Shown here: positions 1 through 64,000 of the stretch, one piece after another
Layout: every line of letters begins with the position of its first letter
Numbering within the stretch: the stretch's first letter is position 1
Assembly: GCA_019637225.1 (NCBI GenBank)
Contig: JAHBWC010000006.1
Coordinates: forward strand, 62,001-126,000
Length of the DNA: 64,000 nucleotides
From: Labilithrix sp.
GTDB taxonomy: Bacteria; Myxococcota_A; Polyangia; Polyangiales; Polyangiaceae
Reading direction: 5' to 3'
Translations under genes and position numbers: made by a program
The notes under the pieces: generated by a model
The model's database searches: none
The model's input: the letters and a program-made list of their open reading frames with translations, nothing else
Told to the model about the DNA's origin: nothing

Positions 1-2
1 AG

Positions 3-338
3 ATCAGCCGGCTCACCGTCTCGCTCGACGACGGCGTCGTCTTCACCGCGCCGCAGAGCTTCGCCGCGTCCGACATGACCGCCGTCTACGACCACGCCGT
101 CGCGCCGGGGCGTCACGCGGTGACGGTCGACGTCGACCGCAAGGACGCGCGCGACGAGGCGTTCCGCACCTCGCAGCGCTCGCGCTTCACCGTCGACGTC
201 CCGCGCGATCACAAGGTCGACGTGCAGGTGAAGATCCTCGACGACTCCTCGATGGGCGCCGATTTCCCGTCGGATCGAAGCGGCAAGTACGATCTCCGCT
301 TCCGCGTGAAGGCGGTGGCGAAGCCCGTGGGGAAGTGA
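3..338 (+). CDS. C-terminal part of an unrecognised protein (5' end outside window)
   Basis: An open frame enters from the left edge and stops with TGA at 336-338, giving the last 111 residues. The segment is rich in Asp, Val and Lys, alternates charged and hydrophobic residues as in beta-strand proteins, and has no motif I recognise. An internal ATG at 75 exists, but the frame is open before it, so the true start is probably outside. The stop overlaps the GTG (335) of the next gene, which places it in the same operon as the TPR proteins downstream. Confidence 0.6.
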   Translation: MSRLTVSLDDGVVFTAPQSFAASDMTAVYDHAVAPGRHAVTVDVDRKDARDEAFRTSQRSRFTVDVPRDHKVDVQVKILDDSSMGADFPSDRSGKYDLRFRVKAVAKPVGK

Positions 339-2365
339 CGATGCGACGCACCCTCGCGCTCGGGGTCTGCCTCGCCCTCGCGTCGTCGATCGTCGTCGCG
401 GAGGCGCAGCCGGCGCCGCCCTCCGCTCCGCCGGCGCCGCCGCCCGCCACCGAGCCCGAGCCCGAGCCGGCGCCCCCGCCGCCGAAGGCGGCAGCGCCCG
501 TGGACCCGACGCGCGGTGATCGCATGCGCGCGTACCACGACGCGATGCTCAAGCGTCGCCTCGGGTCGCAGGACGGCGTGACCGAGCGGCTGTCCGAGCG
601 CGTCGCCGACGCCGAGGCCCTCGTCTCGACCGGACGCCACGACGAGGCGATCGCGAAGCTCACGGAGATCGTCGAGCACCCGCGCTTCGACGCCTCCGCC
701 GAGACGCCGGAAGGCCGCGCCGCGCTCTACCTCCTCGGCCACGCGCTCGCGTCGGCCGGCATCAACGAGTCCGCGCGCGCCTACCTCCGGCGCTCGCTCG
801 CCGCGAAGGGATCGTGGGAGCAGTACGGTCCCTACGCGCGCCGCGCCGTGCGGCGCATCGTCGAGATCGCGCTCGAGACGCGCGCCTACGACGCCGGGAT
901 GAAGGATCTCGAGGCGGTGCCGCCGAGCGCGCCGCCCGAGGTCCGCGCGGAGATCGCCTACCTCCGCGGCCGCGCGAAGCAGGCGGCCGGAGACGCCGAG
1001 GGCGCGCTCGCCGCGTACGCCGAGGTCCCGCAGACGTCGCGGTTCTGGTCGCAGGCGACGTACCTCTCCGGCCTGATCCAGGTCGAGCGCGGGCGCCCGA
1101 AGGAAGGCGAGAACCTGTTCTGTAAGGTCGCGGATCCGAAGCGGCAGGACCAGACGGTGCCGATGTTCGCCGACGAGCGCTTCTTCGCCGTGCGCGATCT
1201 CGCGCGCCTCGCGCTCGGACGCGTCGCGCACGAGCAGCTCCGCCACGACGACGCGCGGTATTACTACTACCTCGTGCCGCGCGACTCCGACCGCCTCGCG
1301 GAGGCGCTCTACGAGGCCGCGACGACGCGCTACGAGAAGAAGGACTACCAGGGGGCGCGCGAGCTCCTCGACGAGCTCTCGGGCCTCAAGATCCATCACC
1401 GCTACGAGGACGAGGCGCGCATCCTCGACGCGTACATCGATCTCGCGCTCTGCCGCTTCCCGTCCGCTGACGCGAAGCTGCAGGCGTTCCTCAAGGACTA
1501 CGAGCCCGCGCGCGACGCCGCTCGCCGGCTCGGGCAGAGCGAACGTGGAACGCGCGCGCTGCTCGCGGCGGCCCGGAGCGGCGCCGACGCTGCCGGGACC
1601 GAAGCCTCGGGCGCGGCCGTCACGCCGGAGCAGCTCCGCGCGGTCGCGGCGCTCGTGCGCGTCGATCCGGTCTACGGCGAGATCGCGAAGCGCCGCGCCG
1701 TGCTCGATCGCGAGACCAGCGGCCTCCGCCTGACGCTCGGGATGCTCGGCGACATGCAGCGGAGCCTCGCCACGACCGGCGGCGTGCGGCCGGCGGTCGA
1801 CGAGAACGGCGACCCGCAGGAGAAGGCGAACGACGCGCGCGCCGCGCTCGACGGCGTCCGGCGGCAGATCGACGATCTCGTCCAGGCGCGCGCTCCGGCC
1901 GACAAGATCGCGCCGCTCACGCGCGAGCTCGCCGAGCTCGAGGGCCGCCTCGGCGAAGGCTCCGTGGCCGCGACCGAGGCCGCCGCCGCGGAGGCCGCCG
2001 GCAAGGATCTCCCCGAGCTCCTCCGCGCCGACGCCGCCTACGCCGTCACGCTCGGCCGCGAGATCGAAGGCACGCGAAACGAGCTCGCGGCCGCCGAGAG
2101 CGCGCTCGCGAAGGACGCGCTGCATCGCCTCGATCTGCGGCTCTCGCGGCTCCTTCGTCGCGCGCGCCTCGGGCGCATCGAGTCGGTGCTCGGGAAGAAG
2201 CGCGCGCTCGAGGTGGAGATCGAGGCGCTCAACGCGGGCTATCTCCCGAAGGACGCGCTCGACTCGCTCGACGCCGCGCGCTACCTGCGCGACGACGAGG
2301 AGTACTGGCCGTTCGAAGGGGACGACTGGCCCGACGAGTTCGTCGGCGGCGAGGGGCTCAAATGA
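335..2365 (+). CDS. secreted TPR protein, GltC-like
   Basis: About 675 residues. The start is GTG 335 (overlapping the previous stop as GTGA) or ATG 341. The N-terminus is a signal peptide (MRRTLALGVCLALASS) followed by a Pro/Glu/Ala-rich linker (residues about 25-55). The middle holds degenerate TPR-like helical repeats, for example near DARYYYYLVP and the ARELLDELSG segment. A coiled-coil-rich stretch follows (about 430-640), and the C-terminus is acidic and aromatic (EEYWPFEGDDWPDE). Length, repeat type and position next to a GltD-like gene recall GltC of the Myxococcus periplasmic gliding complex. That assignment is inference from architecture. It probably acts in the periplasm as a scaffold and is co-translated with the next gene through an ATGA overlap. 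Confidence 0.7.
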   Translation: MTMRRTLALGVCLALASSIVVAEAQPAPPSAPPAPPPATEPEPEPAPPPPKAAAPVDPTRGDRMRAYHDAMLKRRLGSQDGVTERLSERVADAEALVSTGRHDEAIAKLTEIVEHPRFDASAETPEGRAALYLLGHALASAGINESARAYLRRSLAAKGSWEQYGPYARRAVRRIVEIALETRAYDAGMKDLEAVPPSAPPEVRAEIAYLRGRAKQAAGDAEGALAAYAEVPQTSRFWSQATYLSGLIQVERGRPKEGENLFCKVADPKRQDQTVPMFADERFFAVRDLARLALGRVAHEQLRHDDARYYYYLVPRDSDRLAEALYEAATTRYEKKDYQGARELLDELSGLKIHHRYEDEARILDAYIDLALCRFPSADAKLQAFLKDYEPARDAARRLGQSERGTRALLAAARSGADAAGTEASGAAVTPEQLRAVAALVRVDPVYGEIAKRRAVLDRETSGLRLTLGMLGDMQRSLATTGGVRPAVDENGDPQEKANDARAALDGVRRQIDDLVQARAPADKIAPLTRELAELEGRLGEGSVAATEAAAAEAAGKDLPELLRADAAYAVTLGREIEGTRNELAAAESALAKDALHRLDLRLSRLLRRARLGRIESVLGKKRALEVEIEALNAGYLPKDALDSLDAARYLRDDEEYWPFEGDDWPDEFVGGEGLK

Positions 2366-3132
2366 GCCCGCGGACGTGCGCTCGCAAGAGCGCTTCGATC
2401 GCCGCCTGCGTGCTCGCGAGCGCGCTGCTCGTGGCGTGCGGCGGCCGCGGTCGCGCTTCGAAAGAGCCGATGATGGCCGATCCGGCCGGAGCCGCCGCCG
2501 ACTCCGAAGCGAGCGGCGACACGGCGTCGACCGATGCGAAGAGCGACGCCGACGGACCGCCGGCCTCCGACCCGAGCGATCCTCCGTCGGGCGCCGCGAT
2601 CCTCCAGGGCAACGAGGACGGCGCTCGCGCGCTGCTCGAGCAGTTCGTCGCCGCGGACGCCGATCACCACGCGCTCACGCGCTCGCTTCGCCCGACCACC
2701 AGCGACTACAAGACGCTCTTCGACGCCAAGGCGGCGGCGAAGATCGAGGCGGCCCAGGCGAAGGACTGGGACTCCAACAAGGCGGTCATCAAGCCGAAGG
2801 CCGGGCAGACGGAGATCAAGGTCTGGGGCGCGACCGGCTCGGACCTCGCGAAGGGAACGGGGAACGCGCGCGAGTTTCCCGGCGGCTACAAGAAGGTCGC
2901 CAAGCACCTGTCTCCCACGGTCCTCTTCTTCCGCTTCAAGTTCGTCGAGGCCGGCAAGGACACCGGCACCGCCTACGACGGCCTCGCCTTCATCAACGGT
3001 CACTGGGTCATCGCGCCGAAGCCGTGGCGAGCGATGGAGGGGAAGACCGGCGGGATGGAAGACGACGCCGAGGCGCCCGCCGAGAAACCCGCAGCAAAGA
3101 AGAAGCCGAAGGCCGGCAAGAAGAAGAAATGA
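2362..3132 (+). CDS. periplasmic lipoprotein in the TPR/gliding-type operon
   Basis: 256 residues beginning at ATG 2362, which overlaps the upstream stop (ATGA). The N-terminal signal ends in a lipobox (SALLVAC, Cys about residue 22), so a lipid-anchored protein is predicted. A low-complexity Ala/Asp/Ser linker follows. The body (about 90-225) is a compact domain with the segment GLAFINGHWVIAPKPW, typical of a small secreted alpha/beta fold. The tail is very Lys-rich (KKKPKAGKKKK). I do not recognise the family. By position it could correspond to a lipoprotein subunit such as GltK, but this is only contextual. Its stop overlaps the next start. Confidence 0.65.
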   Translation: MSPRTCARKSASIAACVLASALLVACGGRGRASKEPMMADPAGAAADSEASGDTASTDAKSDADGPPASDPSDPPSGAAILQGNEDGARALLEQFVAADADHHALTRSLRPTTSDYKTLFDAKAAAKIEAAQAKDWDSNKAVIKPKAGQTEIKVWGATGSDLAKGTGNAREFPGGYKKVAKHLSPTVLFFRFKFVEAGKDTGTAYDGLAFINGHWVIAPKPWRAMEGKTGGMEDDAEAPAEKPAAKKKPKAGKKKK

Positions 3133-6100
3133 GCCCGGAGCGTAAGCTCGCGCCGCGCCCGGTGGGTGTATCATCGACCGCAGTGGTTCGGCCGAAGACG
3201 GGTCTCGCGGCGTTGATGGGCGCGCTCTGCCTCGCGCCGGCGCTCGCGTTCGCCGCGCCGGAGAAGGGCAAGCCCGCCGTCGCCCCCGAGCCGGCGCCCA
3301 CCGTGACGCCGCCGCCGTCGAGCGGCAGCGTGCGCGCCGCCGCCGAGAAGACCATCGAAGCCAAGCCCGCGGCCAAGCCCGGAGCCGCCCGGCGCGCGCA
3401 GCAGGGCTCGGCGGCCTCGTCGCTCACCGGCGCCGGCGGCCGCCCCGCGATCAACGGCCCGAAGATCCCCGACGCGCTCCGGGCGCAGCTCCACAAGCAG
3501 CTCGAGGCGCGCATCGATCGCGACGTCGCGCAGATCCGCCAGCTCCGCGGCGAGGCGATCGGTCTCTTGTCGACGTTCGTCGCCGAGACGCCGCGCGAGG
3601 CGCGCGAGATGCCGGAGGCGATGCTGCGCCTCGGCGAGCTCAAGTGGGAGCTCGAGCGCGAGCAGTTCGTCGATCGCTTCAAGGCGTGGGAGGCCAAACC
3701 CGTCGATCAGCGCGGGCCCGTCCCGGAGCCGAACTTCCAGCCCTCGCGCGATCTCTTCGCGCGCGTGCTCAAGGACTACCCCTGGTTCGGGCAGTACGAT
3801 CTCGCGCTCTACATCGACGGCTTCCTCGCCTACGAGCAGGGCAAGCAGGACGAGGCGCTCGCGCGGTTCGATCGCATCCTCAAGGAGCACCCGAGCTCGC
3901 GCTTCGTTCCCGACGCGCACATGGCGCGCGCCGAGGCGCTCTTCAACGGCAAGTACGACTACGCTGGCGCGCTCGCCGAGTACGAGCAGGTCCTTCGGTT
4001 CAAGAACAGCGACCTCTACGGCCTCGCGATGTTCAAGAGCGCCTGGTGCCTCTGGCGCCTCGGACGATCCGACGAGGCCGCCAAGCGCTTCGTCGCCGTC
4101 TTCGAGATCACGGACAGCGAGGGCAAGAAGGTCAGCGCGGTCCAGCGCAAGCAGCTCGACGAGCTCCAGAGCGAGGCGCTCAAGTACCTCGTCGAGGTCT
4201 TCACCGAGGACGAGAAGAACACCGCGCAGGACGTCTACGGCTTCCTGACGAAGATCGGCGGCGACCGCTTCGCCGGCAAGGTCGTGCGCGCGCTCGCGGT
4301 GCAGTTCTACGACCAGGCGCACTACGACCGCGGGATCGAGGCGTACGAGCTCCTGCTCAAGCTCGAGCCCGCGTCGCCCGACGCCGGCAAGTGGGTGCTC
4401 GCGATCGCGCAGGGCTACAACGCGGTCGAGGACTGGCCGAAGCTCAAGACGACGTACGATCGCGCCGTCACCGGCTACACGGCGGGCTCGCCGTGGGCGA
4501 AGACGCAGGGCGATCCGAAGGTCGTCGCCGAGACCTCGCAGGAGATCGAGAGGCAGCTCAAGGAGCACGCGCTCCAGCTCCACGCCAAGGCGCAGCGCGA
4601 CAAGACGAGCCGCGCCGAGTTCGAGGGCGCCGCGGGGCTCTACGGGGTCTACCTCTCGAAATTCGGCGGCGAGAAGGACGCGTACCAGATCCAGTACTAC
4701 CTCGCCGAGATCTACTTCTACCGGCTCGATCGCCCGACCGACGCGGCGACGCACTACATGGCCGCCGCGCGCGGGATTCCGAGCGCCGCCGCGGAGAAGG
4801 AGCCGCTCAAGACGCTCCGCCACGACGCGATCTACAACGCCATCGCGGCGCTCGAGCGCGTGCGCTTCGCGGAGCTCGAGGCGCGCAAGAAGCAGCGCGT
4901 CGACGAGAAGGGCGGCTCGGCGTTCCAGGAGACCGAGGCCGACAAGAAGTTCGCCGAGGCGCTGGAGCTCTACGCGCAGCTCTATCCGAACGATCCGGCG
5001 CTCCCCGAGCTCTTCTTCCGCCAGGGCCGGCAGTACTACGACTACGGCGTCTACGACGCCGCCGTGAAGATCTGGGGCTCGCTCCTCGAGAAGTTCCCGC
5101 GCAGCCAGTACGCCCTCTCCGCCGGCGAGCTCATTCTCGACTCGTTCAACCGCGCCAAGAACTACGAGAACATCGAGACCTGGGCGCGCCGCCTCAAGAC
5201 GACGCCCGCGTTCGCCGGCGAGACGAACCAGAAGAAGCTCGACACGCTCATCGTCCAGGCGGTCTTCAAGCAGGGCGAGCAGAAGTCGCAGGCTGGCGAT
5301 CACCTCGGCGCCGCCAAGGCCTACCTCCGCGCCGCCAAGGAGTTCCCGAAGGATCCGCGCGCCGCGCAGGCGTGCGTCAACTCGGAGCTCGCGGCGCAGA
5401 AGGCGGGCGATCACCAGACGCTGAAAGAGGGCGCGCAGCTCATCACGGGCAAGGACTACCGCGACCGGCCGGAGTCCCCGCAGGGCGCGTGGATCGCCGC
5501 GACCACGTTCCAGTCGATGGGCCTCTTCGCCGAGTCCGCGGAGTTCCACGAGGCCATCGCCGGCCTCGCCGACAAGGAGCACCCGCACTACCTGCGCTTC
5601 GAGCACGCGAAGGACGCGGCGTTCAACGCGGTCGTCCTCCGCGTCGCGACCGGCGAGCACGACAAGGCGATCGCCAACGGCAACCGCTACCTCCAGAGCT
5701 ACGGCTCGTCGAGCGACGCCGACGAGGTCGTCTTCCAGATGGGCAAGGCGCACCAGAACGCCGGCCGCAACAAAGAGGCCGTCGACCTCTATCGCCGCTA
5801 CGTCGCGCGGTCGAAGAACCAGGACCATCGCGTTCAGGGTTACGTGCTGCTCGCTCAAGCGCTCGTGAAGAACGGCGACGAGAAAGCCGCGGACGACGCC
5901 CTCCGCACCGCGGTCGACATCGGCAAGCATCGCAAGGGCGAGATCGGGCCCGACGGCAAGTACGCCGCCGCCCACGCGCGGTACATGGAGGGCGAGCGCG
6001 TGCTCGCCCGGTTCGACGCGATCCAGATCTCCGGCGACGTGAAGCAGCTGTCGCAGCGGCTCAAGCAGAAGGCGGAGCTCCTCGCCAAGGCGTCGAACGT

Positions 6101-6776
6101 GTTCCTCGACGTGGTTTCGCTCGGCGTCGCGGAGTGGACGACCGCGGCGCTCTACCAGATCGGCCGGACGTACGAGAACTTCGCCAAGGCGCTCCGCGAT
6201 TCGCCGGCGCCGTCCGGGCTCTCCGACGCGGACAAGGAGCAATACCAGACGCAGATCGACGAGTTCGTCGTCCCGATCGAGGAGCGTTCGCTCGACGCCT
6301 ACGAGAACGGCTGGAAGAAGGCGACCGATCTCAACATCTACAACCAGTGGACGGCGAAGATGCGCGAGGCGCTCGGGCGCCTGAACGGCGAGCTCTACCC
6401 CCCGTTCCGGGAGACGGGCTTCGAGGTCCGCTCGCAGGGACCCATGCCGCTGCCGGCGCTCCTCGACGGGCCGCGGCGTGGGCCGGCCGACAAGGCCGAC
6501 AAGGCCGACAAGGCGGGCGCGAAGCCCGCGGCGTCGCCCGCAGCTCCTTCGCCCAAGGCCGCGGCAGCGCCCGCGCCCGCGCCGGCGGCGTCGAAGCCCG
6601 CGGCGCCTGCGTCCGCGCCGGCGCCGAAGAAGGACGACAAGCCTGCGGCGCCCGCGTCTTCCGGTGGCGCAGGCGCGATGGTGCCGGACGACGACGACAA
6701 GCCGGCGATCGACGAGCCGCGAAAGCCCGAGCCGAAGAAGCCGGCCAAGCCCGCGCCGAAGAAGGGTGGCAAGTGA
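3129..6776 (+). CDS. large secreted TPR protein, GltD/AgmU-like
   Basis: 1215 residues from ATG 3129, whose TGA overlap with the preceding gene argues for coupling. GTG 3183 is an alternative start that would place the signal peptide (LAALMGALCLAPALAFA) right at the N-terminus. Many TPR-type helices run from about residue 110 to 1000, for example ALARFDRILKEHPSSRF, AAVKIWGSLLEKFPRS and EAVDLYRRYVARSKN. The C-terminal 120 residues are Pro/Ala/Lys-rich low complexity. Length, secretion signal and repeat content resemble AgmU/GltD, a periplasmic protein of the myxobacterial gliding motor. Other large TPR assembly proteins cannot be excluded. Codon use matches its neighbours. Confidence 0.7.
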   Translation: MSPERKLAPRPVGVSSTAVVRPKTGLAALMGALCLAPALAFAAPEKGKPAVAPEPAPTVTPPPSSGSVRAAAEKTIEAKPAAKPGAARRAQQGSAASSLTGAGGRPAINGPKIPDALRAQLHKQLEARIDRDVAQIRQLRGEAIGLLSTFVAETPREAREMPEAMLRLGELKWELEREQFVDRFKAWEAKPVDQRGPVPEPNFQPSRDLFARVLKDYPWFGQYDLALYIDGFLAYEQGKQDEALARFDRILKEHPSSRFVPDAHMARAEALFNGKYDYAGALAEYEQVLRFKNSDLYGLAMFKSAWCLWRLGRSDEAAKRFVAVFEITDSEGKKVSAVQRKQLDELQSEALKYLVEVFTEDEKNTAQDVYGFLTKIGGDRFAGKVVRALAVQFYDQAHYDRGIEAYELLLKLEPASPDAGKWVLAIAQGYNAVEDWPKLKTTYDRAVTGYTAGSPWAKTQGDPKVVAETSQEIERQLKEHALQLHAKAQRDKTSRAEFEGAAGLYGVYLSKFGGEKDAYQIQYYLAEIYFYRLDRPTDAATHYMAAARGIPSAAAEKEPLKTLRHDAIYNAIAALERVRFAELEARKKQRVDEKGGSAFQETEADKKFAEALELYAQLYPNDPALPELFFRQGRQYYDYGVYDAAVKIWGSLLEKFPRSQYALSAGELILDSFNRAKNYENIETWARRLKTTPAFAGETNQKKLDTLIVQAVFKQGEQKSQAGDHLGAAKAYLRAAKEFPKDPRAAQACVNSELAAQKAGDHQTLKEGAQLITGKDYRDRPESPQGAWIAATTFQSMGLFAESAEFHEAIAGLADKEHPHYLRFEHAKDAAFNAVVLRVATGEHDKAIANGNRYLQSYGSSSDADEVVFQMGKAHQNAGRNKEAVDLYRRYVARSKNQDHRVQGYVLLAQALVKNGDEKAADDALRTAVDIGKHRKGEIGPDGKYAAAHARYMEGERVLARFDAIQISGDVKQLSQRLKQKAELLAKASNVFLDVVSLGVAEWTTAALYQIGRTYENFAKALRDSPAPSGLSDADKEQYQTQIDEFVVPIEERSLDAYENGWKKATDLNIYNQWTAKMREALGRLNGELYPPFRETGFEVRSQGPMPLPALLDGPRRGPADKADKADKAGAKPAASPAAPSPKAAAAPAPAPAASKPAAPASAPAPKKDDKPAAPASSGGAGAMVPDDDDKPAIDEPRKPEPKKPAKPAPKKGGK

Positions 6777-7981
6777 GCCGCGTTCGCGCCGTCGCCGTCG
6801 TCCTCGCCGCGCTCTCCGTCGCCGCCTGCGGCGGAGGAAAGGCCAAGCAGGGGCCGAAGGTCGCCGAGAGCGGCCTCCCGCCCGCGAACCCGCTCGCCGT
6901 CCAGCGGATGGTCGAGGGCGTCGCGGCAGCGAAGGAGGCCGCCAAGGATCCGAAGGCGCGCACGCGCGCGATCGCGCTCTTTCGGGAGGCGATCCAGATC
7001 GACCCGAACCTGTGGGAGGCGCGCTTCGATCTCGGCGTCGTGCTCGCGGGCGCGGGCGACCTCGCGCACGCCGAGGAGCAGCTCAAGGCCGCGGCGAAGA
7101 TCGCGCCCGAGCGCGAAGACGTCCTGGTCGCGCTCGCCGAGGTGAGGCGTCGCCGCGGCTCGAACAAGGAGGCGGCGAACGCGCTCGACGACTTCGTCAA
7201 GGACCACCCCGGCGCGCTCGACGCGCGCACGCTGCTCGTCGCGGCGCTGCGCGACTCGGGCCAGCACGACAAGGCCATCGCCCAGGCGCGCGAGGTCCTC
7301 GTGCGCAAGCCCGGAGACGCCACGGCGCTCGCGGAGCTCGCGCTCTGTCATCTCGGCAAGGGCGAGCGTGACGTCGCGCAGCTGCTCGTGAAGCAGTCGC
7401 TCGACGTGAACGCGAAGAGCGCCGTCGCGCATCGCGTGCAGGGCCTCGTGAGCCTCGCCGGCGGCGACGACGCGGCCGCGTTCCAGGCGTTCTCGAAGGC
7501 CGCGCAAGAGGACCCGCACGACACGACCTCGCGCCTGAACATGGGGGCGGTGCTCCTCCGCGCCGGCTCCTACGCGAAGGCCGCCGATCAGTACAAAAGC
7601 GCGCTCGCCGCGTCGCCGGACGAGCCCGCGGCGCAGCTCGGGCTCGCCGCTGCGCTCCGCGGCGAGTCGAACAACAAGGACGCGCGCCTCATCGAGGAGG
7701 CGCGCTCGCTCCTCGACAAGGTCCTCGAGCGCGATCCTCACAACGTCGCGGCGCTCTTCAACATGGGCATCCTCCAGGCCGAGTCGCTCAAGCGACCCGC
7801 CGAGGCCAAGGCCTACTTCGAGCGCTTCCTCGACGACGCGCCTCGCGATCACCCCGCGCGGCCCGAGGCCGAGCGTCAACTGACCGGCGCGAAGAACGCG
7901 GCCGCCGCGCCCGCACCGCCGCCGCCGGCCCCGCCCCCTGCGGCTCCGCCGAAGCCGCCGGCGAAGGGAGGCAAGACATGA
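6773..7981 (+). CDS. TPR lipoprotein, GltE-like
   Basis: 402 residues from GTG 6773, which overlaps the stop of the previous gene (GTGA). The signal peptide ends in a lipobox (LSVAAC, then GGG). Clear TPR units follow (about 55-370): FREAIQIDPNLWEARFDLGV, EEQLKAAAKIAPEREDVLVA, FSKAAQEDPHDTTSRLNMGA and LDKVLERDPHNVAALFNMGI. The last 25 residues are Pro/Ala/Lys-rich. The gene sits between a GltD-like and a small secreted protein, the order gltD-gltE-gltF reported for Myxococcus. The gliding role is inferred from that order. Confidence 0.7.
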   Translation: MSRVRAVAVVLAALSVAACGGGKAKQGPKVAESGLPPANPLAVQRMVEGVAAAKEAAKDPKARTRAIALFREAIQIDPNLWEARFDLGVVLAGAGDLAHAEEQLKAAAKIAPEREDVLVALAEVRRRRGSNKEAANALDDFVKDHPGALDARTLLVAALRDSGQHDKAIAQAREVLVRKPGDATALAELALCHLGKGERDVAQLLVKQSLDVNAKSAVAHRVQGLVSLAGGDDAAAFQAFSKAAQEDPHDTTSRLNMGAVLLRAGSYAKAADQYKSALAASPDEPAAQLGLAAALRGESNNKDARLIEEARSLLDKVLERDPHNVAALFNMGILQAESLKRPAEAKAYFERFLDDAPRDHPARPEAERQLTGAKNAAAAPAPPPPAPPPAAPPKPPAKGGKT

Positions 7982-8481
7982 AGAGCGCTCGTGGATCGAT
8001 CGCGCCCGTTGAGTCGTCGCGTCGAACGCGGCGCGCGTCCGCTCCGGCGCGGACGATGAGGCGCCGCGTGGCTTTCTTCGTGATCGCGCTCACGAGCGCC
8101 ATCACGCTCGTGTCGGCCGCGCAGACGAAGAAGCCCGCCGCGAGGCCTGCAGGTGCGGCGCCCGCAAAGAAGGCTCCGGCGAAGCCGGCCGCGGAGGACG
8201 GCGACGCGGCGGCCCCGCTCGCCGGCAAGGAGTCGGCCGAGCCCGTCTCCGCGGCGAGGGACGCGGGCGCAGGCAAGGGCGGCTCGATCGTCGACCAGAA
8301 GACGCTCGACGGCGGCCAGCGCGTCTTCCGCTTCGGCGAGGTCGAGGTCGAGGGGCGACTCAAGAGCCCGCAGATCGTCTACTTCCTCCGCCGCGTGCGC
8401 GCCGAGTTCGCCGCCGGCGACCTCGGCCATCGCTCGTTCATGAGCGAGCTCGGCGAGACGAAGAACGAGCCGAGCTTCTGA
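7978..8481 (+). CDS. small secreted protein, possible GltF equivalent
   Basis: 167 residues if started at ATG 7978 (ATGA overlap). The hydrophobic signal segment (RRVAFFVIALTSAITLVSA) begins at residue about 27, so ATG 8056 is an alternative start. An Ala/Lys/Pro linker precedes a conserved-looking C-terminal domain (about 115-167) with RVFRFGEVEVEGRLKSPQI followed by FLRRVRAEF. I cannot name the domain with certainty. Last gene of the operon. Its stop codon lies inside the first copy of a 37-bp direct repeat whose second copy is the 3' end of the convergent gene. Confidence 0.6.
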   Translation: MKSARGSIAPVESSRRTRRASAPARTMRRRVAFFVIALTSAITLVSAAQTKKPAARPAGAAPAKKAPAKPAAEDGDAAAPLAGKESAEPVSAARDAGAGKGGSIVDQKTLDGGQRVFRFGEVEVEGRLKSPQIVYFLRRVRAEFAAGDLGHRSFMSELGETKNEPSF

Positions 8482-8584
8482 GTCACCGCGTGCTCGGCAC
8501 GCTCTGGCTCGTCGTCGCGCGCGCGCCTCGACAGCTGGCCAGACGCGCTGAGTCACCGCGTGCTGGGCACGCTCTGGCTCGTCG
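8478..8584. repeat. 37-bp direct repeat pair spanning two convergent gene ends
   Basis: Positions 8478-8514 and 8548-8584 are identical except at one base and lie 70 bp apart. The second copy encodes the last nine codons and stop of the convergent ferritin-like gene. The first copy contains the TGA stop of the upstream secreted-protein gene. A local tandem duplication of the ferritin-like 3' end is the simplest reading. Confidence 0.9.
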
Positions 8585-9104
8585 GAGGCGTCTCGATGAC
8601 CGGAGTCGACGCGACCATCGGCTCGGTCTTGCCGGCCTCCTCGACCTCGCCGAGCTCGTAGTCCACCAGGCGCCCCTGGATGTACGCGAGGTGACGGCGT
8701 TCGTCGTCGCGGTTCCGGAGCAGCACCTCGCGCACGTGCGACGGCAGATCGATCCGCTGGACGGCGCGGTCGTAGGCGAGGTTCGTGTCTCGCTCGTTCG
8801 TCTTCATCGCGAGGAGGACCATGCGATCGCCGACCAGCGACGCGAGCACGACCTTCCCCTTCGTCAGCACGCGCTTGATGTCGGCCTTCTCGACGGGCTT
8901 CTCCCCGAGCTCGACGACGAGCGGGTGCATCTCGCACACGTGACGTTCGTGGTCGCCCTTGAACTCGGCGAGCTGGGCCTTGTCTCCGTCGTCGTCGATG
9001 CGATCGATCGCGACCTCGTAGGCCTCGATCGCGTCGTAGTCGATCGCGAGGAGAGAGTTGAGGAGGTCTGCGATGTCCTTCTGCTTGCCAACCAGCGTTC
9101 CCAT
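8553..9104 (-). CDS. ferritin-like four-helix protein
   Basis: 183 residues from ATG 9104 on the minus strand. The N-terminal 145 residues look like a ferritin-like helical bundle. Helices carry spaced Glu/His residues: DYDAIEAYEVAIDRI, GDHERHVCEMHPLV, and later NRDDERRHLAYIQGRL. This pattern of paired E and ExxH motifs is typical of metal-binding ferritin-like proteins of the kind often annotated as stress-related domains of unknown function. The tail (about 155-183) is Thr/Pro/Ser-rich and disordered. No operon partner. The exact family and metal chemistry are not decided by the sequence. Confidence 0.7.
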   Translation of the reverse strand: MGTLVGKQKDIADLLNSLLAIDYDAIEAYEVAIDRIDDDGDKAQLAEFKGDHERHVCEMHPLVVELGEKPVEKADIKRVLTKGKVVLASLVGDRMVLLAMKTNERDTNLAYDRAVQRIDLPSHVREVLLRNRDDERRHLAYIQGRLVDYELGEVEEAGKTEPMVASTPVIETPPTSQSVPSTR

Positions 9105-9411
9105 GGTCGCGATTCCTTTCGTCAGCGTGTTCGCCTTGCCGCGTCGGTGGGGGCATGGTTCGCGCCAGCTTCGGGCGGAGCGGCTCCGCTGCCGGCGGCG
9201 GTCGCGTGCGCGCCGTCGTTGCTACGCCGCGCTCAGGTCGCGATCGGGCCGTCGACGCGGAGCGGCGTACCCGAACGCCTCACGGAACGACGCACGAGAC
9301 GGAACGAACCGGGCCGGTGCTGCTTTTTCGGCGTCGACCCCGTCCGCGGCGCGTCCGAGCCAACGTGTCGAACGCGGCGGCGTCGCGGACGTGATGTGCT
9401 AGCCCTCGGGC
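9105..9411. other. intergenic region between divergent genes, no feature recognised
   Basis: 307 bp between the start of the ferritin-like gene (minus) and the esterase lipoprotein (plus). It must hold both promoters, but I see no convincing -35/-10 pair, palindrome or RNA gene. It is as GC-rich as the surrounding coding DNA. Confidence 0.5.
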
Positions 9412-10818
9412 GTGCACACGCGCTCTCTTCTCGCGTCGCTGGTCCTCTTGGTCGGCGCGTGCTCGAGCGAGGGCGAGGGCGGCTCGCCGGACGGCTCGAC
9501 GGCCTCGAGCGGGAGTGACGGAGGGCCGAGCAGCGCCCCGCCCGACGGTGGCGTGACCGAGCCGATCGACGCGGGCGATCCCGCCACGGCGTGTCCTGCC
9601 CCGTACGACGCCGCCGGCCCGAAGGCCGGCGTCAACGAGGGCTTCTCCGCGGGAGGCCAGTCGAGGACGTTTCATCTCGTCCTCCCGCCCGACTCGTTCA
9701 CGGGACCGCGCCCGCTTCTCTTCGCCTTCCACGGCACGACCGAGAACGGGCCGAGGTTTCTCGCGCGCGCGAGGCTCGCCGACTTCGCGGCGAAGGGCTT
9801 CATCGTGGTCGCCCCGGACGCCGTCGGAAACGGCTCCTTCTGGCCCGTGTGGGACGCGATGCGCGCGCCGGGCAGCGAGGCTCTGCCGAACGCCGACCTC
9901 GAGCTCTTCGACCGCCTCCTCCGCTGCACGGCGGCAAACTACGCCGTCGACAAGAACCGTGTCTTCGCGACGGGGCACTCCGCCGGAGGCATCTTCACGA
10001 ACCGCCTCCTCCGGAGCCGCTCGAGCGTCCTCGCCGGGGGCATCGTGGGCTCCGGCGTCTTCGACTTCACCGCGTCCGGCACGAAGGCGCCGCTCGAGCC
10101 GATGCTCGTCGTCGTGACCTGGGGCGGCGACAACGACACCTACCGCGGCACGACGCCGAACGGCGTCAACGTGCCGGCGTTCAGCTTCGTCGAGCAGGCC
10201 TCGCTCGCGTCGAAGTTCTACGCGGCGGAGTCGGGCGTCGCTCACGCGCGCTGCCGCGGCGACAACCTCGGTCACGCGTGGCTGCCGCTGAACGACTGGT
10301 TCGCCGACCTCCTCCTCTCCCGGCCGAAGGGAACGCCGGCCTCGGCGTTCGCGCTTCCGGCGCTCCCGGCGAACGCACGGGCCGCGTGCTCGGTCGCTCC
10401 GTACGAGCTCGCGCCCTTGCCCGACATGACGTGCGCGCCGACGACGCGTGCAGGATGCACGGAGGCATGCCAGCTCTTCGCCGACTGCGCCGTCGAGAAC
10501 CGCACCGTCGGGCCGTCGCTCCAGGCGGAGCTCTCGGCGATCGGGTTCACGCAGTCGAGCTGCGCGGGCTGCGTGCAGCGCTGCCAGACCGGAGCGACGA
10601 CCCAGGTCGACGCCGCCGCGCTCGCCTGCTTCGCGACCAAGCAAGCCGCCGCGACGTGTGGACCGGGCATCGAAGGTGCGACGCCGCTCTTTCAGGCGAT
10701 CAACGAGTGCTGCAAGGGCAGGAGCGGCTCGAATCTGTGCGTCGATCTGTGCACGACGCTGAACGGCAACTCGGCCGCGAAGGCGTTCTTTCCGACGTGC
10801 CAGCAGATCGTCCTGTGA
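9412..10818 (+). CDS. secreted alpha/beta-hydrolase lipoprotein (PHB depolymerase/feruloyl esterase-like)
   Basis: 468 residues from GTG 9412. The signal peptide ends in a lipobox (LVGAC at about 13-17), followed by a Gly/Ser/Asp linker. The catalytic domain spans about 75-320. It has an oxyanion segment (FAFHGTTENG), a nucleophile elbow GHSAGG with Ser at about 185, a late Asp region (VVVTWGGDND) and a candidate His (GDNLGHAWLP), as in the LpqC/PHB-depolymerase esterase group. The C-terminal 130 residues are Cys-rich (CTEACQLFADC, CAGCVQRC, CCKGRSGSNLC), probably disulphide-bonded repeats of the kind seen in myxobacterial surface proteins. Substrate unknown. It is the last host gene before the defence island. 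Confidence 0.75.
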   Translation: MHTRSLLASLVLLVGACSSEGEGGSPDGSTASSGSDGGPSSAPPDGGVTEPIDAGDPATACPAPYDAAGPKAGVNEGFSAGGQSRTFHLVLPPDSFTGPRPLLFAFHGTTENGPRFLARARLADFAAKGFIVVAPDAVGNGSFWPVWDAMRAPGSEALPNADLELFDRLLRCTAANYAVDKNRVFATGHSAGGIFTNRLLRSRSSVLAGGIVGSGVFDFTASGTKAPLEPMLVVVTWGGDNDTYRGTTPNGVNVPAFSFVEQASLASKFYAAESGVAHARCRGDNLGHAWLPLNDWFADLLLSRPKGTPASAFALPALPANARAACSVAPYELAPLPDMTCAPTTRAGCTEACQLFADCAVENRTVGPSLQAELSAIGFTQSSCAGCVQRCQTGATTQVDAAALACFATKQAAATCGPGIEGATPLFQAINECCKGRSGSNLCVDLCTTLNGNSAAKAFFPTCQQIVL

Positions 10819-10874
10819 TGGCGCAGCGCTCTCGGCGGCGGGAGGCATGCGACGCAGACCGGCGTCGCTTGGCC

Positions 10875-10898
10875 GCTTCAACGGAGCCGCCGATCGAG
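10875..10898 (-). repeat. solo truncated CRISPR repeat left of fic
   Basis: 24 bases match the first part of the oldest repeat variant exactly (starting GCTTCAACGGAGC and continuing through CGCCGATCGAG). The second half of the repeat is missing, and the sequence runs into the 3' end of the fic gene 14 bp further on. Orientation is the same as the main array (crRNA sense on minus). It marks the left limit at which CRISPR DNA can be recognised. Confidence 0.85.
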
Positions 10899-10912
10899 GC
10901 CAGGACGAGCTC

Positions 10913-12124
10913 CTACTTCCTTGGGCGGGTGAGCTCGGTGCCGACCTTCAGCCGATCCAGGTAGGCGCGGTAGGCGAAGGAGCGATCGCGCTTCTTCCCC
11001 GTCGACTCGACCAGGACGCCGGCGTCGACGAGCAGCTCGACGGCTCGGATCGCCGTCGGCTTGGTGGTGTCGAGCAGCTTCGTCGCGGAGGCTACGGACA
11101 CGATCGGGTGGCGCGGCAGGAGCTCGAGGAGGCGCAGCGACCCGATGGAAACCTTGTCGGTGGAGAGTACGCGCGCGCGATCTTCGGCCACGAGCGCGAA
11201 CAGCTCGCGCGCGGCGGCGACGGCCTCGTTGGCGATCGTGGCGACCCCATCGAGGAAGAAGTCGATCCAGCCCTCCCAGTCGCCGTCGACCCGCACGGCG
11301 TCGAGACGGCGGTAATAGTCGTCGCGGTGGCGCTTGAAGAAGAGGCTCAGGTAGAGGAGCGGCTTGGTCAGCAGCTTCCAGTGCTCGAGCAACAGCGTCA
11401 CGAGCAAGCGGCCGATGCGCCCGTTCCCGTCGAGGTACGGGTGAATCGTCTCGAACTGCACATGGAGCAGACCCGCGCGCACGAGCGGGTGCTGCGCGTC
11501 CTCGCCGTGGAGGTACTTCTCGAACGCGCTCAGCAGCGCGCCGAGGGCGTGCGGCGGTGGCGGCACGTACATCGCGTTGCCGGGGCGGCTGCCACCGATC
11601 CAATTCTGGCTCCGACGCACCTCGCCGGGCTGCTTCTCGGCGCCGCGCACGCCACGCATCAGCCGTCGATGCGCCTCGTTGAGGAGCCGCATCGACAGGG
11701 GCAGGCCGCGCGGATCGGCGAGCTCTGCGCGCGAGTACACGAGCGCGTCGAGGTAGTTGCACACCTCCTCGACGTCGGCGTTCGGCGCGGCCTTCTCGTC
11801 CGTCGCGGTGGCATCCTCCTGCGCTTCGAAGGCGAGCAGGTCGACGAGAGTGGCCTGCGTGCCCTCGATTTGGGACGACACGACGGCCTCCTTGCGGACG
11901 AAGGCGTAGATGAACCAGTCGAGCGACGGCACCATCTCGCCCGCCAACTCGAGCCGAACGAGCGACTGCTCGGCCGCCCGCAGGCGGTCGACAAGCGCCG
12001 AGGTAAGCGCCAGCGGCGGATCCGCCGGCGGAAGCGCGAGCGGGATGAACGCCGCGATCTCCTCACCGCCGACCGTGCTCCGCTCGAGTCTTCCGGTCGT
12101 TCGCGTCGGCATCCTGGGCTCCAT
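10913..12124 (-). CDS. Fic family AMP-transferase-like protein with winged-helix C-terminus
   Basis: 403 residues from ATG 12124. ATG 12112 with GGAG just upstream is a plausible alternative. Domain order: an N-terminal Fic_N-type helical region with SSQIEG at 83-88, which fits the inhibitory (S/T)xxxE(G/N) helix of class II Fic proteins; the Fic core with the complete active-site loop HPYLDGNGRIGR (His about 228); then a winged-helix-like segment (about 315-390). Such proteins usually transfer AMP to a target, with the inhibitory Glu blocking ATP binding. Here that is family knowledge, and the target is unknown. The gene lies between a solo CRISPR repeat and an old repeat block, so it appears to have entered the array tail. 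The upstream operator cluster suggests autoregulation through its winged helix. Confidence 0.88.
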   Translation of the reverse strand: MEPRMPTRTTGRLERSTVGGEEIAAFIPLALPPADPPLALTSALVDRLRAAEQSLVRLELAGEMVPSLDWFIYAFVRKEAVVSSQIEGTQATLVDLLAFEAQEDATATDEKAAPNADVEEVCNYLDALVYSRAELADPRGLPLSMRLLNEAHRRLMRGVRGAEKQPGEVRRSQNWIGGSRPGNAMYVPPPPHALGALLSAFEKYLHGEDAQHPLVRAGLLHVQFETIHPYLDGNGRIGRLLVTLLLEHWKLLTKPLLYLSLFFKRHRDDYYRRLDAVRVDGDWEGWIDFFLDGVATIANEAVAAARELFALVAEDRARVLSTDKVSIGSLRLLELLPRHPIVSVASATKLLDTTKPTAIRAVELLVDAGVLVESTGKKRDRSFAYRAYLDRLKVGTELTRPRK

Positions 12125-12243
12125 GAGTCACGGCTGCTTGACCGGTCCGGAGCACTAGTCACGTCTGCTTGACTAGCGAGGGCAGCTAGGAAAGACATCT
12201 TGACTAGCAGCGGACACTAGTCAAGAAAACTTGACTAGTGTCC
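12125..12243 (-). promoter_or_regulatory. repeated CTTGACTAG operator cluster with perfect palindrome upstream of fic
   Basis: The motif CTTGACTAG or close variants recurs about every 30 bp (near 12137, 12167, 12198 and 12230). The distal end is a perfect 14-bp inverted repeat: arms 12212-12225 and 12230-12243 around an AAAA loop. The location immediately upstream of the fic start, the regular spacing and the dyad symmetry fit a multi-site repressor operator. The AT-rich centres could also serve as promoter elements. Confidence 0.7.
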
Positions 12244-12382
12244 GTTGGCGAGGCGAAGGCTACCGCTCGGCGTTGGCTAAAAACATGAGTTATTTTATGG
12301 CATTGGGTTGGTGCCAGCGTAGGTGTAAGCTAGCTCTTCTTCTCGTGTGCGCGGGCATCGAGGCCACGCCGACCATGCGCGG

Positions 12383-12633
12383 GTTTCAACGGAGCCGCCG
12401 ATCGAGTTCGACGGGGGCGCGGTGGCGCCACTCGACGAGCAGACGGGCACGCCTTCAACGGAGCCGCCGATCGAGATCGGCGGAAGGCCGGCGACCTGCA
12501 GGCGGAGCTCGACCTCGAGACGGTGCTTCAACGGAGCCGCCGATCGAGATCGGCGGAAGGAGGGCTCGACGAACGGCACATGGGTCCAGGTCGACCTGCT
12601 TCAACGGAGCCGCCGATTGTGGTCGATGGATAG
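12383..12633 (-). CRISPR. fossil CRISPR block A (4 repeats, 3 spacers)
   Basis: Repeats at 12383-12418, 12452-12487, 12525-12560 and 12598-12633. All carry GGAG where the main array has GTAG. The two central repeats end in GGCGGAAGG rather than GGCGGAGAG. The first is mutated in its 3' half, and the last keeps its first 20 bases and then degenerates. Spacers are 33-37 bp. These are the most diverged repeats, hence the oldest, and are separated from the rest of the array by the nucleotidyltransferase cassette. Confidence 0.93.
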
Positions 12634-12809
12634 GTGAGTCTGTCGAGGACAGCGCCACAGCGTCAGGACCGCGGTCGGTCCTCGGACTGCCACCCGGCAC
12701 GAATGAAGCAACTCAGTGGACTTGCCGCAGTCGTCCGCGGCGCTAGCGTCGCTCTCGAGGGCGTTCGCTTGCATGGCCGGGGGCCCCGCCGTAGGCTTGC
12801 CAAAGGACG

Positions 12810-13004
12810 ATGGATCGCAACCTCGACCTTCCTCAGCGGCTTGATCCCCGTGTTCGCGCGGAGGAGAAGAGCGCGTCTCGTGAAGACGATGCTCGAGCGC
12901 TCGCGATGCAGCTCAAGAGCGCGGAGGATCTTCGCGCCGAGAATGGGAAGTTCGCGTTCCCTCGTGCCTCGATCGATTGGTCGAGCGCGCGCCGCCACTG
13001 GTGA
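12810..13004 (+). CDS. small protein coupled to nucleotidyltransferase (possible antitoxin partner)
   Basis: 64 residues from ATG 12810 with an AAAGGA ribosome-binding site just upstream. The protein is highly charged and probably helical (REDDARALAMQLKSAEDLRAENG), ending in a Trp/Arg-rich tail. Its TGA stop overlaps the GTG start of the next gene as GTGA, the arrangement expected for a translationally coupled pair. Small gene plus AbiEii-like nucleotidyltransferase is a common toxin-antitoxin layout. The antitoxin role is inference. The pair sits between two fossil CRISPR blocks. Confidence 0.6.
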   Translation: MDRNLDLPQRLDPRVRAEEKSASREDDARALAMQLKSAEDLRAENGKFAFPRASIDWSSARRHW

Positions 13005-13798
13005 GTGCGGGTCCGCAGCTCTCATACCGGGACACTGCTGAGATCCTCGTCCGCCTTGGCGCTGTAGCTGAGGACATCGTCCTCATCGGCGGGCAGGCGC
13101 TTCACTTTTGGGTCAGCCAGTATGCGGCGCGCGATTCGTTCCTGTCGTCGGGAGCGCCCTTTACGAGCAAGGACGTCGACTTTTGCGGCGACGCCGAGGA
13201 GGCGCGAGCCGCAGCCGAAGCGCTCGGTGGAGAGGTTTGCGTTCCATCGCTGGACGATGCGACTCCCTCGACTGCGCTCGTGCGCTTCGAACACTCGGGC
13301 GCCAAGCACGAGATCGACTTCCTCGACAAGCCGCACGGTATTACTCGACTGGACGTCGAGCGGATGAGTCTCCTCGTCCACACGGGCATCGGCGAAGGGC
13401 GCTTCCGCGTGCTGCCTCCGATCCTTTGCATGGAGAGCCGGATCTGTAACGCCAGCCTTCCCGGCTACACGACCCCGCAGGCGCTTCGACAACTGCGCGC
13501 TTCAATCGTCTGCGCGCGCGAGTTCCTATGCGACCTCCTCGAGCACCAGGGGCTGCGTCCCTTCCTCAAGGCTGCGGAGCGCGTGTTTCGATTCACTCGC
13601 CTTCGCCTGCAAGCAAGGAACGTCTACGACGACCATGGGATAGATGCGCTGGACGCGATCCCGAGAGGACGTCCCGAGCCTGGCCTCGTGATGTTCAACG
13701 CTCAACGCCTTTCGCAGATGGAGACCATCCTCGCTCGGGAAAGGGCTCGGCGGCGTGCGATGGCTCAGGCACGAAGCCCGAGGTCGCCCGACCAGTAG
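13001..13798 (+). CDS. nucleotidyltransferase-fold protein, AbiEii-like
   Basis: 265 residues if started at GTG 13001, preferred because it overlaps the upstream stop (GTGA). TTG 12977 would add eight residues. The N-terminal half has the nucleotidyltransferase signature: IVLIGGQALHFW (about 26-37), then SKDVDFCGD with the DVD metal ligands at about 58-60, and a later EIDF acidic strand. This is as in AbiEii/MNT-type transferases of abortive-infection and toxin-antitoxin systems. The C-terminal half is helical. The last codons lie in what looks like a degenerate CRISPR repeat (about 13787-13809), so the 3' junction falls inside a repeat. Likely a defence or TA cassette; substrate unknown. Confidence 0.72.
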   Translation: MSAGPQLSYRDTAEILVRLGAVAEDIVLIGGQALHFWVSQYAARDSFLSSGAPFTSKDVDFCGDAEEARAAAEALGGEVCVPSLDDATPSTALVRFEHSGAKHEIDFLDKPHGITRLDVERMSLLVHTGIGEGRFRVLPPILCMESRICNASLPGYTTPQALRQLRASIVCAREFLCDLLEHQGLRPFLKAAERVFRFTRLRLQARNVYDDHGIDALDAIPRGRPEPGLVMFNAQRLSQMETILARERARRRAMAQARSPRSPDQ

Positions 13799-14247
13799 GT
13801 GGCGGAGAGGGGAGCGATGCCCGCATCTCGGGCCGTTTGGCCCCGGCTTCATGGGAGCCGCCCGATCGAGACCGGCGGAGAGGCCCGCGCCCCTGAGGGT
13901 GCCGTGGGCCATGGAGCCGCTTCAACGGAGCCGCCGATCGTGATCGGCGGAGAGTGATCAAGATCACGCCCTCTGTCTCCGGCAACCTCGTGCTTCAACG
14001 GAGCCGCCGACCGCGATCGGCGGAGAGAGCACCCGGCGCGGCGAGCGAACGTGCGAAGCGTGGTGCTTCAACGGAGCCGCCGATCATGATCGGCGGAGAG
14101 TACACCGGCGAGTGCGCGTGCCTCGTCGGCACGATCGCGCTTCAACGGAGCCGCCGATCGTGATCGGCGGAGAGGCGCCGCGCGGCATCATCATCGCCGG
14201 TGAGGAGGGTGGCTTCAACGGCTCCGCCGATCGTGATCGGCGGAGAG
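13787..14247 (-). CRISPR. fossil CRISPR block B (6 clear repeats plus one half repeat)
   Basis: Clear repeats at 13846-13882 (37 bp, mutated), 13919-13954, 13992-14027, 14065-14100, 14139-14174 and 14212-14247, with spacers of 36-38 bp. Most carry GGAG and a GATCGTGATC-type stem core. The repeat at 13992 already has the young core (GACCGCGATC). A degenerate repeat end GGCGGAGAG at 13801-13809 lies exactly 36 bp (one spacer) before the first clear repeat and overlaps the end of the nucleotidyltransferase gene. The block is intermediate in sequence between block A and the main array. Confidence 0.92.
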
Positions 14248-14267
14248 AGCCCTTCACGGTGTCGTGC

Positions 14268-14622
14268 GTCAGTAAGACTGACCCCCTCGCGTCACTAAAG
14301 CTGACCCCTTCCTGGAGTTCGAAAGGAAGGTAAAGTCGATGGAAGTAGAGAAGAAAATGGCTCCTCTCGGTGCGGAGGTAGCGATGATCGAGGCGGAGCT
14401 CGCACGTGCCGAGACCGAGGGCACGCTCGACGCGAAGCTCACCTTCTTCGCCAAGCCGAAGCTCCTCGTCATCGACGAGGTCGGCTATCTGCCCTTCGAG
14501 AAGCGCGCCGCACACCTCTTGTTTCAGCTCGTCGCCCGGCGCTACGAGCGCGGGAGCTCGCTGATCACGACGAACCAGGTCGTGACGCAGTGGGGGGCCG
14601 TCTTCGGTGACGACGTGTCGAT
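14268..14622 (+). mobile_element. IS21-type insertion sequence remnant inside the array
   Basis: A 20-base spacer stub follows the last repeat of block B. Then two related 18-base motifs, each ending CTGACCCC, occur at 14268-14285 and 14291-14308, resembling the repeated terminal sites of IS21-family elements. An istB fragment follows and is cut off about five bases before repeat 1 of the main array. istA, the start of istB and the other IS end are missing. An insertion followed by a deletion that also removed neighbouring repeats explains the structure. Confidence 0.75.
14390..14617 (+). pseudogene. istB: truncated istB (IS21 transposition ATPase)
   Basis: About 75 residues match the middle of IstB. 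They include the segment ARAETEGTLDAKLTF, the Walker B region KLLVIDEVGYLPF and the later SSLITTNQ and WGAVFGDDV blocks. The N-terminal half with the Walker A loop is absent, and the reading frame ends in the first CRISPR repeat. It cannot make a working helper ATPase. The preceding 50 codons of open frame are not IstB-like. Confidence 0.8.
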
Positions 14623-17600
14623 GCTTCAACGTAGCCGCCGACCGCGATCGGCGGAGAGCCTTCGCGATGCCCGTTGCCTGCCTCAGTTGGTTGTTGCTTC
14701 AACGTAGTCGCCGACCGCGATCGGCGGAGAGGAGGAGGTGCGGTGGGTCACGCCCCATCACGGTCAGGCGCTTCAACGTAGCCGCCGACCGCGATCGGCG
14801 GAGAGACCGACCGCCAGATCCGGTTCTTGACCCTCTGGCACGCTTCAACGTAGCCGCCGACCGCGATCGGCGGAGAGTCCTTGAAGTCGATGCAGAGCAC
14901 CGCCATCTCGTCGCTTCAACGTAGCCGCCGACCGCGATCGGCGGAGAGTTCATGGGCCTCCGGCCCGTCATCCACTTCCGCGATGCTTCAACGTAGCCGC
15001 CGACCGCGATCGGCGGAGAGCGGATCTCGCCGAGGTGCCGCGTCCGCGCGGCGAACAAGCTTCAACGTAGCCGCCGACCGCGATCGGCGGAGAGGCTGCT
15101 CGCGAGGGCCTCGTGATCCCCGCTGTGGCCAGCTTCAACGTAGCCGCCGACCGCGATCGGCGGAGAGCGGAGATGCTCGTCGGCGGCGGTCGCCGCGACT
15201 TGGTGCTTCAACGTAGCCGCCGACCGCGATCGGCGGAGAGCTCGCGTTCTGGCGCAGCCACGAGGACGGGTCACCGTCGCTTCAACGTAGCCGCCGACCG
15301 CGATCGGCGGAGAGAGATCGCGATCGCGATGCCGCTCGCGCACGCGAGCCCGCTTCAACGTAGCCGCCGACCGCGATCGGCGGAGAGCTGCGGAGCGAGG
15401 CGGTTGCCCACCGCCTTCGTCCGGCTTCAACGTAGCCGCCGACCGCGATCGGCGGAGAGTCACGTGGCGCTTCGTCCTCGGCATCGACTACGGCTTGCTT
15501 CAACGTAGCCGCCGACCGCGATCGGCGGAGAGCCGCCTTCGCCGCCGAAGTACTTCGCGGCCTGCTTCGCGCTTCAACGTAGCCGCCGACCGCGATCGGC
15601 GGAGAGCGCTCGAGGGTGTCGTGTCCTGGATGTACCAGGACGTGCTTCAACGTAGCCGCCGACCGCGATCGGCGGAGAGCCTGATCTGGGGCGGCCGCGT
15701 CCTCGTCATCAGCACGCAGCTTCAACGTAGCCGCCGACCGCGATCGGCGGAGAGATCTCCGCCGGCGCACTGTGGAACGACTTCCTTGGTGCGCTTCAAC
15801 GTAGCCGCCGACCGCGATCGGCGGAGAGGAGCCGCCGAGGTCGACGTGCCACATCGGCTCGACGCCGCTTCAACGTAGCCGCCGACCGCGATCGGCGGAG
15901 AGCCGGACAACGCGCCGCCGCTCGCGGGCCTGCGCACGTGGCTTCAACGTAGCCGCCGACCGCGATCGGCGGAGAGGACGACCGACCCCGGCGAGGACGA
16001 TGCCCCGACTCAGTGCTTCAACGTAGCCGCCGACCGCGATCGGCGGAGAGACGCGATCACCGAGGAGGCGCTCGGCGACGCCGGCTAGCTTCAACGTAGC
16101 CGCCGACCGCGATCGGCGGAGAGACAACTCGGACGCGCCGACGGCCGAGTCGATCGCCTGGCTTCAACGTAGCCGCCGACCGCGATCGGCGGAGAGCGAC
16201 TACGTCGAGGCGAGGCGGCCCGGCTACCTCTTGCTTCAACGTAGCCGCCGACCGCGATCGGCGGAGAGGCGCCCGCCGCTCACCTATCTCGCGTACACGG
16301 GCAGGCTTCAACGTAGCCGCCGACCGCGATCGGCGGAGAGCGCATGTCGATGCGCCCCGCGGCCTCGGCCGGCGCGTCGCTTCAACGTAGCCGCCGACCG
16401 CGATCGGCGGAGAGCGCCGGGGAGCGCGCGCGTCGCGCCATCGAGAGGAGCGGCTTCAACGTAGCCGCCGACCGCGATCGGCGGAGAGGAGGTGACCGGT
16501 GATCGCCCTCCTCGCAGCCGTCGCGCTTCAACGTAGCCGCCGACCGCGATCGGCGGAGAGGCCGCCTCGTCCACCCCCGTCGTCGCCGCCCCCAAGGCGC
16601 TTCAACGTAGCCGCCGACCGCGATCGGCGGAGAGCACCGGCGCCGAACACATCCCGGACTGGGACGCGCTGCTTCAACGTAGCCGCCGACCGCGATCGGC
16701 GGAGAGCCTCCTCCGCCGTCCCGTGCGCGTCGGCGACGTCCTGCTTCAACGTAGCCGCCGACCGCGATCGGCGGAGAGGCAGCCCGACGATCGACCACAA
16801 GGGCATCGTGACGTTGCTTCAACGTAGCCGCCGACCGCGATCGGCGGAGAGTGGCCGCCAGCCGCGCCGATGATGAGCAGCGACCCGCCGCTTCAACGTA
16901 GCCGCCGACTGCGATCGGCGGAGAGAGCAACGGCGTCCACTGGTGGCACTCCGTGCGAGCGACGCTTCAACGTAGCTGCCGACCGCGATCGGCGGAGAGC
17001 GGTGACGCCGTGCGCGTGGCGACAGAGCGCGAGGTCGCTTCAACGTAGACGCCGACCGCGATCGGCGGAGAGGTGCCTGGCGCCCGTCAATCGCTCGTGC
17101 ACGACGGCATGCTTCAACGTAGCCGCCGACCGCGATCGGCGGAGAGGTCGCCCTCGGGCCCGATCGTGTCGTCGGGCGCGTTGCTTCAACGTAGCCGCCG
17201 ACCGCGATCGGCGGAGAGGCACCGTCGCGTCCGGCGTGGCGACGCTGCTCGACTGGCTTCAACGTAGGCGCCGACCGCGATCGGCGGAGAGTCGCAGAAA
17301 GAGCACACGGCGATGATGATGACGATGATGCTTCAACGTAGCCGCCGACCGCGATCGGCGGAGAGACCTCGAGGAGCGGGCGTCGTCGGCGCTCGCGCTC
17401 CTCGCTTCAACGTAGCCGCCGACCGCGATCGGCGGAGAGATCCGGTGCTCAAGGACTACGCCGACCTCACGTCGCTGCTTCAACGTAGCCGCCGACCGCG
17501 ATCGGCGGAGAGGAGGCGCTGCTCGAGGTCTTCGGACCCGAGAAGGTGCTGCTTCAACGTAGCCGCCGACCGCGATCGGCGGAGAGATCCCGTTCACGCC

Positions 17601-20600
17601 CGTTGCGTCGCCGGCGAACCGGCTTCAACGTAGCCGCCGACCGCGATCGGCGGAGAGATGCGTGGCTTCCTCACGGCGGACGCGGCGGCACGCGTGCTTC
17701 AACGTAGCCGCCGACCGCGATCGGCGGAGAGAGGGCCCTCGTTGAGGGCTGGCCACCGGCTGGCCCCGCTTCAACGTAGCCGCCGACCGCGATCGGCGGA
17801 GAGACCTCACGATTCCCCCGGCGGACGGATGAACTACGCTGCTTCAACGTCGCCGCCGACCGCGATCGGCGGAGAGCAGCTTCCGCGAACGCGCCTCGAT
17901 CATTGCCGCGAGCTTGCTTCAACGTAGCCGCCGACCGCGATCGGCGGAGAGCGCCGTGACGAACGCGCGACCACTTGTTCCACTTCGTCACGCTTCAACG
18001 TAGCCGCCGACCGCGATCGGCGGAGAGTCGCGCTCGCCTCGTTCGTTCCGGCCGAGGTCGAGGCGCTTCAACGTAGCCGCCGACCGCGATCGGCGGAGAG
18101 TTGGCGAGACCTTCGGCCTCCAGTTTCTTTATCTTGGGCTTCAACGTAGCCGCCGACCGCGATCGGCGGAGAGCTGGCTTCGCCGTGGGGGATGACTGGA
18201 AGCCTTACGCGCTTCAACGTAGCCGCCGACCGCGATCGGCGGAGAGTCGTCGGCTTCGATGTCCTTGCGCCCGCAGTAGAGGCTTCAACGTAGCCGCCGA
18301 CCGCGATCGGCGGAGAGTGGCGGAGCGCGGCGGACACCTCGCCCGTCTCGTGGCTTCAACGTAGCCGCCGACCGCGATCGGCGGAGAGATCGAGGCCGTC
18401 AGCAGCCTCGCGGTCGACATCCTCGCTTCAACGTAGCCGCCGACCGCGATCGGCGGAGAGACCGCAGCCGTGTCGGCGCCTGGACGGGACCGCAGGCTTC
18501 AACGTAGCCGCCGACCGCGATCGGCGGAGAGGCGGAGTGCTCTTTTTGAGCGTCTCTCGCTCCTTCTCGCTTCAACGTAGCCGCCGACCGCGATCGGCGG
18601 AGAGTCATGAGCGTGAGCCACCATGAGGCGCGAGCCTGCCGGCTTCAACGTAGCCGCCGACCGCGATCGGCGGAGAGAACGCGTGGTTTGCGACGGAGGT
18701 GCAGTGATGGCGACGCTTCAACGTAGCCGCCGACCGCGATCGGCGGAGAGACGAGCTGAGCCGTGCTTGTCGTCGACGATCGCGGCGCTTCAACGTAGCC
18801 GCCGACCGCGATCGGCGGAGAGGGTGTGTTCGAGGACGGCGACAACACGAGGGGCGTAGCGCTTCAACGTAGCCGCCGACCGCGATCGGCGGAGAGACGA
18901 CGCGTCCCGTCTATCTCGCGCTCGCCGGCAGCGAGCTTCAACGTAGCCGCCGACCGCGATCGGCGGAGAGAACATGGCAGCGAAGAAGAAGACGCGGCGT
19001 CCGCCGCGCTTCAACGTAGCCGCCGACCGCGATCGGCGGAGAGCATTGTGTTGCTTTCCGGTGATTGCCAATGCCTGCACTTCAACGTAGCCGCCGACCG
19101 CGATCGGCGGAGAGTTCCGGTGCTCACATACAGCGTGCCATCCTCCGCATAACTTCAACGTAGCCGCCGACCGCGATCGGCGGAGAGGAAGAAGGCCGAG
19201 GAGCTCGTGCTGCGCGTGGTGCGCACTTCAACGTAGCCGCCGACCGCGATCGGCGGAGAGAGGGCCCCTGGACCACGTACGCGTCGTAGTTGATGCCACT
19301 TCAACGTAGCCGCCGACCGCGATCGGCGGAGAGCGAGCAGGTCCTCGATTTCCGCCATCCGCTCCGGCTCCGACTTCAACGTAGCCGCCGACCGCGATCG
19401 GCGGAGAGGAACCGCGGGCCGCGTGTTCACCACTACGACCGCGTCACTTCAACGTAGCCGCCGACCGCGATCGGCGGAGAGGGGCCACATGCCCGATGCG
19501 AGAGGTGTCGGCCCGGACCACTTCAACGTAGCCGCCGACCGCGATCGGCGGAGAGGTCGGCGCCGGCCAGCTCGATCTCGTCGACCCGGAACACTTCAAC
19601 GTAGCCGCCGACCGCGATCGGCGGAGAGCGGCTCCCTTGTCGAAGTGGCGCGAGCCGGCGCAGCGACTTCAACGTAGCCGCCGACCGCGATCGGCGGAGA
19701 GGGCACGCATGGCCGTCGATGCCATGGGCGACTCTCAACTTCAACGTAGCCGCCGACCGCGATCGGCGGAGAGCGACCGCGGCGCGGCGGAGGGCGACGC
19801 ATCGGACTCTCCACTTCAACGTAGCCGCCGACCGCGATCGGCGGAGAGCGCTCTCGATCGCGCGCCGTGGCTCCTGAACGTCGCACTTCAACGTAGCCGC
19901 CGACCGCGATCGGCGGAGAGGCGCACGCGCCGCTGGCGCGAGCAGATGTCCCTGCTCCAACTTCAACGTAGCCGCCGACCGCGATCGGCGGAGAGGGCGA
20001 GTGAAAGTCATTGGTGATGCTGTAGCGAGTCACTTCAACGTAGCCGCCGACCGCGATCGGCGGAGAGAGCGGCACTCGGAAGCGGTCGTTGCCGCGCAGA
20101 GCGCACTTCAACGTAGCCGCCGACCGCGATCGGCGGAGAGCCGCGCCACGTGAGAAAAGGACTTGCCATGCGTGGGACTTCAACGTAGCCGCGCGACCGC
20201 GATCGGCGGAGAGATCTCCTCCCGCGTCGCGCGCGCGCCGCCAGGGCGCACACTTCAACGTAGCCGCCGACCGCGATCGGCGGAGAGGTTCGGCCGAGGT
20301 TCCTGGGGCACCCGTGGAGGATTGACTTCAACGTAGCCGCCGACCGCGATCGGCGGAGAGATGGTTGCTTGGTGCGAGGGCATTCCGGACAAGATTACTT
20401 CAACGTAGCCGCCGACCGCGATCGGCGGAGAGGCCGCCGCGGCTGCCGCCCTCGGCATCCAGCAGCAGACTTCAACGTAGCCGCCGACCGCGATCGGCGG
20501 AGAGGAGGTCTCGAGAGCAGCTCGGTGGTCGCCTCATGACACTTCAACGTAGCCGCCGACCGCGATCGGCGGAGAGAAGACGCTCGGCGCGATCGTCGCC

Positions 20601-23600
20601 GACCAGCAGCAGCAACTTCAACGTAGCCGCCGACCGCGATCGGCGGAGAGCGCCCTATCGGCTCCCGCCGGGGATCGACGACGAGGCACTTCAACGTAGC
20701 CGCCGACCGCGATCGGCGGAGAGCCCGGCGCGCTCCTCAGCCAGAATCCGACCCACCATACTTCAACGTAGCCGCCGACCGCGATCGGCGGAGAGATCGA
20801 GGAGCACAACACCCGCACGGGTCGCCGCGCCGCACTTCAACGTAGCCGCCGACCGCGATCGGCGGAGAGCCGGAGGCGACGTACGCGGGCACGGGCGTCA
20901 TCCTCACACTTCAACGTAGCCGCCGACCGCGATCGGCGGAGAGCCGCGGGATGGCCTCGCGCCGCGCCCGCGCGTCGAAGGACTTCAACGTAGCCGCCGA
21001 CCGCGATCGGCGGAGAGATTGTCGGGGCAGGGGTCGCGGCATCTCAGAAGGCATACTTCAACGTAGCCGCCGACCGCGATCGGCGGAGAGAGGAGCGCGA
21101 CCGCGGGCTCGAAGGCCCCCCCCGTCGACTTCAACGTAGCCGCCGACCGCGATCGGCGGAGAGGCTTGGCCGTCGGGGACCTTCGTGGGCGCGCGCTTCG
21201 CACTTCAACGTAGCCGCCGACCGCGATCGGCGGAGAGCGTCGCACGACGACGTCAACGAGCTCGCGCTCGACATACTTCAACGTAGCCGCCGACCGCGAT
21301 CGGCGGAGAGGGGCATCGGGCGCACGTACGCGGCCGCGAAGCGCACACTTCAACGTAGCCGCCGACCGCGATCGGCGGAGAGTTCGCGATCGCGGCGGTC
21401 CCGAAGGTCGCCACGACGTCACTTCAACGTAGCCGCCGACCGCGATCGGCGGAGAGCGCTGCCAGAGCGACTTGAAGACCTCCTTCTGGTCGTGACTTCA
21501 ACGTAGCCGCCGACCGCGATCGGCGGAGAGCCTCGACGGTGACCCTCTTGGCGGCACGGAGCCCTCACTTCAACGTAGCCGCCGACCGCGATCGGCGGAG
21601 AGCACCTGGGCGTCGGGCAACGGCCAGCGGGCACTTCGTCACTTCAACGTAGCCGCCGACCGCGATCGGCGGAGAGGCCCGCAGCAGCCGTGGTTCGGGT
21701 CCGTCCTCGGCGTACTTCAACGTAGCCGCCGACCGCGATCGGCGGAGAGCCCGAGACCGAGGCCGCGAGAGGCCCCGAGGTCTGGACTTCAACGTAGCCG
21801 CCGACCGCGATCGGCGGAGAGGACCGGTTTGCGGAGTACGCCCACGGCGAGGACTGCACTTCAACGTAGCCGCCGACCGCGATCGGCGGAGAGCCACGTC
21901 GACCCTGTCGAGCACCTCATGCTCGTACACACTTCAACGTAGCCGCCGACCGCGATCGGCGGAGAGGCGGCCGTTCGAGCCTCGCACGAACGAGGCGGCG
22001 CCACTTCAACGTAGCCGCCGACCGCGATCGGCGGAGAGCGTTCTTCTCGAGATCCCACGCGACGCCCTGGGCGAACTTCAACGTAGCCGCCGACCGCGAT
22101 CGGCGGAGAGCGGGGGTCGGAACTGGACGGCTACCGGCCGGCGCACTTACTTCAACGTAGCCGCCGACCGCGATCGGCGGAGAGGGCGCCGGACGAGCGC
22201 ACCCGAGCAGTGACATGCAGCCACTTCAACGTAGCCGCCGACCGCGATCGGCGGAGAGTCGGCTGGGCGACAGCCCGAAACGACGAGGCCGGGTAACTTC
22301 AACGTAGCCGCCGACCGCGATCGGCGGAGAGTCCTCGGAGTGCCGGCGCAGGTGCTCTCGCTCATTCAGACTTCAACGTAGCCGCCGACCGCGATCGGCG
22401 GAGAGGCGTTGCGCTCGCACTTCGCCGAGTGGAGGTGCATGTGACTTCAACGTAGCCGCCGACCGCGATCGGCGGAGAGGCGCTGCGCCAGACGTCCGAC
22501 AGCCAGCCTTCCGACTCACTTCAACGTAGCCGCCGACCGCGATCGGCGGAGAGAGCCCTCCGCCCGCCATGCCGCCGCTCGGATCGCTCGCCACTTCAAC
22601 GTAGCCGCCGACCGCGATCGGCGGAGAGTCCACGGCTCCGGCTGGGAGTAGTCGGGGATCGGTAACTTCAACGTAGCCGCCGACCGCGATCGGCGGAGAG
22701 CAGGCCGACCTTCCCGTCCTTCTGGACGACGTCCTTACTTCAACGTAGCCGCCGACCGCGATCGGCGGAGAGGACGCCGACGTCACGTGGCGTGACGCGG
22801 TGCTCGGACTTCAACGTAGCCGCCGACCGCGATCGGCGGAGAGAGCGTCGCGCGGAAGCCGGTCCAGACGGCGAGCCCGGTACTTCAACGTAGCCGCCGA
22901 CCGCGATCGGCGGAGAGCGTCCGAGCCCGCGATGCGGTCGCCCCACTGCGCGGTACTTCAACGTAGCCGCCGACCGCGATCGGCGGAGAGGCCGCGGCGA
23001 GGATGTCGGCGTGGAACGTGTTCCACGCACTTCAACGTAGCCGCCGACCGCGATCGGCGGAGAGCCGGAACACGTCGCGCGACCGCTGCGCCGGGTGCGG
23101 ACTTCAACGTAGCCGCCGACCGCGATCGGCGGAGAGCAGCCCGCTGACGACGACCGCGCTCGGCGACGAAGTACTTCAACGTAGCCGCCGACCGCGATCG
23201 GCGGAGAGCCCGGCGCGCGTCGCGGTGTCGCCGCACGGCGCGAACACTTCAACGTAGCCGCCGACCGCGATCGGCGGAGAGGCTCCGGAGCGCTGCCGCG
23301 CCGTGGCGACCGCCTACGGACTTCAACGTAGCCGCCGACCGCGATCGGCGGAGAGGAGGTGCGCGCGGTGCTCGGCGGCGCTCGAGCACCGCTCACTTCA
23401 ACGTAGCCGCCGACCGCGATCGGCGGAGAGGCGACGAGCTCGTCGCCGGGGAGCATGCCCAGGAGGTCACTTCAACGTAGCCGCCGACCGCGATCGGCGG
23501 AGAGCCGCCCCGACCGAGTCTGCGACCACCCTCACCTCCAACTTCAACGTAGCCGCCGACCGCGATCGGCGGAGAGCGGCAAGAGCACGCATCTCGCGCT

Positions 23601-26600
23601 CGCTCGCTCGGGACTTCAACGTAGCCGCCGACCGCGATCGGCGGAGAGGTTGGCGAGCCCCGCGATCAGGTCCGACCCGACCTGCGACTTCAACGTAGCC
23701 GCCGACCGCGATCGGCGGAGAGAGTCGAAGCCGTTGCGAAGCTGCTCGAGCGGCTGAGCACTTCAACGTAGCCGCCGACCGCGATCGGCGGAGAGGAGGC
23801 AGTGCTGGCGCCACTCGGCGTCCGCCTTTGACTCACTTCAACGTAGCCGCCGACCGCGATCGGCGGAGAGACCGTGAGCGGCTCGAGAACGAACACGCTG
23901 AACGGCTCGACACTTCAACGTAGCCGCCGACCGCGATCGGCGGAGAGTACGAAGCGTCGTGGGGGCGTCCGTGAGCGCGCTCGTACTTCAACGTAGCCGC
24001 CGACCGCGATCGGCGGAGAGGAGGCAAGTGGTTCGCGCGTCTGCGGTACAGCAGCAAACTTCAACGTAGCCGCCGACCGCGATCGGCGGAGAGCCCAGTC
24101 GCGGCAGTGCTCCCACTCGGTCCGTTCCGCACTTCAACGTAGCCGCCGACCGCGATCGGCGGAGAGGTCGTTGGGGCTCGGCGTCGCCGTTGCGCAGAGC
24201 TTACTTCAACGTAGCCGCCGACCGCGATCGGCGGAGAGAGGGCGGCTTCACGCCGAACTTGTCCTGGTAGCGGTAACTTCAACGTAGCCGCCGACCGCGA
24301 TCGGCGGAGAGAGCTCGCCTTCGCCTCCGCGGCGACGGCAGCGCCGCGCACTTCAACGTAGCCGCCGACCGCGATCGGCGGAGAGCCCTCCGATGTGCCC
24401 GCCTGGGCGCGAGCTCGCGCTGGTACTTCAACGTAGCCGCCGACCGCGATCGGCGGAGAGAAGTCGAAGCCGCTCGGGCTCAACGTCGGGCACTGCACTT
24501 CAACGTAGCCGCCGACCGCGATCGGCGGAGAGTCCCCGTCCGCAGTCACCTCGATCGGGTTGATCGACTTACTTCAACGTAGCCGCCGACCGCGATCGGC
24601 GGAGAGGCGACGAACGAGCTTGCATCGAGGGGAGCTTAGGCAGACTTCAACGTAGCCGCCGACCGCGATCGGCGGAGAGATCCCGGAAAGGCAAGGCAGA
24701 GCTGAGAGACCCACGGACTTCAACGTAGCCGCCGACCGCGATCGGCGGAGAGGATGCGCACGCCGTCCTGAGCGGGAGGCAGCTGCAGACTTCAACGTAG
24801 CCGCCGACCGCGATCGGCGGAGAGGCGATCGATGCCGGTGGCGACCTCGAGACGCACGGCCACTTCAACGTAGCCGCCGACCGCGATCGGCGGAGAGGTA
24901 CGACGCGCGTGGCTCTCACGGACGACGCACCGGAACTTCAACGTAGCCGCCGACCGCGATCGGCGGAGAGCCTTTCCTTCCTCGGGCGCCGTCGCACCCG
25001 TGCTGCAACTTCAACGTAGCCGCCGACCGCGATCGGCGGAGAGGTGCCGCAACCTCACCGACGGATTCGTCCCGCGCTCACTTCAACGTAGCCGCCGACC
25101 GCGATCGGCGGAGAGTAGCGATGGGCAATGACCGTCGAGTGCGCGCCAACGTACTTCAACGTAGCCGCCGACCGCGATCGGCGGAGAGTTGTCCGAGAGG
25201 AGCACCTGGTCAGCGCGTTCGCAGGTACTTCAACGTAGCCGCCGACCGCGATCGGCGGAGAGGGGGGCGTTCGCGGCCACCTCGCAGTGGACGATCGGAC
25301 TTCAACGTAGCCGCCGACCGCGATCGGCGGAGAGGTGCCGGTGCCTCGTCTGGGACGCCGGAACGATGACACTTCAACGTAGCCGCCGACCGCGATCGGC
25401 GGAGAGCAGCGAAGGGCCAGACGTCGCTCTTCGCCGAGCCGGCACTTCAACGTAGCCGCCGACCGCGATCGGCGGAGAGCTGTTAATGCAATGGATTCAA
25501 TATCTGTCATCCAATGACTTCAACGTAGCCGCCGACCGCGATCGGCGGAGAGCCGGATTACATCGTCGGGAGGGTTGTGGGATGAAACACTTCAACGTAG
25601 CCGCCGACCGCGATCGGCGGAGAGCTCCGGGATCTGCGGCCACGTCGACGTGACGAAGGGCCTACTTCAACGTAGCCGCCGACCGCGATCGGCGGAGAGG
25701 ACGATGCCCGGTCTGCGGACCTTCCCGCGGGCGATCTACTTCAACGTAGCCGCCGACCGCGATCGGCGGAGAGGGTGCCCTCGAACGTGAGCGCGACCTC
25801 CATCTCCGTACTTCAACGTAGCCGCCGACCGCGATCGGCGGAGAGGCGCCGCGTGCGCATTGACGTGATGCTCGACGATGCCACTTCAACGTAGCCGCCG
25901 ACCGCGATCGGCGGAGAGTCGATGAGGGGCGTCGTCGGCCCCGACGCGGATGCTGACTTCAACGGAGCCGCCGACCGCGATCGGCGGAGAGGCCACGCCT
26001 CCTCGTCCGGGTTCGTGTGCAGACTGACACTTCAACGTAGCCGCCGACCGCGATCGGCGGAGAGGCAGGCGGTCCGTCGGCGGCGCGGCGTCGTGCCGGA
26101 CCTACTTCAACGTAGCCGCCGACCGCGATCGGCGGAGAGAGGGCACGTGGTCGCCGTTTGGGCCGCGCGACGCGTACACTTCAACGTAGCCGCCGACCGC
26201 GATCGGCGGAGAGGTGTCGAGCCGCTGAACGGGCGCATGCGCGCCGAGGCACTTCAACGTAGCCGCCGACCGCGATCGGCGGAGAGACGCCTCGATGGTG
26301 GGCACGGTGCGCTCGTCGAGGCTCACTTCAACGTAGCCGCCGACCGCGATCGGCGGAGAGAGCGCGAGCGCGTCGAGGAGCGGCAGCAGGCCGAGACACT
26401 TCAACGTAGCCGCCGACCGCGATCGGCGGAGAGGAGTCTGGAGACCGCTCGTGGGCCGGCAAGGCCGGGACTTCAACGTAGCCGCCGACCGCGATCGGCG
26501 GAGAGGGCCTTCTTGCCGTCGAGTTCCTGCTCCTGAGAGCGACTTCAACGTAGCCGCCGACCGCGATCGGCGGAGAGCGAGCACGGGCAGCGCCATCTCG

Positions 26601-28777
26601 TGGGCCCAGGTCGCACTTCAACGTAGCCGCCGACCGCGATCGGCGGAGAGGACGGCACTTTTGGAAGATGTAGGTCGTGTCCGGCTTACTTCAACGTAGC
26701 CGCCGACCGCGATCGGCGGAGAGGACGAGGACGGGCGCTTCACCGCTCTCGTCTCCAACGACTTCAACGTAGCCGCCGACCGCGATCGGCGGAGAGATCC
26801 GGCGCATCGTCGACCTGCACGCGCTTGCGGACAAACTTCAACGTAGCCGCCGACCGCGATCGGCGGAGAGTTGTGGAAGATCATCGTAGCCCCCGCGGCT
26901 CGACGCACTTCAACGTAGCCGCCGACCGCGATCGGCGGAGAGACGAACTCGCTCGGGACCTCACCCCACCGCTGCCACTCACTTCAACGTAGCCGCCGAC
27001 CGCGATCGGCGGAGAGGTCCGGATCGGTCCTGTTGACGCAGCCGGCGACCTCACTTCAACGTAGCCGCCGACCGCGATCGGCGGAGAGGTGGTCGGTTGT
27101 CGGGTACGGCCTTCACGGCAGGCCTCCACTTCAACGTAGCCGCCGACCGCGATCGGCGGAGAGTGCCGGAGGCCGAACGATGATCGACGTCAGACTCGCG
27201 ACTTCAACGTAGCCGCCGACCGCGATCGGCGGAGAGCTCGCGGTCGACTGGCCGCAAGCCGACCTCATCATCACACTTCAACGTAGCCGCCGACCGCGAT
27301 CGGCGGAGAGGCGCGCCTCGTGGGCCGGCTTGCCGCCGCTCACCTTCTTACTTCAACGTAGCCGCCGACCGCGATCGGCGGAGAGCGGGACGCTCATTCA
27401 CATCGGCCTCGAGGTCTGGTGACTTCAACGTAGCCGCCGACCGCGATCGGCGGAGAGGCGAGTCGTGCGGGCACGCCTTCGCCGTCGAGCATGCGACTTC
27501 AACGTAGCCGCCGACCGCGATCGGCGGAGAGGCGAGCTGAGCGTCGCTCGGCCACTCCTCCCATTCGGGACTTCAACGTAGCCGCCGACCGCGATCGGCG
27601 GAGAGGGAAGGGCGGCTCGCGGTGCTTCTGGCGCTCGCTGGGACTTCAACGTAGCCGCCGACCGCGATCGGCGGAGAGGGCGCGCGCGCAGCAGGTCTAC
27701 GCGCTCGGGCAGACACTTCAACGTAGCCGCCGACCGCGATCGGCGGAGAGTCGCGCTCGCGACGTCCCCGACGGACCTCACGAGCTTACTTCAACGTAGC
27801 CGCCGACCGCGATCGGCGGAGAGCGGCGCACGTCACGTCGAGCATGCGATCGACGACGTCACTTCAACGTAGCCGCCGACCGCGATCGGCGGAGAGGCCG
27901 TCGCGGGCCGCGGGCTCGCAGGCGCCGTCGCGCGACTTCAACGTAGCCGCCGACCGCGATCGGCGGAGAGTGGCCGGTCGCTACGACACGACGCAACCCG
28001 ACGCAGGACTTCAACGTAGCCGCCGACCGCGATCGGCGGAGAGGCTAGCGTGTCCGACCACTCGGGCATGCCCGCCGTGGGACTTCAACGTAGCCGCCGA
28101 CCGCGATCGGCGGAGAGTCTACGATGACCCGCAGATGTTCGGCGACGCGGGTGACTTCAACGTAGCCGCCGACCGCGATCGGCGGAGAGCGCGGCTCCGG
28201 CGGAGGCCCGCGCTCGTTCGTCCACGTACTTCAACGTAGCCGCCGACCGCGATCGGCGGAGAGTTACTGATGTTTGTGTAAGAAGTCGCCTCAAAAGAAA
28301 CTTCAACGTAGCCGCCGACCGCGATCGGCGGAGAGCGGGCGGCACGAGCGTCACGATCGGCGGCTCCGGCATACTTCAACGTAGCCGCCGACCGCGATCG
28401 GCGGAGAGCGCCGTAGGTGACGAGGAGCTCGCGCGTCGCCGACGAACTTCAACGTAGCCGCCGACCGCGATCGGCGGAGAGCCCTCGCGGGGAACGAGAC
28501 GAGGTGCCGGCGCGGTGTCACTTCAACGTAGCCGCCGACCGCGATCGGCGGAGAGGATCCGAAGTCGCTTCCAATCTGAGGGCGTCATGATCGCACTTCA
28601 ACGTAGCCGCCGACCGCGATCGGCGGAGAGATCGTCATTGCCACCGAGACCCGATACGCGTTCGCCTAACTTCAACGTAGCCGCCGACCGCGATCGGCGG
28701 AGAGTCTCGACGACGACGGCCAGCTTTCGCTGGAGCTCGGTACTTCAACGTAGCCGCCGACCGCGATCGGCGGAGAG
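14623..28777 (-). CRISPR. main subtype I-G CRISPR array, about 194 repeats / 193 spacers
   Basis: The 36-bp repeat on the plus strand begins GCTTCAACGTAGC or ACTTCAACGTAGC and ends GGCGGAGAG, with a 7-bp stem CCGCCGA/TCGGCGG around a 6-base loop. Spacers are 35-41 bp, mostly 36-38. The reverse complement ends in GTTGAAG plus T or C, the usual type I 5' handle form, so crRNA is read on the minus strand. The leader is at the high-coordinate end beside cas2, and degenerate repeats lie at the opposite end. Hand count: 61 repeats with edge base G (14,623-19,043), then 133 with A (19,079-28,777). Variants: 14696, 16890, 16964, 17037, 17256 and 17841 (single substitutions), 20177 (37 bp, one-base insertion) and 25956 (GGAG instead of GTAG). 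Confidence 0.98.
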
Positions 28778-29234
28778 GCACCTCGGAGGACCATGGCGAT
28801 AACAGCTGCTTAGCGAGCGGAATGCGAGCGGTGGCGCGCGAGGACGCGGCGAGGCCCTCCGCTGGGACGTGCAGTGTCGCGCCACCGCTCGCAATGCGTG
28901 AAATTTCAAAGAACAAGCGATCTGCGAGCGGTTGGTGGGAGCTTGCTCGCATTTCGGTGCTCGTCGAGCGAGGAGCCGGCGGAGCGCCGGTGAGGTGCCG
29001 CTTGATACGCGACGATCCCCGCGTGGATAGCTTGTGGATAACTTCGGCCGCATTGGGCCTTCGATACCGCTGCGGCGACTCGTGCGCTGTGACCGCGTCG
29101 TGACGGTCGCTGTCTTGAGTCGGTAGCCGATCATCCGAAGACGATGATGATGGCAGTGAGTGGTCACGTCCAGTCAGCCGCGTCCCGGCTCGCTGCAGTC
29201 CAGCGGACATCGAAGTCGGACCGTTCTCGTGCGG
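28778..29234 (-). promoter_or_regulatory. CRISPR leader between array and cas2
   Basis: 457 bp between the youngest repeat and the cas2 stop codon. No gene is evident. It contains a tandem 11-base repeat (GTGGATAGCTT / GTGGATAACTT, 29023-29044) and AT-richer patches (around 28900-28920) that stand out from the GC-rich surroundings. By position it should hold the array promoter firing leftward and the sequence recognised by the Cas1-Cas2 integration machinery. Confidence 0.75.
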
Positions 29235-29525
29235 CTACACCACGATGGCCCGCCTCTCCGGCGCCGTGTAGATTTTCCCGATCGCGCGTATGGACGTGCT
29301 TCCACGTCCTTCGACCGGTCCGACATCGACGAAGAGCACCTGATCTTCGGCGTTGTTGATCACGTGAGCGAGCTTCGAGCGAAGCTCGACGAGCTCGCGA
29401 GCGTTCATCTCGCAGCGGAACACCGAGAGCTGGATGTGGTCCCCCCACCCGCGCATGAGGCGGTAGACGCGTCGAAGGCGCTTGGGACACGAGATGTCGT
29501 AGCTGACGATGAAGGTCTGGCGCAT
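29235..29525 (-). CDS. cas2: CRISPR integration protein Cas2
   Basis: 96 residues from ATG 29525, the typical Cas2 length. It starts RQTFIVSYDISCPKRLRRV, with the conserved first-strand Asp (YDI). It continues with the ferredoxin-like fold pattern, including HIQLSVFRCEM and the strand DQVLFVDVGP. Cas2 dimers bridge two Cas1 dimers to insert spacers at the leader end. The gene is last in the cas operon, nine bases after cas4-cas1, and nearest the leader. Confidence 0.95.
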   Translation of the reverse strand: MRQTFIVSYDISCPKRLRRVYRLMRGWGDHIQLSVFRCEMNARELVELRSKLAHVINNAEDQVLFVDVGPVEGRGSTSIRAIGKIYTAPERRAIVV

Positions 29526-29534
29526 GATCGCGGC

Positions 29535-31433
29535 TCACCGGGTCCGGAACTCGGGATACGAGGGGATCTCGCCGAGCAGGAAGCGACCGAAGAGCCGCGC
29601 CTGAACCTCGATGACACGCCGGTAGCTCACGCGGTATCCGAAGACGGGATGTGTGACGAGCTGGTCCATGCGCCGCTCGTAGGCGAGCAGGAAGCGACGA
29701 CGCCCCGCGGGGCGGAGAGCAACGCCCGTCGAATGGGATACGAAGTCCGAGGGGCCGACGACGCCGTTGTTGATCGCCGAGATGACGATCGAGTCGGCCA
29801 CGATCGGACGAAACTCCTCCATCAGATCGAGCGCGAGCGCGGGGCGACCGAAGCGAGGCTGATGGTAGAAGCCGAGGAGCGGGTCGAGGCCCGCAGAGGC
29901 GGCCACGTGGGCGAGCTCCTTCGTGAGGAGCGCGTACGCGAGCGAGAGCAGCGCGTTCACGGGGTCCTTCGGCGGCCTGCGATTGCGGCCGTCGAGGTCG
30001 AATGCCTCCGCGGCGTCGCCCTTCAGCATTCCAGAGAACGCCGAGAAGTAGCTTCGCGCGGCGGTCCCCTCGATGCCGAGGAGTGAGGCGAGCGACTCGG
30101 CGCGCTCGGTCTTCTTGGCGAACTGCTCGAGCTCGAACAGCGTCACCTCCGGCGCTGCCGCGTGATTCCGGCGGAGCAGTGTCCTCGAGTTGCGAATCTT
30201 CGACGCCACGACGCCGCGGGCGAGGCGAAGGCAGGTCTCCGCGTCGGCCAGAGCGCGGTGCTGCGCCACGCGGAGCTCGACGTTCTTGGATTCGACGCCA
30301 GTGGCGCGGCCGTAGAACCACCCTCCGGTGCTGAGAAGGGACACCGAGATCCCTCGTTCGAGCGTCGCGCGCAGAGCTTGTGTCGTGATCTGCACGTTCC
30401 CGAAGATGCTCACCTGCGAGACGTTGGGGAGCCGAGCGCGCGTATCGCCCTTTTTGCCGCGGACGATCAACTCCTCTCCCGAAATCGAGATCCGTGCGCC
30501 TTGCTCCTGGACATACAGTGGGAGCTCGTCGTCGCGCGCGGGTTGGAGCCTCCGCAGTGCGACCTCTGGTTCGTCGTCGGCGTCCTCACCGGTCGCGTCG
30601 ACCGGCCAGAACGCGTCCATTGCCTCGGGATGCTCTCCGGTGTCCGTCGGTGCTTCCGGCGCCAGCCCACGCAACAAGTTGGTCTCGTCCGGGAGACAGA
30701 TGCCGACGAGCGACCAACCTTCGCACTTGCGACTGTCGACGAGCGGCGGCGGTATCTCGCCGGCTGCCGCCAACTCGCGCGCGCGCCGCGCCGCCTCGCG
30801 TGTCGTCTCGACGAGCGCGTCGTCGATCTCGATGTGCACGCGCCGCCGGGTACGGGCGAAATAGATCTCCCCGTAATCGCAGGTGTAGCCGTGCTCTCGG
30901 AGGAGGAGCACCTGCGTGCAGAGCTGCGCTCGCTCCGGGAGATACGCTCCTTCGGGGACGTCTGGGGCAGCGCCTCGCTTGTACTCGATAGGAACGACCG
31001 TGCCCGACGCCGTACCCTCCACGACGTCGATCTTGGCGGTCATCCCGAGCGCCTCCGACGACAACCAGAGCGACCGAGCTTGGTAGGGCGGAGGCTCGGG
31101 CTCGTCGTCGTCCTCGTCGTCGTCCTCGTCGTCGTCCCTTCGCGCGCTCGATTTACCGGTCGCTGCGGCGGGCTCCGGCACGGGGGGAAGCTCGCCTCCC
31201 GCGATGTCGGCGCGAGCATGTACAGCGCGGCCGTCGACCGTGAAGGCGTTGTCCGCGAACTCGCCTTGCGCCCACTCGAGGTACATCAGCCGCTCGCAGT
31301 AGAGCGCCTCGTTGATCATCCGTGCCGGCACCAGCTCCGGCGGTTCGGTCGCCAGGGGCAACCGCCGCGGGAGCGGCTTCGCGCGGAGCGATGGCGGCGG
31401 CGCGTCCTCGTCGTGCGCCGGGGCGTCAGGCAC
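29535..31433 (-). CDS. cas4-cas1: Cas4-Cas1 fusion, adaptation nuclease-integrase
   Basis: 632 residues. The N-terminal Cas4 part (about 30-250) has an iron-sulphur Cys at 46 (ALYCERLMY), a RecB-type active site (KID about 134-136, IEYKRG with E150 and K152), and C237 and C246. The position where family members normally have the middle Cys of C-x2-C-x5-C is Trp240. An acidic run (DDDEDDDEDDD, about 100-110) interrupts Cas4. The Cas1 part (about 305-632) has Glu455 (GIEGTAARSYF), His524 (GFYHQPR) and Asp536 (ALDLMEEFRP), the catalytic triad. Cas4 trims prespacers and selects the PAM; Cas1 integrates them. The fusion is characteristic of I-G. The start lies 60 bp after the cas8g stop. Confidence 0.95.
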   Translation of the reverse strand: MPDAPAHDEDAPPPSLRAKPLPRRLPLATEPPELVPARMINEALYCERLMYLEWAQGEFADNAFTVDGRAVHARADIAGGELPPVPEPAAATGKSSARRDDDEDDDEDDDEPEPPPYQARSLWLSSEALGMTAKIDVVEGTASGTVVPIEYKRGAAPDVPEGAYLPERAQLCTQVLLLREHGYTCDYGEIYFARTRRRVHIEIDDALVETTREAARRARELAAAGEIPPPLVDSRKCEGWSLVGICLPDETNLLRGLAPEAPTDTGEHPEAMDAFWPVDATGEDADDEPEVALRRLQPARDDELPLYVQEQGARISISGEELIVRGKKGDTRARLPNVSQVSIFGNVQITTQALRATLERGISVSLLSTGGWFYGRATGVESKNVELRVAQHRALADAETCLRLARGVVASKIRNSRTLLRRNHAAAPEVTLFELEQFAKKTERAESLASLLGIEGTAARSYFSAFSGMLKGDAAEAFDLDGRNRRPPKDPVNALLSLAYALLTKELAHVAASAGLDPLLGFYHQPRFGRPALALDLMEEFRPIVADSIVISAINNGVVGPSDFVSHSTGVALRPAGRRRFLLAYERRMDQLVTHPVFGYRVSYRRVIEVQARLFGRFLLGEIPSYPEFRTR

Positions 31434-31493
31434 CGCTACCTCCGCGGACGCGGTGCGCTTCCAGCGTTCGCTGCCTGGAGCTCGAGCGGCGGG

Positions 31494-32417
31494 TCATGGC
31501 GTTGCCCGCTTCGCGACGCTCGCAGGGGAGAAGCTCCCATAGCCGCCTTGGTCGCTTCGGCCGATCGACGATTCGAAGACAACCGATATCCCGCGCGCCC
31601 GGAGGACTCGGGGCTCGACCTCGAAGAGCTCGGCCGACGTTACGAGGGACTGGACCACGCTGCGCTCGAGGGCGCCGGACCAGATCGGCCACCGGAAGAA
31701 CCCGGTCTTCCAGCCGCCTCTGCATCCTGTGGTGACGATCTTGTCCTCGTCGGGCACCACGCGGATGAACGGGAGCCCTCGGAACGCGAGCCAGTCTGCG
31801 CCTGGTACGCCGAGCTTCTTCTCCTTCGACGGATCGCTCGCCCGGAGCGCGTAGTCGCGCGCCTGCGAGTTGTCCCACTGAAGAACGGGCAGGGGGCGCG
31901 CGTAACGCCATGTGCCGAAGAGCGCTTCTTCGAGATCCTCGCGTGTCGACCCTTCGCGAAGGGCAGTGACCATCGCGAGGAACTCCTGCTGCCCAGCGGT
32001 GAAGTGGAGGGCAGTGGGCTTCGTGTTGCCGTTGTTGTCCGTCGCGACGTCCGTGGCGAACGCGCCCGCATAAGACAAGCTGCGAGGCGACTCTAGCTGT
32101 GCGAGGTACTCGACGTACCTCTTCGGCAGAGGCTTGAGGTCGTGTGCCTCGGCGCCGCCCTCCTTCTTCTCGTAACGGAGGTTGAGCGCCGGTTCTTTGG
32201 CGAAATCCGCGAGGTCCTCGGCGAGCCGATCGAGCAGCGCTTCGCGATCAGGGCCGCCGATGAGGACCGGGCGGTACGTGCCCACGTTTTTCCAGGCGAT
32301 CTTCGGCGTCGGCCCCTCCGGCAGGGGCCGGTCCGCGAGAACGTTGAGCACCCCGAGCGCCGCCAGAAACGCGAGCGGGTTCTTTCCGTCGAGGCCGGTG
32401 AAGATGAGCTCGCTCAT
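31494..32417 (-). CDS. cas8g: short Cas8g-like protein of subtype I-G (GSU0052 family)
   Basis: 307 residues from ATG 32417, overlapping the cas3 stop as ATGA. The N-terminus (MSELIFTGLDGKNPLAFLAA) is typical of the small protein that follows cas3 in I-G/I-U operons, proposed as the Cas8-type large subunit or a Cas3 extension. Further conserved-looking blocks are SYAGAFATDV (about 115), FTAGQQEFLAMV (about 140), FGTWRYARPL (about 167) and a late WPIWSG. A role in PAM recognition or Cas3 recruitment within Cascade is family-level inference. It is far shorter than Csx17-type Cas8 proteins. Confidence 0.8.
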   Translation of the reverse strand: MSELIFTGLDGKNPLAFLAALGVLNVLADRPLPEGPTPKIAWKNVGTYRPVLIGGPDREALLDRLAEDLADFAKEPALNLRYEKKEGGAEAHDLKPLPKRYVEYLAQLESPRSLSYAGAFATDVATDNNGNTKPTALHFTAGQQEFLAMVTALREGSTREDLEEALFGTWRYARPLPVLQWDNSQARDYALRASDPSKEKKLGVPGADWLAFRGLPFIRVVPDEDKIVTTGCRGGWKTGFFRWPIWSGALERSVVQSLVTSAELFEVEPRVLRARGISVVFESSIGRSDQGGYGSFSPASVAKRATP

Positions 32418-35400
32418 GGGGTCTCCTGGACGCGCTCGGTGGCCGCCTCGGCTTTGGTGTTCAGCTTGCTCGCTGCGCTATTCACGCTCTTCGCCATCTC
32501 CGCAAACGCGCGGCTCTGCTCGTATTCGCTGCGGCGATGATCGGCGAGACGAAGGATGGCTTCGAGCCACGCCAGACCGAACCACCCGTAGCGTTCGACG
32601 AGCGCCCAGAAGCGGGCCGAGATCCCGGAGTCGAGCGCCGCCAGCTCGTGCCGACTCGACACGAGGATTGACTTGCCGCCGGCTTCGAGGACGACGTCGA
32701 CCGGCGCTTCGTCCTCGATCACGGGAGCGAAGGGTCTGCACCAGCCGTGATGCGACGCGACGAGGTGGAGAACGAGATCCCGGTCCGATGCTTCGCTTAG
32801 CAGCAGGTCGGGCTCCTTCTCGAGGAGTGAAACCGACGCGAGCTCGTGGCGCGCGCCGGCAGGGTAGCCGGATCGCTCACGCGCCCGGCGACGCGCGGCG
32901 CGATCGTTGATGACCATTCTGCTCTTCGCCAGCGGCTCGGTCGCGACATCGGCGAGCGCGCTGCCGCCACGCAGCAGGCGCTGGAGGCGAGGATCGACCT
33001 TCCCGGCGTCGTGCCACCGGGCCGCGAGCTCGATGTCGCGTACTATCGCCGCCGGGATCCCGCAGCGACGGGCGAAGTCCTCGGCGTACGACTTGACGCC
33101 CTTCATGTGCTCGTCGAGCAAGACCTCGACTCCGGTGTACGAGCCGCCATCCCCTTCGGTCGAGGCGTCGTGCCCTCTCCGCTTCTCGCGCACGTTTCCG
33201 ACGAGCGCGTAGTAAGCGGCCATGGGCGAGTCCGTTGCGAGATCAGCCGCGGCGATTGGGACGAGCTTTCGAGAGCGCTTCGTGCGGATGAGCGCACCCA
33301 CCACCTCGATCTCCCAGGTGCTCAGGCTCTTCGCCGCCGGCGCGTTCTCGCCGATGAGCGAGGCGAGCCAGGCGTCGAGCTCGTCGACGGGGATATCGGC
33401 TGTCTCGTCGACTGGCGGAGTCGGCGGAGCCTCGAGTCCGCGCGATGTCCAGCGGTCCGCCAGGAGGCGGAGGAGCGGCTTTCCCGTCTGGGTCCAGCGC
33501 GCGCGATCTCCCAGATCGATGACGTGCTCGCGGGACGATGGGCTCCAGGTGCCGTAAGCGATCCCGCCGTAGGCGCTCGGGACGACGATCGTCATTCCGG
33601 GGCGGAGCCCGTCAGCGCGGATCGCCGCACTCTTCTCGGATCCGCGCCAGACCAATGCCCCGAGCTCGCCCTCGACCGTCTCTCTGTCTTCGCCTCTGTC
33701 GGTACCGCCTTCGACGTCGGAGACATCGATCGTCGACGCGCTCGACGTGCGGGCGAGCCACGCTCGTGCAGCGGCAAAGGGGATCGCGAGCGCTTCGAGG
33801 CCGCTCGGCGGACAGACCTCTACTCGATCGACGAGCGCATCGAGCGCATCGTCGGTGGATCTTGACCTCGGCCCGCGCTCGGGATCGCATGCGCGTGCCA
33901 GGAGGTCGGCCGAGATGTCCGCGCGCCACACGATCTGAACATCCGCTTCGCGCACCTGGTCGACGCCGTGCAACCACAACGCGACGTCGGGATCCGTTCG
34001 CGGCGGTGGCTGCGTCTGGACCCAGGCGTCGAGGTGGCTCGGGAGCAGAACGGGAGCGCGCGATTTCGGAGGAAGCATCGACGCGAGCTCCGCGAGTCGC
34101 TCGCGCTTCTCCTGCTCGTCGACGCCATCAAAGGGCGGGAGCTCGCGAGCGAGCGCGTGGATACCGAAGTCGCGGGGCGCTCGCCTGAGCCAGAGCCAGG
34201 TATTCGAGAGTGCTTGGCCGTAGACCGGGTCGGGCTCGTCCTTCGAGACGGCGTCGGAGCGGACGAGGATCGTGCCTCGCGCATCCTCGATGTCGCCGAG
34301 ACGGTTCAAGCGCCCGAAGCGCTGGCGGAGCGCGTCGAAGGAGGCGCACTCCGTGACGAGCGCGTCGAAGTCGAAGTCGGCGCCTGCTTCGATGCACTGC
34401 GTGGACACCACGACGAGGGGGGGCGTGCTCGGGTCGCGCTTGCGGCCAGAAGAGATGAGCGGCGAGAGTTGTCGGTCGAGGTCGTCGCGATCGAGCGGAC
34501 GCATCCGCCCCGTCACGAGATGCACCTGCGCGTCTCCGTATCGGGCCTTCACCAGAGCGAAGACGGCGATCGCCGTGGCGACACGGTTTACGACGACGCC
34601 GACGGCGCGCCCAGGAGTTGCGTAGCGTGTCACCTCAGCTGCGATCTGCTCGGCGAATGCGGTTCGCTTGGTCTCCTCCCGGCCGCTGACCTTCACCTCG
34701 CGGCACTCGACCGGCTTCGCCGCGTCGAGCCGCTGTGCGAGCGCCGCGTTGGCCAGATCGGTGTCGTCGAGCTGGAAGCGAGGGACGTCCTCGCGCGGTG
34801 TCGCCGACATCGGAACGAACTGCCATCGATCAGGAAGGCCGCCGCTCGCCGAATGGCGCCGCTTGGCCAGCGCCTCGAGCGTCTCCAGGAACGGCTGGGA
34901 CAGGTGCACCTCATCCAGCAGGATCAGGGTGTCGTTGCCGAGGAGTCCCGCGTGGATCGGCTTCATCCCGTCGCTGATGCCGTAACCGCGGAACAGCAAT
35001 CGAGAGCCGACCTGATCCACCGTCGACACCGCGACGACCGGCTGATCCGGACGCGCTGCCCACTCGTCGTCGCGAGGCATGCCTCCACGCAGCTGGGCGC
35101 AATGGATCGGCATATCGGTCCCGCTCAAGAGGCACAAGCGATCCCTTACGGTGCGCAGGATGCCGCTCTCCGCGGCGATCAGCTTCTTCGCGATCGTCTC
35201 CGCGCGCGCGTGTGCCTGATCGACGACTGTCCGCCGATCGACGACGAGAACGATCCGGCGTGGCGCCTTTCTCTCGGCTGCGGGAGCCGCGGCGTCGAGC
35301 GCGAGATGGAAGAGCGCGACGTCGATCGCCGCGGTCTTTCCGGAGCCGGTCGGAAGGTCGAGCATCGATGGCCATCGTCCGTCGCGCGCCACCTGGCGAA

Positions 35401-35515
35401 GCAGGCGTTCCTGCCACGGGAACGGCCGGACCTTCCGGCTTCGCTCCAGATCCTCAGGCTTGGTGTGAACGGCTTCGAAGTACTCGGAGAAGTGTTCCGG
35501 TGTGAGATCAGCCAT
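32414..35515 (-). CDS. cas3: Cas3 helicase-nuclease, I-G type with C-terminal HD domain
   Basis: 1033 residues from ATG 35515, which overlaps the end of csb2 by eight bases. The frame stays open further upstream, but only this start fits the family N-terminus. The helicase comes first: Walker A LPTGSGKT (about 54-61), DEVH box (201-204) and a later motif V/VI block (STQCIEAGADFDFDA, then QRFGRLNRLG). The HD nuclease is at the C-terminus (about 830-1000): EHMKGVKSYAEDF, ARWHDAGKVDP, and later HE and SHH motifs. Helicase-HD order is the reverse of most type I Cas3 proteins and is diagnostic of I-G. It degrades DNA bound by Cascade. Confidence 0.96.
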   Translation of the reverse strand: MADLTPEHFSEYFEAVHTKPEDLERSRKVRPFPWQERLLRQVARDGRWPSMLDLPTGSGKTAAIDVALFHLALDAAAPAAERKAPRRIVLVVDRRTVVDQAHARAETIAKKLIAAESGILRTVRDRLCLLSGTDMPIHCAQLRGGMPRDDEWAARPDQPVVAVSTVDQVGSRLLFRGYGISDGMKPIHAGLLGNDTLILLDEVHLSQPFLETLEALAKRRHSASGGLPDRWQFVPMSATPREDVPRFQLDDTDLANAALAQRLDAAKPVECREVKVSGREETKRTAFAEQIAAEVTRYATPGRAVGVVVNRVATAIAVFALVKARYGDAQVHLVTGRMRPLDRDDLDRQLSPLISSGRKRDPSTPPLVVVSTQCIEAGADFDFDALVTECASFDALRQRFGRLNRLGDIEDARGTILVRSDAVSKDEPDPVYGQALSNTWLWLRRAPRDFGIHALARELPPFDGVDEQEKRERLAELASMLPPKSRAPVLLPSHLDAWVQTQPPPRTDPDVALWLHGVDQVREADVQIVWRADISADLLARACDPERGPRSRSTDDALDALVDRVEVCPPSGLEALAIPFAAARAWLARTSSASTIDVSDVEGGTDRGEDRETVEGELGALVWRGSEKSAAIRADGLRPGMTIVVPSAYGGIAYGTWSPSSREHVIDLGDRARWTQTGKPLLRLLADRWTSRGLEAPPTPPVDETADIPVDELDAWLASLIGENAPAAKSLSTWEIEVVGALIRTKRSRKLVPIAAADLATDSPMAAYYALVGNVREKRRGHDASTEGDGGSYTGVEVLLDEHMKGVKSYAEDFARRCGIPAAIVRDIELAARWHDAGKVDPRLQRLLRGGSALADVATEPLAKSRMVINDRAARRRARERSGYPAGARHELASVSLLEKEPDLLLSEASDRDLVLHLVASHHGWCRPFAPVIEDEAPVDVVLEAGGKSILVSSRHELAALDSGISARFWALVERYGWFGLAWLEAILRLADHRRSEYEQSRAFAEMAKSVNSAASKLNTKAEAATERVQETP

Positions 35516-37214
35516 GGTCCCTCGAAGGGCGAAACAGTCCGAGGCCGAGGTAGCGGCCCGAGCCGAGCAGGATGGGACCTTCGACAGGGCTATCGAAGGT
35601 GAGCGTCGCGTGAAGGAGCACACGCTGGATCGGGGGCTTCCCCGTCGCGTAGGGCGAGAATTGGCGGGTCTTGTCTCCACCCGCGAGAGGCGCCGACGCC
35701 ATCGCGGTCACGAGCGCGGGGCGTGGGAGGCCGATGTGCTGGCAGGCCGTCGCGATCGTCTCCTCGGCTTCCTCGTACGCGCGAGCCTGTTTTCGCGGGT
35801 CGGGGCTCCGCAGATCTCCAGGGTTGCGGTCCAAGGCAACCGGCGTCGCGCTCGACCAACGGCGTGAGCGCTTGCACCACGTCCTCGGCAGAAGCGTCGC
35901 ATTCGAGGCTTCGTCTTCGAGCACCGCGAGGTGCAGGATGCCAGCTCGCCCGAGGTGGACGGGCAGCCGTTGGGCATCGGCGTCCTCTCTACGCTCGAGA
36001 CCGCGTCGCCAAGAGTCGACAGCGCGGTAGATCGCGTGCCGCTCGTCACGCGAAGCGTCGCTCGGGACGACGAGAGCGACGCCGAGGATCGATCCGTCGG
36101 CGCGCTCGTGTCCGACGAACGGCAGTGGGACGATCGCGAGGTGGGCGCGCTCACTTCGCTCACCCGGCGCGCGGTGTCCCGACAGCACCTCGGGTGCGTT
36201 CGCTCCGAAGCTCTTCAGGAGCGCCGAACGAAGGCTGCGCGCGATGTCGACGACACGTGTCGACGGCAGGCGCGGCGACGGATAGCGCGGTTCGTTGACA
36301 CGACCTAGGACGATCCAGTCCTGCCCAAATGCCGTCGTCGGTGCGCGCTCGTCGTGGGTAGTCGCAGGTCGGACGTAGCGCTGAAACGACGCGGGCATCA
36401 CGCGGCCGGGGACGTCGGCTTGTCGTTCGAACGTCGCGTCGAGCGCCGCGAGCTGGCCGGATTCGACGACGCGAAGCGTGGCTTCGTCTTCGGGCTCTCG
36501 GAGCTCGCCAGTCTCGTCCGGGATCCACCGTGGAGACTCGGCCGCGACGGCGTCCAGCTTCACGCGCACCGCGACGAGCGAGGACGAATGCCCAAGCCTC
36601 ACGACCCGTGCAGCGAGCGCGTCGAGGAGCGCCCGCTGCTCTTCCGACGGCGCGGCCTTCGGCCACGCGAAGACGATCCGCGGATCGCTCGGCGTGACCG
36701 ACGGGAACGTGCGCGGCTGCCGCGTTCGACGATCAGGCAGCAGGGAAGCGGCGCGATGCGGGCCATCCTTGCCTTCCTTGCCGGCAGCGACAGGCTCGAT
36801 CGCTCGCTTCAACGCGTCGGAGAAGCGCGTCTCCGCCTTCGCCAGCTTCTTCTCGAGGGTCGCGATGCCCTTGGCTCCGGATGCTCGCGCAGCAGCGAGC
36901 GCGTCGCGTGCGTCGTCGACCGACTTTGCCTCGTCATCGAGCGACGCGACGACGCTGGTGTCGTTCACCGGAACGAACACGGTCGCGATGTCCCGCTGCG
37001 AGGCTTCACTCGCGAGCACGTCGGGTGCACCGAGCGCTTCCAGCCACTCGAGCGCGGCCCGCTCGGTTGCCGAGCGCTCGAGCGCTTCGAAATGTGTCGC
37101 GGCGAGCGCCGAGAAGAGCCTCGCGGGATGCGGCGGCCACTCGGCGCGTCCGCGATCGTCGAACGCCGTGGCGACGTAGCGACCCGTGAGCAGCGCGACC
37201 TCGAGCGCCAGCAT
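35508..37214 (-). CDS. csb2: Csb2, Cas5-Cas6 fusion (GSU0054 family)
   Basis: 568 residues from ATG 37214, overlapping the csb1 stop as ATGA. The N-terminus (EVALLTGRYVATAFDDRG then EWPPHPARLFSAL) is the Cas5-like part. The C-terminus ends with the glycine-rich strand GSGRYLGLGLFRP of RAMP/Cas6 proteins. In I-G this protein is taken to cut pre-crRNA and stay on the crRNA 5' handle. No other Cas6 is present in the operon, so it is the only processing candidate for the long array. The middle (about 90-170) is Ala/Lys-rich and helical. Confidence 0.93.
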   Translation of the reverse strand: MLALEVALLTGRYVATAFDDRGRAEWPPHPARLFSALAATHFEALERSATERAALEWLEALGAPDVLASEASQRDIATVFVPVNDTSVVASLDDEAKSVDDARDALAAARASGAKGIATLEKKLAKAETRFSDALKRAIEPVAAGKEGKDGPHRAASLLPDRRTRQPRTFPSVTPSDPRIVFAWPKAAPSEEQRALLDALAARVVRLGHSSSLVAVRVKLDAVAAESPRWIPDETGELREPEDEATLRVVESGQLAALDATFERQADVPGRVMPASFQRYVRPATTHDERAPTTAFGQDWIVLGRVNEPRYPSPRLPSTRVVDIARSLRSALLKSFGANAPEVLSGHRAPGERSERAHLAIVPLPFVGHERADGSILGVALVVPSDASRDERHAIYRAVDSWRRGLERREDADAQRLPVHLGRAGILHLAVLEDEASNATLLPRTWCKRSRRWSSATPVALDRNPGDLRSPDPRKQARAYEEAEETIATACQHIGLPRPALVTAMASAPLAGGDKTRQFSPYATGKPPIQRVLLHATLTFDSPVEGPILLGSGRYLGLGLFRPSRDHG

Positions 37215-38494
37215 CAGCTGTCCACCGGCTCGCCTTCGGAGGTCGCGGCGACCTCGCGACTCTTTCGGATCAGACCCGCGAGCTTCGGCGCGGGGACCAG
37301 CGTGATCGGTTTCGCGTCCCAGCCGAGCCCGTGCTGACGCGCCTTCGCCTCGGCGTCTGTCAGCAGCTTCGCCGCGTCGTCCTTGGTCAGCGAGAAGCGC
37401 GCCGGCTCACCGCCGTCGCGTCCGACCACCTCGAAGACCAGCGGCCCCATGGCCACGAGGATCGACCGCGAGCGGAGGTCGAAGTCGTTCTCGCGCTGGT
37501 AGACGATCGCGGTCAACGCAAGCGCTGCGAGCGCAGTGCGAGCAGCGGTCTCCGCGGCGTCACGGCTCTCGTTCGGGATGCGCTCGCCCGCGCAGCTCGT
37601 CTGGAAGCGCAGGCGCCGAAGTCCCGCGAGCGTGAGCACGGTCGTCTGCACGGCGTGACTCATCGTGACGCCGCCAGATTCGGACTCGATGCTGGGCGGA
37701 ATGTTGCCGTGGTTGATCGCCGATGGTGAGCCCTTTTTTCCGTCGCCACCGGTCGTCCGCGAGAACTCGACCGGCTTTCCGCCCTTGGTCTCTGCTTCCT
37801 TCGGATCTACGGTCCAGTCCTGATTCGGGTCCTTGTGCTTGAAGACTGGCCCCGCTTTCGTTTGGATGCCGGCGGGGTCGAGCCGGCTCGCCGTCTTCAC
37901 GCCGGCGGTGACGTCGATCCCGACGATCTCCGACACGAGGCAGCGTTGGAACTTCGATCCGAGGCCGCCCTTCGGTCCGGTACTGTCCCAGACGCCGAAG
38001 ACCAGCGCCGTCGGGCAGTACTTGAACATCGCGGTCGCGTACGTCGGCTTCGCGTCGGTGATGTCCTTGCCGACCTGCGTCTGGCGAAAGGGCACGCCGT
38101 CGAGGAGGCTGTCCCGCAGGAGGGCGTCCGCGATGCGATGAGGCGCATGAAGCGTGGTGATCTGCTCGAGGTCCTCGAGGCCGGCCTCCTTGGCGAAGTC
38201 GACCTGTACGACAGGGAGAGGGAGCTCGCTGCGCCGCCATCCCTCGGCGAGAGCCTCCTCGAAGCGGTTTGCCTGCGACGCGACCGAGTCGAGCAACACG
38301 GTCCGGACCTCGCGTCCGTCGACCCGGCGCGTCTCCATCGCGTACTTGGTCTCCGCGTTACGCTCTTTCACGTACGTCGGTGGGAAAATTTTGTCGTTCG
38401 GCCCACCGGCGGGCTCGAGCCGCGTGATCGTGCGAATCGCAGCAGCGCTTCCAGAGACAGCCTTGGTCAAATCGTCGAGCGTGAATGAACCCAT
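37214..38494 (-). CDS. csb1: Csb1, Cas7 backbone subunit (GSU0053 family)
   Basis: 426 residues from ATG 38494, chosen because GGAG lies six bases upstream. The open frame further upstream has no family resemblance. The N-terminus (GSFTLDDLTKAVSG) and internal blocks (DSVASQANRFEEAL, LHAPHRIADALLRDS, KYCPTALVFGVWDSTGPKG) fit the GSU0053/Csb1 family, the Cas7-type subunit that polymerises along the spacer part of the crRNA. It is the first gene of the cas operon, so the promoter should lie just above 38494. Five further genes follow with overlaps or short gaps. Confidence 0.94.
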   Translation of the reverse strand: MGSFTLDDLTKAVSGSAAAIRTITRLEPAGGPNDKIFPPTYVKERNAETKYAMETRRVDGREVRTVLLDSVASQANRFEEALAEGWRRSELPLPVVQVDFAKEAGLEDLEQITTLHAPHRIADALLRDSLLDGVPFRQTQVGKDITDAKPTYATAMFKYCPTALVFGVWDSTGPKGGLGSKFQRCLVSEIVGIDVTAGVKTASRLDPAGIQTKAGPVFKHKDPNQDWTVDPKEAETKGGKPVEFSRTTGGDGKKGSPSAINHGNIPPSIESESGGVTMSHAVQTTVLTLAGLRRLRFQTSCAGERIPNESRDAAETAARTALAALALTAIVYQRENDFDLRSRSILVAMGPLVFEVVGRDGGEPARFSLTKDDAAKLLTDAEAKARQHGLGWDAKPITLVPAPKLAGLIRKSREVAATSEGEPVDS

Positions 38495-39720
38495 GGGGAA
38501 CTCCATTTGGCTAGAGATCGAATACGTGAATGACGGCGGTTTGAAGGCCGAGCGAGACCGCTGCGCCCAAGTTTGGGCACGTCGGATCGTGGCGACGACG
38601 CGAGGGCCTACGACTGCTCGGGCGTCTGGACTGTCGATGCGACTTCGCGTGGGGCGGATGTCGATTGGACCGAGCACGGCGGTCCTCGCGAGATCGCGCG
38701 AGGCGTCAGTTCATCTATTCGAGCAGCGTGAGGCGACACACTGCGTCGTGTGCGATCGAATTCGTCCCCCATCGACTTCGGTCTCCCCCTCAATGATCCC
38801 AGCCGACACGCGGCGAAGACTCTCACCGTACATACTTGTCCTGGGACCCGGAAGTGATTTCGTGGTTATGGTGGCAATCGAGGCAAACGAGGAGCCGTGA
38901 CTCTTGATGCGTCGTGCGCATTCGAGTCGGAGGTTTTGATAGCGATCTTGGAGAAATTCTGGCGGTTGACTCGATCGCGTGTTCGATGGACTCGATCCTC
39001 CGAAGCTCGGTGATGCAACGATGCATTGATCGCGAATGAGCCGCATGGTGTGGAACTCGAAGATGCGTGACCACACCGAGAGCTCGGAGTGGAGCTCGAC
39101 ATCGCGAGCTGAGGGCTGCCCCTTGTTTCGCACCGCGGGTTGCTAGCTTGCTGCAAAGGAGCTTCATGCAAGGCCGCACCTGACGTCCGGGTTACGGATC
39201 GTGTCGAGGCCGTTTCGCGTCAGGAGGAAATCGACGCAGACCGTCCAGACGGCTACCGCGCGCGTTCAACGCCATCGCGTCGGCGCCATCGCGCTCGCGA
39301 TGGTTCACGGAACGCTCGCCTCGAACAACGTCCGGTAGCGGCTTCCCGATGTGAGATGCGAACGAGCGACGACGTTAGACCTGCCGCTTGGGCAGCGAAC
39401 AAGAGCAGCCAACTCTCGCTTCAACGTAGCTAGCGTCGTCGCCCGGGCGAGAGCATAGCCCTGTCACGGCAGGCGGACAGTGCGGGCGTCACTGTCGCCG
39501 GATTTCCAGGGCGATCACGAGGCGGAGACTGCGGATGATCAGGCGGAGATGACTCATGCGCTTGAACGTGTTACCGTGGCAAGTGCCTGTCAAGCGGTAG
39601 TATTGACGATTGCGGCAAAAAAAAGAAGCCATCTCTCGAAGCGAATTGCGCCTCCGAGCGAGCTGATGCGACAGTGAGTGCGAGGCGGCGATCGATCCGG
39701 CTCAAGACAATTCACGCCGA
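38495..39720. other. cas upstream region, about 1.2 kb without a convincing gene
   Basis: Between csb1 and addA. It is lower in GC than the neighbours and broken by stops in every frame. Minus-strand frames around 38,820-39,180 contain short peptide-like stretches (CLDCHHNHEI) that could be an eroded gene, but no continuous family match is visible. It holds a degenerate CRISPR repeat (39418-39453) and adjoins an inverted one (39715-39742). The cas promoter must be here. I see no unambiguous -35/-10 pair. Confidence 0.6.
39418..39453 (-). repeat. degenerate full-length CRISPR repeat upstream of cas operon
   Basis: Exactly 36 bp. The first 13 bases (GCTTCAACGTAGC) are identical to the young repeat. 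The last nine (GGGCGAGAG) differ from GGCGGAGAG at two positions. The central stem is scrambled, so the 7-bp hairpin is lost. It has the same orientation as the main array. Because the handle end is intact, it may be either a dying solo repeat or a specialised guide repeat. Confidence 0.75.
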
Positions 39721-39742
39721 TCACAATCGGCTCCGTTGAAGC
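39715..39742 (+). repeat. inverted solo CRISPR repeat forming the 3' end of addA
   Basis: On the plus strand CGCCGATCACAATCGG followed by CTCCGTTGAAGC is the reverse complement of an old-type (GGAG) repeat lacking three stem bases. Its orientation is opposite to the main array. The last seven codons and the TGA stop of addA (39721-39742) lie inside it. It is the rightmost recognisable CRISPR sequence. Confidence 0.85.
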
Positions 39743-42700
39743 AGCCTGTCAGTGGGCTTGTGGAGTGATCCGGTTGTCGACGAACCCGCTTCACCCGCCG
39801 CCCCCAACACCACCTCCACCATCCCGCCGCCGACCGGCAGGTGGATCCAGCACGCCTCGACGCACTTGCCGCCCGCGCTCTCGAGCACGATCGCGTAGGC
39901 CGCGAGCTGCGCGATGAACGAGCCGCACTTCGCGCGCCACGCCGCCGGCGTGCTCCCCGGAAACGTCTTGTGGTCCACGACCACGTACCCTGCGTCCGTC
40001 TCGAGGAGCAGATCGATGATCCCGCTGACGCGTCGCTCGCCGTGCTCCGACGCGACGGTGCCCTCGATCGCGATCTCGCGGTGCCACCGCGCGCCCGGCC
40101 ACCGCTGCTCGACCCACGCGCGAAGCGTGTCGCCGGCCCTCACCAGCGACTCCGCGCGGACGACGCCCATGACGCCCCACCCCTCGACGAGCGCGCGTGC
40201 GCGCTCGAGCCGCGTCTCCGGGGTGAGCCCCTCGACGTCGGCTGCGAGGAACGCGTGGACCGCGTTGCCGAGGACGTCGTCGGCGTACGAGCGCCCGTCG
40301 AGCGCGATCGCGCTAGGGAGCCGCTCCACCACGCCGATGCGTGACCGCGCGACCCGCGCCGCGAGCTCGGGCCAGTCGCTCGCCCCTGCCGACGGCGTGA
40401 TCCGATACGGGGGCCACGGCGCGTGCATCGCCGTCGCCTCCCGCGCGGCCACCGGCGTCGCCTCCCGTGCGACCACCGCCGGCGTCGCGCCTGCGGGGCG
40501 CGCGAACCAAACCGGCAGCGGCGCGTCCTCGCGCATCTCGGGCCGATCCGCGCCGAGCCGCAGCACCCGCGTCGAGACGCCGAGCGCTCGCGCGCCGGCG
40601 TCGAGCGCCTCGGAGCCCGCGAGCCGGATGCGCGTCTCGTCGACGGCGCCGTCGGCCGCGCTCGCGGGCAGCTCGACGAGCGGCGCCCCTTCGGCGTCGG
40701 CGAGCGCGTCGAGCCAGGCCGTCTTCGCGCCGCCCCTCGAGACGCGCGCGGCCAGCACGAGGTGGTCGCGCGCGCGCGTGAAGCCGACGTAGAGGAGGCG
40801 AGCCCGCTCCTTCTCCTCGCGCAGCGCCACGAGCCGTCCCTCGTCGGATTGGGCGGCGGCGTCGGCGAGCGGCGCGTTCTTCTTGGAGCCGAGCGGCCAA
40901 GGCCAGTAGCGGATCGCGCGGTTCGCGAGCGGGTGGTCCGGATCGAAGGTCTCGCCGAGGGACTCGGGCGTGACCTCGAAGGCGTCCCGTCGCTCTCCGC
41001 GATCGAGGTCCGTGAGGACGACGACCGGCCACTCGAGCCCCTTCGCCTTGTGGTAGGTGCAGATGACCACCGCGCCGTCGTCGGCGGGGAGGTGCTGATC
41101 GTCGGATGGGAGGATCTCGTCACGCTGTAGCGTCGGCGAGCGCATGTCGTCGAAGTAGCGGAGCATCCCGGCGACCGTCGCCGCCTCGCGCTCCTGGGCC
41201 GAGCGCGCCTCGTAGCTCGCCGCCGCCGCCCGCAGCGCGTCGAGGTTGGCGATCCTCTGCGCCGGATCGGGCCACCGCGCGCAGAGGTGGACCACGTCGA
41301 GCGCCGCGAGTGTCGCGTCGAGCGCCTCGGCCGGAGAGAGAATCGTCAGGCGCGACCGGAGCGCGCCGAGCGCCCCACGCCACCCTGCGGCAAGCTCTGC
41401 GTTGGGCGGTGATTCGCCGTCATCTTCATCCCCAACGTCATCGTCGCCCGCTTCACGCTGGAGCAGGTCGTCGAGCACCACCTCTCGCTGGCGCACGCCT
41501 TCGGCCTCCGCCTCGCGCTCTCCGCCCGCTACCTCGCCCCCCGGCGCACCCCCAGTCGCCGCCGCCCGCTGCGCCACGTCGCGCAGTCGCTCCGTGAGCC
41601 ACGCGTCCGGCCCCTGTCCTCCCCACCCGGTGAGCGCGTCGATCACCGCTCCGGCCAGCACGTCGCTCTCATCGAGCAGCCAGCGCAGCGACGCGTCGAC
41701 GAGCGTCCCTTCGGGCGTCTCGAAGAGACCCGCGCGGGCGATCGCCGCGCGGACCCCGCGCGCGTGGAGCGCCACCGCGAGCTCCGCCGCCCACGCGTTC
41801 GTCGTCACGAGGATCGCGATGTCGCCGGGCCGGACGGGCCGCACCTCGCCGCTCGCGCGATCGACGATCGGCGTCGTGTGCGGCGTCTCGAGCGTCCGGC
41901 GGACACCCTCGGCGACGGCCTCGGCGTCGTCGTCCTTGTTCGCGACGTCGAGAGCCCACAGGCCGAACGGTGGGAGCTGCGCGAGCCCCTCGTGCGCCGG
42001 ACGGCGCGCTCGGACGACGACCTCCTCGCGCGCGAAGCCGTGCCGCGCGAGCGCCGCGGCGAAGAGCTCGGAGCACGCTTCGACGAGCTCCGGGCGCGAG
42101 CGGTGGTTGTCGCCGAGGCGGTCGCGGGCGCCCCCCTCGCGCTCGACCCATCCGGCGACGGTGTCCATCAGGATCGGGTCCGCGCCGGCGTACTCGAAGA
42201 TGCACTGCTTTCGGTCTCCGACCCACACCGAGCGGCCGGCCAACGAGTGGAGGCGGACGAAGAGCGCGAGCTGGATCGGGCTCGTGTCCTGGAACTCGTC
42301 GACGACGACGAAACGGAGGCGGCGCGCGAGCTCGGCTCGCACGCGAGGGTGCTCGACGAGACTCAGCGCACCGTCGAGCATGTCGACGTAGTCGACGACG
42401 CGGCGCTCCTTCTTCCAGTCCTGGTACGCGACCAGGCCGGCGCGCGCGGCGCCGAAGACGGCGCGCGTGGTGCGGCGCAGATCGTCGTGGAGGCGTGGGT
42501 GCGCCTCGTAGCGCGCGGCGACAGCTCGCAGATCTTCGACGCAGCCCGCGCATGCCTTCGACGGCGCGACCGTCGCCAGCTTCGCCCAGCCCGACCAGCG
42601 GAGCTCTCCGTCGGCGAGCCGCTTCCTCGCGCGCTCGAGCTCGGTCAGCGCGTCGGCCGTGTTCTTGCGGCCGTCGTTCGACCGGGTCAGCGCCGTCACC

Positions 42701-43323
42701 GCCGCGTCGAGCTCACGCGCGAGCGCGCTGTCGAGCTCCGTCGCGTCCGCCTCCGCGTGCGGCAAGAGCGCGAGCAGGCGCTCGACCGATCGCTCCGCCA
42801 TCGCCGGGAGCTCCGCGGGCGCGATGCGGTTCGAGCGTGCCAGATCCATGATGTCGGCGACGGGCGTGACCCAGTCGGCGCGGCGCGTGCGATGGTCGAT
42901 GCGGAGCTCGAGCCGGGCGGCGAGCTCGTCGAGCTCGCCGCGAGCCTCCTCGTCGAGCGATCGCTCGAACGCCTGGCGGAGGAGCTTCGTCTCGCTGCCG
43001 GCGACGACGTCGACGCTCGGCGAGAGGCCCGCGTCGAGCGCGAACTCTTGCAGCAGGCGCAGCGCCGCGGCGTGGACCGTGCCGAGGTACGCGAGCGGCA
43101 GGCGGAGCGCCTCGTCGTAGGCCTGCTCGGAGACCAGCTTGTGCCGGATCCGCGCCTCGAGCTCGGTGTGTGCCTTCTTGGTGAACGTCACCGCAACGAG
43201 TCCGGACAGGTCCACGCGCTCGTCCCCGCGCGCTCCGACGGCCGCGGTGACCTCCTGCGTGAGGCGGTAGGTCTTGCCGCTCCCCGCGCTCGCTCCGACG
43301 ATCGTGATCCCGGCGCCGCTCAT
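39721..43323 (-). CDS. addA: AddA-type UvrD helicase/nuclease
   Basis: 1200 residues from ATG 43323, overlapping the addB stop (ATGA). N-terminal Walker A GASAGSGKT (about 8-16), then UvrD-family motifs: VVVDEFQDTSP, VGDRKQCIFEYAGADP, TYHKAKGLEWPVVV and LLYVGFTRARDHL. The C-terminal RecB-type nuclease has YVVVDHKTFPGS, then a QLAAYA motif (about 1145-1175). With AddB it resects double-strand ends for recombination and degrades linear DNA. The extreme C-terminus (LLQRSRL) is encoded by an inverted CRISPR repeat, so the native end was probably replaced when the island arrived. The break lies after the nuclease motifs, so activity may survive. Confidence 0.9.
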   Translation of the reverse strand: MSGAGITIVGASAGSGKTYRLTQEVTAAVGARGDERVDLSGLVAVTFTKKAHTELEARIRHKLVSEQAYDEALRLPLAYLGTVHAAALRLLQEFALDAGLSPSVDVVAGSETKLLRQAFERSLDEEARGELDELAARLELRIDHRTRRADWVTPVADIMDLARSNRIAPAELPAMAERSVERLLALLPHAEADATELDSALARELDAAVTALTRSNDGRKNTADALTELERARKRLADGELRWSGWAKLATVAPSKACAGCVEDLRAVAARYEAHPRLHDDLRRTTRAVFGAARAGLVAYQDWKKERRVVDYVDMLDGALSLVEHPRVRAELARRLRFVVVDEFQDTSPIQLALFVRLHSLAGRSVWVGDRKQCIFEYAGADPILMDTVAGWVEREGGARDRLGDNHRSRPELVEACSELFAAALARHGFAREEVVVRARRPAHEGLAQLPPFGLWALDVANKDDDAEAVAEGVRRTLETPHTTPIVDRASGEVRPVRPGDIAILVTTNAWAAELAVALHARGVRAAIARAGLFETPEGTLVDASLRWLLDESDVLAGAVIDALTGWGGQGPDAWLTERLRDVAQRAAATGGAPGGEVAGGEREAEAEGVRQREVVLDDLLQREAGDDDVGDEDDGESPPNAELAAGWRGALGALRSRLTILSPAEALDATLAALDVVHLCARWPDPAQRIANLDALRAAAASYEARSAQEREAATVAGMLRYFDDMRSPTLQRDEILPSDDQHLPADDGAVVICTYHKAKGLEWPVVVLTDLDRGERRDAFEVTPESLGETFDPDHPLANRAIRYWPWPLGSKKNAPLADAAAQSDEGRLVALREEKERARLLYVGFTRARDHLVLAARVSRGGAKTAWLDALADAEGAPLVELPASAADGAVDETRIRLAGSEALDAGARALGVSTRVLRLGADRPEMREDAPLPVWFARPAGATPAVVAREATPVAAREATAMHAPWPPYRITPSAGASDWPELAARVARSRIGVVERLPSAIALDGRSYADDVLGNAVHAFLAADVEGLTPETRLERARALVEGWGVMGVVRAESLVRAGDTLRAWVEQRWPGARWHREIAIEGTVASEHGERRVSGIIDLLLETDAGYVVVDHKTFPGSTPAAWRAKCGSFIAQLAAYAIVLESAGGKCVEACWIHLPVGGGMVEVVLGAAGEAGSSTTGSLHKPTDRLLQRSRL

Positions 43324-46151
43324 GCGATCGCCTCCCACTTGCGGCCGCAGAGCGCGCCGTAGTCGCAGTAGTGGCACGCCGCGTCCCGCGCCGCCTCGAA
43401 GTGTCGTTCGCGCTCGGTCTTCGGAACGTCGAGCGCGTCGAGGAGCGGCAGCGATGGCTTCGTCCCCGGGACGTGCACGGTCCCGCGATCGTGGCAGTCG
43501 AGCACCGCCTTCGCGGTCTTCTCGATGCGCGCCCACGTCGCTTCGAGCGATGGCCCGTCGATCACGCGCTCCGGCTTCATTCGTGCGTCTGCCGCGAGCG
43601 CCTGCCCGGACGAGAGGGCGAAGTAGCCCGCGGGCGGCGAGGCCTGGCCGTGCACCTCGGCGACGGCGCGCGCGTAGACGGCGAGCTGCACGGCCCGGCC
43701 CTCCGCGAGCAGGGCGCGGTAGCTCGATGCTCCCCATTTCAGGTCGAGGATCGCCGCGCGTCCGTCGCGATCGACGAGACGGAGGTCGAGGCGGCCATGG
43801 AGCGGGCCCACCGCCGAGTCGGTCGTCACGGTCTCTTCGACGCCGGCGATGCGAAACCCGCCGTCCGTCAGATACCTGTAGAGCGCACGCATGGCCTGTC
43901 GAACCTGCCGAGTGAGCTGGAGGCGCTCGATCGACGCGCCGGGGAGCAGGAGCGTGGCGCCTTCGGTGCGAAGGAGGCCCTCGAAGACCGCCGCCGCGCG
44001 GGAGAGGAACGCGTCCTCCGCGAGGGCGAACGCGTCCTCTCCATGGAGCTCCTCGACGAGGCGGTGGCTCAGCGCTCCGTTGAGCAGCGCGGCGGTGGCC
44101 ACCTTCGATATCGCCCCCGAGCGGAGCGCGGCGCGATGCTCGAGAATCCACGCGAGCGGGCAGGTCGCGATCTTCTCGAGGGACGTCACCGAGGTCGTGC
44201 CAGCCGTCGTGCTCCTCCCGAGCGCGCCCGTCGGGACGTGAAATGCGCTGCGCGCCTCGGGGAGGCCGAGCGGCGCGACGGTCTCGATCGCGATGAGTGC
44301 TCCCGAGGACGCTGCGCGACGGTCGAGGATGCGGCGCGCTTCGCGCGTGACGCGGGTGGCACCGCGCTCGTCGAGCTCGAGCCGCGCGCGGATCTCGTCC
44401 CAGAGTGGATGCGGCGCCGTGGCCGTCCCCGCGATCGTCCGCGGGACGGCGAAGACCACGCCCTCCCGCGCCGCGAGCACGGCGCGTCGCCACGCGTCGG
44501 CCTCCGCGCGGAGCGCCACCGACGGCTCGGGGAAGGTGACGCCCGCCGCGGCGAGCGCGGCCCGCTCGTCCTCGTTCCATGTTGAGCGGGCAGGTCGGCG
44601 CTCGACGCCCGCGACGAAGCTCCAGAGAAAGACGCGGTCGTAAGGCGCGAGCAGACTCGCAGGGTGATCCACGTGCGCGACGCGGCCGGCGTGCTCCACC
44701 GAGAGCGCGTGCGTCTGCCCGGTGCGCGCGAACAGATCGAGGAGCTGGCGAGTGTCCTCCTGCGAGAGCAGCTCACGCGTGTCGTTCGCGATCGCCTGCG
44801 CGAACGTCACCGCTTGCGCATAGGCGACCCCGTAGGCGTCGATCTCTCCGCGGCGAAAGCGTCGCTGCAGCCACGCGCGCGCCCGCTCGACCGCGGCCAA
44901 GAGGTGGGCACGCGGCGCGCCTCGCGGATCGGCCGCTGAGCCCTCGAGCCACGTCGCGACGAGCTCGAGCCGCTCCTCGACGAACGCCCTGGCCCGCTCC
45001 TCGGCCTCGCTCTCCGTGCGACCGTGGGCGAGCTCGATTTGTACGCGACGCGTGTGAAGGCGCGTCGCGGCCTCGGCCTTTCGGCGCGTCCACTCCTTGC
45101 CGCCGATACCCGGCTGGTGCGCGACGGCGCGGGCGAGGCGCGCGCCGAGGCGGCCGCGGAACGGTCCGATCGCCAGCGTGAGGAGCTCGAGGACGCGGTA
45201 CGGATCGCGCGGCTCGAACGCCAGCTCGACGGCGAGCGGGAGCACCTGCATCGCGGGACGCCAGACACTCTCGGTCGACGAGCCTTGCGCGGGCAGGCCG
45301 TGACGAGCGAGCGCGGCCTCGAGAGGGTGGGCGTCGCGGCAGCGAACGACGACGTCCGTGCCTCTCGTGCGCCCCTTCGCGAGCAGTGCCGCGGTGAGCT
45401 CGGCGAGATCGCCAGGGGTGTCGGATTGCAAGAAGAGGAGCGTCCCGTCGCCACGGACCGTCCCGTCGCACGTCTCGCCCCGGAGCCGTGCCTGCAAGAG
45501 GCCGAGGTCGGTGTGAGGAGGAGCCCCAGGCAGCGGGACGTCGAGGCGCGCGAACGGCGTCCCGAGCGCTTCGAGGCGCTCGAAAATGCTTCGCCAGCGT
45601 CGCGGCCAGAGCGAGACGTCGTCGACGAGCGTGACCTCGTCGTAGAGCCGAGAGGGGGCGCTCGTTAGCGCGCGCTCGCACCGCACGAGACGCTCGGCGC
45701 GGCCCGGCGGCGGCTCGCCTTCGTGGCGCTCGAGCCGCGCGAGCGCGTCAAGGCGCTCACCGCCGCCCGCGATCGCTCCGCCATCCCAGCCTGCCTCCAC
45801 CAGCGCATCGCGCCACTCGAGCAGCGTGGTCGCGGTCCCGACCTCGTCGATGGCGAGCGAACGAGTGTAGAATGCACTTCTGTCTGCGAGCGCCTTCGCG
45901 CGCGCCGCCCAGCGGGGAACCCGCGCGCTCGTCGACTCGTCTACGGGAGGCAAGCCCAGCCGGAGCTCGAGGTCCCGCAGGAGCCCGTTCGGACCCCAGG
46001 CTGGCGCGCCGAGCAGCATCGGCGCCGCACCGGTGTCCGCCCGGAGGACGGGCCCGCCGAGCCCCAAGCCAGCGATCGGCTTCAACGCGTTCGCTCCTGA
46101 CTTCGGCGCATCCGGTCGAAAGAAACACGAATGCTGGCGCGCGTGCATCAC
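43320..46151 (-). CDS. addB: AddB-like PD-(D/E)XK nuclease/inactivated helicase subunit
   Basis: 943 residues if started at GTG 46151. Internal ATG 46019 (MLLGAPAWGPNGLL) is a reasonable alternative because the first 44 residues look unstructured. The long middle region has helicase-like folds without a clear Walker A. The C-terminal nuclease domain has the RecB signature (AILDLKWGASSYRALL, then AVQLAVYARAV) and ends with Cys residues (ACHYCDYGALCGRKW) that may hold an iron-sulphur cluster as in AddB. It is divergent from the AgmX-like gene. A perfect palindrome covers its 5' end. Confidence 0.85.
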   Translation of the reverse strand: MMHARQHSCFFRPDAPKSGANALKPIAGLGLGGPVLRADTGAAPMLLGAPAWGPNGLLRDLELRLGLPPVDESTSARVPRWAARAKALADRSAFYTRSLAIDEVGTATTLLEWRDALVEAGWDGGAIAGGGERLDALARLERHEGEPPPGRAERLVRCERALTSAPSRLYDEVTLVDDVSLWPRRWRSIFERLEALGTPFARLDVPLPGAPPHTDLGLLQARLRGETCDGTVRGDGTLLFLQSDTPGDLAELTAALLAKGRTRGTDVVVRCRDAHPLEAALARHGLPAQGSSTESVWRPAMQVLPLAVELAFEPRDPYRVLELLTLAIGPFRGRLGARLARAVAHQPGIGGKEWTRRKAEAATRLHTRRVQIELAHGRTESEAEERARAFVEERLELVATWLEGSAADPRGAPRAHLLAAVERARAWLQRRFRRGEIDAYGVAYAQAVTFAQAIANDTRELLSQEDTRQLLDLFARTGQTHALSVEHAGRVAHVDHPASLLAPYDRVFLWSFVAGVERRPARSTWNEDERAALAAAGVTFPEPSVALRAEADAWRRAVLAAREGVVFAVPRTIAGTATAPHPLWDEIRARLELDERGATRVTREARRILDRRAASSGALIAIETVAPLGLPEARSAFHVPTGALGRSTTAGTTSVTSLEKIATCPLAWILEHRAALRSGAISKVATAALLNGALSHRLVEELHGEDAFALAEDAFLSRAAAVFEGLLRTEGATLLLPGASIERLQLTRQVRQAMRALYRYLTDGGFRIAGVEETVTTDSAVGPLHGRLDLRLVDRDGRAAILDLKWGASSYRALLAEGRAVQLAVYARAVAEVHGQASPPAGYFALSSGQALAADARMKPERVIDGPSLEATWARIEKTAKAVLDCHDRGTVHVPGTKPSLPLLDALDVPKTERERHFEAARDAACHYCDYGALCGRKWEAIA

Positions 46152-46166
46152 CCCACGGGGTGATGC
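46145..46166. promoter_or_regulatory. 22-bp perfect palindrome at the addB 5' end
   Basis: GCATCACCCC, then AC, then GGGGTGATGC: 10-bp arms with a two-base centre, overlapping the GTG/ATG candidate start codons of addB. It could be an operator in the divergent addB/agmX-like promoter region. If the palindrome is an operator, the true addB start is more likely the downstream ATG at 46019. Confidence 0.5.
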
Positions 46167-46327
46167 GTGTCTTCATGCGACAGGCCGTGTCGCACGGGCC
46201 GCGTCGCGTGGGCGTGAAGGTCGGAGGCGCGCCGCTCGCGGCGCTCATGTAGGGCGGCGCCCACGCTTCCGCGCGCATACGCGGGAACTCGAAGCCCCTC
46301 GCGCCCCTCTGATACGCTCGAACGACG

Positions 46328-47752
46328 ATGGCGAACCTGCCTCCTCCTCAGCCGCCGAATGCGCTGCGCGTCGCCGTCGTGTGGGGCACGACGGTCGTCG
46401 CCCTCCGCACGCTCGCGCGCGGCGAGTCGTTTCACCTCGGCGACTCCGGCGACGCGAACCTGCCGATCCCCGAGGGGATCGAGATGTCCCCCGTGCCGGT
46501 TCGCGCTGCCGCGGGCGGCTGGGAGCTCGACGCGCGCGGATGCCTGAGCGGCCTCCTCACGCTGCGCGGTCGCGCCGAAGATCCGGTCGCGATCGCGCGC
46601 ACGAGCGCGGCGGTCCCGATCATGCCGGGCGACTTCGGCCTCATCCAGTACGGGCAGGTCTCGCTCTTCTTCCAGTACACGACGCAGCCGATCAAGATGA
46701 GCAGCTTCCGCGGTCCGGAGCTCCTCATGCTCCTCGCGGGACTCTGCAGCGCCATCCTGCACGTCGGCGGCATCGGCCTCCTCTCGACGCTCTCGACGCC
46801 GCTCCCGTATCCGAAGCCGCCCGAGCTCGAGTCGCCCGAGGATCTCGCGTCGCGCTTCAAGGTGAAGCGCATGGAGCTCGAGCCGCCGCCGCCTCCGGCC
46901 GTGGCCGAGGGGGACAAGGCGGGCGGCGCGGGCATCAAGGATCCGGGCGCGCAGGACAAGAAGGAGCAGGGCGGCGGGAGGAAGATCAAAGGGGACGAAG
47001 GCAAGTTCGGCATGAACAAGTCGGCCGACAACACGAGCCTCCCCGGCGAGATCAAGCCGACCACGCACTACGGCGGCCTCAGCGAGGTCCTCGAGGGCGA
47101 CACGGGCAAGGAGATCCAGAACACGCTCAAGTCGATCAACACGGTGTCGGCGGCGCTCTCCGGTCTCAACTCGAAGGACCTCGTGCTCGGCGGCGGCTCG
47201 GGCACCGGGCTCAAGGGAGCCGGCGGCGGCGGCGGCGGCACCGGCGCGGGCGTCGCGTTCGGCTCGGGCACGCTCGACACCGGCTTCGGCGCGGGCACCG
47301 GCGGCGGCTACGGCGCGGGCGGCGGCGGTCCGGGTGGACGCGGAAGCGGCGGCAACGGCCGCGGCGGAACGGGCGGAGGCACCGGCACCGGCAATGGACC
47401 CGGCGGCGGACCGGGCGAGTCGAAGGTCGCCGTCGGCACCGGCGCGGCGGCCGCGAAAGGCGGGCTCTCGCCCGAGCAGATCCGTCGCGTCGTGATGAGC
47501 CACATCGGAGCCGTGCGCGCGTGTTACGAGAGCGAAGCGCAGCGCAATCCCGGCCTGAAGGGCGGCGTCACCGTCCAGTGGCAGATCGACCCGGCCGGCA
47601 ACGTGACGAGCGCGTCGGTCGGCGGAACGACGCTCTCCAACCCGCGCGTCGAAGGGTGCGTCGTGCGTCAGGTGCAGCGGTGGAAGTTTCCGGCGAGCGA
47701 CTCGCCGACGACGGTCGCCGGCTTCCCGTTCAAGTTCGGCGTCGGCGGCTGA
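46328..47752 (+). CDS. membrane protein with FHA-like N-terminus and AgmX/TonB-type C-terminal domain (GltG/GltJ-like)
   Basis: 474 residues from ATG 46328. The N-terminal 125 residues resemble a degenerate FHA-type beta domain facing the cytoplasm. One membrane segment follows (about 131-155, ELLMLLAGLCSAILHVGGIG). A long Pro/Gly-rich periplasmic linker (about 190-375, very Gly-rich) leads to a C-terminal domain (about 378-474) with QIRRVVMSHIGAVRACYE, the GGVTVQWQIDPAGNV strand and VEGCVVRQVQRWKFP. This is the TonB-like AgmX/PglI tail common in myxobacteria. Such proteins link the inner-membrane motor to outer-membrane complexes in gliding. The exact partner is inferred. Confidence 0.8.
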   Translation: MANLPPPQPPNALRVAVVWGTTVVALRTLARGESFHLGDSGDANLPIPEGIEMSPVPVRAAAGGWELDARGCLSGLLTLRGRAEDPVAIARTSAAVPIMPGDFGLIQYGQVSLFFQYTTQPIKMSSFRGPELLMLLAGLCSAILHVGGIGLLSTLSTPLPYPKPPELESPEDLASRFKVKRMELEPPPPPAVAEGDKAGGAGIKDPGAQDKKEQGGGRKIKGDEGKFGMNKSADNTSLPGEIKPTTHYGGLSEVLEGDTGKEIQNTLKSINTVSAALSGLNSKDLVLGGGSGTGLKGAGGGGGGTGAGVAFGSGTLDTGFGAGTGGGYGAGGGGPGGRGSGGNGRGGTGGGTGTGNGPGGGPGESKVAVGTGAAAAKGGLSPEQIRRVVMSHIGAVRACYESEAQRNPGLKGGVTVQWQIDPAGNVTSASVGGTTLSNPRVEGCVVRQVQRWKFPASDSPTTVAGFPFKFGVGG

Positions 47753-47957
47753 GCGACGCGCAGGCGTTACACGAGCGCTCTGCGCCTGGCGGCGGCCGGA
47801 CGTGCTGTAGCGACTGTCTACAGCAGGTCACGCTTCGTCGCGTTTCGCCACGAAGTGACCAAAGGTTGGAGTTCCAACTATGTCCTGATTAGGAGTTCGA
47901 GCGGCCTTGGTGGCAGAATGACGGCTCAGCGGTCTCGGGCCTCTTGCCCTCGCCATC

Positions 47958-49106
47958 ATGTCCAAGCTCCACTCCCTCGTCGGTCTCTCGTTCGTGCTCG
48001 CGCTGGCCGGCTGCGGCGGAGAGAAGCCCGTTCAGGCCAAGGACAGCGCGCCTCTGCGCGCCGACGGCACGAAGCTCGTGAAGTTCGATCCGAAGTCGCT
48101 CGACCGCCTTGGCATCAAGGTCGAGCCCGCGGGCAGCAGCACGGGCGCGCTCGACCTCGAGGTGCCGGGGTCGCTCGAGTACAACCTCGACAACTACGCC
48201 GAGGTCGGCACGCTCGTGGACGGCCGCCTCACGTCGGTCACGGTCAAGGCGGGGGACGCCGTCAAGCGCGGGCAGCTCCTGGCGACGCTCGTGGTCCCGT
48301 CGATCGCGACCGCCCAGGCCGAGTACCTCTCGGCCGAAGCGGCGGCGAAGTCGGCGAACACGAACCTCGAGCGTGAGAACGGCCTCCTCGAGAAGGGGCT
48401 GACCACGGCGCGCGAGGCGGAGCAGGCCAAGGCCGAGGCGGCGAAGACCGAGGCGGATCTCGCCGCCGCGAAGGCGAAGCTCCAGGCGCTCGGCGTCGGA
48501 CGGCCGACGGCGGGGACGAACATCTCGGGCGCCGGCATGCTCTCGCTCACGGCGCCGATCGACGGCGTGGTGGTGCGGCGCGACGCGATCCTCGGTCGCT
48601 TCCTCCAGGCCAAGGAGACCGCGTTCGTCATCGCCGATCCCCACGACCTCCGCGCGGCGCTCAACGTCTACGAGGCGGACCTTCCGTATTTTCAGATCGA
48701 TCAGGAGGCGGAGATCTTCGTCGACGCCCTGCCGGGCAAGACGTTCAAGGGGAAGATCGCCCTCGTCGAGCCGCAGATCGGCAAGCAGAGCCGCTCGGCG
48801 CGCGCGTACATCGACGTGAAAAACCAGGGCAACGTCCTGAAGCCCGGTCTGTTCGTCCGCGCGAGCATCAAGCTCCCCGAGACCGCCGCGCACGATCGCT
48901 TCCTCATCCCTGCGCCCGCGGTCCAGCCGCTCGGCGACGACAAGGTGGTCTTCGTCGAGAAGGACGTCGGCACGTTCGAGGTCCGCAAGGTCCAGGTCGC
49001 GCGCAAGACCACCGAGGTCGCCGAGATCCGCGAGGGGCTCGCCAAGGGCGAGAAGATCGTCGTCGAAGGCGCCTTCGTCCTCCGCGGCGAAGTCACGAAG
49101 CAATGA
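47958..49106 (+). CDS. RND efflux periplasmic adaptor lipoprotein (CzcB/CusB type)
   Basis: 382 residues from ATG 47958. The signal ends in a lipobox (FVLALAGC). A membrane-fusion-protein architecture follows: a beta-barrel/lipoyl half (VEVPGSLEYNLDNYAEVGTL, then GDAVKRGQLLATL), a helical hairpin (about 115-180, Ala/Glu/Lys-rich), the second lipoyl half (ISGAGMLSLTAPIDGVVVRR), and a membrane-proximal domain. It bridges the inner-membrane pump encoded 61 bp downstream to an outer-membrane channel. No TolC-type gene is nearby. Metal specificity is not evident. Confidence 0.88.
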   Translation: MSKLHSLVGLSFVLALAGCGGEKPVQAKDSAPLRADGTKLVKFDPKSLDRLGIKVEPAGSSTGALDLEVPGSLEYNLDNYAEVGTLVDGRLTSVTVKAGDAVKRGQLLATLVVPSIATAQAEYLSAEAAAKSANTNLERENGLLEKGLTTAREAEQAKAEAAKTEADLAAAKAKLQALGVGRPTAGTNISGAGMLSLTAPIDGVVVRRDAILGRFLQAKETAFVIADPHDLRAALNVYEADLPYFQIDQEAEIFVDALPGKTFKGKIALVEPQIGKQSRSARAYIDVKNQGNVLKPGLFVRASIKLPETAAHDRFLIPAPAVQPLGDDKVVFVEKDVGTFEVRKVQVARKTTEVAEIREGLAKGEKIVVEGAFVLRGEVTKQ

Positions 49107-49167
49107 GCTCCCGAGCCATGAGCGCGCGTTCGGGCGAAGCCTCGTCGAAGACGACGCGGGGCACGCG

Positions 49168-52100
49168 ATGAGGGCCCTCGTCATCTGGGCGGCGAAGAAC
49201 GCCTTCATCGCCATCATGATCTGCCTCGGCATCATCGGGGCGGGCATCTACGCCGCGAAGGAGCTCGCGATCGACGCGGTCCCGGACCTCACCAACATCC
49301 AGGTGCAGGTCGTGACGCGCGCGTCGGCGCTGTCGGCGACCGAGGTCGAGTCGCAGATCACCCAGCCGATCGAGCGCGGCGTCGCCGGTGTCCCCGGCCT
49401 CAAGCACACGCGCAGCACGAGCAAGCTCGGCATCTCGATCGTCACGCTCATCTTCACCGACGAGGTGGACGTCTACTTCGCCCGCCAGCTCGTCAACGAG
49501 CGTCTCATCCAGATCCGTGAGCAGATCCCGCCCGAGCTCGGCAAGCCCGAGCTCGGACCGATCACGACCGCGCTCGGCGAGATCTACATGTTCGAGCTCC
49601 GCGGTGACGGACGCTCCCCGGAGGAGCTCCGCACGATCGTCGAGTGGCAGCTCGGACCGAAGCTCCGCCAGGTGCCGGGCGTCATCGAGGTCGTCGGGTT
49701 CGGCGGCGCGCTCAAGCAGTACCGCGTGACGCTCGACCCGGCGCGCCTCGCCGCCCACGCCGTCTCCATCGAGATGGTCAAGGAGGCGATCGCGAAGGAC
49801 AACCGCGTCGGCGGCGGCGGCTACGTCGAGTCCGCCGGCGAGCAGATCGTCCTTCGCGGTGACGCCCGCTACAAGGGCCTCGAGGACATCGCCGCGACGG
49901 TCGTTCACACCGACGACAACGGCATCCCGGTCCGCCTCAGCCAGCTCGGCACCGTCGACACGGGGCCGGCGCAGCGACAGGGCGCGATGACACGCGACGC
50001 GCGCGGCGAGATCGTCGGCGGCAGCGTCCTCATGCTGAAGGGCGCGAACAGCCGCGACGTCGTCGAGGGCGTGAAGGACAAGATCGCGGAGGTCACGCCC
50101 TACCTCCCGAGCGGCGTGAGCATCGACGCGTATTACGACCGCGCCGAGTTCATCAACCGCGTCCTCAAGACGGTGGCGAAGAACCTGACCGAGGGCGCGG
50201 TCATCGTCGTGATCTGCCTCTTGCTCACGCTCGGGAGCCTCCGCGCGGGTCTGCTCGTGGCAGGCGCGATCCCGTTCGCGATGCTGGTCGGGTTCATCGG
50301 CCTGAACGCCGTCGGCTACACGGGCAACGTGATGAGCCTCGGCGCCATCGACTTCGGCATCGTCGTCGAAGGAGCCGTGCTCACGGTCGAGCACGCCATG
50401 ACGCACGGCGCGAACGTCGCCGATCGGAACCGCCGGCGGCGCCGCATCATGCACGCGATGGCGGACGTCGCGAAGCCCGCGGTCTTCAGCGTCGTCATCA
50501 CGATCCTCGTCTTCCTCCCGCTCGTGACCCTCGAGGACATCGAGGGCAAGATGTTCCGCCCCGTCGTCGTCTCGCTCTGCTTCATGCTCGCGGGCGCGCT
50601 CTTCTACGCGCTCGTCCTCGTGCCCGCGGTCGGCCCGAGGTTCCTCCGCGGCTCGGCCGACGCGCAGGAGCCGTGGCTCATCCGCAAGCTCCGCGTCGTC
50701 TACGCGCCGGCGCTCGACTTCGTCCTCGCCCGGCCGTGGGCTTCGATCGGCGGCGCCGCGGCGCTGGCGGTCGCGCTCCTCTCGTCGGGCATGTCGATGG
50801 GCGCCGAGTTCCTCCCGCGCATCTTCGAGGGCGCCTACGCCCTCGACACGCTCCGCCCGGCGAGCACGAACGTGAAGCAGGCGATCGAGCTGTCGAAGAT
50901 CGCCGAGGAGACCTTGCTCGAGGCCCCCGAGGTCGAGACGGTGGTGAACCGCATCGGCCGGCCCGAGGGCGCGGTCGACTCCGCCGGTCCCGAGTCGAGC
51001 GACTCCTTCGTGATCCTCAAGCCGCGCGAGCGGTGGCGCAAGGGGATGACGCCGGAGAAGCTCGCGCAGGAGCTCTCGGACAAGCTCGAAGCGCGCGTCC
51101 CGGCGACGCTCCACGCGTTCAGCCAGCCGATCGAGATGCGCGTCAACGACCTCGTCGCGGGCACCAAGGGCGACGTCGCGATCAAGGTCTACGGCGACGA
51201 TCTCCAGGAGATCCAGGACGTCGCCGACACCATCCGCAAGGCGGTCGCGGCGACCCCCGGCGCCGCGGACACGAAGATGGAGATCGTCACGGGCCTGCCG
51301 TCGATCCGCGTCGTCATCAACCGCGACCACGTCGGCCGCCTCGGCGTCCCGCCGGGCAGCGTGCTCGACGCGCTGGCGATGGCGCGCGCGGGGCAGTCCG
51401 TCGGCGTCGTCCGCGAGGACGAGCGCGTCTTCGATCTCGTCGTCCGCCTCGGCGGTGATCGCGTCGACGACGAGCGCGACCTCGAGCGTCTTCCGCTCGC
51501 GACCCAGCAGGGCAACCTCGTCCCGCTCAGCATGGTCGCGGACGTGAAGGCCGAGGACACGATCGTCGTCGTCGGCCGCGAGCAGAACAAGCGCCGCCTC
51601 ATCGTGCAGACGAACGTCCGCGGTCGCGACATGGTCGGCTTCGTGAAGGAGGCGCAGGCGAAGGTCCGGGCGCTGCCCTTGCCGAAGTCGGTCGAGGTCG
51701 TGTGGGGCGGGCAGTTCGAGAACTTCAACCGCGCGAAGTCGCGCCTCTCGATGCTCGTGCCCGTGTCGATCGGGGTCATCGCGCTGATGCTCGTCTTCAT
51801 GTTCCGCAACGTGAAGTACATGTTCATCACCCTCGCGAACCTGCCGTTCGCGATCGGTGGCGGCGTGTTGGCGCTCATCCTGCGCGGTCTGCCGTTCAGC
51901 ATCCCGGCCGGGGTCGGCTTCATCGCGCTGTGCGGCGTCGCCGTCATGACCGGCATCGTCATGACGCAGAGCCTCATCGACACGCCGCGCGAGGCGGACG
52001 TCGTCGCGCGCGTGCGGAAGGCCTCGCTCGCGGCCTTCCGCGCGCCGTTCAGCACCGCGCTCGTCGCGGCGATCGGCTTCATCCCCGCCGCCACGGCCAC

Positions 52101-52323
52101 CGGGACCGGCGCCGAGGTCCAGAGACCGCTCGCCACGGTCGTCATCGGCGGCCTCCTCATCGGCATGATCGTGTCGATGCTCGCCCTGCCCGCGATGCTC
52201 CTCCTCGCGGCGCGCCGCGAGGCGCTGGAGCCCGAGGACGACGAGGACGACGGGTTCGACGACGCCGCCCCCTCGCTCGACGCGCACGCCCGCAGTCGCG
52301 GCGCGCACGGCCACGGCGAGTGA
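49168..52323 (+). CDS. heavy-metal RND efflux pump (CzcA/CusA family)
   Basis: 1051 residues from ATG 49168, normal family length. The N-terminal helix is followed by AIDAVPDLTNIQVQV, the conserved start of the first periplasmic loop (PDLTNxQV). Two halves each carry large periplasmic loops, with transmembrane bundles at about 335-520 and 860-1030. The helix-4 proton-relay segment reads GAIDFGIVVEGAV followed by LTVEHAM. The first Asp and last Glu match CzcA, but the middle acidic residue is Glu where CzcA-type pumps have Asp. Exports divalent or monovalent metal ions by proton antiport. Co-transcribed with the adaptor. The C-terminus is acidic and His-containing. Confidence 0.9.
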   Translation: MRALVIWAAKNAFIAIMICLGIIGAGIYAAKELAIDAVPDLTNIQVQVVTRASALSATEVESQITQPIERGVAGVPGLKHTRSTSKLGISIVTLIFTDEVDVYFARQLVNERLIQIREQIPPELGKPELGPITTALGEIYMFELRGDGRSPEELRTIVEWQLGPKLRQVPGVIEVVGFGGALKQYRVTLDPARLAAHAVSIEMVKEAIAKDNRVGGGGYVESAGEQIVLRGDARYKGLEDIAATVVHTDDNGIPVRLSQLGTVDTGPAQRQGAMTRDARGEIVGGSVLMLKGANSRDVVEGVKDKIAEVTPYLPSGVSIDAYYDRAEFINRVLKTVAKNLTEGAVIVVICLLLTLGSLRAGLLVAGAIPFAMLVGFIGLNAVGYTGNVMSLGAIDFGIVVEGAVLTVEHAMTHGANVADRNRRRRRIMHAMADVAKPAVFSVVITILVFLPLVTLEDIEGKMFRPVVVSLCFMLAGALFYALVLVPAVGPRFLRGSADAQEPWLIRKLRVVYAPALDFVLARPWASIGGAAALAVALLSSGMSMGAEFLPRIFEGAYALDTLRPASTNVKQAIELSKIAEETLLEAPEVETVVNRIGRPEGAVDSAGPESSDSFVILKPRERWRKGMTPEKLAQELSDKLEARVPATLHAFSQPIEMRVNDLVAGTKGDVAIKVYGDDLQEIQDVADTIRKAVAATPGAADTKMEIVTGLPSIRVVINRDHVGRLGVPPGSVLDALAMARAGQSVGVVREDERVFDLVVRLGGDRVDDERDLERLPLATQQGNLVPLSMVADVKAEDTIVVVGREQNKRRLIVQTNVRGRDMVGFVKEAQAKVRALPLPKSVEVVWGGQFENFNRAKSRLSMLVPVSIGVIALMLVFMFRNVKYMFITLANLPFAIGGGVLALILRGLPFSIPAGVGFIALCGVAVMTGIVMTQSLIDTPREADVVARVRKASLAAFRAPFSTALVAAIGFIPAATATGTGAEVQRPLATVVIGGLLIGMIVSMLALPAMLLLAARREALEPEDDEDDGFDDAAPSLDAHARSRGAHGHGE

Positions 52324-52346
52324 CGGCCGCGGCGCGTGCCGCACGA

Positions 52347-52381
52347 GAAAACGCCCGCGGCGCGTGAACGGCCGCGGGCGT
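52347..52381 (-). terminator. rho-independent terminator of the papain-like gene
   Basis: A perfect 11-bp GC stem (52351-52361 with 52371-52381) and a nine-base loop lie 32 bp past the stop at 52413. On the minus strand the stem is followed by a TTTT run (52347-52350). On the plus strand only AGAAAG follows, so it mainly serves the minus-strand gene, although the stem could also stop plus-strand transcripts from the RND operon. Confidence 0.8.
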
Positions 52382-52412
52382 AGAAAGTGAGCGCTCCGCG
52401 GCGCTCAGCGCG

Positions 52413-53891
52413 TTACTTCTTGCAGCCGTTGTTCGGGCGCGAGTCGTCCGAGCACATGACCGCGCAGATGCCGGTGGTCAGGTCGACGAGCTCGTCGGGC
52501 GCGCAGTCGTCGTCCGTGAGGTCTTCCTTCCTCACGCCGTTCGTGATCTTTACCTTGTATGCATAATACAAGAACTTCGTGACCATCTTCTCGCTCATCC
52601 AGGCGTAGCCGCCCTCGCCCCACGACGTCCCCCAGCTGTTGTGGATGAGGAACTGCCTGCCGGTCGGCGTGTTGCGGTAGCCGGAGATGACGACCGCGTG
52701 ACCGCTCGAGGGGCTGGTCCAGTCGGGCATCACGGCGTTCTTCATCGCGCTGCCCATCCAGCTTCGCCCGTCGATCAGGAACGCGGCCCAGATGTCCGCG
52801 CCGCCGGCGAGGATGCCGAGGAGCTCATCCATGTCGGGCGGCTCGACCTGCAGCTTCTCGATCGACGAGATCTTGTAGATGCCCTCGGCCTGGGACTTGT
52901 CGTACTTGGCCATGAGGTTCTTGTCCTCACGCCACCCGTTGGCCTTCACGCCGTACGCCTCGGCGCACTCGGTGGCGTAGGAGCCCTTCCCCTGGAAGAG
53001 CATGCACGCCTCCCTGTCGTTCTGCTTCCACGTCGTGTAGACGCCGACCGGCTGGGCGATGTTGCCGTCCGCGGCGGCGCCCATGTTGGGGAGGCCGTAG
53101 CGCGACCAGACGTGCATCGGTGAGGTCATCCGATCCAGATCGTTCGGCTTCAGGTTGCCCGCGCGGATGGCCGCGTTGTCGAGCGCGCTCGAGAGCGAGT
53201 GCCCGGTGCACGAGCCGACGCCGCCCTGGTTCTTGATCGGCCCCTCGAGGTTCGTCGTGCGGTGGTCGACGGTGTCGGGGAAGTTCTCGCCGATCTGGAT
53301 CGGGCCGCCGGCGCCCGGCGCGCCGCCCGCGGCGATCGCCGTCCCGCCGCCGCCGCCGTTGAGCGACAGCCCGCCGCCGCCCTTCAGCGCGGAGTTCCGG
53401 AGCTGCGTGCGGAGCGGGGTGAAGAGGTACTGGCGCGATTTGACCACCTTCGCCTTGCGCGGCGACAGGCGCGGCACCGCCTTGGCCGAAGGCGTGTAGC
53501 GCGCACAGTCGATGTGGATCCAGTTCTTCTCCGAGACCTCGACGTAGCCGCAGCCCTTCGGGTTCCGCTTCGCGATCTCCTGGACCTTGGCGAAGTTGAT
53601 CCCGCCCTCCGTCATCGCGAGGAGCTTGTTCGGAGCGACCGCCGTGGTCTGAGCCGGGCGAGGTGCGGGTGCGGGTGCGGGTGCAGGCGCGGGTGTGGGC
53701 GCCTTCGCCGGCGCCGGTGCCGCGGCGGCGCGCTTGGCCGGAGGCGGCGGGGGAGGAGGCGGAGCCCGTCGCGCCTGCGGTGCGCGAGGCGCCGGGCGGC
53801 CGCTGCCTCCGCCGTTGCCGTCGGTGCCGATTTGCACCGCACAGGACGCCGTGAGAATCATGGCAACGAGCCCGGCTAGCTTCACCCTCAT
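52413..53891 (-). CDS. papain-family (C1A) cysteine peptidase lipoprotein
   Basis: 492 residues from ATG 53891 with GAGGAG just upstream. The lipoprotein signal has Cys at about 17 (LTASC), followed by a long Ala/Pro linker (about 30-85). After a pro-like region, the mature peptidase has the oxyanion Gln and nucleophile Cys (IKNQGGVGSCTGHSLSSALD), the catalytic His (SSGHAVVISGYR) and Asn (IHNSWGTSWGEGGYAWM), so all catalytic residues are present. The C-terminus has extra Cys residues. It probably acts at the cell surface on proteins. Divergent from ftsE and closed by its own terminator. Confidence 0.9.
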   Translation of the reverse strand: MRVKLAGLVAMILTASCAVQIGTDGNGGGSGRPAPRAPQARRAPPPPPPPPAKRAAAAPAPAKAPTPAPAPAPAPAPRPAQTTAVAPNKLLAMTEGGINFAKVQEIAKRNPKGCGYVEVSEKNWIHIDCARYTPSAKAVPRLSPRKAKVVKSRQYLFTPLRTQLRNSALKGGGGLSLNGGGGGTAIAAGGAPGAGGPIQIGENFPDTVDHRTTNLEGPIKNQGGVGSCTGHSLSSALDNAAIRAGNLKPNDLDRMTSPMHVWSRYGLPNMGAAADGNIAQPVGVYTTWKQNDREACMLFQGKGSYATECAEAYGVKANGWREDKNLMAKYDKSQAEGIYKISSIEKLQVEPPDMDELLGILAGGADIWAAFLIDGRSWMGSAMKNAVMPDWTSPSSGHAVVISGYRNTPTGRQFLIHNSWGTSWGEGGYAWMSEKMVTKFLYYAYKVKITNGVRKEDLTDDDCAPDELVDLTTGICAVMCSDDSRPNNGCKK

Positions 53892-54210
53892 CTTCCGCTC
53901 CTCTCGACGCCGTGGGAGCTGCCACGGCGTACGTTCTCCGCGCCCTCGACGCGACCGCGCGAACCGCCTTCTGACCCCATCGAGGTTCGACGGCGAACTC
54001 TGGATGGTATTCGGGGCCGTCGCCTCAAGGGAAGACGCACTTCGCTCCCGCTCGGTCGGTTCCAGCCGACGAAGCCCTTCGCGGCGCGCCGCGTGTCACC
54101 CGTGCGGGTGACGTCGACGCTGGTCCGGCGGCGACGCGAGGCCGCGAGCCGCTCGGCGCTCTCGGTCGAAAACTTGTAGGTGGATCGAGCGAGCTGATAC
54201 CCGGAGAAAC
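53892..54210. promoter_or_regulatory. divergent promoter region between peptidase and ftsEX operon
   Basis: 319 bp without a gene. It contains a perfect 18-bp palindrome at 54096-54113 (arms GTCACCCG and CGGGTGAC around TG) that could bind a dimeric regulator. A strong GGAG ribosome-binding site lies just before ftsE. No clear -35/-10 boxes are visible. Confidence 0.5.
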
Positions 54211-55077
54211 ATGAGCCATCGCGAGGATCGGAGCTTCAGGCGAGCTCCCGAAGGCGGACGCGGGCGTGCTTCACGAGACGAGGAGGTCGAGTCGAGCTCC
54301 CGCGCCTTCCGGCCGCTCCTTCGTGCGGGCGCAGAGCGCTTCGCCCGTGAGGCCGCGAACCGCCCGATCTTGATGTTCGAGGACGTCTACAAGTCCTACC
54401 GGCCGGGCGCGCCCGTGCTCCGCGGGCTGAACCTCATCATCGAGCGTGGCGAGTTCGTCTTCATCACGGGACCGAGCGGGTCGGGCAAGAGCACGCTCCT
54501 GCGCATCCTGTACGCCGCGGAGAAGCCCGACGAGGGCCGCATCCTGTTCCTCGGTCGCGACATCGTTCGCCTCCGCGAGGAGTCGATCCCGTTCCTCCGG
54601 CGCAACATCGGCGTCGTCTTCCAGGACTTCAAGCTCGTGCAGTCGTGGAGCGTCTTCGAGAACGTCGCCATCACGCTCGAGGTGCTCGGGCTCCCGTCAC
54701 GCCTGATCCGCTCGCGCGTCGGCGAGGCGCTCGAGCGCGTCGGCCTCCAGGGCCGCGGCGGCGATCCGGCGGGCGTGCTCTCCGGCGGCGAGCAGCAGCG
54801 CGTCGCGGTCGCGCGCGCCATCGTTGGCGAGCCGGCGCTCATCCTCGCGGACGAGCCGACCGGCAACCTCGATCCGCAGCTCGCGCTCGACGTGCTCGGC
54901 CTCTTCGAGGAGATCCACGAGGGCGGCACCACCGTGCTCTTCGCGACGCACGATCGCTCGCTGCTCGACGTCCGCGCGCGCAGGCTCCTCGTCCTCGACG
55001 AGGGCAAGGCCGTCGACGTCCCGAACGGCGTCGCGATCGCAGAGGACGACTTCTACGACAACGCGCTGCCGGTCTGA
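54211..55077 (+). CDS. ftsE: cell-division ABC ATPase FtsE
   Basis: 288 residues from ATG 54211, supported by GGAG nine bases upstream. This gives a 54-residue Arg/Ser/Glu-rich extension before the usual FtsE start ([15 protein letters not shown] 54373). ABC motifs: Walker [10 protein letters not shown] (about 87-95), Q-loop VVFQDFKL, signature LSGGEQQR (about 190), Walker [13 protein letters not shown] and H-loop ATHD. FtsE powers FtsX to switch periplasmic cell-wall hydrolases on during division. First gene of the ftsE-ftsX-envC-like operon. Confidence 0.92.
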
Positions 55078-55125
55078 CCGGCGCTCCGACCTGGGGATGA
55101 CCGCGTCATCCCACGAAGGAATGAC

Positions 55126-56016
55126 ATGCTCGACGGATCCATCGGCACGACGCGAAGGGCGAGGCGCGGGATGCTTCGCGAGTGGAGGCTGCACGCGCTC
55201 AGCGTGTTCTCGCTCGCGGTCGCGTTCGTCTGTCTCGGCGCGGCGCTCCTCGTCCTCACGAACCTCCGCTCCATCGAGGAGCGCTGGGCGCACGCGGGAC
55301 GCGCATCGATCTACCTGAAGGACAACGCGGCGGCGCAGGACGTCGAGCAGCTGAAGTCCGCGCTCGCCGCCGTGCCGATCGTCACGAGCGTCCGCTACGT
55401 GTCGTCGACGCAGGCGCGCAGCGAGTTCGGCCAGAAGGAAGCCGGACCGCGCGCCGAGCTCGCCGCCCTCCCGGTCGAGGCGTTCCCCGCGTCGATCGAG
55501 ATCGAAGTGAGCAACGACGTCACCGACGCCGAGCTCGCCGACGTCGTCGGCAAGCTTCAGAAGCTCCCCGCCGTCGACGACGTCGAGACCTACCAGGCCT
55601 GGACCGAGCGGCTCGGCCGCCTCATCCGCGGCGGCGTGGCCGCGGCGGCGCTCCTCGCGTTCGTCGTCTTCGCGTCGGTGCTCGCGGTCGTCGGCTCGAC
55701 GATCCGCCTCGCGCTCCAGCGGCGCCGGACGGAGGTCGAGGTGCTGAAGCTCGTCGGCGCGACCGATCGCTTCATCAAGGGCCCGTTCCTCGTCGAGGGC
55801 ATGTCGCAAGGCGCGCTCGGCGCGACCGGCGCGATCGGCCTGCTCGCCGGGCTCTTCTTCGTCGTCCGCGGGCGGCTCGACGCCGAGCTCGCGTCGCTCG
55901 TCGGCGTCGAGCCGTCGTTCTTGCCGTGGCAGGTCATCGTCGGCATGGTCGCCGTCGGGATGCTGCTCGGCATGTTCGCCGCGCTCCTCGGCCTGCGGAG
56001 GCTCGTCACGGTATGA
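55126..56016 (+). CDS. ftsX: cell-division membrane protein FtsX
   Basis: 296 residues from ATG 55126 with AAGGA about ten bases upstream. Topology as expected: a short cytoplasmic start, TM1 (SVFSLAVAFVCLGAALLVL), a periplasmic extracellular-loop domain (about 55-160, with IYLKDNAAAQDVEQL), then three TM segments (about 165-290) with an FtsX-type core (VEVLKLVGATDRFIKGPFLVEG). It transmits ATP hydrolysis by FtsE to the periplasmic activator encoded next, whose ATG overlaps its stop. Confidence 0.93.
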   Translation: MLDGSIGTTRRARRGMLREWRLHALSVFSLAVAFVCLGAALLVLTNLRSIEERWAHAGRASIYLKDNAAAQDVEQLKSALAAVPIVTSVRYVSSTQARSEFGQKEAGPRAELAALPVEAFPASIEIEVSNDVTDAELADVVGKLQKLPAVDDVETYQAWTERLGRLIRGGVAAAALLAFVVFASVLAVVGSTIRLALQRRRTEVEVLKLVGATDRFIKGPFLVEGMSQGALGATGAIGLLAGLFFVVRGRLDAELASLVGVEPSFLPWQVIVGMVAVGMLLGMFAALLGLRRLVTV

Positions 56017-57059
56017 GCCGCCTCTCCTCGTCGCGGTCTCCGCTCGCCGCCGTCGTCGCGCTCGCCGCGGCGGTCCTGTCCGCCGGCGACGGCAACGCCG
56101 CGCCGGGCGCGCGCGATCGCGATCGCGACCTCGTGCCGGTGAGCCCGCCCGCGCCGCCTCCCTTGGCGGTCCCGAGCACCCCGCAGTCGCCGGCGCTCGC
56201 GCTCGCGGCGCTCGATCGGCGCATCGCGGACCTCGACGCGGAGGAGGAGGTCTCGAAGCGCGAGCTCACCGAGCTCGGCGGCAAGATCGCCGAGGCCCAC
56301 GCGCGATCGCTCGCGCGCGGTCGCGCGTTCTACCGCCTGACGCGCGCGGGGATGCTGCCCGTCGGCGGCGGCTTCAACGAGCTCGTCTCGCACGCGCTCC
56401 GCGTGGAGCGATCGCGACGCTCGCTCGCCGCCGAGCTCACCTCGGAGAAGAAGCTCCGCGAGCGCGGCGTCCTCCTCTCGCACGCGCTCGAGCGCATCGC
56501 GCGCGACCGCGTCGCCCTCGCGAGCCAGCGCACGGCGATGGACGCCGCGCGTCTCGCGGTGGAGGACGAGGCGCGCCGGCAGCAGGCGTTCGACCGCGCG
56601 TTCGAGATGTCGAGCGGGTCGACGGAGTACGTCGCCGTCTACGGCGGCAACGGCGCTGCGCCGGCCGCGCTGCCGGGCGGCTTCGCGTCGTCGAAGGGGC
56701 GCCTCCTCTTTCCTCTCGCGGGTCGCTCCGAGGTCCGTCCGGCGAAGCGCGAAGGGACCGACGGGCCGGGCCTCGAGATCAAGAGCGCCCTCGGCGCGCC
56801 GGTCCGTGCCGTGTTCGGAGGACGCGTCGCGTTCGCCGATCGCTACGGTCCGTACGGTCGGCTCGTCATCGTCGACCACGGCGATCACTACTACACGGTG
56901 AGCGGCAACCTGGCCGCGATGGACGTGAAGGTCGGCGACGAGGTCTCCGCCGGCGAACGCCTCGGCACGGTCGGCGACGAGGGGCGCGGGCCGATGCTCT
57001 ACTTCGAGATCCGCCACGCCACCCAGACCGTGGCGCCGGGCTCGTGGCTCGGCCTCTGA
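56013..57059 (+). CDS. EnvC-like amidase activator with degenerate LytM domain
   Basis: 348 residues from ATG 56013 (ATGA overlap with ftsX). Signal peptide (about 10-29), then a long helical coiled-coil region (about 60-210) and a LytM/M23 domain (about 230-348). The metal-binding residues of active LytM peptidases are missing. The first-His region reads REGTDGPGLEI, and the last motif is LYFEIRH where active enzymes have HxH. EnvC of E. coli is inactive in the same way (LYFEIR) and works by activating amidases under FtsEX control. The gene order ftsE-ftsX-envC-like supports that role here. Confidence 0.88.
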   Translation: MSRLSSSRSPLAAVVALAAAVLSAGDGNAAPGARDRDRDLVPVSPPAPPPLAVPSTPQSPALALAALDRRIADLDAEEEVSKRELTELGGKIAEAHARSLARGRAFYRLTRAGMLPVGGGFNELVSHALRVERSRRSLAAELTSEKKLRERGVLLSHALERIARDRVALASQRTAMDAARLAVEDEARRQQAFDRAFEMSSGSTEYVAVYGGNGAAPAALPGGFASSKGRLLFPLAGRSEVRPAKREGTDGPGLEIKSALGAPVRAVFGGRVAFADRYGPYGRLVIVDHGDHYYTVSGNLAAMDVKVGDEVSAGERLGTVGDEGRGPMLYFEIRHATQTVAPGSWLGL

Positions 57060-57225
57060 GCCGTTCGCGCCGGTGAGCCGCGCACGCTAGCTCGGTTCGC
57101 ACACTCGTCGCGGCTCCCGAGTCGAGGAGACCCGCGAACGGGCGCCGCGAACCACGCGCGGAGCGCCGCGCCGTCGACGCGCGGGGAAGGTCGGACCGGT
57201 CTTCGCGTACTATGGCGCGAACGTC

Positions 57226-58446
57226 ATGGTCACCTCCACACCCGCGCGCGCCCTCATCGCTCTCGTCGTCCTCGCATCGGCATCCGGATGCGGATTCTTC
57301 CGCCGCCTCGCCGGCAACGACACCATCAGCCTGGAGAAGGCCGAGGTGAAGTCGATGGCCGTCGATCTCCGGCGCCAGAACAAGACGATCTGCCCGCGTG
57401 AGCCGGTGCAGATGGCGGTGTTCGCGGAGATCGTCCTCGAGGGCGACAAGAGCGCGAAGCAGGTCGAGACCTTTACGGGCCACAGCGACGCGAACAAGAA
57501 CGACAAGCTCGACTTCGTCGACTTCGCGTTCCACAGCGAGCAGGGCAAGTTCGATCGCGACGGCTGGTTCGCTCCCAACCCGAACCTCCTCGCGACCGCG
57601 GGCAAGGAGTTCGAGATCAAGAGCGTCTTCAAGCGCCGCCCCGACAAGTTCTCCTTCACGACGACCTACAAGCCCGACTACTCGTGCATCAAGGGCGCGG
57701 GCGGCAGCGCGGCGTCCGGATCGAGCGGCAACGGCGGCAACGAGGGTGCGGCCGGCAAGGACGGCTCGAGCGGCTCGACGTCCTCCAGCGGCGGCGGAGG
57801 CGGCGACGGCGGCACCGGAACGTCCGGCGGCGCGGGCGGCGACGGCGCGGCGGGCCCGCACCTCACGGCCTTCGCGACGGTCGTGAAGACGCCCTTCTAC
57901 GAGCGCCTCGTCGCGATCAGCATCCAGGGCGACGCCGATGACTTCCTCCTCGTTCCCGAGGGACAGCCCGTCACCATTCGCGCGACCGGCGGCGCCGGCG
58001 GCAACGGCGGACACGGCGGCGCCGGCGGGCGCGGCGGGCGCGGCGGCGGCGGCGGCCCCGGCGGGCAGGGCGGAAAGGGCGGGGCCGGCGGTCAGGGCGG
58101 CAACGGCGTGAGCAGCGGGCGGGGCCCGGGACGATCGATCTCGACCGCCAGCGTCACGCTTTGCCGACCTCGGCAGCCAGATCGCCTCGACGTGGGCGGC
58201 GGCAGCGCCGGCAGCGCCGGCGGCGGCGGTCGCGGCGGGAGCGCAGGCCCCGGCGGCAGCGGGATGACGCCGTCCGGCTCGAGCGGCCAGTCGCCGCCTC
58301 AGGCGCCGCGCGGCTCCGACGGAAGCGAAGGCCCGCAAGGCTCGGGCGGCGGCGGCGGCCGGCAGGGCTCGCCCGGCCGCGCGGCGGCGAAGCCCGGCGA
58401 CGTGAAGGACAAGTTCCACGGCTCGGCGGAGATCACGCTCCTGTGA
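57226..58446 (+). CDS. glycine-rich lipoprotein, possible frame disruptions near the C-terminus
   Basis: 406 residues from ATG 57226. The signal ends in a lipobox-like LASASGC (Cys about 22). A compact domain (about 30-155) precedes two collagen-like Gly-rich stretches (about 160-210 and 245-305) and a third (about 325-395), separated by a short beta segment (HLTAFATVVKTPFYERLVAI). Between 58,128 and 58,187 the reading frame makes odd peptide (RSISTASVTLCRPRQP), whereas the other two frames give more sensible pieces (GTIDLD, then RFADLGSQI). Several single-base changes that cancel out are possible. Probably a surface-exposed structural protein. Its stop overlaps the next gene. Confidence 0.65.
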   Translation: MVTSTPARALIALVVLASASGCGFFRRLAGNDTISLEKAEVKSMAVDLRRQNKTICPREPVQMAVFAEIVLEGDKSAKQVETFTGHSDANKNDKLDFVDFAFHSEQGKFDRDGWFAPNPNLLATAGKEFEIKSVFKRRPDKFSFTTTYKPDYSCIKGAGGSAASGSSGNGGNEGAAGKDGSSGSTSSSGGGGGDGGTGTSGGAGGDGAAGPHLTAFATVVKTPFYERLVAISIQGDADDFLLVPEGQPVTIRATGGAGGNGGHGGAGGRGGRGGGGGPGGQGGKGGAGGQGGNGVSSGRGPGRSISTASVTLCRPRQPDRLDVGGGSAGSAGGGGRGGSAGPGGSGMTPSGSSGQSPPQAPRGSDGSEGPQGSGGGGGRQGSPGRAAAKPGDVKDKFHGSAEITLL

Positions 58447-59867
58447 GCGACGAGCGACGCGTATCGCGGCGCGCCCTGCTCGGCGGCTTCGCGACGTTCC
58501 CGCTCATCGCCCTCGTGAGCTCGCCGTCGCTCATCGCGGCTTGCGGCTCGCGTCCGCCGGAGACGCCGCTCGCGCACCTCTACGGGCGCGAATGGGTGCA
58601 CGGCGCCTACAAGCTGTACTCGGGCAAGTACGCCGACGTGCAGACGTCCGCCGACGAGAGCAGCCAGGACGCGTACCGCGTGCTCGCGCAGAAGGGCATC
58701 GTCGCGCTCGACGCGCTCCAGTCGCGCGACGTCCCCTTCTTCGCGCGCGTCGACGACGGGGGCAGCGCCTTCTCGATCGAGCGGAAGGTGCCGGAGCGCC
58801 TGATGTTCACCGCGGGCATGAGCGACGCCGAGCGCAAAGCCGCCGAAGCCGCGTGGAAGAAGGCGCGCGACCATGTCCACACCGACTACGAGGAGATCCG
58901 TCGCCTCGACTGGACGCTCACGCGCCTGCTCGCGCAGCTCCAGCGCATTCGCAACGCGATCGAGGAAGGCCGGATCGAGCAGTACCGCCTCGTCGAGCAG
59001 CTCCTCGAGCTGAAGAAGGATCCGAAGGGCTTGCCCTACGAGCTCCCGTTCCAGGTGACGGCGGTCGACTACGAGGAGATCCTCGTCCTCCTGGTGGAGC
59101 GCCTCGAGGAGGACCGCGCCCACCTCGCGCAGATCGAGGCCGACATCATCGCGGTCGGCATGACCGTGCGCGCCACCGATGCGGGCTCGGCGACGCTCGC
59201 CGCGAGCATCCGGAAGGTGCTCCTCGCGGTCGTCGAGGACGGCGCCGTCCCCGCGCGTCCGCCGCTCTTCCCCGCCGACGAGGGCGAGAAGGCGAAGCTG
59301 CTCGGCGCCGGCAAGGAGCTCGTCGCGAAGATCGAGGCGAGCCCCGAGTACGCCAAGTGGCGCGCCGACGAGCGCGAGAAGAAGCTCGCTGCGGTCGGCG
59401 CCTTCCTCCAGGCGCTCGACGCGATGACGGGGCTGCCTACGTCGCGTGTCTACCGCACCGTTCTCGACGTGTGGCGCGGCGATCACGACTACCTCAACTA
59501 CCTCCAGACGATCGTCGCGATCGTCCCGCACGGCGGCAAGGTCGCCTTGGTGATCAACGAGGCCATCGAGTACACGCAGAAGGCGCGGAAGATCGCCGGC
59601 ACCGTGATGGCGACGGTCAACACCGTGAAGGGCGCCGGCTCGCTCTCCTCCGATGCGCTCGTCGCCGCGGCGACCGCGGCTGCCACGAAGGAGGCGAAGG
59701 GCCTCGTGCTCAATACGGCGTCCCGCTTCGCGGTCGAGCGCGCCGAGAAGCAGCTCTCCTTCTTCAAGGACAACGCCGAGGTCCAGAAGGTCACCGACGC
59801 CCTCGCGCAGACGGACTTCGTGCAGAAGGCGATGCCGACGCTCCCCGTCGGCATACCCAAGGGCTAG
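58443..59867 (+). CDS. Tat-type lipoprotein of unknown function
   Basis: 474 residues from GTG 58443 (GTGA overlap). The N-terminus has a twin-arginine motif (SRRALLGG) followed by a hydrophobic stretch and a lipobox Cys (LIAAC at about 30-34). This predicts export in folded form and lipid anchoring. The rest is mainly helical with Glu/Lys/Ala-rich segments (about 120-330) and a hydrophobic region (about 355-400, including TIVAIVPHGG). No enzymatic motif is recognised. Coupling to the Gly-rich lipoprotein suggests they work together at the envelope. Confidence 0.7.
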   Translation: MSDERRVSRRALLGGFATFPLIALVSSPSLIAACGSRPPETPLAHLYGREWVHGAYKLYSGKYADVQTSADESSQDAYRVLAQKGIVALDALQSRDVPFFARVDDGGSAFSIERKVPERLMFTAGMSDAERKAAEAAWKKARDHVHTDYEEIRRLDWTLTRLLAQLQRIRNAIEEGRIEQYRLVEQLLELKKDPKGLPYELPFQVTAVDYEEILVLLVERLEEDRAHLAQIEADIIAVGMTVRATDAGSATLAASIRKVLLAVVEDGAVPARPPLFPADEGEKAKLLGAGKELVAKIEASPEYAKWRADEREKKLAAVGAFLQALDAMTGLPTSRVYRTVLDVWRGDHDYLNYLQTIVAIVPHGGKVALVINEAIEYTQKARKIAGTVMATVNTVKGAGSLSSDALVAAATAAATKEAKGLVLNTASRFAVERAEKQLSFFKDNAEVQKVTDALAQTDFVQKAMPTLPVGIPKG

Positions 59868-59906
59868 CGGGCGTCCCTACTCCGGTCGAGACTGAAGAGA
59901 GAGAGA

Positions 59907-60070
59907 ATCGGGCACGGGCACGGGCACGGGCACGGGCACGTTGAAGACGAGAGGGCCGTTCGGCGGGGCCGTCGCCTCGTCTCGTCTCGTCTCGTCTCGT
60001 CTCGTCTCGTCTCGTCTCGTCTCGTCTCGTCTCCCGCGTGCCCGTGCCCGTGCCCGTGCCCGTGCCCGAT
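59907..60070. repeat. large hairpin of GGGCAC repeats enclosing eleven CTCGT repeats
   Basis: Left arm 59907-59940 is ATC, five GGGCAC units and G. Right arm 60037-60070 is its exact reverse complement (34 bp). The 96-bp loop contains a perfect 55-bp run of eleven CTCGT units (59976-60030). It lies between two convergent genes. It could act as a bidirectional transcription stop, and it should be unstable by slippage. Confidence 0.95.
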
Positions 60071-60158
60071 CTCCTCTCGCTCAGCGTCACCCTCAGCCTC
60101 AACTGAAGTCGGGACGCACCCCAGCCCCCAGCGCCCGGCCACGCTCTCGTGCGGCGGG

Positions 60159-61421
60159 TCAGCCCTCGCCGCGGACGCGCTTCACGACGGCGAGGACTTC
60201 CTCCTCCGTCATGATGTGGTCGAGCAGCTTCGCGGCCTTCAGGATCTCGGCGACGAGCGTCTCGTCGGACGGGATGTTGCGCTGCGCGAGCCAGTAGTTG
60301 ACGTTCGACGCGCCGCTCATGAAGCCGATGCAGATCTCCTGCGAGCGGCCGATCATGCCCGCCGGGACGCCGCTGTAGATCCGATCGGCGAGCCAGGTGT
60401 CGCCCTTGGCCATCGACTTGATGATGGCCGCCGCGTGCACGCCCGTCGCGGTGCGGAACGCGTCGCGACCGACCAGCGGATAGTTGATCGGGATGTCCCA
60501 GCGCACGGCGCCGGCGATCGTCTGGCAGTACTCGAGGAGCTTCGTCAGGTCCTGGCCCTCGAGCTGGCCGAGCAGCTTCAAGTTGAGGAGCAGGAGCTCC
60601 ATCTGCGCGTTGCCGACGCGCTCGCCGATGCCGAGGCCGGTCGCGTGGACGCGGTCGGCGCCGTACTCGAACGCCCAGATCGCGTTCTCGAGCGCGAGCC
60701 CGCGGTCGTTGTGCCCGTGCCAGTCGATGCCGATCTCCGCGCCGGTGCCGGCGACGACGTTGCGCGTGAACTGGATCAGGTTCCGGACGCCGTCGGGCGT
60801 CGCGTGACCGACGGTGTCGGAGAGGCAGAGGCGCGTCGCGCCGTGATCGATCGCGGTGCGGAAGAGCGTCGTCAGCACCTCGGGACGCGAGCGCGTCGTG
60901 TCCTCGGTCACGTAGGCGACGGGGAGACCCTCCTTGACCGCGACGTCGATCGCCTCGGCGCTCCGCTTGGCGATCAGGTTCACGTCCCAGTTCTCGGCGT
61001 ACTGGCGGATCGGCGACGAGCCGATGAACGCGTAGACCTCGACGGGGATGCCGGCGCGCTGCGAGACCTCGATCATCGGCGTGATGTCGCCGACCACCGT
61101 GCGGCCCGCGCACGCGATCTTGATCTTCATCTTGCAGTCGACGACCTCCTTGCAGATGCGGAGGACGTCCTCGAACGCGCGCTTGCTCGAGCCCGGCAGA
61201 CCGACGTCGGCCGCGTGGATCCCGAGGTCTTCCATGAGGTGGAGGATCTTGAGCTTCTCGTCGATTCCGGGATCGACGACGGACGGGTTCTGCAGGCCGT
61301 CACGCAGCGTCTCGTCGAAGAACGAGGCGTTCTTCGGCAGGATGCGACCCTTCCGATTCACCTCGTTCCAGTCGAAGACGAGGTTTCCGGCGCGATCGCC
61401 TTCCGTTGCGAAGTCCGACAT
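60159..61421 (-). CDS. LeuA-family acyltransferase (2-isopropylmalate/homocitrate synthase-like)
   Basis: 420 residues from ATG 61421. A TIM-barrel pyruvate-carboxyltransferase domain: the metal and substrate motif FFDETLRDGLQNPSV at the N-terminus, the catalytic-region strands (HAADVGLPGSSKRAFED), the metal-binding HGHNDRGLA, and the later GLGIGERVGNA. The C-terminal regulatory dimer domain of classical LeuA (about 120 more residues) is absent, so leucine feedback control is not expected. The N-terminus has a short extension. Whether it makes isopropylmalate, homocitrate or citramalate is not decided by visible residues. Stands alone and divergent from the regulator. Confidence 0.85.
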   Translation of the reverse strand: MSDFATEGDRAGNLVFDWNEVNRKGRILPKNASFFDETLRDGLQNPSVVDPGIDEKLKILHLMEDLGIHAADVGLPGSSKRAFEDVLRICKEVVDCKMKIKIACAGRTVVGDITPMIEVSQRAGIPVEVYAFIGSSPIRQYAENWDVNLIAKRSAEAIDVAVKEGLPVAYVTEDTTRSRPEVLTTLFRTAIDHGATRLCLSDTVGHATPDGVRNLIQFTRNVVAGTGAEIGIDWHGHNDRGLALENAIWAFEYGADRVHATGLGIGERVGNAQMELLLLNLKLLGQLEGQDLTKLLEYCQTIAGAVRWDIPINYPLVGRDAFRTATGVHAAAIIKSMAKGDTWLADRIYSGVPAGMIGRSQEICIGFMSGASNVNYWLAQRNIPSDETLVAEILKAAKLLDHIMTEEEVLAVVKRVRGEG

Positions 61422-61508
61422 GGGTTAGAGTATGCCACGAAGTCGGCGCCTCGGACGGCTCGCGAGACGCGTACCCCGACGCGGGCACCCCAAACGCGGG
61501 AGAGCGGG

Positions 61509-62627
61509 ATGGAACAGGCTGGGCTTGAGGCGGCGCGACTCTCGGTTGTTCAGCACGGCACGCGGGCGAGCTTTCGGCGGCGCGTCATGGATGCGATGCG
61601 TCAGCTCGTCCCCGCCTCGGGCGCGTTCGTGTGCTTCGGCACCGAGGACACGCGGGCCTACGGGGACTCCTCGCGGTTCGTCGACGGCTCCACGCGCGGT
61701 CTGAAATCGGACGGGACGACCCGGCTGACCCAGGCGTTCGGCTTCGAGACGAAGAGCGTCGTCGAGACGACGCGGCGCGTCTATCTCGCCAACGAGCTCT
61801 ATCCGGACGACGAGCGGATGAAGCTGCCCTATTTCGCGAACCACGCCGAGAGCGGGATGCAGCACGCGCTCCTGTTCTTCCTCCACGAAGGCGGCGTCCT
61901 CTTCGGGCTCGCCGGGCTCGAGCGCCGCGAGGCCGAGGGTGAGTTCACCCAGGCCGACGTCGAGAGGCTCGAGGCGCTCGGCCCCTTCGTCGCGGCCGGG
62001 GCGCGCGCGCAGATCGCGTACGACGAGCTCTCCCGTGAAGCGGTCGCGCTCCGCGCGTTCAGCAAGGTGAGCGGTACGCTCTTCGTCGTCGATCGCGAGC
62101 GCAAGAAGGTCATCTGGGCCGCCAACCGCGACCGCGGCGTCGACTGGGAGAGCGACGTCGTACCGATCGAGGAGCACGTCGTCGACGCCGCCGAGCAGTC
62201 GCTGCAGGCGCGCGCCAAGCAGGAGGCGCTCCCGACGCCGCCGCGCCTCCCGTCGGGAGCGGTCGTCGCCGTCGCGAAGATCGAGGGTGATCCGGTCTTC
62301 AACAACGCAAAATGCGCGATCTTGCGCGTGGAGCCGCAGGACAAGGCCGCGCCGATCGAGGGGCTCAGCAGGCGCGAGCGCGAGATCGCCCGCCTGCTCG
62401 TCGCCGGCTACAGCGGCGTGAACGTGGCGGCCATCTCGGGCCTCTCCGAGAACACCGTCCGCACCTACGTCCGCCGCCTCTATCAGAAGCTCGGCGTCGC
62501 GAACCGCGCGGACCTCGTGCGCAAGCTGATGTCGCCGGCCGAGGCGAAGTCGAGCGTCGCGCCGTCGTCGGTCATCTCGCCGCCGCCGGACTCCTCGCTG
62601 GTCGACGGAGACGACACGCTCGACTGA
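61509..62627 (+). CDS. GAF-like sensor regulator with LuxR-type HTH
   Basis: 372 residues from ATG 61509 with GGGAG ten bases upstream. The N-terminal about 200 residues look like a GAF-type ligand domain (SGAFVCFGTED, then HALLFFLHEGGVLFGLAGL). A second small domain follows (about 200-270). The C-terminal LuxR/FixJ helix-turn-helix (about 280-340) has LSRREREIARLLVAGYSGVNVAAI then SENTVRTYVRRLYQKLGV. The tail is Ser/Pro-rich. The ligand and targets are unknown. Divergent, with an 88-bp gap, from the LeuA-like gene, which is a candidate target. Confidence 0.82.
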   Translation: MEQAGLEAARLSVVQHGTRASFRRRVMDAMRQLVPASGAFVCFGTEDTRAYGDSSRFVDGSTRGLKSDGTTRLTQAFGFETKSVVETTRRVYLANELYPDDERMKLPYFANHAESGMQHALLFFLHEGGVLFGLAGLERREAEGEFTQADVERLEALGPFVAAGARAQIAYDELSREAVALRAFSKVSGTLFVVDRERKKVIWAANRDRGVDWESDVVPIEEHVVDAAEQSLQARAKQEALPTPPRLPSGAVVAVAKIEGDPVFNNAKCAILRVEPQDKAAPIEGLSRREREIARLLVAGYSGVNVAAISGLSENTVRTYVRRLYQKLGVANRADLVRKLMSPAEAKSSVAPSSVISPPPDSSLVDGDDTLD

Positions 62628-62722
62628 TCGGGCTCCGCGCGGCGGCCGGCCCGCGCCGCGCGGTTCCTCGCGTCGCCGGGCCCACGCCGTGGGTGGTCCG
62701 CGCGTCGCCCAGCCCGCGCCGC

Positions 62723-63469
62723 TCAGTGAAGCTCGGGATCGTCGATCTCGATGAAGATCGACTCGTCGTCGCTCGGCGCGCTTCGGCGAACGAACGCGAC
62801 GAGGGCCGCCCGCTTGGCCGGATCGAGGTCGGCGAGCTCCACGCCGAGGCCACGGAAGCCGCTCTCGTCGATGGCGCGCCGGACGACGACGTCGAAGTGC
62901 ATCCACTGGTCGCCCGCCCGCATCTCGATCCGGGCGCGCGTGCCGACGGGCAGCGGAAGGTCGGTCCGGATCGCCATCCCGTTCTCGGAGACGTCGCGCG
63001 TCATCGACGTCTTGCCGTCGAGGACGACCTCGAGCGAGAGCTTGAAGCGCTCCGAGGCGCGGCGCACCTTGTCGGTCGTCTTCGCCGCGGCCATCCCGGC
63101 GCGCTCGCGCACCTTGAGCTGGTGGACGAACTGCTCCCACTCCCGCGCGTGCGTGATCGGCCCCCAGAACTGGACTCCGGCCCCGGGGACTGCGCCTTCA
63201 CCCTTCGGCTGGCCCTCGGGCCGGTTGGTCACGTGGACGACCATCGCGTGGCCTGACACGACGGGCCCCGACGGCAAGAGGAGCTCGACCTTCATGAGCT
63301 GGCGCAGCGCCGGCGGCGAGTCGGTGCGAAGGAAGACGCCGCGGAAGCTCACGTCGTTCGTGAGCAGCTCGATCGACTGCCCCCGGCGGACCACCCGCGC
63401 GACGATCCGCGCCGGGTAGCGCGCCTCGCGCCGTTGCTCGGAGGTGCCCATGCCGCGAGTGTCGACCAC
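62723..63469 (-). CDS. tandem PilZ-domain protein
   Basis: 248 residues from GTG 63469 (ATG 63451 is the alternative). Two PilZ-type domains. The first (about 12-120) has RREARYPARIVARVV and NDVSFRGVFLRT, matching the RxxxR and (D/N)xSxxG binding motifs. The second (about 135-235) has ASERFKLSLEVV and TRDVSENGMAIRT, with the DxSxxG motif but a weaker Arg box. PilZ domains bind cyclic di-GMP. The first domain looks able to bind and the second less so. In myxobacteria such proteins affect motility and envelope traits, but the target is not evident here. Confidence 0.85.
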   Translation of the reverse strand: MVDTRGMGTSEQRREARYPARIVARVVRRGQSIELLTNDVSFRGVFLRTDSPPALRQLMKVELLLPSGPVVSGHAMVVHVTNRPEGQPKGEGAVPGAGVQFWGPITHAREWEQFVHQLKVRERAGMAAAKTTDKVRRASERFKLSLEVVLDGKTSMTRDVSENGMAIRTDLPLPVGTRARIEMRAGDQWMHFDVVVRRAIDESGFRGLGVELADLDPAKRAALVAFVRRSAPSDDESIFIEIDDPELH

Positions 63470-63482
63470 GGCTCGCTAGCGC

Positions 63483-64000
63483 TCAGCCGGTGCCGTAGAG
63501 GGACTCGGCGATCTTGAACGTCAGCGCCTCGAGGTCCTGGTACTGGGCACGGAGGCTCGTGAGATCGCCCTGCTGATCGATGAGCTCGCGGAGCCGGTTG
63601 CAGCTCTCGCGCGTGCGCTCGATCATCTCGCCGTCGACGAGGTCCTGGTAACCCTCGAGCGCGGCTTCGGTCGTGTAGAGCAAGGTCTCCGCCTGGTTGC
63701 GCACCTCGGCGAGCTCCTTGCGAACGGCGTCGGCGGCCTGGTGGCGCTCGCCCTCGCCGACGATGCGCTCGATCTCGTCCTTCGAGAGGCCGCTCGTCGG
63801 GGTGATGTTCATCTGCTGCGACCGGCCGGTGCCGAGGTCCTTCGCGTCGATCGAGACGACGCCGTTCGCGTCGATCCGGAAGGTCACGGAGATCTTCGGG
63901 ACGCCGCGCGGCGCGGGCGGGATGCCCGTGAGCTCGAAGCGCGCGAGGCTGCGGTTGTCCGCGGCCATCGGGCGCTCGCCCTGGAGGACGTGGATCGGGA
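63483..64000 (-). CDS. dnaK: DnaK (Hsp70) family chaperone, C-terminal part (5' end outside window)
   Basis: 172 residues up to the window edge. The substrate-binding domain shows GERPMAADNRSLARFELTGIPPAPRG, the typical DnaK beta-sandwich. It then has VSIDAKDLGTG, NITPTSGLSKDEIERIV and a helical lid (about 90-160). The C-terminus ends soon after the lid (ESLYGTG) without the usual acidic EEVD-like tail. This may be one of several DnaK paralogues rather than the housekeeping copy. The start and ATPase domain lie beyond 64,000. Confidence 0.93.
   Translation of the reverse strand, partial: PIHVLQGERPMAADNRSLARFELTGIPPAPRGVPKISVTFRIDANGVVSIDAKDLGTGRSQQMNITPTSGLSKDEIERIVGEGERHQAADAVRKELAEVRNQAETLLYTTEAALEGYQDLVDGEMIERTRESCNRLRELIDQQGDLTSLRAQYQDLEALTFKIAESLYGTG

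What the first reader, a model, noticed from the sequence alone, without database searches (positions are those of the whole stretch)
10875..14622. Toxin-like gene cassettes embedded in the fossil tail of a CRISPR array
Moving away from the leader, old-type repeats recur at 13,846-14,247 and 12,383-12,633, and as a solo copy at 10,875. Between them sit, respectively, a small-ORF/nucleotidyltransferase pair and a Fic gene. The junctions fall inside repeats: the last repeat of block A keeps only its 5' part, a repeat 3' end (GGCGGAGAG) reappears at 13,801 right at the nucleotidyltransferase stop, and the solo repeat keeps 24 bases before fic. CRISPR repeats seem to have served as entry or recombination sites for defence cassettes. 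The array tail may be an integration niche, and the degenerate repeats could control the toxins in the manner of CreTA modules.
Basis: partly seen in the sequence, partly recalled or inferred. Interest (0 to 1): 0.72.

Follow-up and report, generated by a model that had tools for sequence, protein, structure and literature searches.

The report
Decayed CRISPR tail; real guide elsewhere
Two ordinary mobile genes and a transposon scrap sit in the worn-out old end of a very long type I-G CRISPR array with no sign that the CRISPR repeats control them, but a genuine repeat-derived guide, aimed at a site just upstream of the cas genes, lies 25 kb away and recurs in other type I-G systems.

Summary
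Old-type repeats lie at 10875, 12383-12633 and 13846-14247, the 9-nt remnant at 13801 is exactly in register, and fic and a small-ORF/nucleotidyltransferase pair lie between them. An IS21 remnant separates this tail from the main array (193 repeats). The interpretation mostly fails. Fic orthologues (75-81%) occur in a dozen genomes of the family, none with an array detected nearby; nucleotidyltransferase homologues likewise. Junctions fall in repeats about as often as chance predicts, and other type I-G arrays with visible tails carry no such genes. No tail spacer matches the fic or nucleotidyltransferase promoters. This is leader-distal decay with foreign inserts. Testing the CreTA idea led elsewhere: a 36-nt pseudo-repeat (39453-39418, minus) upstream of the cas operon is followed by a pseudo-spacer whose best match in the whole window is a site 220 bp upstream with a TTC PAM. 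A congener has the same arrangement, and about ten loci in several phyla show it, far above decoys. This looks like a CreR/CreA-type guide in subtype I-G, which the papers I could search do not describe. Whether it represses cas or a toxin is open.

The parts
10875..10898 (+). solo old-type repeat, first 24 of 36 nt
   Evidence: exact 24/24
10913..12124 (-). fic, SoFic-like class II Fic protein (403 aa)
   Evidence: Fic_N and Fic domains; PADLOC SoFic E 7.5e-113; solved SoFic relatives
12125..12240 (.). fic promoter region with CTAGTCA/TTGACTAG palindromes
12383..12633 (+). four old-type repeats (first and last diverged at their 3' part on this strand)
12810..13004 (+). small ORF, 64 aa, conserved upstream of nucleotidyltransferase homologues
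12977..13798 (+). nucleotidyltransferase-fold protein (GGQA...SKDVDF)
   Evidence: homologues; model and fold search
13801..13809 (+). last 9 nt of a repeat, in register with the next unit
13846..14247 (+). six old-type repeats
14267..14622 (+). IS21 remnant with end-like motifs and an IstB fragment
   Evidence: (PF01695)
14623..28777 (-). main type I-G array, 193 new-type repeats, transcribed leftwards
28778..29100 (-). leader region, 70% alike in G004
29235..38677 (-). type I-G cas genes: cas2, cas4-1 fusion, cas8g, cas3, cas5-6, cas7
39418..39453 (-). pseudo-repeat psiR-a, 26/36 identical to the repeat, last 13 nt exact
39378..39417 (-). pseudo-spacer psiS-a
39608..39640 (-). partial target of psiS-a (39637-39608) with TTC PAM at 39640-39638
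39489..39557 (-). 22-codon ORF between target and guide, possible creT (unproven)
   Evidence: read sequence
39707..39742 (+). second degenerate old-type repeat psiR-b, hairpin kept, no target found

Best explanation
10875-14622 is the oldest, leader-distal end of a type I-G CRISPR array in a Labilithrix-type myxobacterium. It decayed and was broken up by three unrelated foreign inserts: an IS21 element now reduced to a scrap, a small-ORF/nucleotidyltransferase pair, and a stand-alone fic gene with its own promoter. The repeats around them are passive scars and do not control the genes. Fic most likely regulates itself through its N-terminal inhibitory helix and its operators (inferred). Repeat-derived regulation does appear in this system, but at the other end: a pseudo-repeat plus pseudo-spacer (39453-39378, minus) most likely makes a crRNA-like RNA. 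That RNA would load into the I-G Cascade and bind a partly matching site with a TTC PAM at 39637-39608, repressing transcription towards the cas operon (CreR-like) or of a small toxin in between (CreTA-like). Shown by sequence: the guide/target pair, its recurrence and its statistics. Inferred: RNA production, binding, repression.
For: Tail: repeat map and register; IstB scrap; fic orthologues 75-81% identical in a dozen genomes and nucleotidyltransferase homologues, with no array in the stretches held; tails of G003, G006 and other type I-G arrays carry no genes; tail spacers do not match the two promoters. Guide: best plain match of psiS-a in all 64 kb is the site 220 bp upstream with CTTC; score 18 against a maximum of 13 in 3000 controls and 10 among 192 real spacers; same geometry and PAM in G003; survey 12 hits in 958 candidates against 6 in 9107 decoys; TT before the target in 10 of 14 non-array hits against 1 of 93 decoy hits.
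Against: No clean empty site was found for fic or the nucleotidyltransferase, so the order of insertion and decay is not seen directly. psiR-a does not keep the canonical hairpin, so processing by Cas5-6 is uncertain. No promoter was recognised near the target, the cas7 start is 930 bp away, and most other held congeners (G004, G006) show no such element by the same search.
Confidence: 0.75

Rival explanations
1. CRISPR repeats in the array tail act as entry or recombination sites for defence cassettes (an integration niche).
For: Two junctions lie inside repeats (10898/10899 and 13800/13801); three inserts in one tail is unusual.
Against: About half of an array is repeat, so this is chance level. 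No other visible type I-G tail carries genes, nor do G003 and G006. No integrase, and no target duplication beyond repeat-derived similarity.
Confidence: 0.07
2. The degenerate tail repeats and their spacers repress fic or the nucleotidyltransferase in the manner of CreTA.
For: Proximity only.
Against: All ten tail spacers score 2-5 against the two promoters where the 95th percentile of random 30-mers is 6; main-array spacers give nothing beyond chance; both genes occur without detectable arrays elsewhere.
Confidence: 0.03
3. The guide upstream of cas belongs to a CreTA toxin-antitoxin module: the interval between target and guide (39600-39454) encodes a toxic RNA or peptide, so cells become addicted to Cascade.
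For: Target, interval and guide are co-oriented as in CreTA; 130-220 bp interval also in G003, L133 and L145; a 22-codon ORF lies in the interval and a different mini-ORF in G003.
Against: The mini-ORFs are not alike and not shown to be expressed; in five other loci the guide is divergent from the first cas gene with the target between them, the CreR layout.
Confidence: 0.25
4. psiR-a and psiR-b are only relics of a lost second array, and the target match is accidental.
For: psiR-b is an old-type repeat with no target; psiR-a has lost the canonical hairpin.
Against: Match score beyond all controls, PAM, and the same arrangement in G003 and about eight other loci.
Confidence: 0.12
5. The mosaic tail is an assembly chimera.
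For: Draft metagenome-type assembly, 182 contigs, with a 14-kb repetitive array.
Against: Unit register is kept up to the junction (13801), the hybrid repeat at 13992 links old and new types, and backbone similarity with G004 holds on both sides.
Confidence: 0.06

Closest known systems
CreR cas-regulating RNAs (reported for types I-B, I-E, V-A; PMC13131331, PMC12737573)
   Same: crRNA-like guide from an ectopic degenerate repeat beside the cas operon, partial match to a site upstream of cas genes, PAM
   Different: subtype I-G; in the window and G003 the guide lies between its target and the cas genes on the same strand; no expression data
CreTA (types I-B and I-F; PMC9458426, PMC8501985, PMC10097628)
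   Same: degenerate repeat, pseudo-spacer with partial target and TTC PAM, interval of 130-200 bp between target and guide
   Different: no toxin shown; subtype I-G; second pseudo-repeat not recognised in the window
SoFic and class II Fic proteins
   Same: Fic_N plus Fic domains, HPYLDGNGRIGR active site, N-terminal SSQIEG inhibitory motif, C-terminal helix-turn-helix region aligned with SoFic
   Different: below the NCBIfam SoFic equivalog cut-off; embedded in a CRISPR tail here only
JHP933-type nucleotidyltransferases (AbiEii-like fold)
   Same: nucleotidyltransferase fold with GG and DxD motifs; small upstream partner ORF
   Different: no Pfam, NCBIfam or PADLOC family match; 14% identity to JHP933; low TM-scores (0.35-0.39)
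Transposon-interrupted or decayed CRISPR array trailers
   Same: leader-distal repeats degenerate and are interrupted by an IS remnant
   Different: two cellular toxin-like genes in addition to the IS

Membership tests
Type I-G CRISPR-Cas | cas4-cas1 fusion, cas2, cas8g, cas5-6 (csb2), cas7 (csb1), cas3 | tested here: met
CreTA (for the tail, 10875-14247) | pseudo-spacer partly matching the toxin promoter beside a PAM | tested here: not met
CreTA (39378-39640) | degenerate ectopic repeat with pseudo-spacer partly matching a nearby PAM-flanked site | tested here: met
CreTA (39378-39640) | toxin (creT) driven from the target site | tested here: inconclusive
   22-codon ORF at 39557-39489 only; no promoter found
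CreTA (39378-39640) | repression by Cascade, toxicity when relieved | not testable with these tools
   needs experiments
CreR | mini-CRISPR or pseudo-repeat beside the cas operon with partly matching target | tested here: met
CreR | target lies in the cas promoter | tested here: inconclusive
   target is upstream of cas7 on the same strand but 930 bp away, promoter not recognised; in L133, L155, L156, L176, L178, L180 the target is close to the first cas gene
CreR | autorepression of cas expression | not testable with these tools
   needs RNA or reporter data
SoFic-like class II Fic | Fic_N and Fic domains with inhibitory and active-site motifs | tested here: met
   motifs read from the sequence
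SoFic equivalog (NF046030) | curated score cut-off 550 | tested here: not met
   154 bits
Nucleotidyltransferase fold | fold similarity to solved nucleotidyltransferases, GG and DxD motifs | tested here: met

The most novel reading that the evidence does not exclude
Type I-G systems of several phyla carry CreR-like self-regulating guides. In the myxobacterial form the guide sits in the leader of the cas transcript, so the Cas5-6 processing enzyme releases from the cas mRNA the RNA that shuts the operon down.
Probability: 0.35. Interest if true: 0.65.

Novelty: new member of a known kind. Interest (0 to 1): 0.42.

Why it matters
The tail itself is ordinary: it shows that genes found inside an array tail need not be CRISPR-controlled. 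The guide upstream of cas extends repeat-derived cas regulation (reported for I-B, I-E and V-A in the papers I could search) to subtype I-G, where it recurs in about ten loci. That makes the question of how type I-G systems limit their own expression or enforce their retention directly testable.

Tried and rejected
Two region requests failed on length limits. Empty-site search: G004 keeps the flanking esterase and a two-repeat array, but the stretch between is unrelated, so no clean empty site. Tail spacers and main-array spacers against fic and nucleotidyltransferase: chance. Direct repeats at cassette ends: only a repeat-derived match at the fic ends, chance level at the nucleotidyltransferase ends. 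psiS-b target: none. Promoter and terminator scan of 38500-39850: nothing. The random-position null was contaminated by array positions; shuffled-tag decoys were used instead, and those may still include some array positions. L125 hits are duplicated spacers inside an array and were discarded. The first main-array spacer extraction used a wrong pattern and was redone. In the hit alignments mismatches at positions 6 and 12 (15 of 20) are not independent evidence, because the score ignored those positions.

Full report
OBSERVATION. The window lies in an 8.2-Mb draft genome. Its nearest held relatives are Labilithrix sp. assemblies (Polyangiaceae). Reading the sequence and scanning every position against the repeat confirms the anatomy. 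From the cas side the array runs 28777 to 14623 with 193 new-type repeats. After an IS21 remnant (about 14267-14622, IstB fragment) come six old-type repeats (13846-14247), a 9-nt repeat remnant exactly in register at 13801-13809, the nucleotidyltransferase (12977-13798) with a small ORF, four old-type repeats (12383-12633), fic (10913-12124, minus) and a 24-nt solo repeat (10875). A hybrid repeat at 13992 suggests the old and new types are one lineage. In transcript orientation the repeat ends in GTTGAAGC, like the (A/G)TTGAAGC end of most other type I-G loci, so 10875-14247 is the leader-distal end.

THE EMBEDDED GENES. Fic is a Fic_N-Fic protein, close to SoFic, with a complete active-site motif and an N-terminal inhibitory motif, so it should need no partner to be held in check (inference from class II Fic proteins). 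Its promoter carries CTAGTCA/TTGACTAG palindromes. Orthologues 75-81% identical occur in a dozen genomes of the family. DNA similarity covers the gene and, in some, the promoter, and no array was found in the stretches held. The second gene matched no family but its model has a nucleotidyltransferase fold (pLDDT 83, best hits JHP933 of H. pylori). Its 64-aa upstream ORF is conserved with it in eight genomes, counting a second copy in this genome, again with no array nearby. Both look like ordinary mobile toxin-like genes.

ENTRY SITES? Repeats fill half of an array. Of four definable junctions two lie in repeats, one in a spacer and one within about 5 bp of a repeat, as expected by chance. G003 and G006 have large arrays whose tails carry nothing. 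Among 45 type I-G arrays from GTDB genomes, 27 with visible tails, only L186 shows a gap over 150 bp, and that gap holds its cas region. G004 shares the backbone on both sides and has a two-repeat old-type array without either gene, but the stretch between esterase and array is unrelated, so no clean empty site exists. The niche idea is not supported.

CreTA IN THE TAIL? I scored each tail spacer, in crRNA orientation, for partial matches to the two promoters beside a TTN PAM, ignoring every sixth position. All ten scored 2-5, where random genomic 30-mers reach 6 at the 95th percentile. The 192 spacers, nearly all from the main array, gave nothing beyond chance either.

WHERE THE REPEAT-DERIVED GUIDE REALLY IS. 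The same scan for ectopic repeats found two degenerate repeats upstream of the cas operon. One, psiR-a (39453-39418, minus, same strand as cas), is 36 nt, 26 of 36 identical to the repeat, with the last 13 nt exact. The 30 nt that follow match a site 220 bp upstream (39637-39608), next to CTTC, with mismatches among the first 24 at 6, 12, 15, 18, 21 and 24. This is the best plain match in the whole window. Its score of 18 exceeds all 3000 controls (maximum 13) and all 192 real spacers (maximum 10). Congener G003 has a pseudo-repeat at the equivalent place with a different guide, whose target is 195 bp upstream, again with CTTC.

RECURRENCE. I collected 80 type I-G loci. Searching these plus the window and G003 for pseudo-repeats followed by a partial TTN-flanked target within 500 bp gave 12 hits in 958 candidates, against 6 in 9107 for shuffled tags, so about one of the 12 is expected by chance. 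Without requiring a PAM, 10 of the 14 non-array hits still had TT before the target, against 1 of 93 decoy hits. The ten come from the window, G003, and assemblies labelled Sandaracinus, Deltaproteobacteria, Reyranella (two), Halieaceae, Acidobacteria, Defluviicoccus and Bacillota. L145, L133, L173 and L176 keep a hairpin, with changed but still paired stems in L145 and L176. In L155, L156, L176, L178 and L180 the guide is divergent from the first cas gene with its target between them; in the window, G003, L133 and L145 target and guide are co-oriented with the cas genes (the cas start in L145 was not identified by reading frame).

MECHANISM. Most likely an RNA from psiR-a/psiS-a is processed by Cas5-6, loads into the effector and sits on the upstream site, too poorly matched to be cut, blocking transcription towards cas. 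That is how CreR guides are reported to work in types I-B, I-E and V-A (PMC13131331, PMC12737573). A CreTA reading, in which the interval between target and guide encodes a toxin, is not excluded: a 22-codon ORF lies there, as a different one does in G003. CreTA modules described so far likewise use degenerate repeats, a partial target and, in Haloarcula, a TTC PAM (PMC9458426); the Acinetobacter CreA pairs at 17 of 20 nt, all except 6, 11 and 18 (PMC10097628). None of the papers I could search describes CreR or CreTA in type I-G, but the primary CreR paper is not held, so its survey may already include this subtype. AT-rich PAMs are reported for I-G (TAT in B. lactis, PMC12915315); TTN for Geobacter is from my own knowledge.

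LIMITS. No RNA data; psiR-a lacks the canonical hairpin; no promoter was recognised; a draft assembly. The survey counts loci, not independent origins, and many contigs end before the cas promoter, so 10 of 82 is not a prevalence estimate.

VERDICT. Observation confirmed; the tail is ordinary decay with foreign inserts; the CreTA suggestion is wrong for the tail but led to a likely CreR/CreA-type guide upstream of cas.

Noticed in passing
39378-39640 (-) and G003 L088: Pseudo-repeat, pseudo-spacer and partial PAM-flanked target upstream of the cas operon: a likely CreR/CreA-type guide in subtype I-G, repeated in about ten type I-G loci.
   Followed up: yes
39707-39742 (+): A second degenerate old-type repeat on the other strand, hairpin intact with a 3-nt deletion, at the border between the cas region and the addA-like gene; no target found for the sequence after it.
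   Followed up: partly
19079: The first base of the repeat unit switches from G to A at this point and stays A up to the leader, a clean time mark in the array.
   Followed up: no
window spacer starting 23431; L024: The only spacer of the two-repeat array of congener G004 is 89% identical over 37 nt to a mid-array spacer of the window.
   Followed up: no
31494-38677: cas1 and cas2 are 79-94% alike among congeners, but the effector genes differ in sequence and order (cas7 first here, cas3 first in G003 and G004), suggesting effector-module replacement.
   Followed up: partly
39721-44580 (-): An AddA/RecB-like helicase-nuclease gene sits next to the cas operon in the window, G004 and G006.
   Followed up: no
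12125-12240: TTGACTAG motifs at 12169, 12200 and 12231 (31-bp period) and CTAGTCA partners in the fic promoter look like operators.
   Followed up: no
L125 16600-18400: The array of Sorangium cellulosum So0157-2 contains several neighbouring repeat-spacer units duplicated exactly.
   Followed up: no

Follow-up and report, generated by a model that had tools for sequence, protein, structure and literature searches.

The CRISPR array of the window, a stretch of 64,000 nucleotides of Labilithrix sp. DNA which was analysed as a whole, is divided into two blocks by a single switch of the repeat base that touches the spacer. We enumerated every copy of the repeat, allowing up to 9 mismatches, and found 194 repeats of 36 nt at positions 14,623–28,777, oriented on the minus strand. 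On the plus strand the first base is G in 61 of 61 repeats at 14,623–19,043 (first-base positions 14,623 to 19,008) and A in 133 of 133 repeats at 19,079–28,777 (repeats 62–194, first-base positions 19,079 to 28,742). G- and A-edge repeats are nowhere interleaved (0 exceptions in 194), and perfect two-block arrangements make up 2 of about 10^51 possible placements of 61 G among 194 repeats. The same numbers and coordinates had been given by a first-pass annotation of this DNA and were reproduced exactly on re-enumeration. The switch very probably goes back to a C-to-T mutation in the leader-proximal repeat, which was inherited by every later unit.

In crRNA sense the repeat reads CTCTCCGCCGATCGCGGTCGGCGGCTACGTTGAAG followed by C in the older block or T in the younger block. 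It consists of an 8-bp stem, then CTAC, then GTTGAAG(C/T), in agreement with the published processing of type I-G transcripts, in which cleavage 4 nt after the hairpin leaves an 8-nt handle (PMC9638904). The edge base is the last base of the expected 8-nt crRNA 5' handle, next to the spacer. It is unpaired and located outside the hairpin, and the C and T forms of the repeat fold identically with -13.7 kcal/mol. Apart from the edge base the 35-base core is identical in 186 of the 194 repeats, the remaining 8 being singletons. Singletons are more common in the G block (6/61 versus 2/133 in the A block, Fisher p = 0.013), as expected if this block is the older one; four of the six cluster at 16,890–17,256. 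One A-block repeat at about 20,177 carries a 1-base insertion, and the A-block singleton at about 25,956 (25957–25991) has the ancestral base restored at crRNA position 27.

All spacers of the array are unique. The boundary spacer between the last G-edge and the first A-edge repeat (19044–19078, minus strand) is 35 nt long, a length shared by 7 of the 193 spacers. Spacers of 35 nt are more frequent on the older side (5/60 versus 2/133, p = 0.03), a difference which we judge to be weak. Spacer length does not differ between the blocks (p = 0.77), and no difference in first base or GC between the spacers of the two blocks survives testing. The edge variant is thus independent of individual spacers with regard to spacer length and to the codon phase described below. 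All 200 repeat matches in the genome, a draft assembly of 182 contigs and 83% completeness, fall within this one array, and a second array was not found in the 83% of the genome assembled. Scanning a collection of genome contigs for the exact repeat gave no match.

Judged by its neighbouring genes, the array belongs to a type I-G CRISPR-Cas system. Transcribed from the minus strand, the order is csb1, csb2, cas3g, a Cas3-extension protein, cas4-cas1, cas2, leader and array. Csb1 (Cas7g, 37214–38677) matched TIGR02570 with 64.8 bits (cut-off 38), the Cas5-Cas6 fusion Csb2 (35508–37214) matched TIGR02165 with 281 bits (cut-off 45) and Cas3g (32414–35680) matched TIGR02621 with 785 bits (cut-off 400). 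The type I-G Cas3-extension family protein follows at 31494–32417 (NF049934, 341 bits, cut-off 65), then the Cas4-Cas1 fusion at 29535–31433 (NF049935 cas4g_cas1g, 726 bits, cut-off 560; PF01867 and PF01930) and Cas2 at 29235–29525 (PF09827 CRISPR_Cas2, E 2.2e-16), all on the minus strand. Of the features that define the type, a Cas4-Cas1 fusion with adjacent Cas2, Csb1, Csb2 and a type I-G Cas3 are found. Among the operon proteins scanned, a subset of the ORFs in the window, none matched a Csx17 model for the large subunit Csx17/Cas8g. A 1619-aa AddA/RecB-like helicase-nuclease is encoded beside the cas genes (39721–44580, minus strand) and scores far below the curated cut-offs of named families. 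By its position, the stretch of about 450 bases between cas2 and the first A-edge repeat (28778–29234, minus strand) is presumed to be the leader. Since both the leader and the genes for adaptation, cas2 and cas4-cas1, are next to the A block, A marks the young side of the array.

We also determined which of the two bases is ancestral. Among 48 array entries ending in TTGAAN, some of which are the same array twice, 44 have a C edge when read in crRNA sense; of the remaining four, two have a G edge, one is a TTGAAAC array and one is the window, the only entry in which T leads. Within the order, every other type I-G array surveyed carries C as the edge base on the leader side. Because C is found in nearly all related arrays, it is taken as ancestral and T as derived. 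The derived base is located on the leader side, as predicted by inheritance from the first repeat, and its run of 133 out of 133 repeats is contiguous up to the leader. Arrays of the same genus have different repeats and share no spacers with the window at E <= 1e-5.

Inherited repeat switches are recurrent across arrays. A Planctomycetota MAG has a type I-G array (L159, JAMLIC010000012.1) in which 43 G-edge repeats on the leader side are followed by 11 C-edge repeats on the trailer side with 0 exceptions; the switch affects the same repeat position as in the window and the boundary spacer is 40 nt long. An array of another genome (G142, L115) shows a sharp block border between 108 young and 16 old repeats, which differ by three substitutions at other positions. 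T-edge repeats were also seen in G006, among its oldest or detached repeats, and in G030 (L103), where five of them are placed between C-edge blocks, an arrangement that needs reversal, recombination or ectopic insertion. These five repeats (6866–7900 of L103, G030:C1:3101520-3121500) follow a 3.3-kb interruption of the array.

The intact array is preceded by decayed repeats and thus starts before 14,623. At least 10 degenerate repeats of older variants (12,383, 12,452, 12,525, 12,598, about 13,846, 13,919, 13,992, 14,065, 14,139 and 14,212) form a decayed trailer at 12383–14247 on the minus strand, which is interrupted by inserted DNA. In crRNA sense most of them have a C edge, and the repeat at 12,452 has a G edge. 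They carry C instead of A at crRNA position 27 and A instead of G at positions 14 and 17, or T at 14; the first bases of the repeats at 12,452–12,560 differ as a further variant. These remnants past the G block are more decayed than the G block itself. The decayed repeat at 13992–14027 has the newer G at positions 14 and 17 between neighbours of the older type, which makes the layering imperfect at this point, possibly through recombination or gene conversion between repeats. Altogether the array is made up of at least three layers of repeat variants, the most recent being that of the edge switch. The annotation's description of one boundary therefore holds for the sharp G/A switch and fails where it makes this boundary the only one, given the older layers at 12,383–14,247. 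Within the trailer a stretch of roughly 1.2 kb is inserted (12634–13845). It contains a 273-aa ORF (12977–13798), which has no Pfam or NCBIfam match and by eye resembles a nucleotidyltransferase. A further 375 bases of inserted DNA (14248–14622) separate the decayed trailer from the intact array and carry a plus-strand fragment of IS21 istB (PF01695 IstB_IS21, E 1.1e-22).

From the two blocks, the polarity, the ancestral state and the codon phase, which is unchanged across the boundary, we infer a single point mutation in the first repeat without functional effect. The last base of the leader-proximal repeat would have undergone a single C-to-T mutation, which is G to A as read on the plus strand. 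Each integration would then have duplicated the leader-proximal repeat together with its edge base, so that all 132 later repeats received T while the 61 older ones kept C. The edge base would be free to drift because of its place outside the hairpin, and probably also because the integrase sets its second cut by distance without reading this base. The mechanism, including the mutation step, is deduced from one genome. Inheritance from the leader-proximal repeat, which the annotation had already proposed, gains support from the leader at the A block, the ancestral C edge and the switch at the same position in L159. The accompanying statement that about two thirds of the spacers post-date the switch gives an order but not a length of time, since spacers may have been lost or taken up at uneven rates.

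If the edge were instead the last PAM base of each protospacer, the switch would record a change of PAM choice from TTC to TTT. Such an origin would explain why the change is confined to the edge base, and C and T are both compatible with a TTN PAM. The annotation had held a protospacer origin to be unlikely because the blocks are uniform; uniformity alone does not decide this, since uniform bases would also result from a strict PAM, and a sharp switch from a PAM that changed. Searches of phages, plasmids, the own genome, the genus and the order gave no convincing protospacer match, and we therefore turned to codon phase, numbering the spacer positions from their PAM-side end, with host DNA standing in for phage DNA and with those triplets compared that are common enough to test in local DNA. 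Spacers keep a strong codon phase from this end, with a wobble GC of 0.82–0.86. The three phases have a GC of 0.61/0.63/0.86 for G-block spacers and of 0.65/0.62/0.82 for A-block spacers, a difference which is not significant (permutation p = 0.14). Local DNA following TTC gives 0.63/0.63/0.84, the best overall match (top-ranking for the old block and surpassed by ATC alone for the young block), and DNA following TTT gives 0.69/0.64/0.73. For the A block the fit of TTT is poorer, by about 0.43 log units for each spacer or about 58 over the 133 spacers. The base preceding the spacer falls on the wobble phase, at which T accounts for 9% in A-block spacers, as opposed to 133 of 133 at the edge, which argues that the A-block edge is not the protospacer base. 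Zero exceptions in 194 repeats would also be too clean for a base that is taken from PAMs. Codon phase thus points to a TTC-like PAM, in line with the motifs TTN and GAA published for type I-G (PMC9638904, PMC10504553), and this PAM is probably unchanged across the boundary. By the same measure the T of the A-block edge is not copied from the PAM. An edge base supplied by each protospacer was rejected on these grounds, the PAM base indicated by codon phase being C/G and the A-block edge always T, and a record of PAM choice is extremely unlikely.

The main rival to an inherited mutation is recombination between arrays: two arrays with the same repeat and different edges, from one genome or with an imported leader-side segment, would have been joined by homologous recombination within a repeat. 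A crossover in the 35-base identical core would leave just such a seamless border. Three observations speak against simple inheritance, namely the repeat at 13,992 which is out of order, the T-edge block of G030 and the singleton at 25,956, and the first two, the latter placed inside C-edge blocks, show that order can be disturbed. A merger is nevertheless unlikely, as the genome holds its 200 repeat matches in one array, although at 83% completeness of the assembly, spacer length, GC and codon phase continue across the border, and a second leader is absent there. We regard as very unlikely a slip of one base during integration, in which 35 instead of 36 bases were duplicated, the edge was taken from the incoming spacer and faithful copying then spread it. 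This would explain repeated hits at the edge and predicts a short boundary spacer such as the one of 35 nt in the window, and PAM slipping by Cas4 has been considered possible for a type I-G Cas4/1 (PMC10504553). In L159, however, the boundary spacer of 40 nt is the opposite of the prediction, and C-to-T being the commonest kind of mutation, a slip is not needed. As the window comes from a draft genome and many related contigs break inside arrays, the block order might also be an ordering error of the assembly. If sequences had been wrongly joined at identical repeats, G and A units would be mixed and the clean two-block order destroyed, and with all spacers unique the chance of an artefact is practically negligible.

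Upstream of csb1 we noticed a single degenerate repeat on the minus strand (39,418–39,453, CTCTCGCCCGGGCGACGACGCTAGCTACGTTGAAGC), which is followed by a spacer-like stretch (39380–39417, GAGAGTTGGCTGCTCTTGTTCGCTG). The latter partly agrees with a same-strand site lying 220 nt upstream (39,637–39,613, GAGAGATGGCTTCTTTTTTTTGCCG), which is preceded by TTC (39613–39640). Guide and target mismatch at positions 6, 12 and 18, that is at every sixth position, and in addition at 15. Mismatches at every sixth position are usual for type I guides. G003 (L149), G142 (L147) and G053 (L148) have the same layout but other sequences, making four genomes including the window: a same-strand TTN target is located 161–220 nt upstream, and the unit lies 60–430 bases before cas3. 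Across 21 regions, guide/target pairs were detected for 4 of 757 handle-like anchors versus 2 of 12,607 scrambled anchors. The unit at 39,380–39,453 resembles the CreA and CreR guides, which occur in other type I systems (PMC9458426, PMC12737573), and is a candidate for such a guide. The CreA/CreR literature examined offered no example from type I-G, and an Rfam search of the cas region gave no match. Possible targets of repression by such a guide are cas, a small toxin or the unit itself. The end of its repeat matches the G-block repeat, with A at position 27 and a C edge, so if the unit is derived from this array it would have originated before the edge switch. Another degenerate repeat (39715–39742, plus strand), oppositely oriented and of the oldest type, is located near the end of the helicase ORF.

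We tentatively raise the possibility that in type I-G arrays inherited switches fall preferentially on the repeat-spacer edge, so that edge switches might serve as a general dating mark for these arrays; such a preference would arise because the integrase measures its second cut without reading the edge base. The edge, 1 of 36 positions, was affected in 2 of 4 single-position boundaries (p about 0.004, post hoc, with one of the four in a non-I-G array). The further T-edge repeats in G030 and G006 fit an edge preference, numbers being small.

The switch provides a sharp and neutral-looking mark in a very long array, which gives an internal order of spacer uptake without comparison of strains. 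It suggests that in a type I-G system the repeat base adjacent to the spacer was faithfully passed on from the first repeat through at least 132 duplications. The codon-phase test can be used to infer a PAM, and to compare segments of an array, when protospacers are unidentified.

Trailer-end decay as at 12,383–14,247 matches that of Streptococcus agalactiae CRISPR1, where terminal repeats are degenerate and lineage-specific (PMC4466440). Unlike this terminal decay, the G/A switch lies amid intact repeats and consists of one clean substitution. A perfect single switch at the same repeat position and with the derived base on the leader side is shared with L159, but the change is C to T here and C to G there, in arrays of 194 versus 54 repeats, and the lineages are independent. 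In type I-E systems the last repeat base is PAM-derived and arrives with each spacer. The same edge position is concerned in the window, yet here the base is uniform within blocks and contradicts the PAM base predicted from codon phase, which argues that in this system the edge base does not come from the invader, unlike in textbook type I-E. In Escherichia and Salmonella, Touchon and Rocha (2010) found runs of conserved repeat variants, suggesting that a new repeat is a duplicate of the adjacent one (PMC2886076). As in those arrays, consecutive repeats of the window share a variant that is read as inherited by duplication; unlike there, the runs comprise 133 and 61 repeats, the system is of type I-G and the variant base touches the spacer. 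Since the general principle was published in 2010, the switch is a clean new example of a known process and not a new kind of thing.
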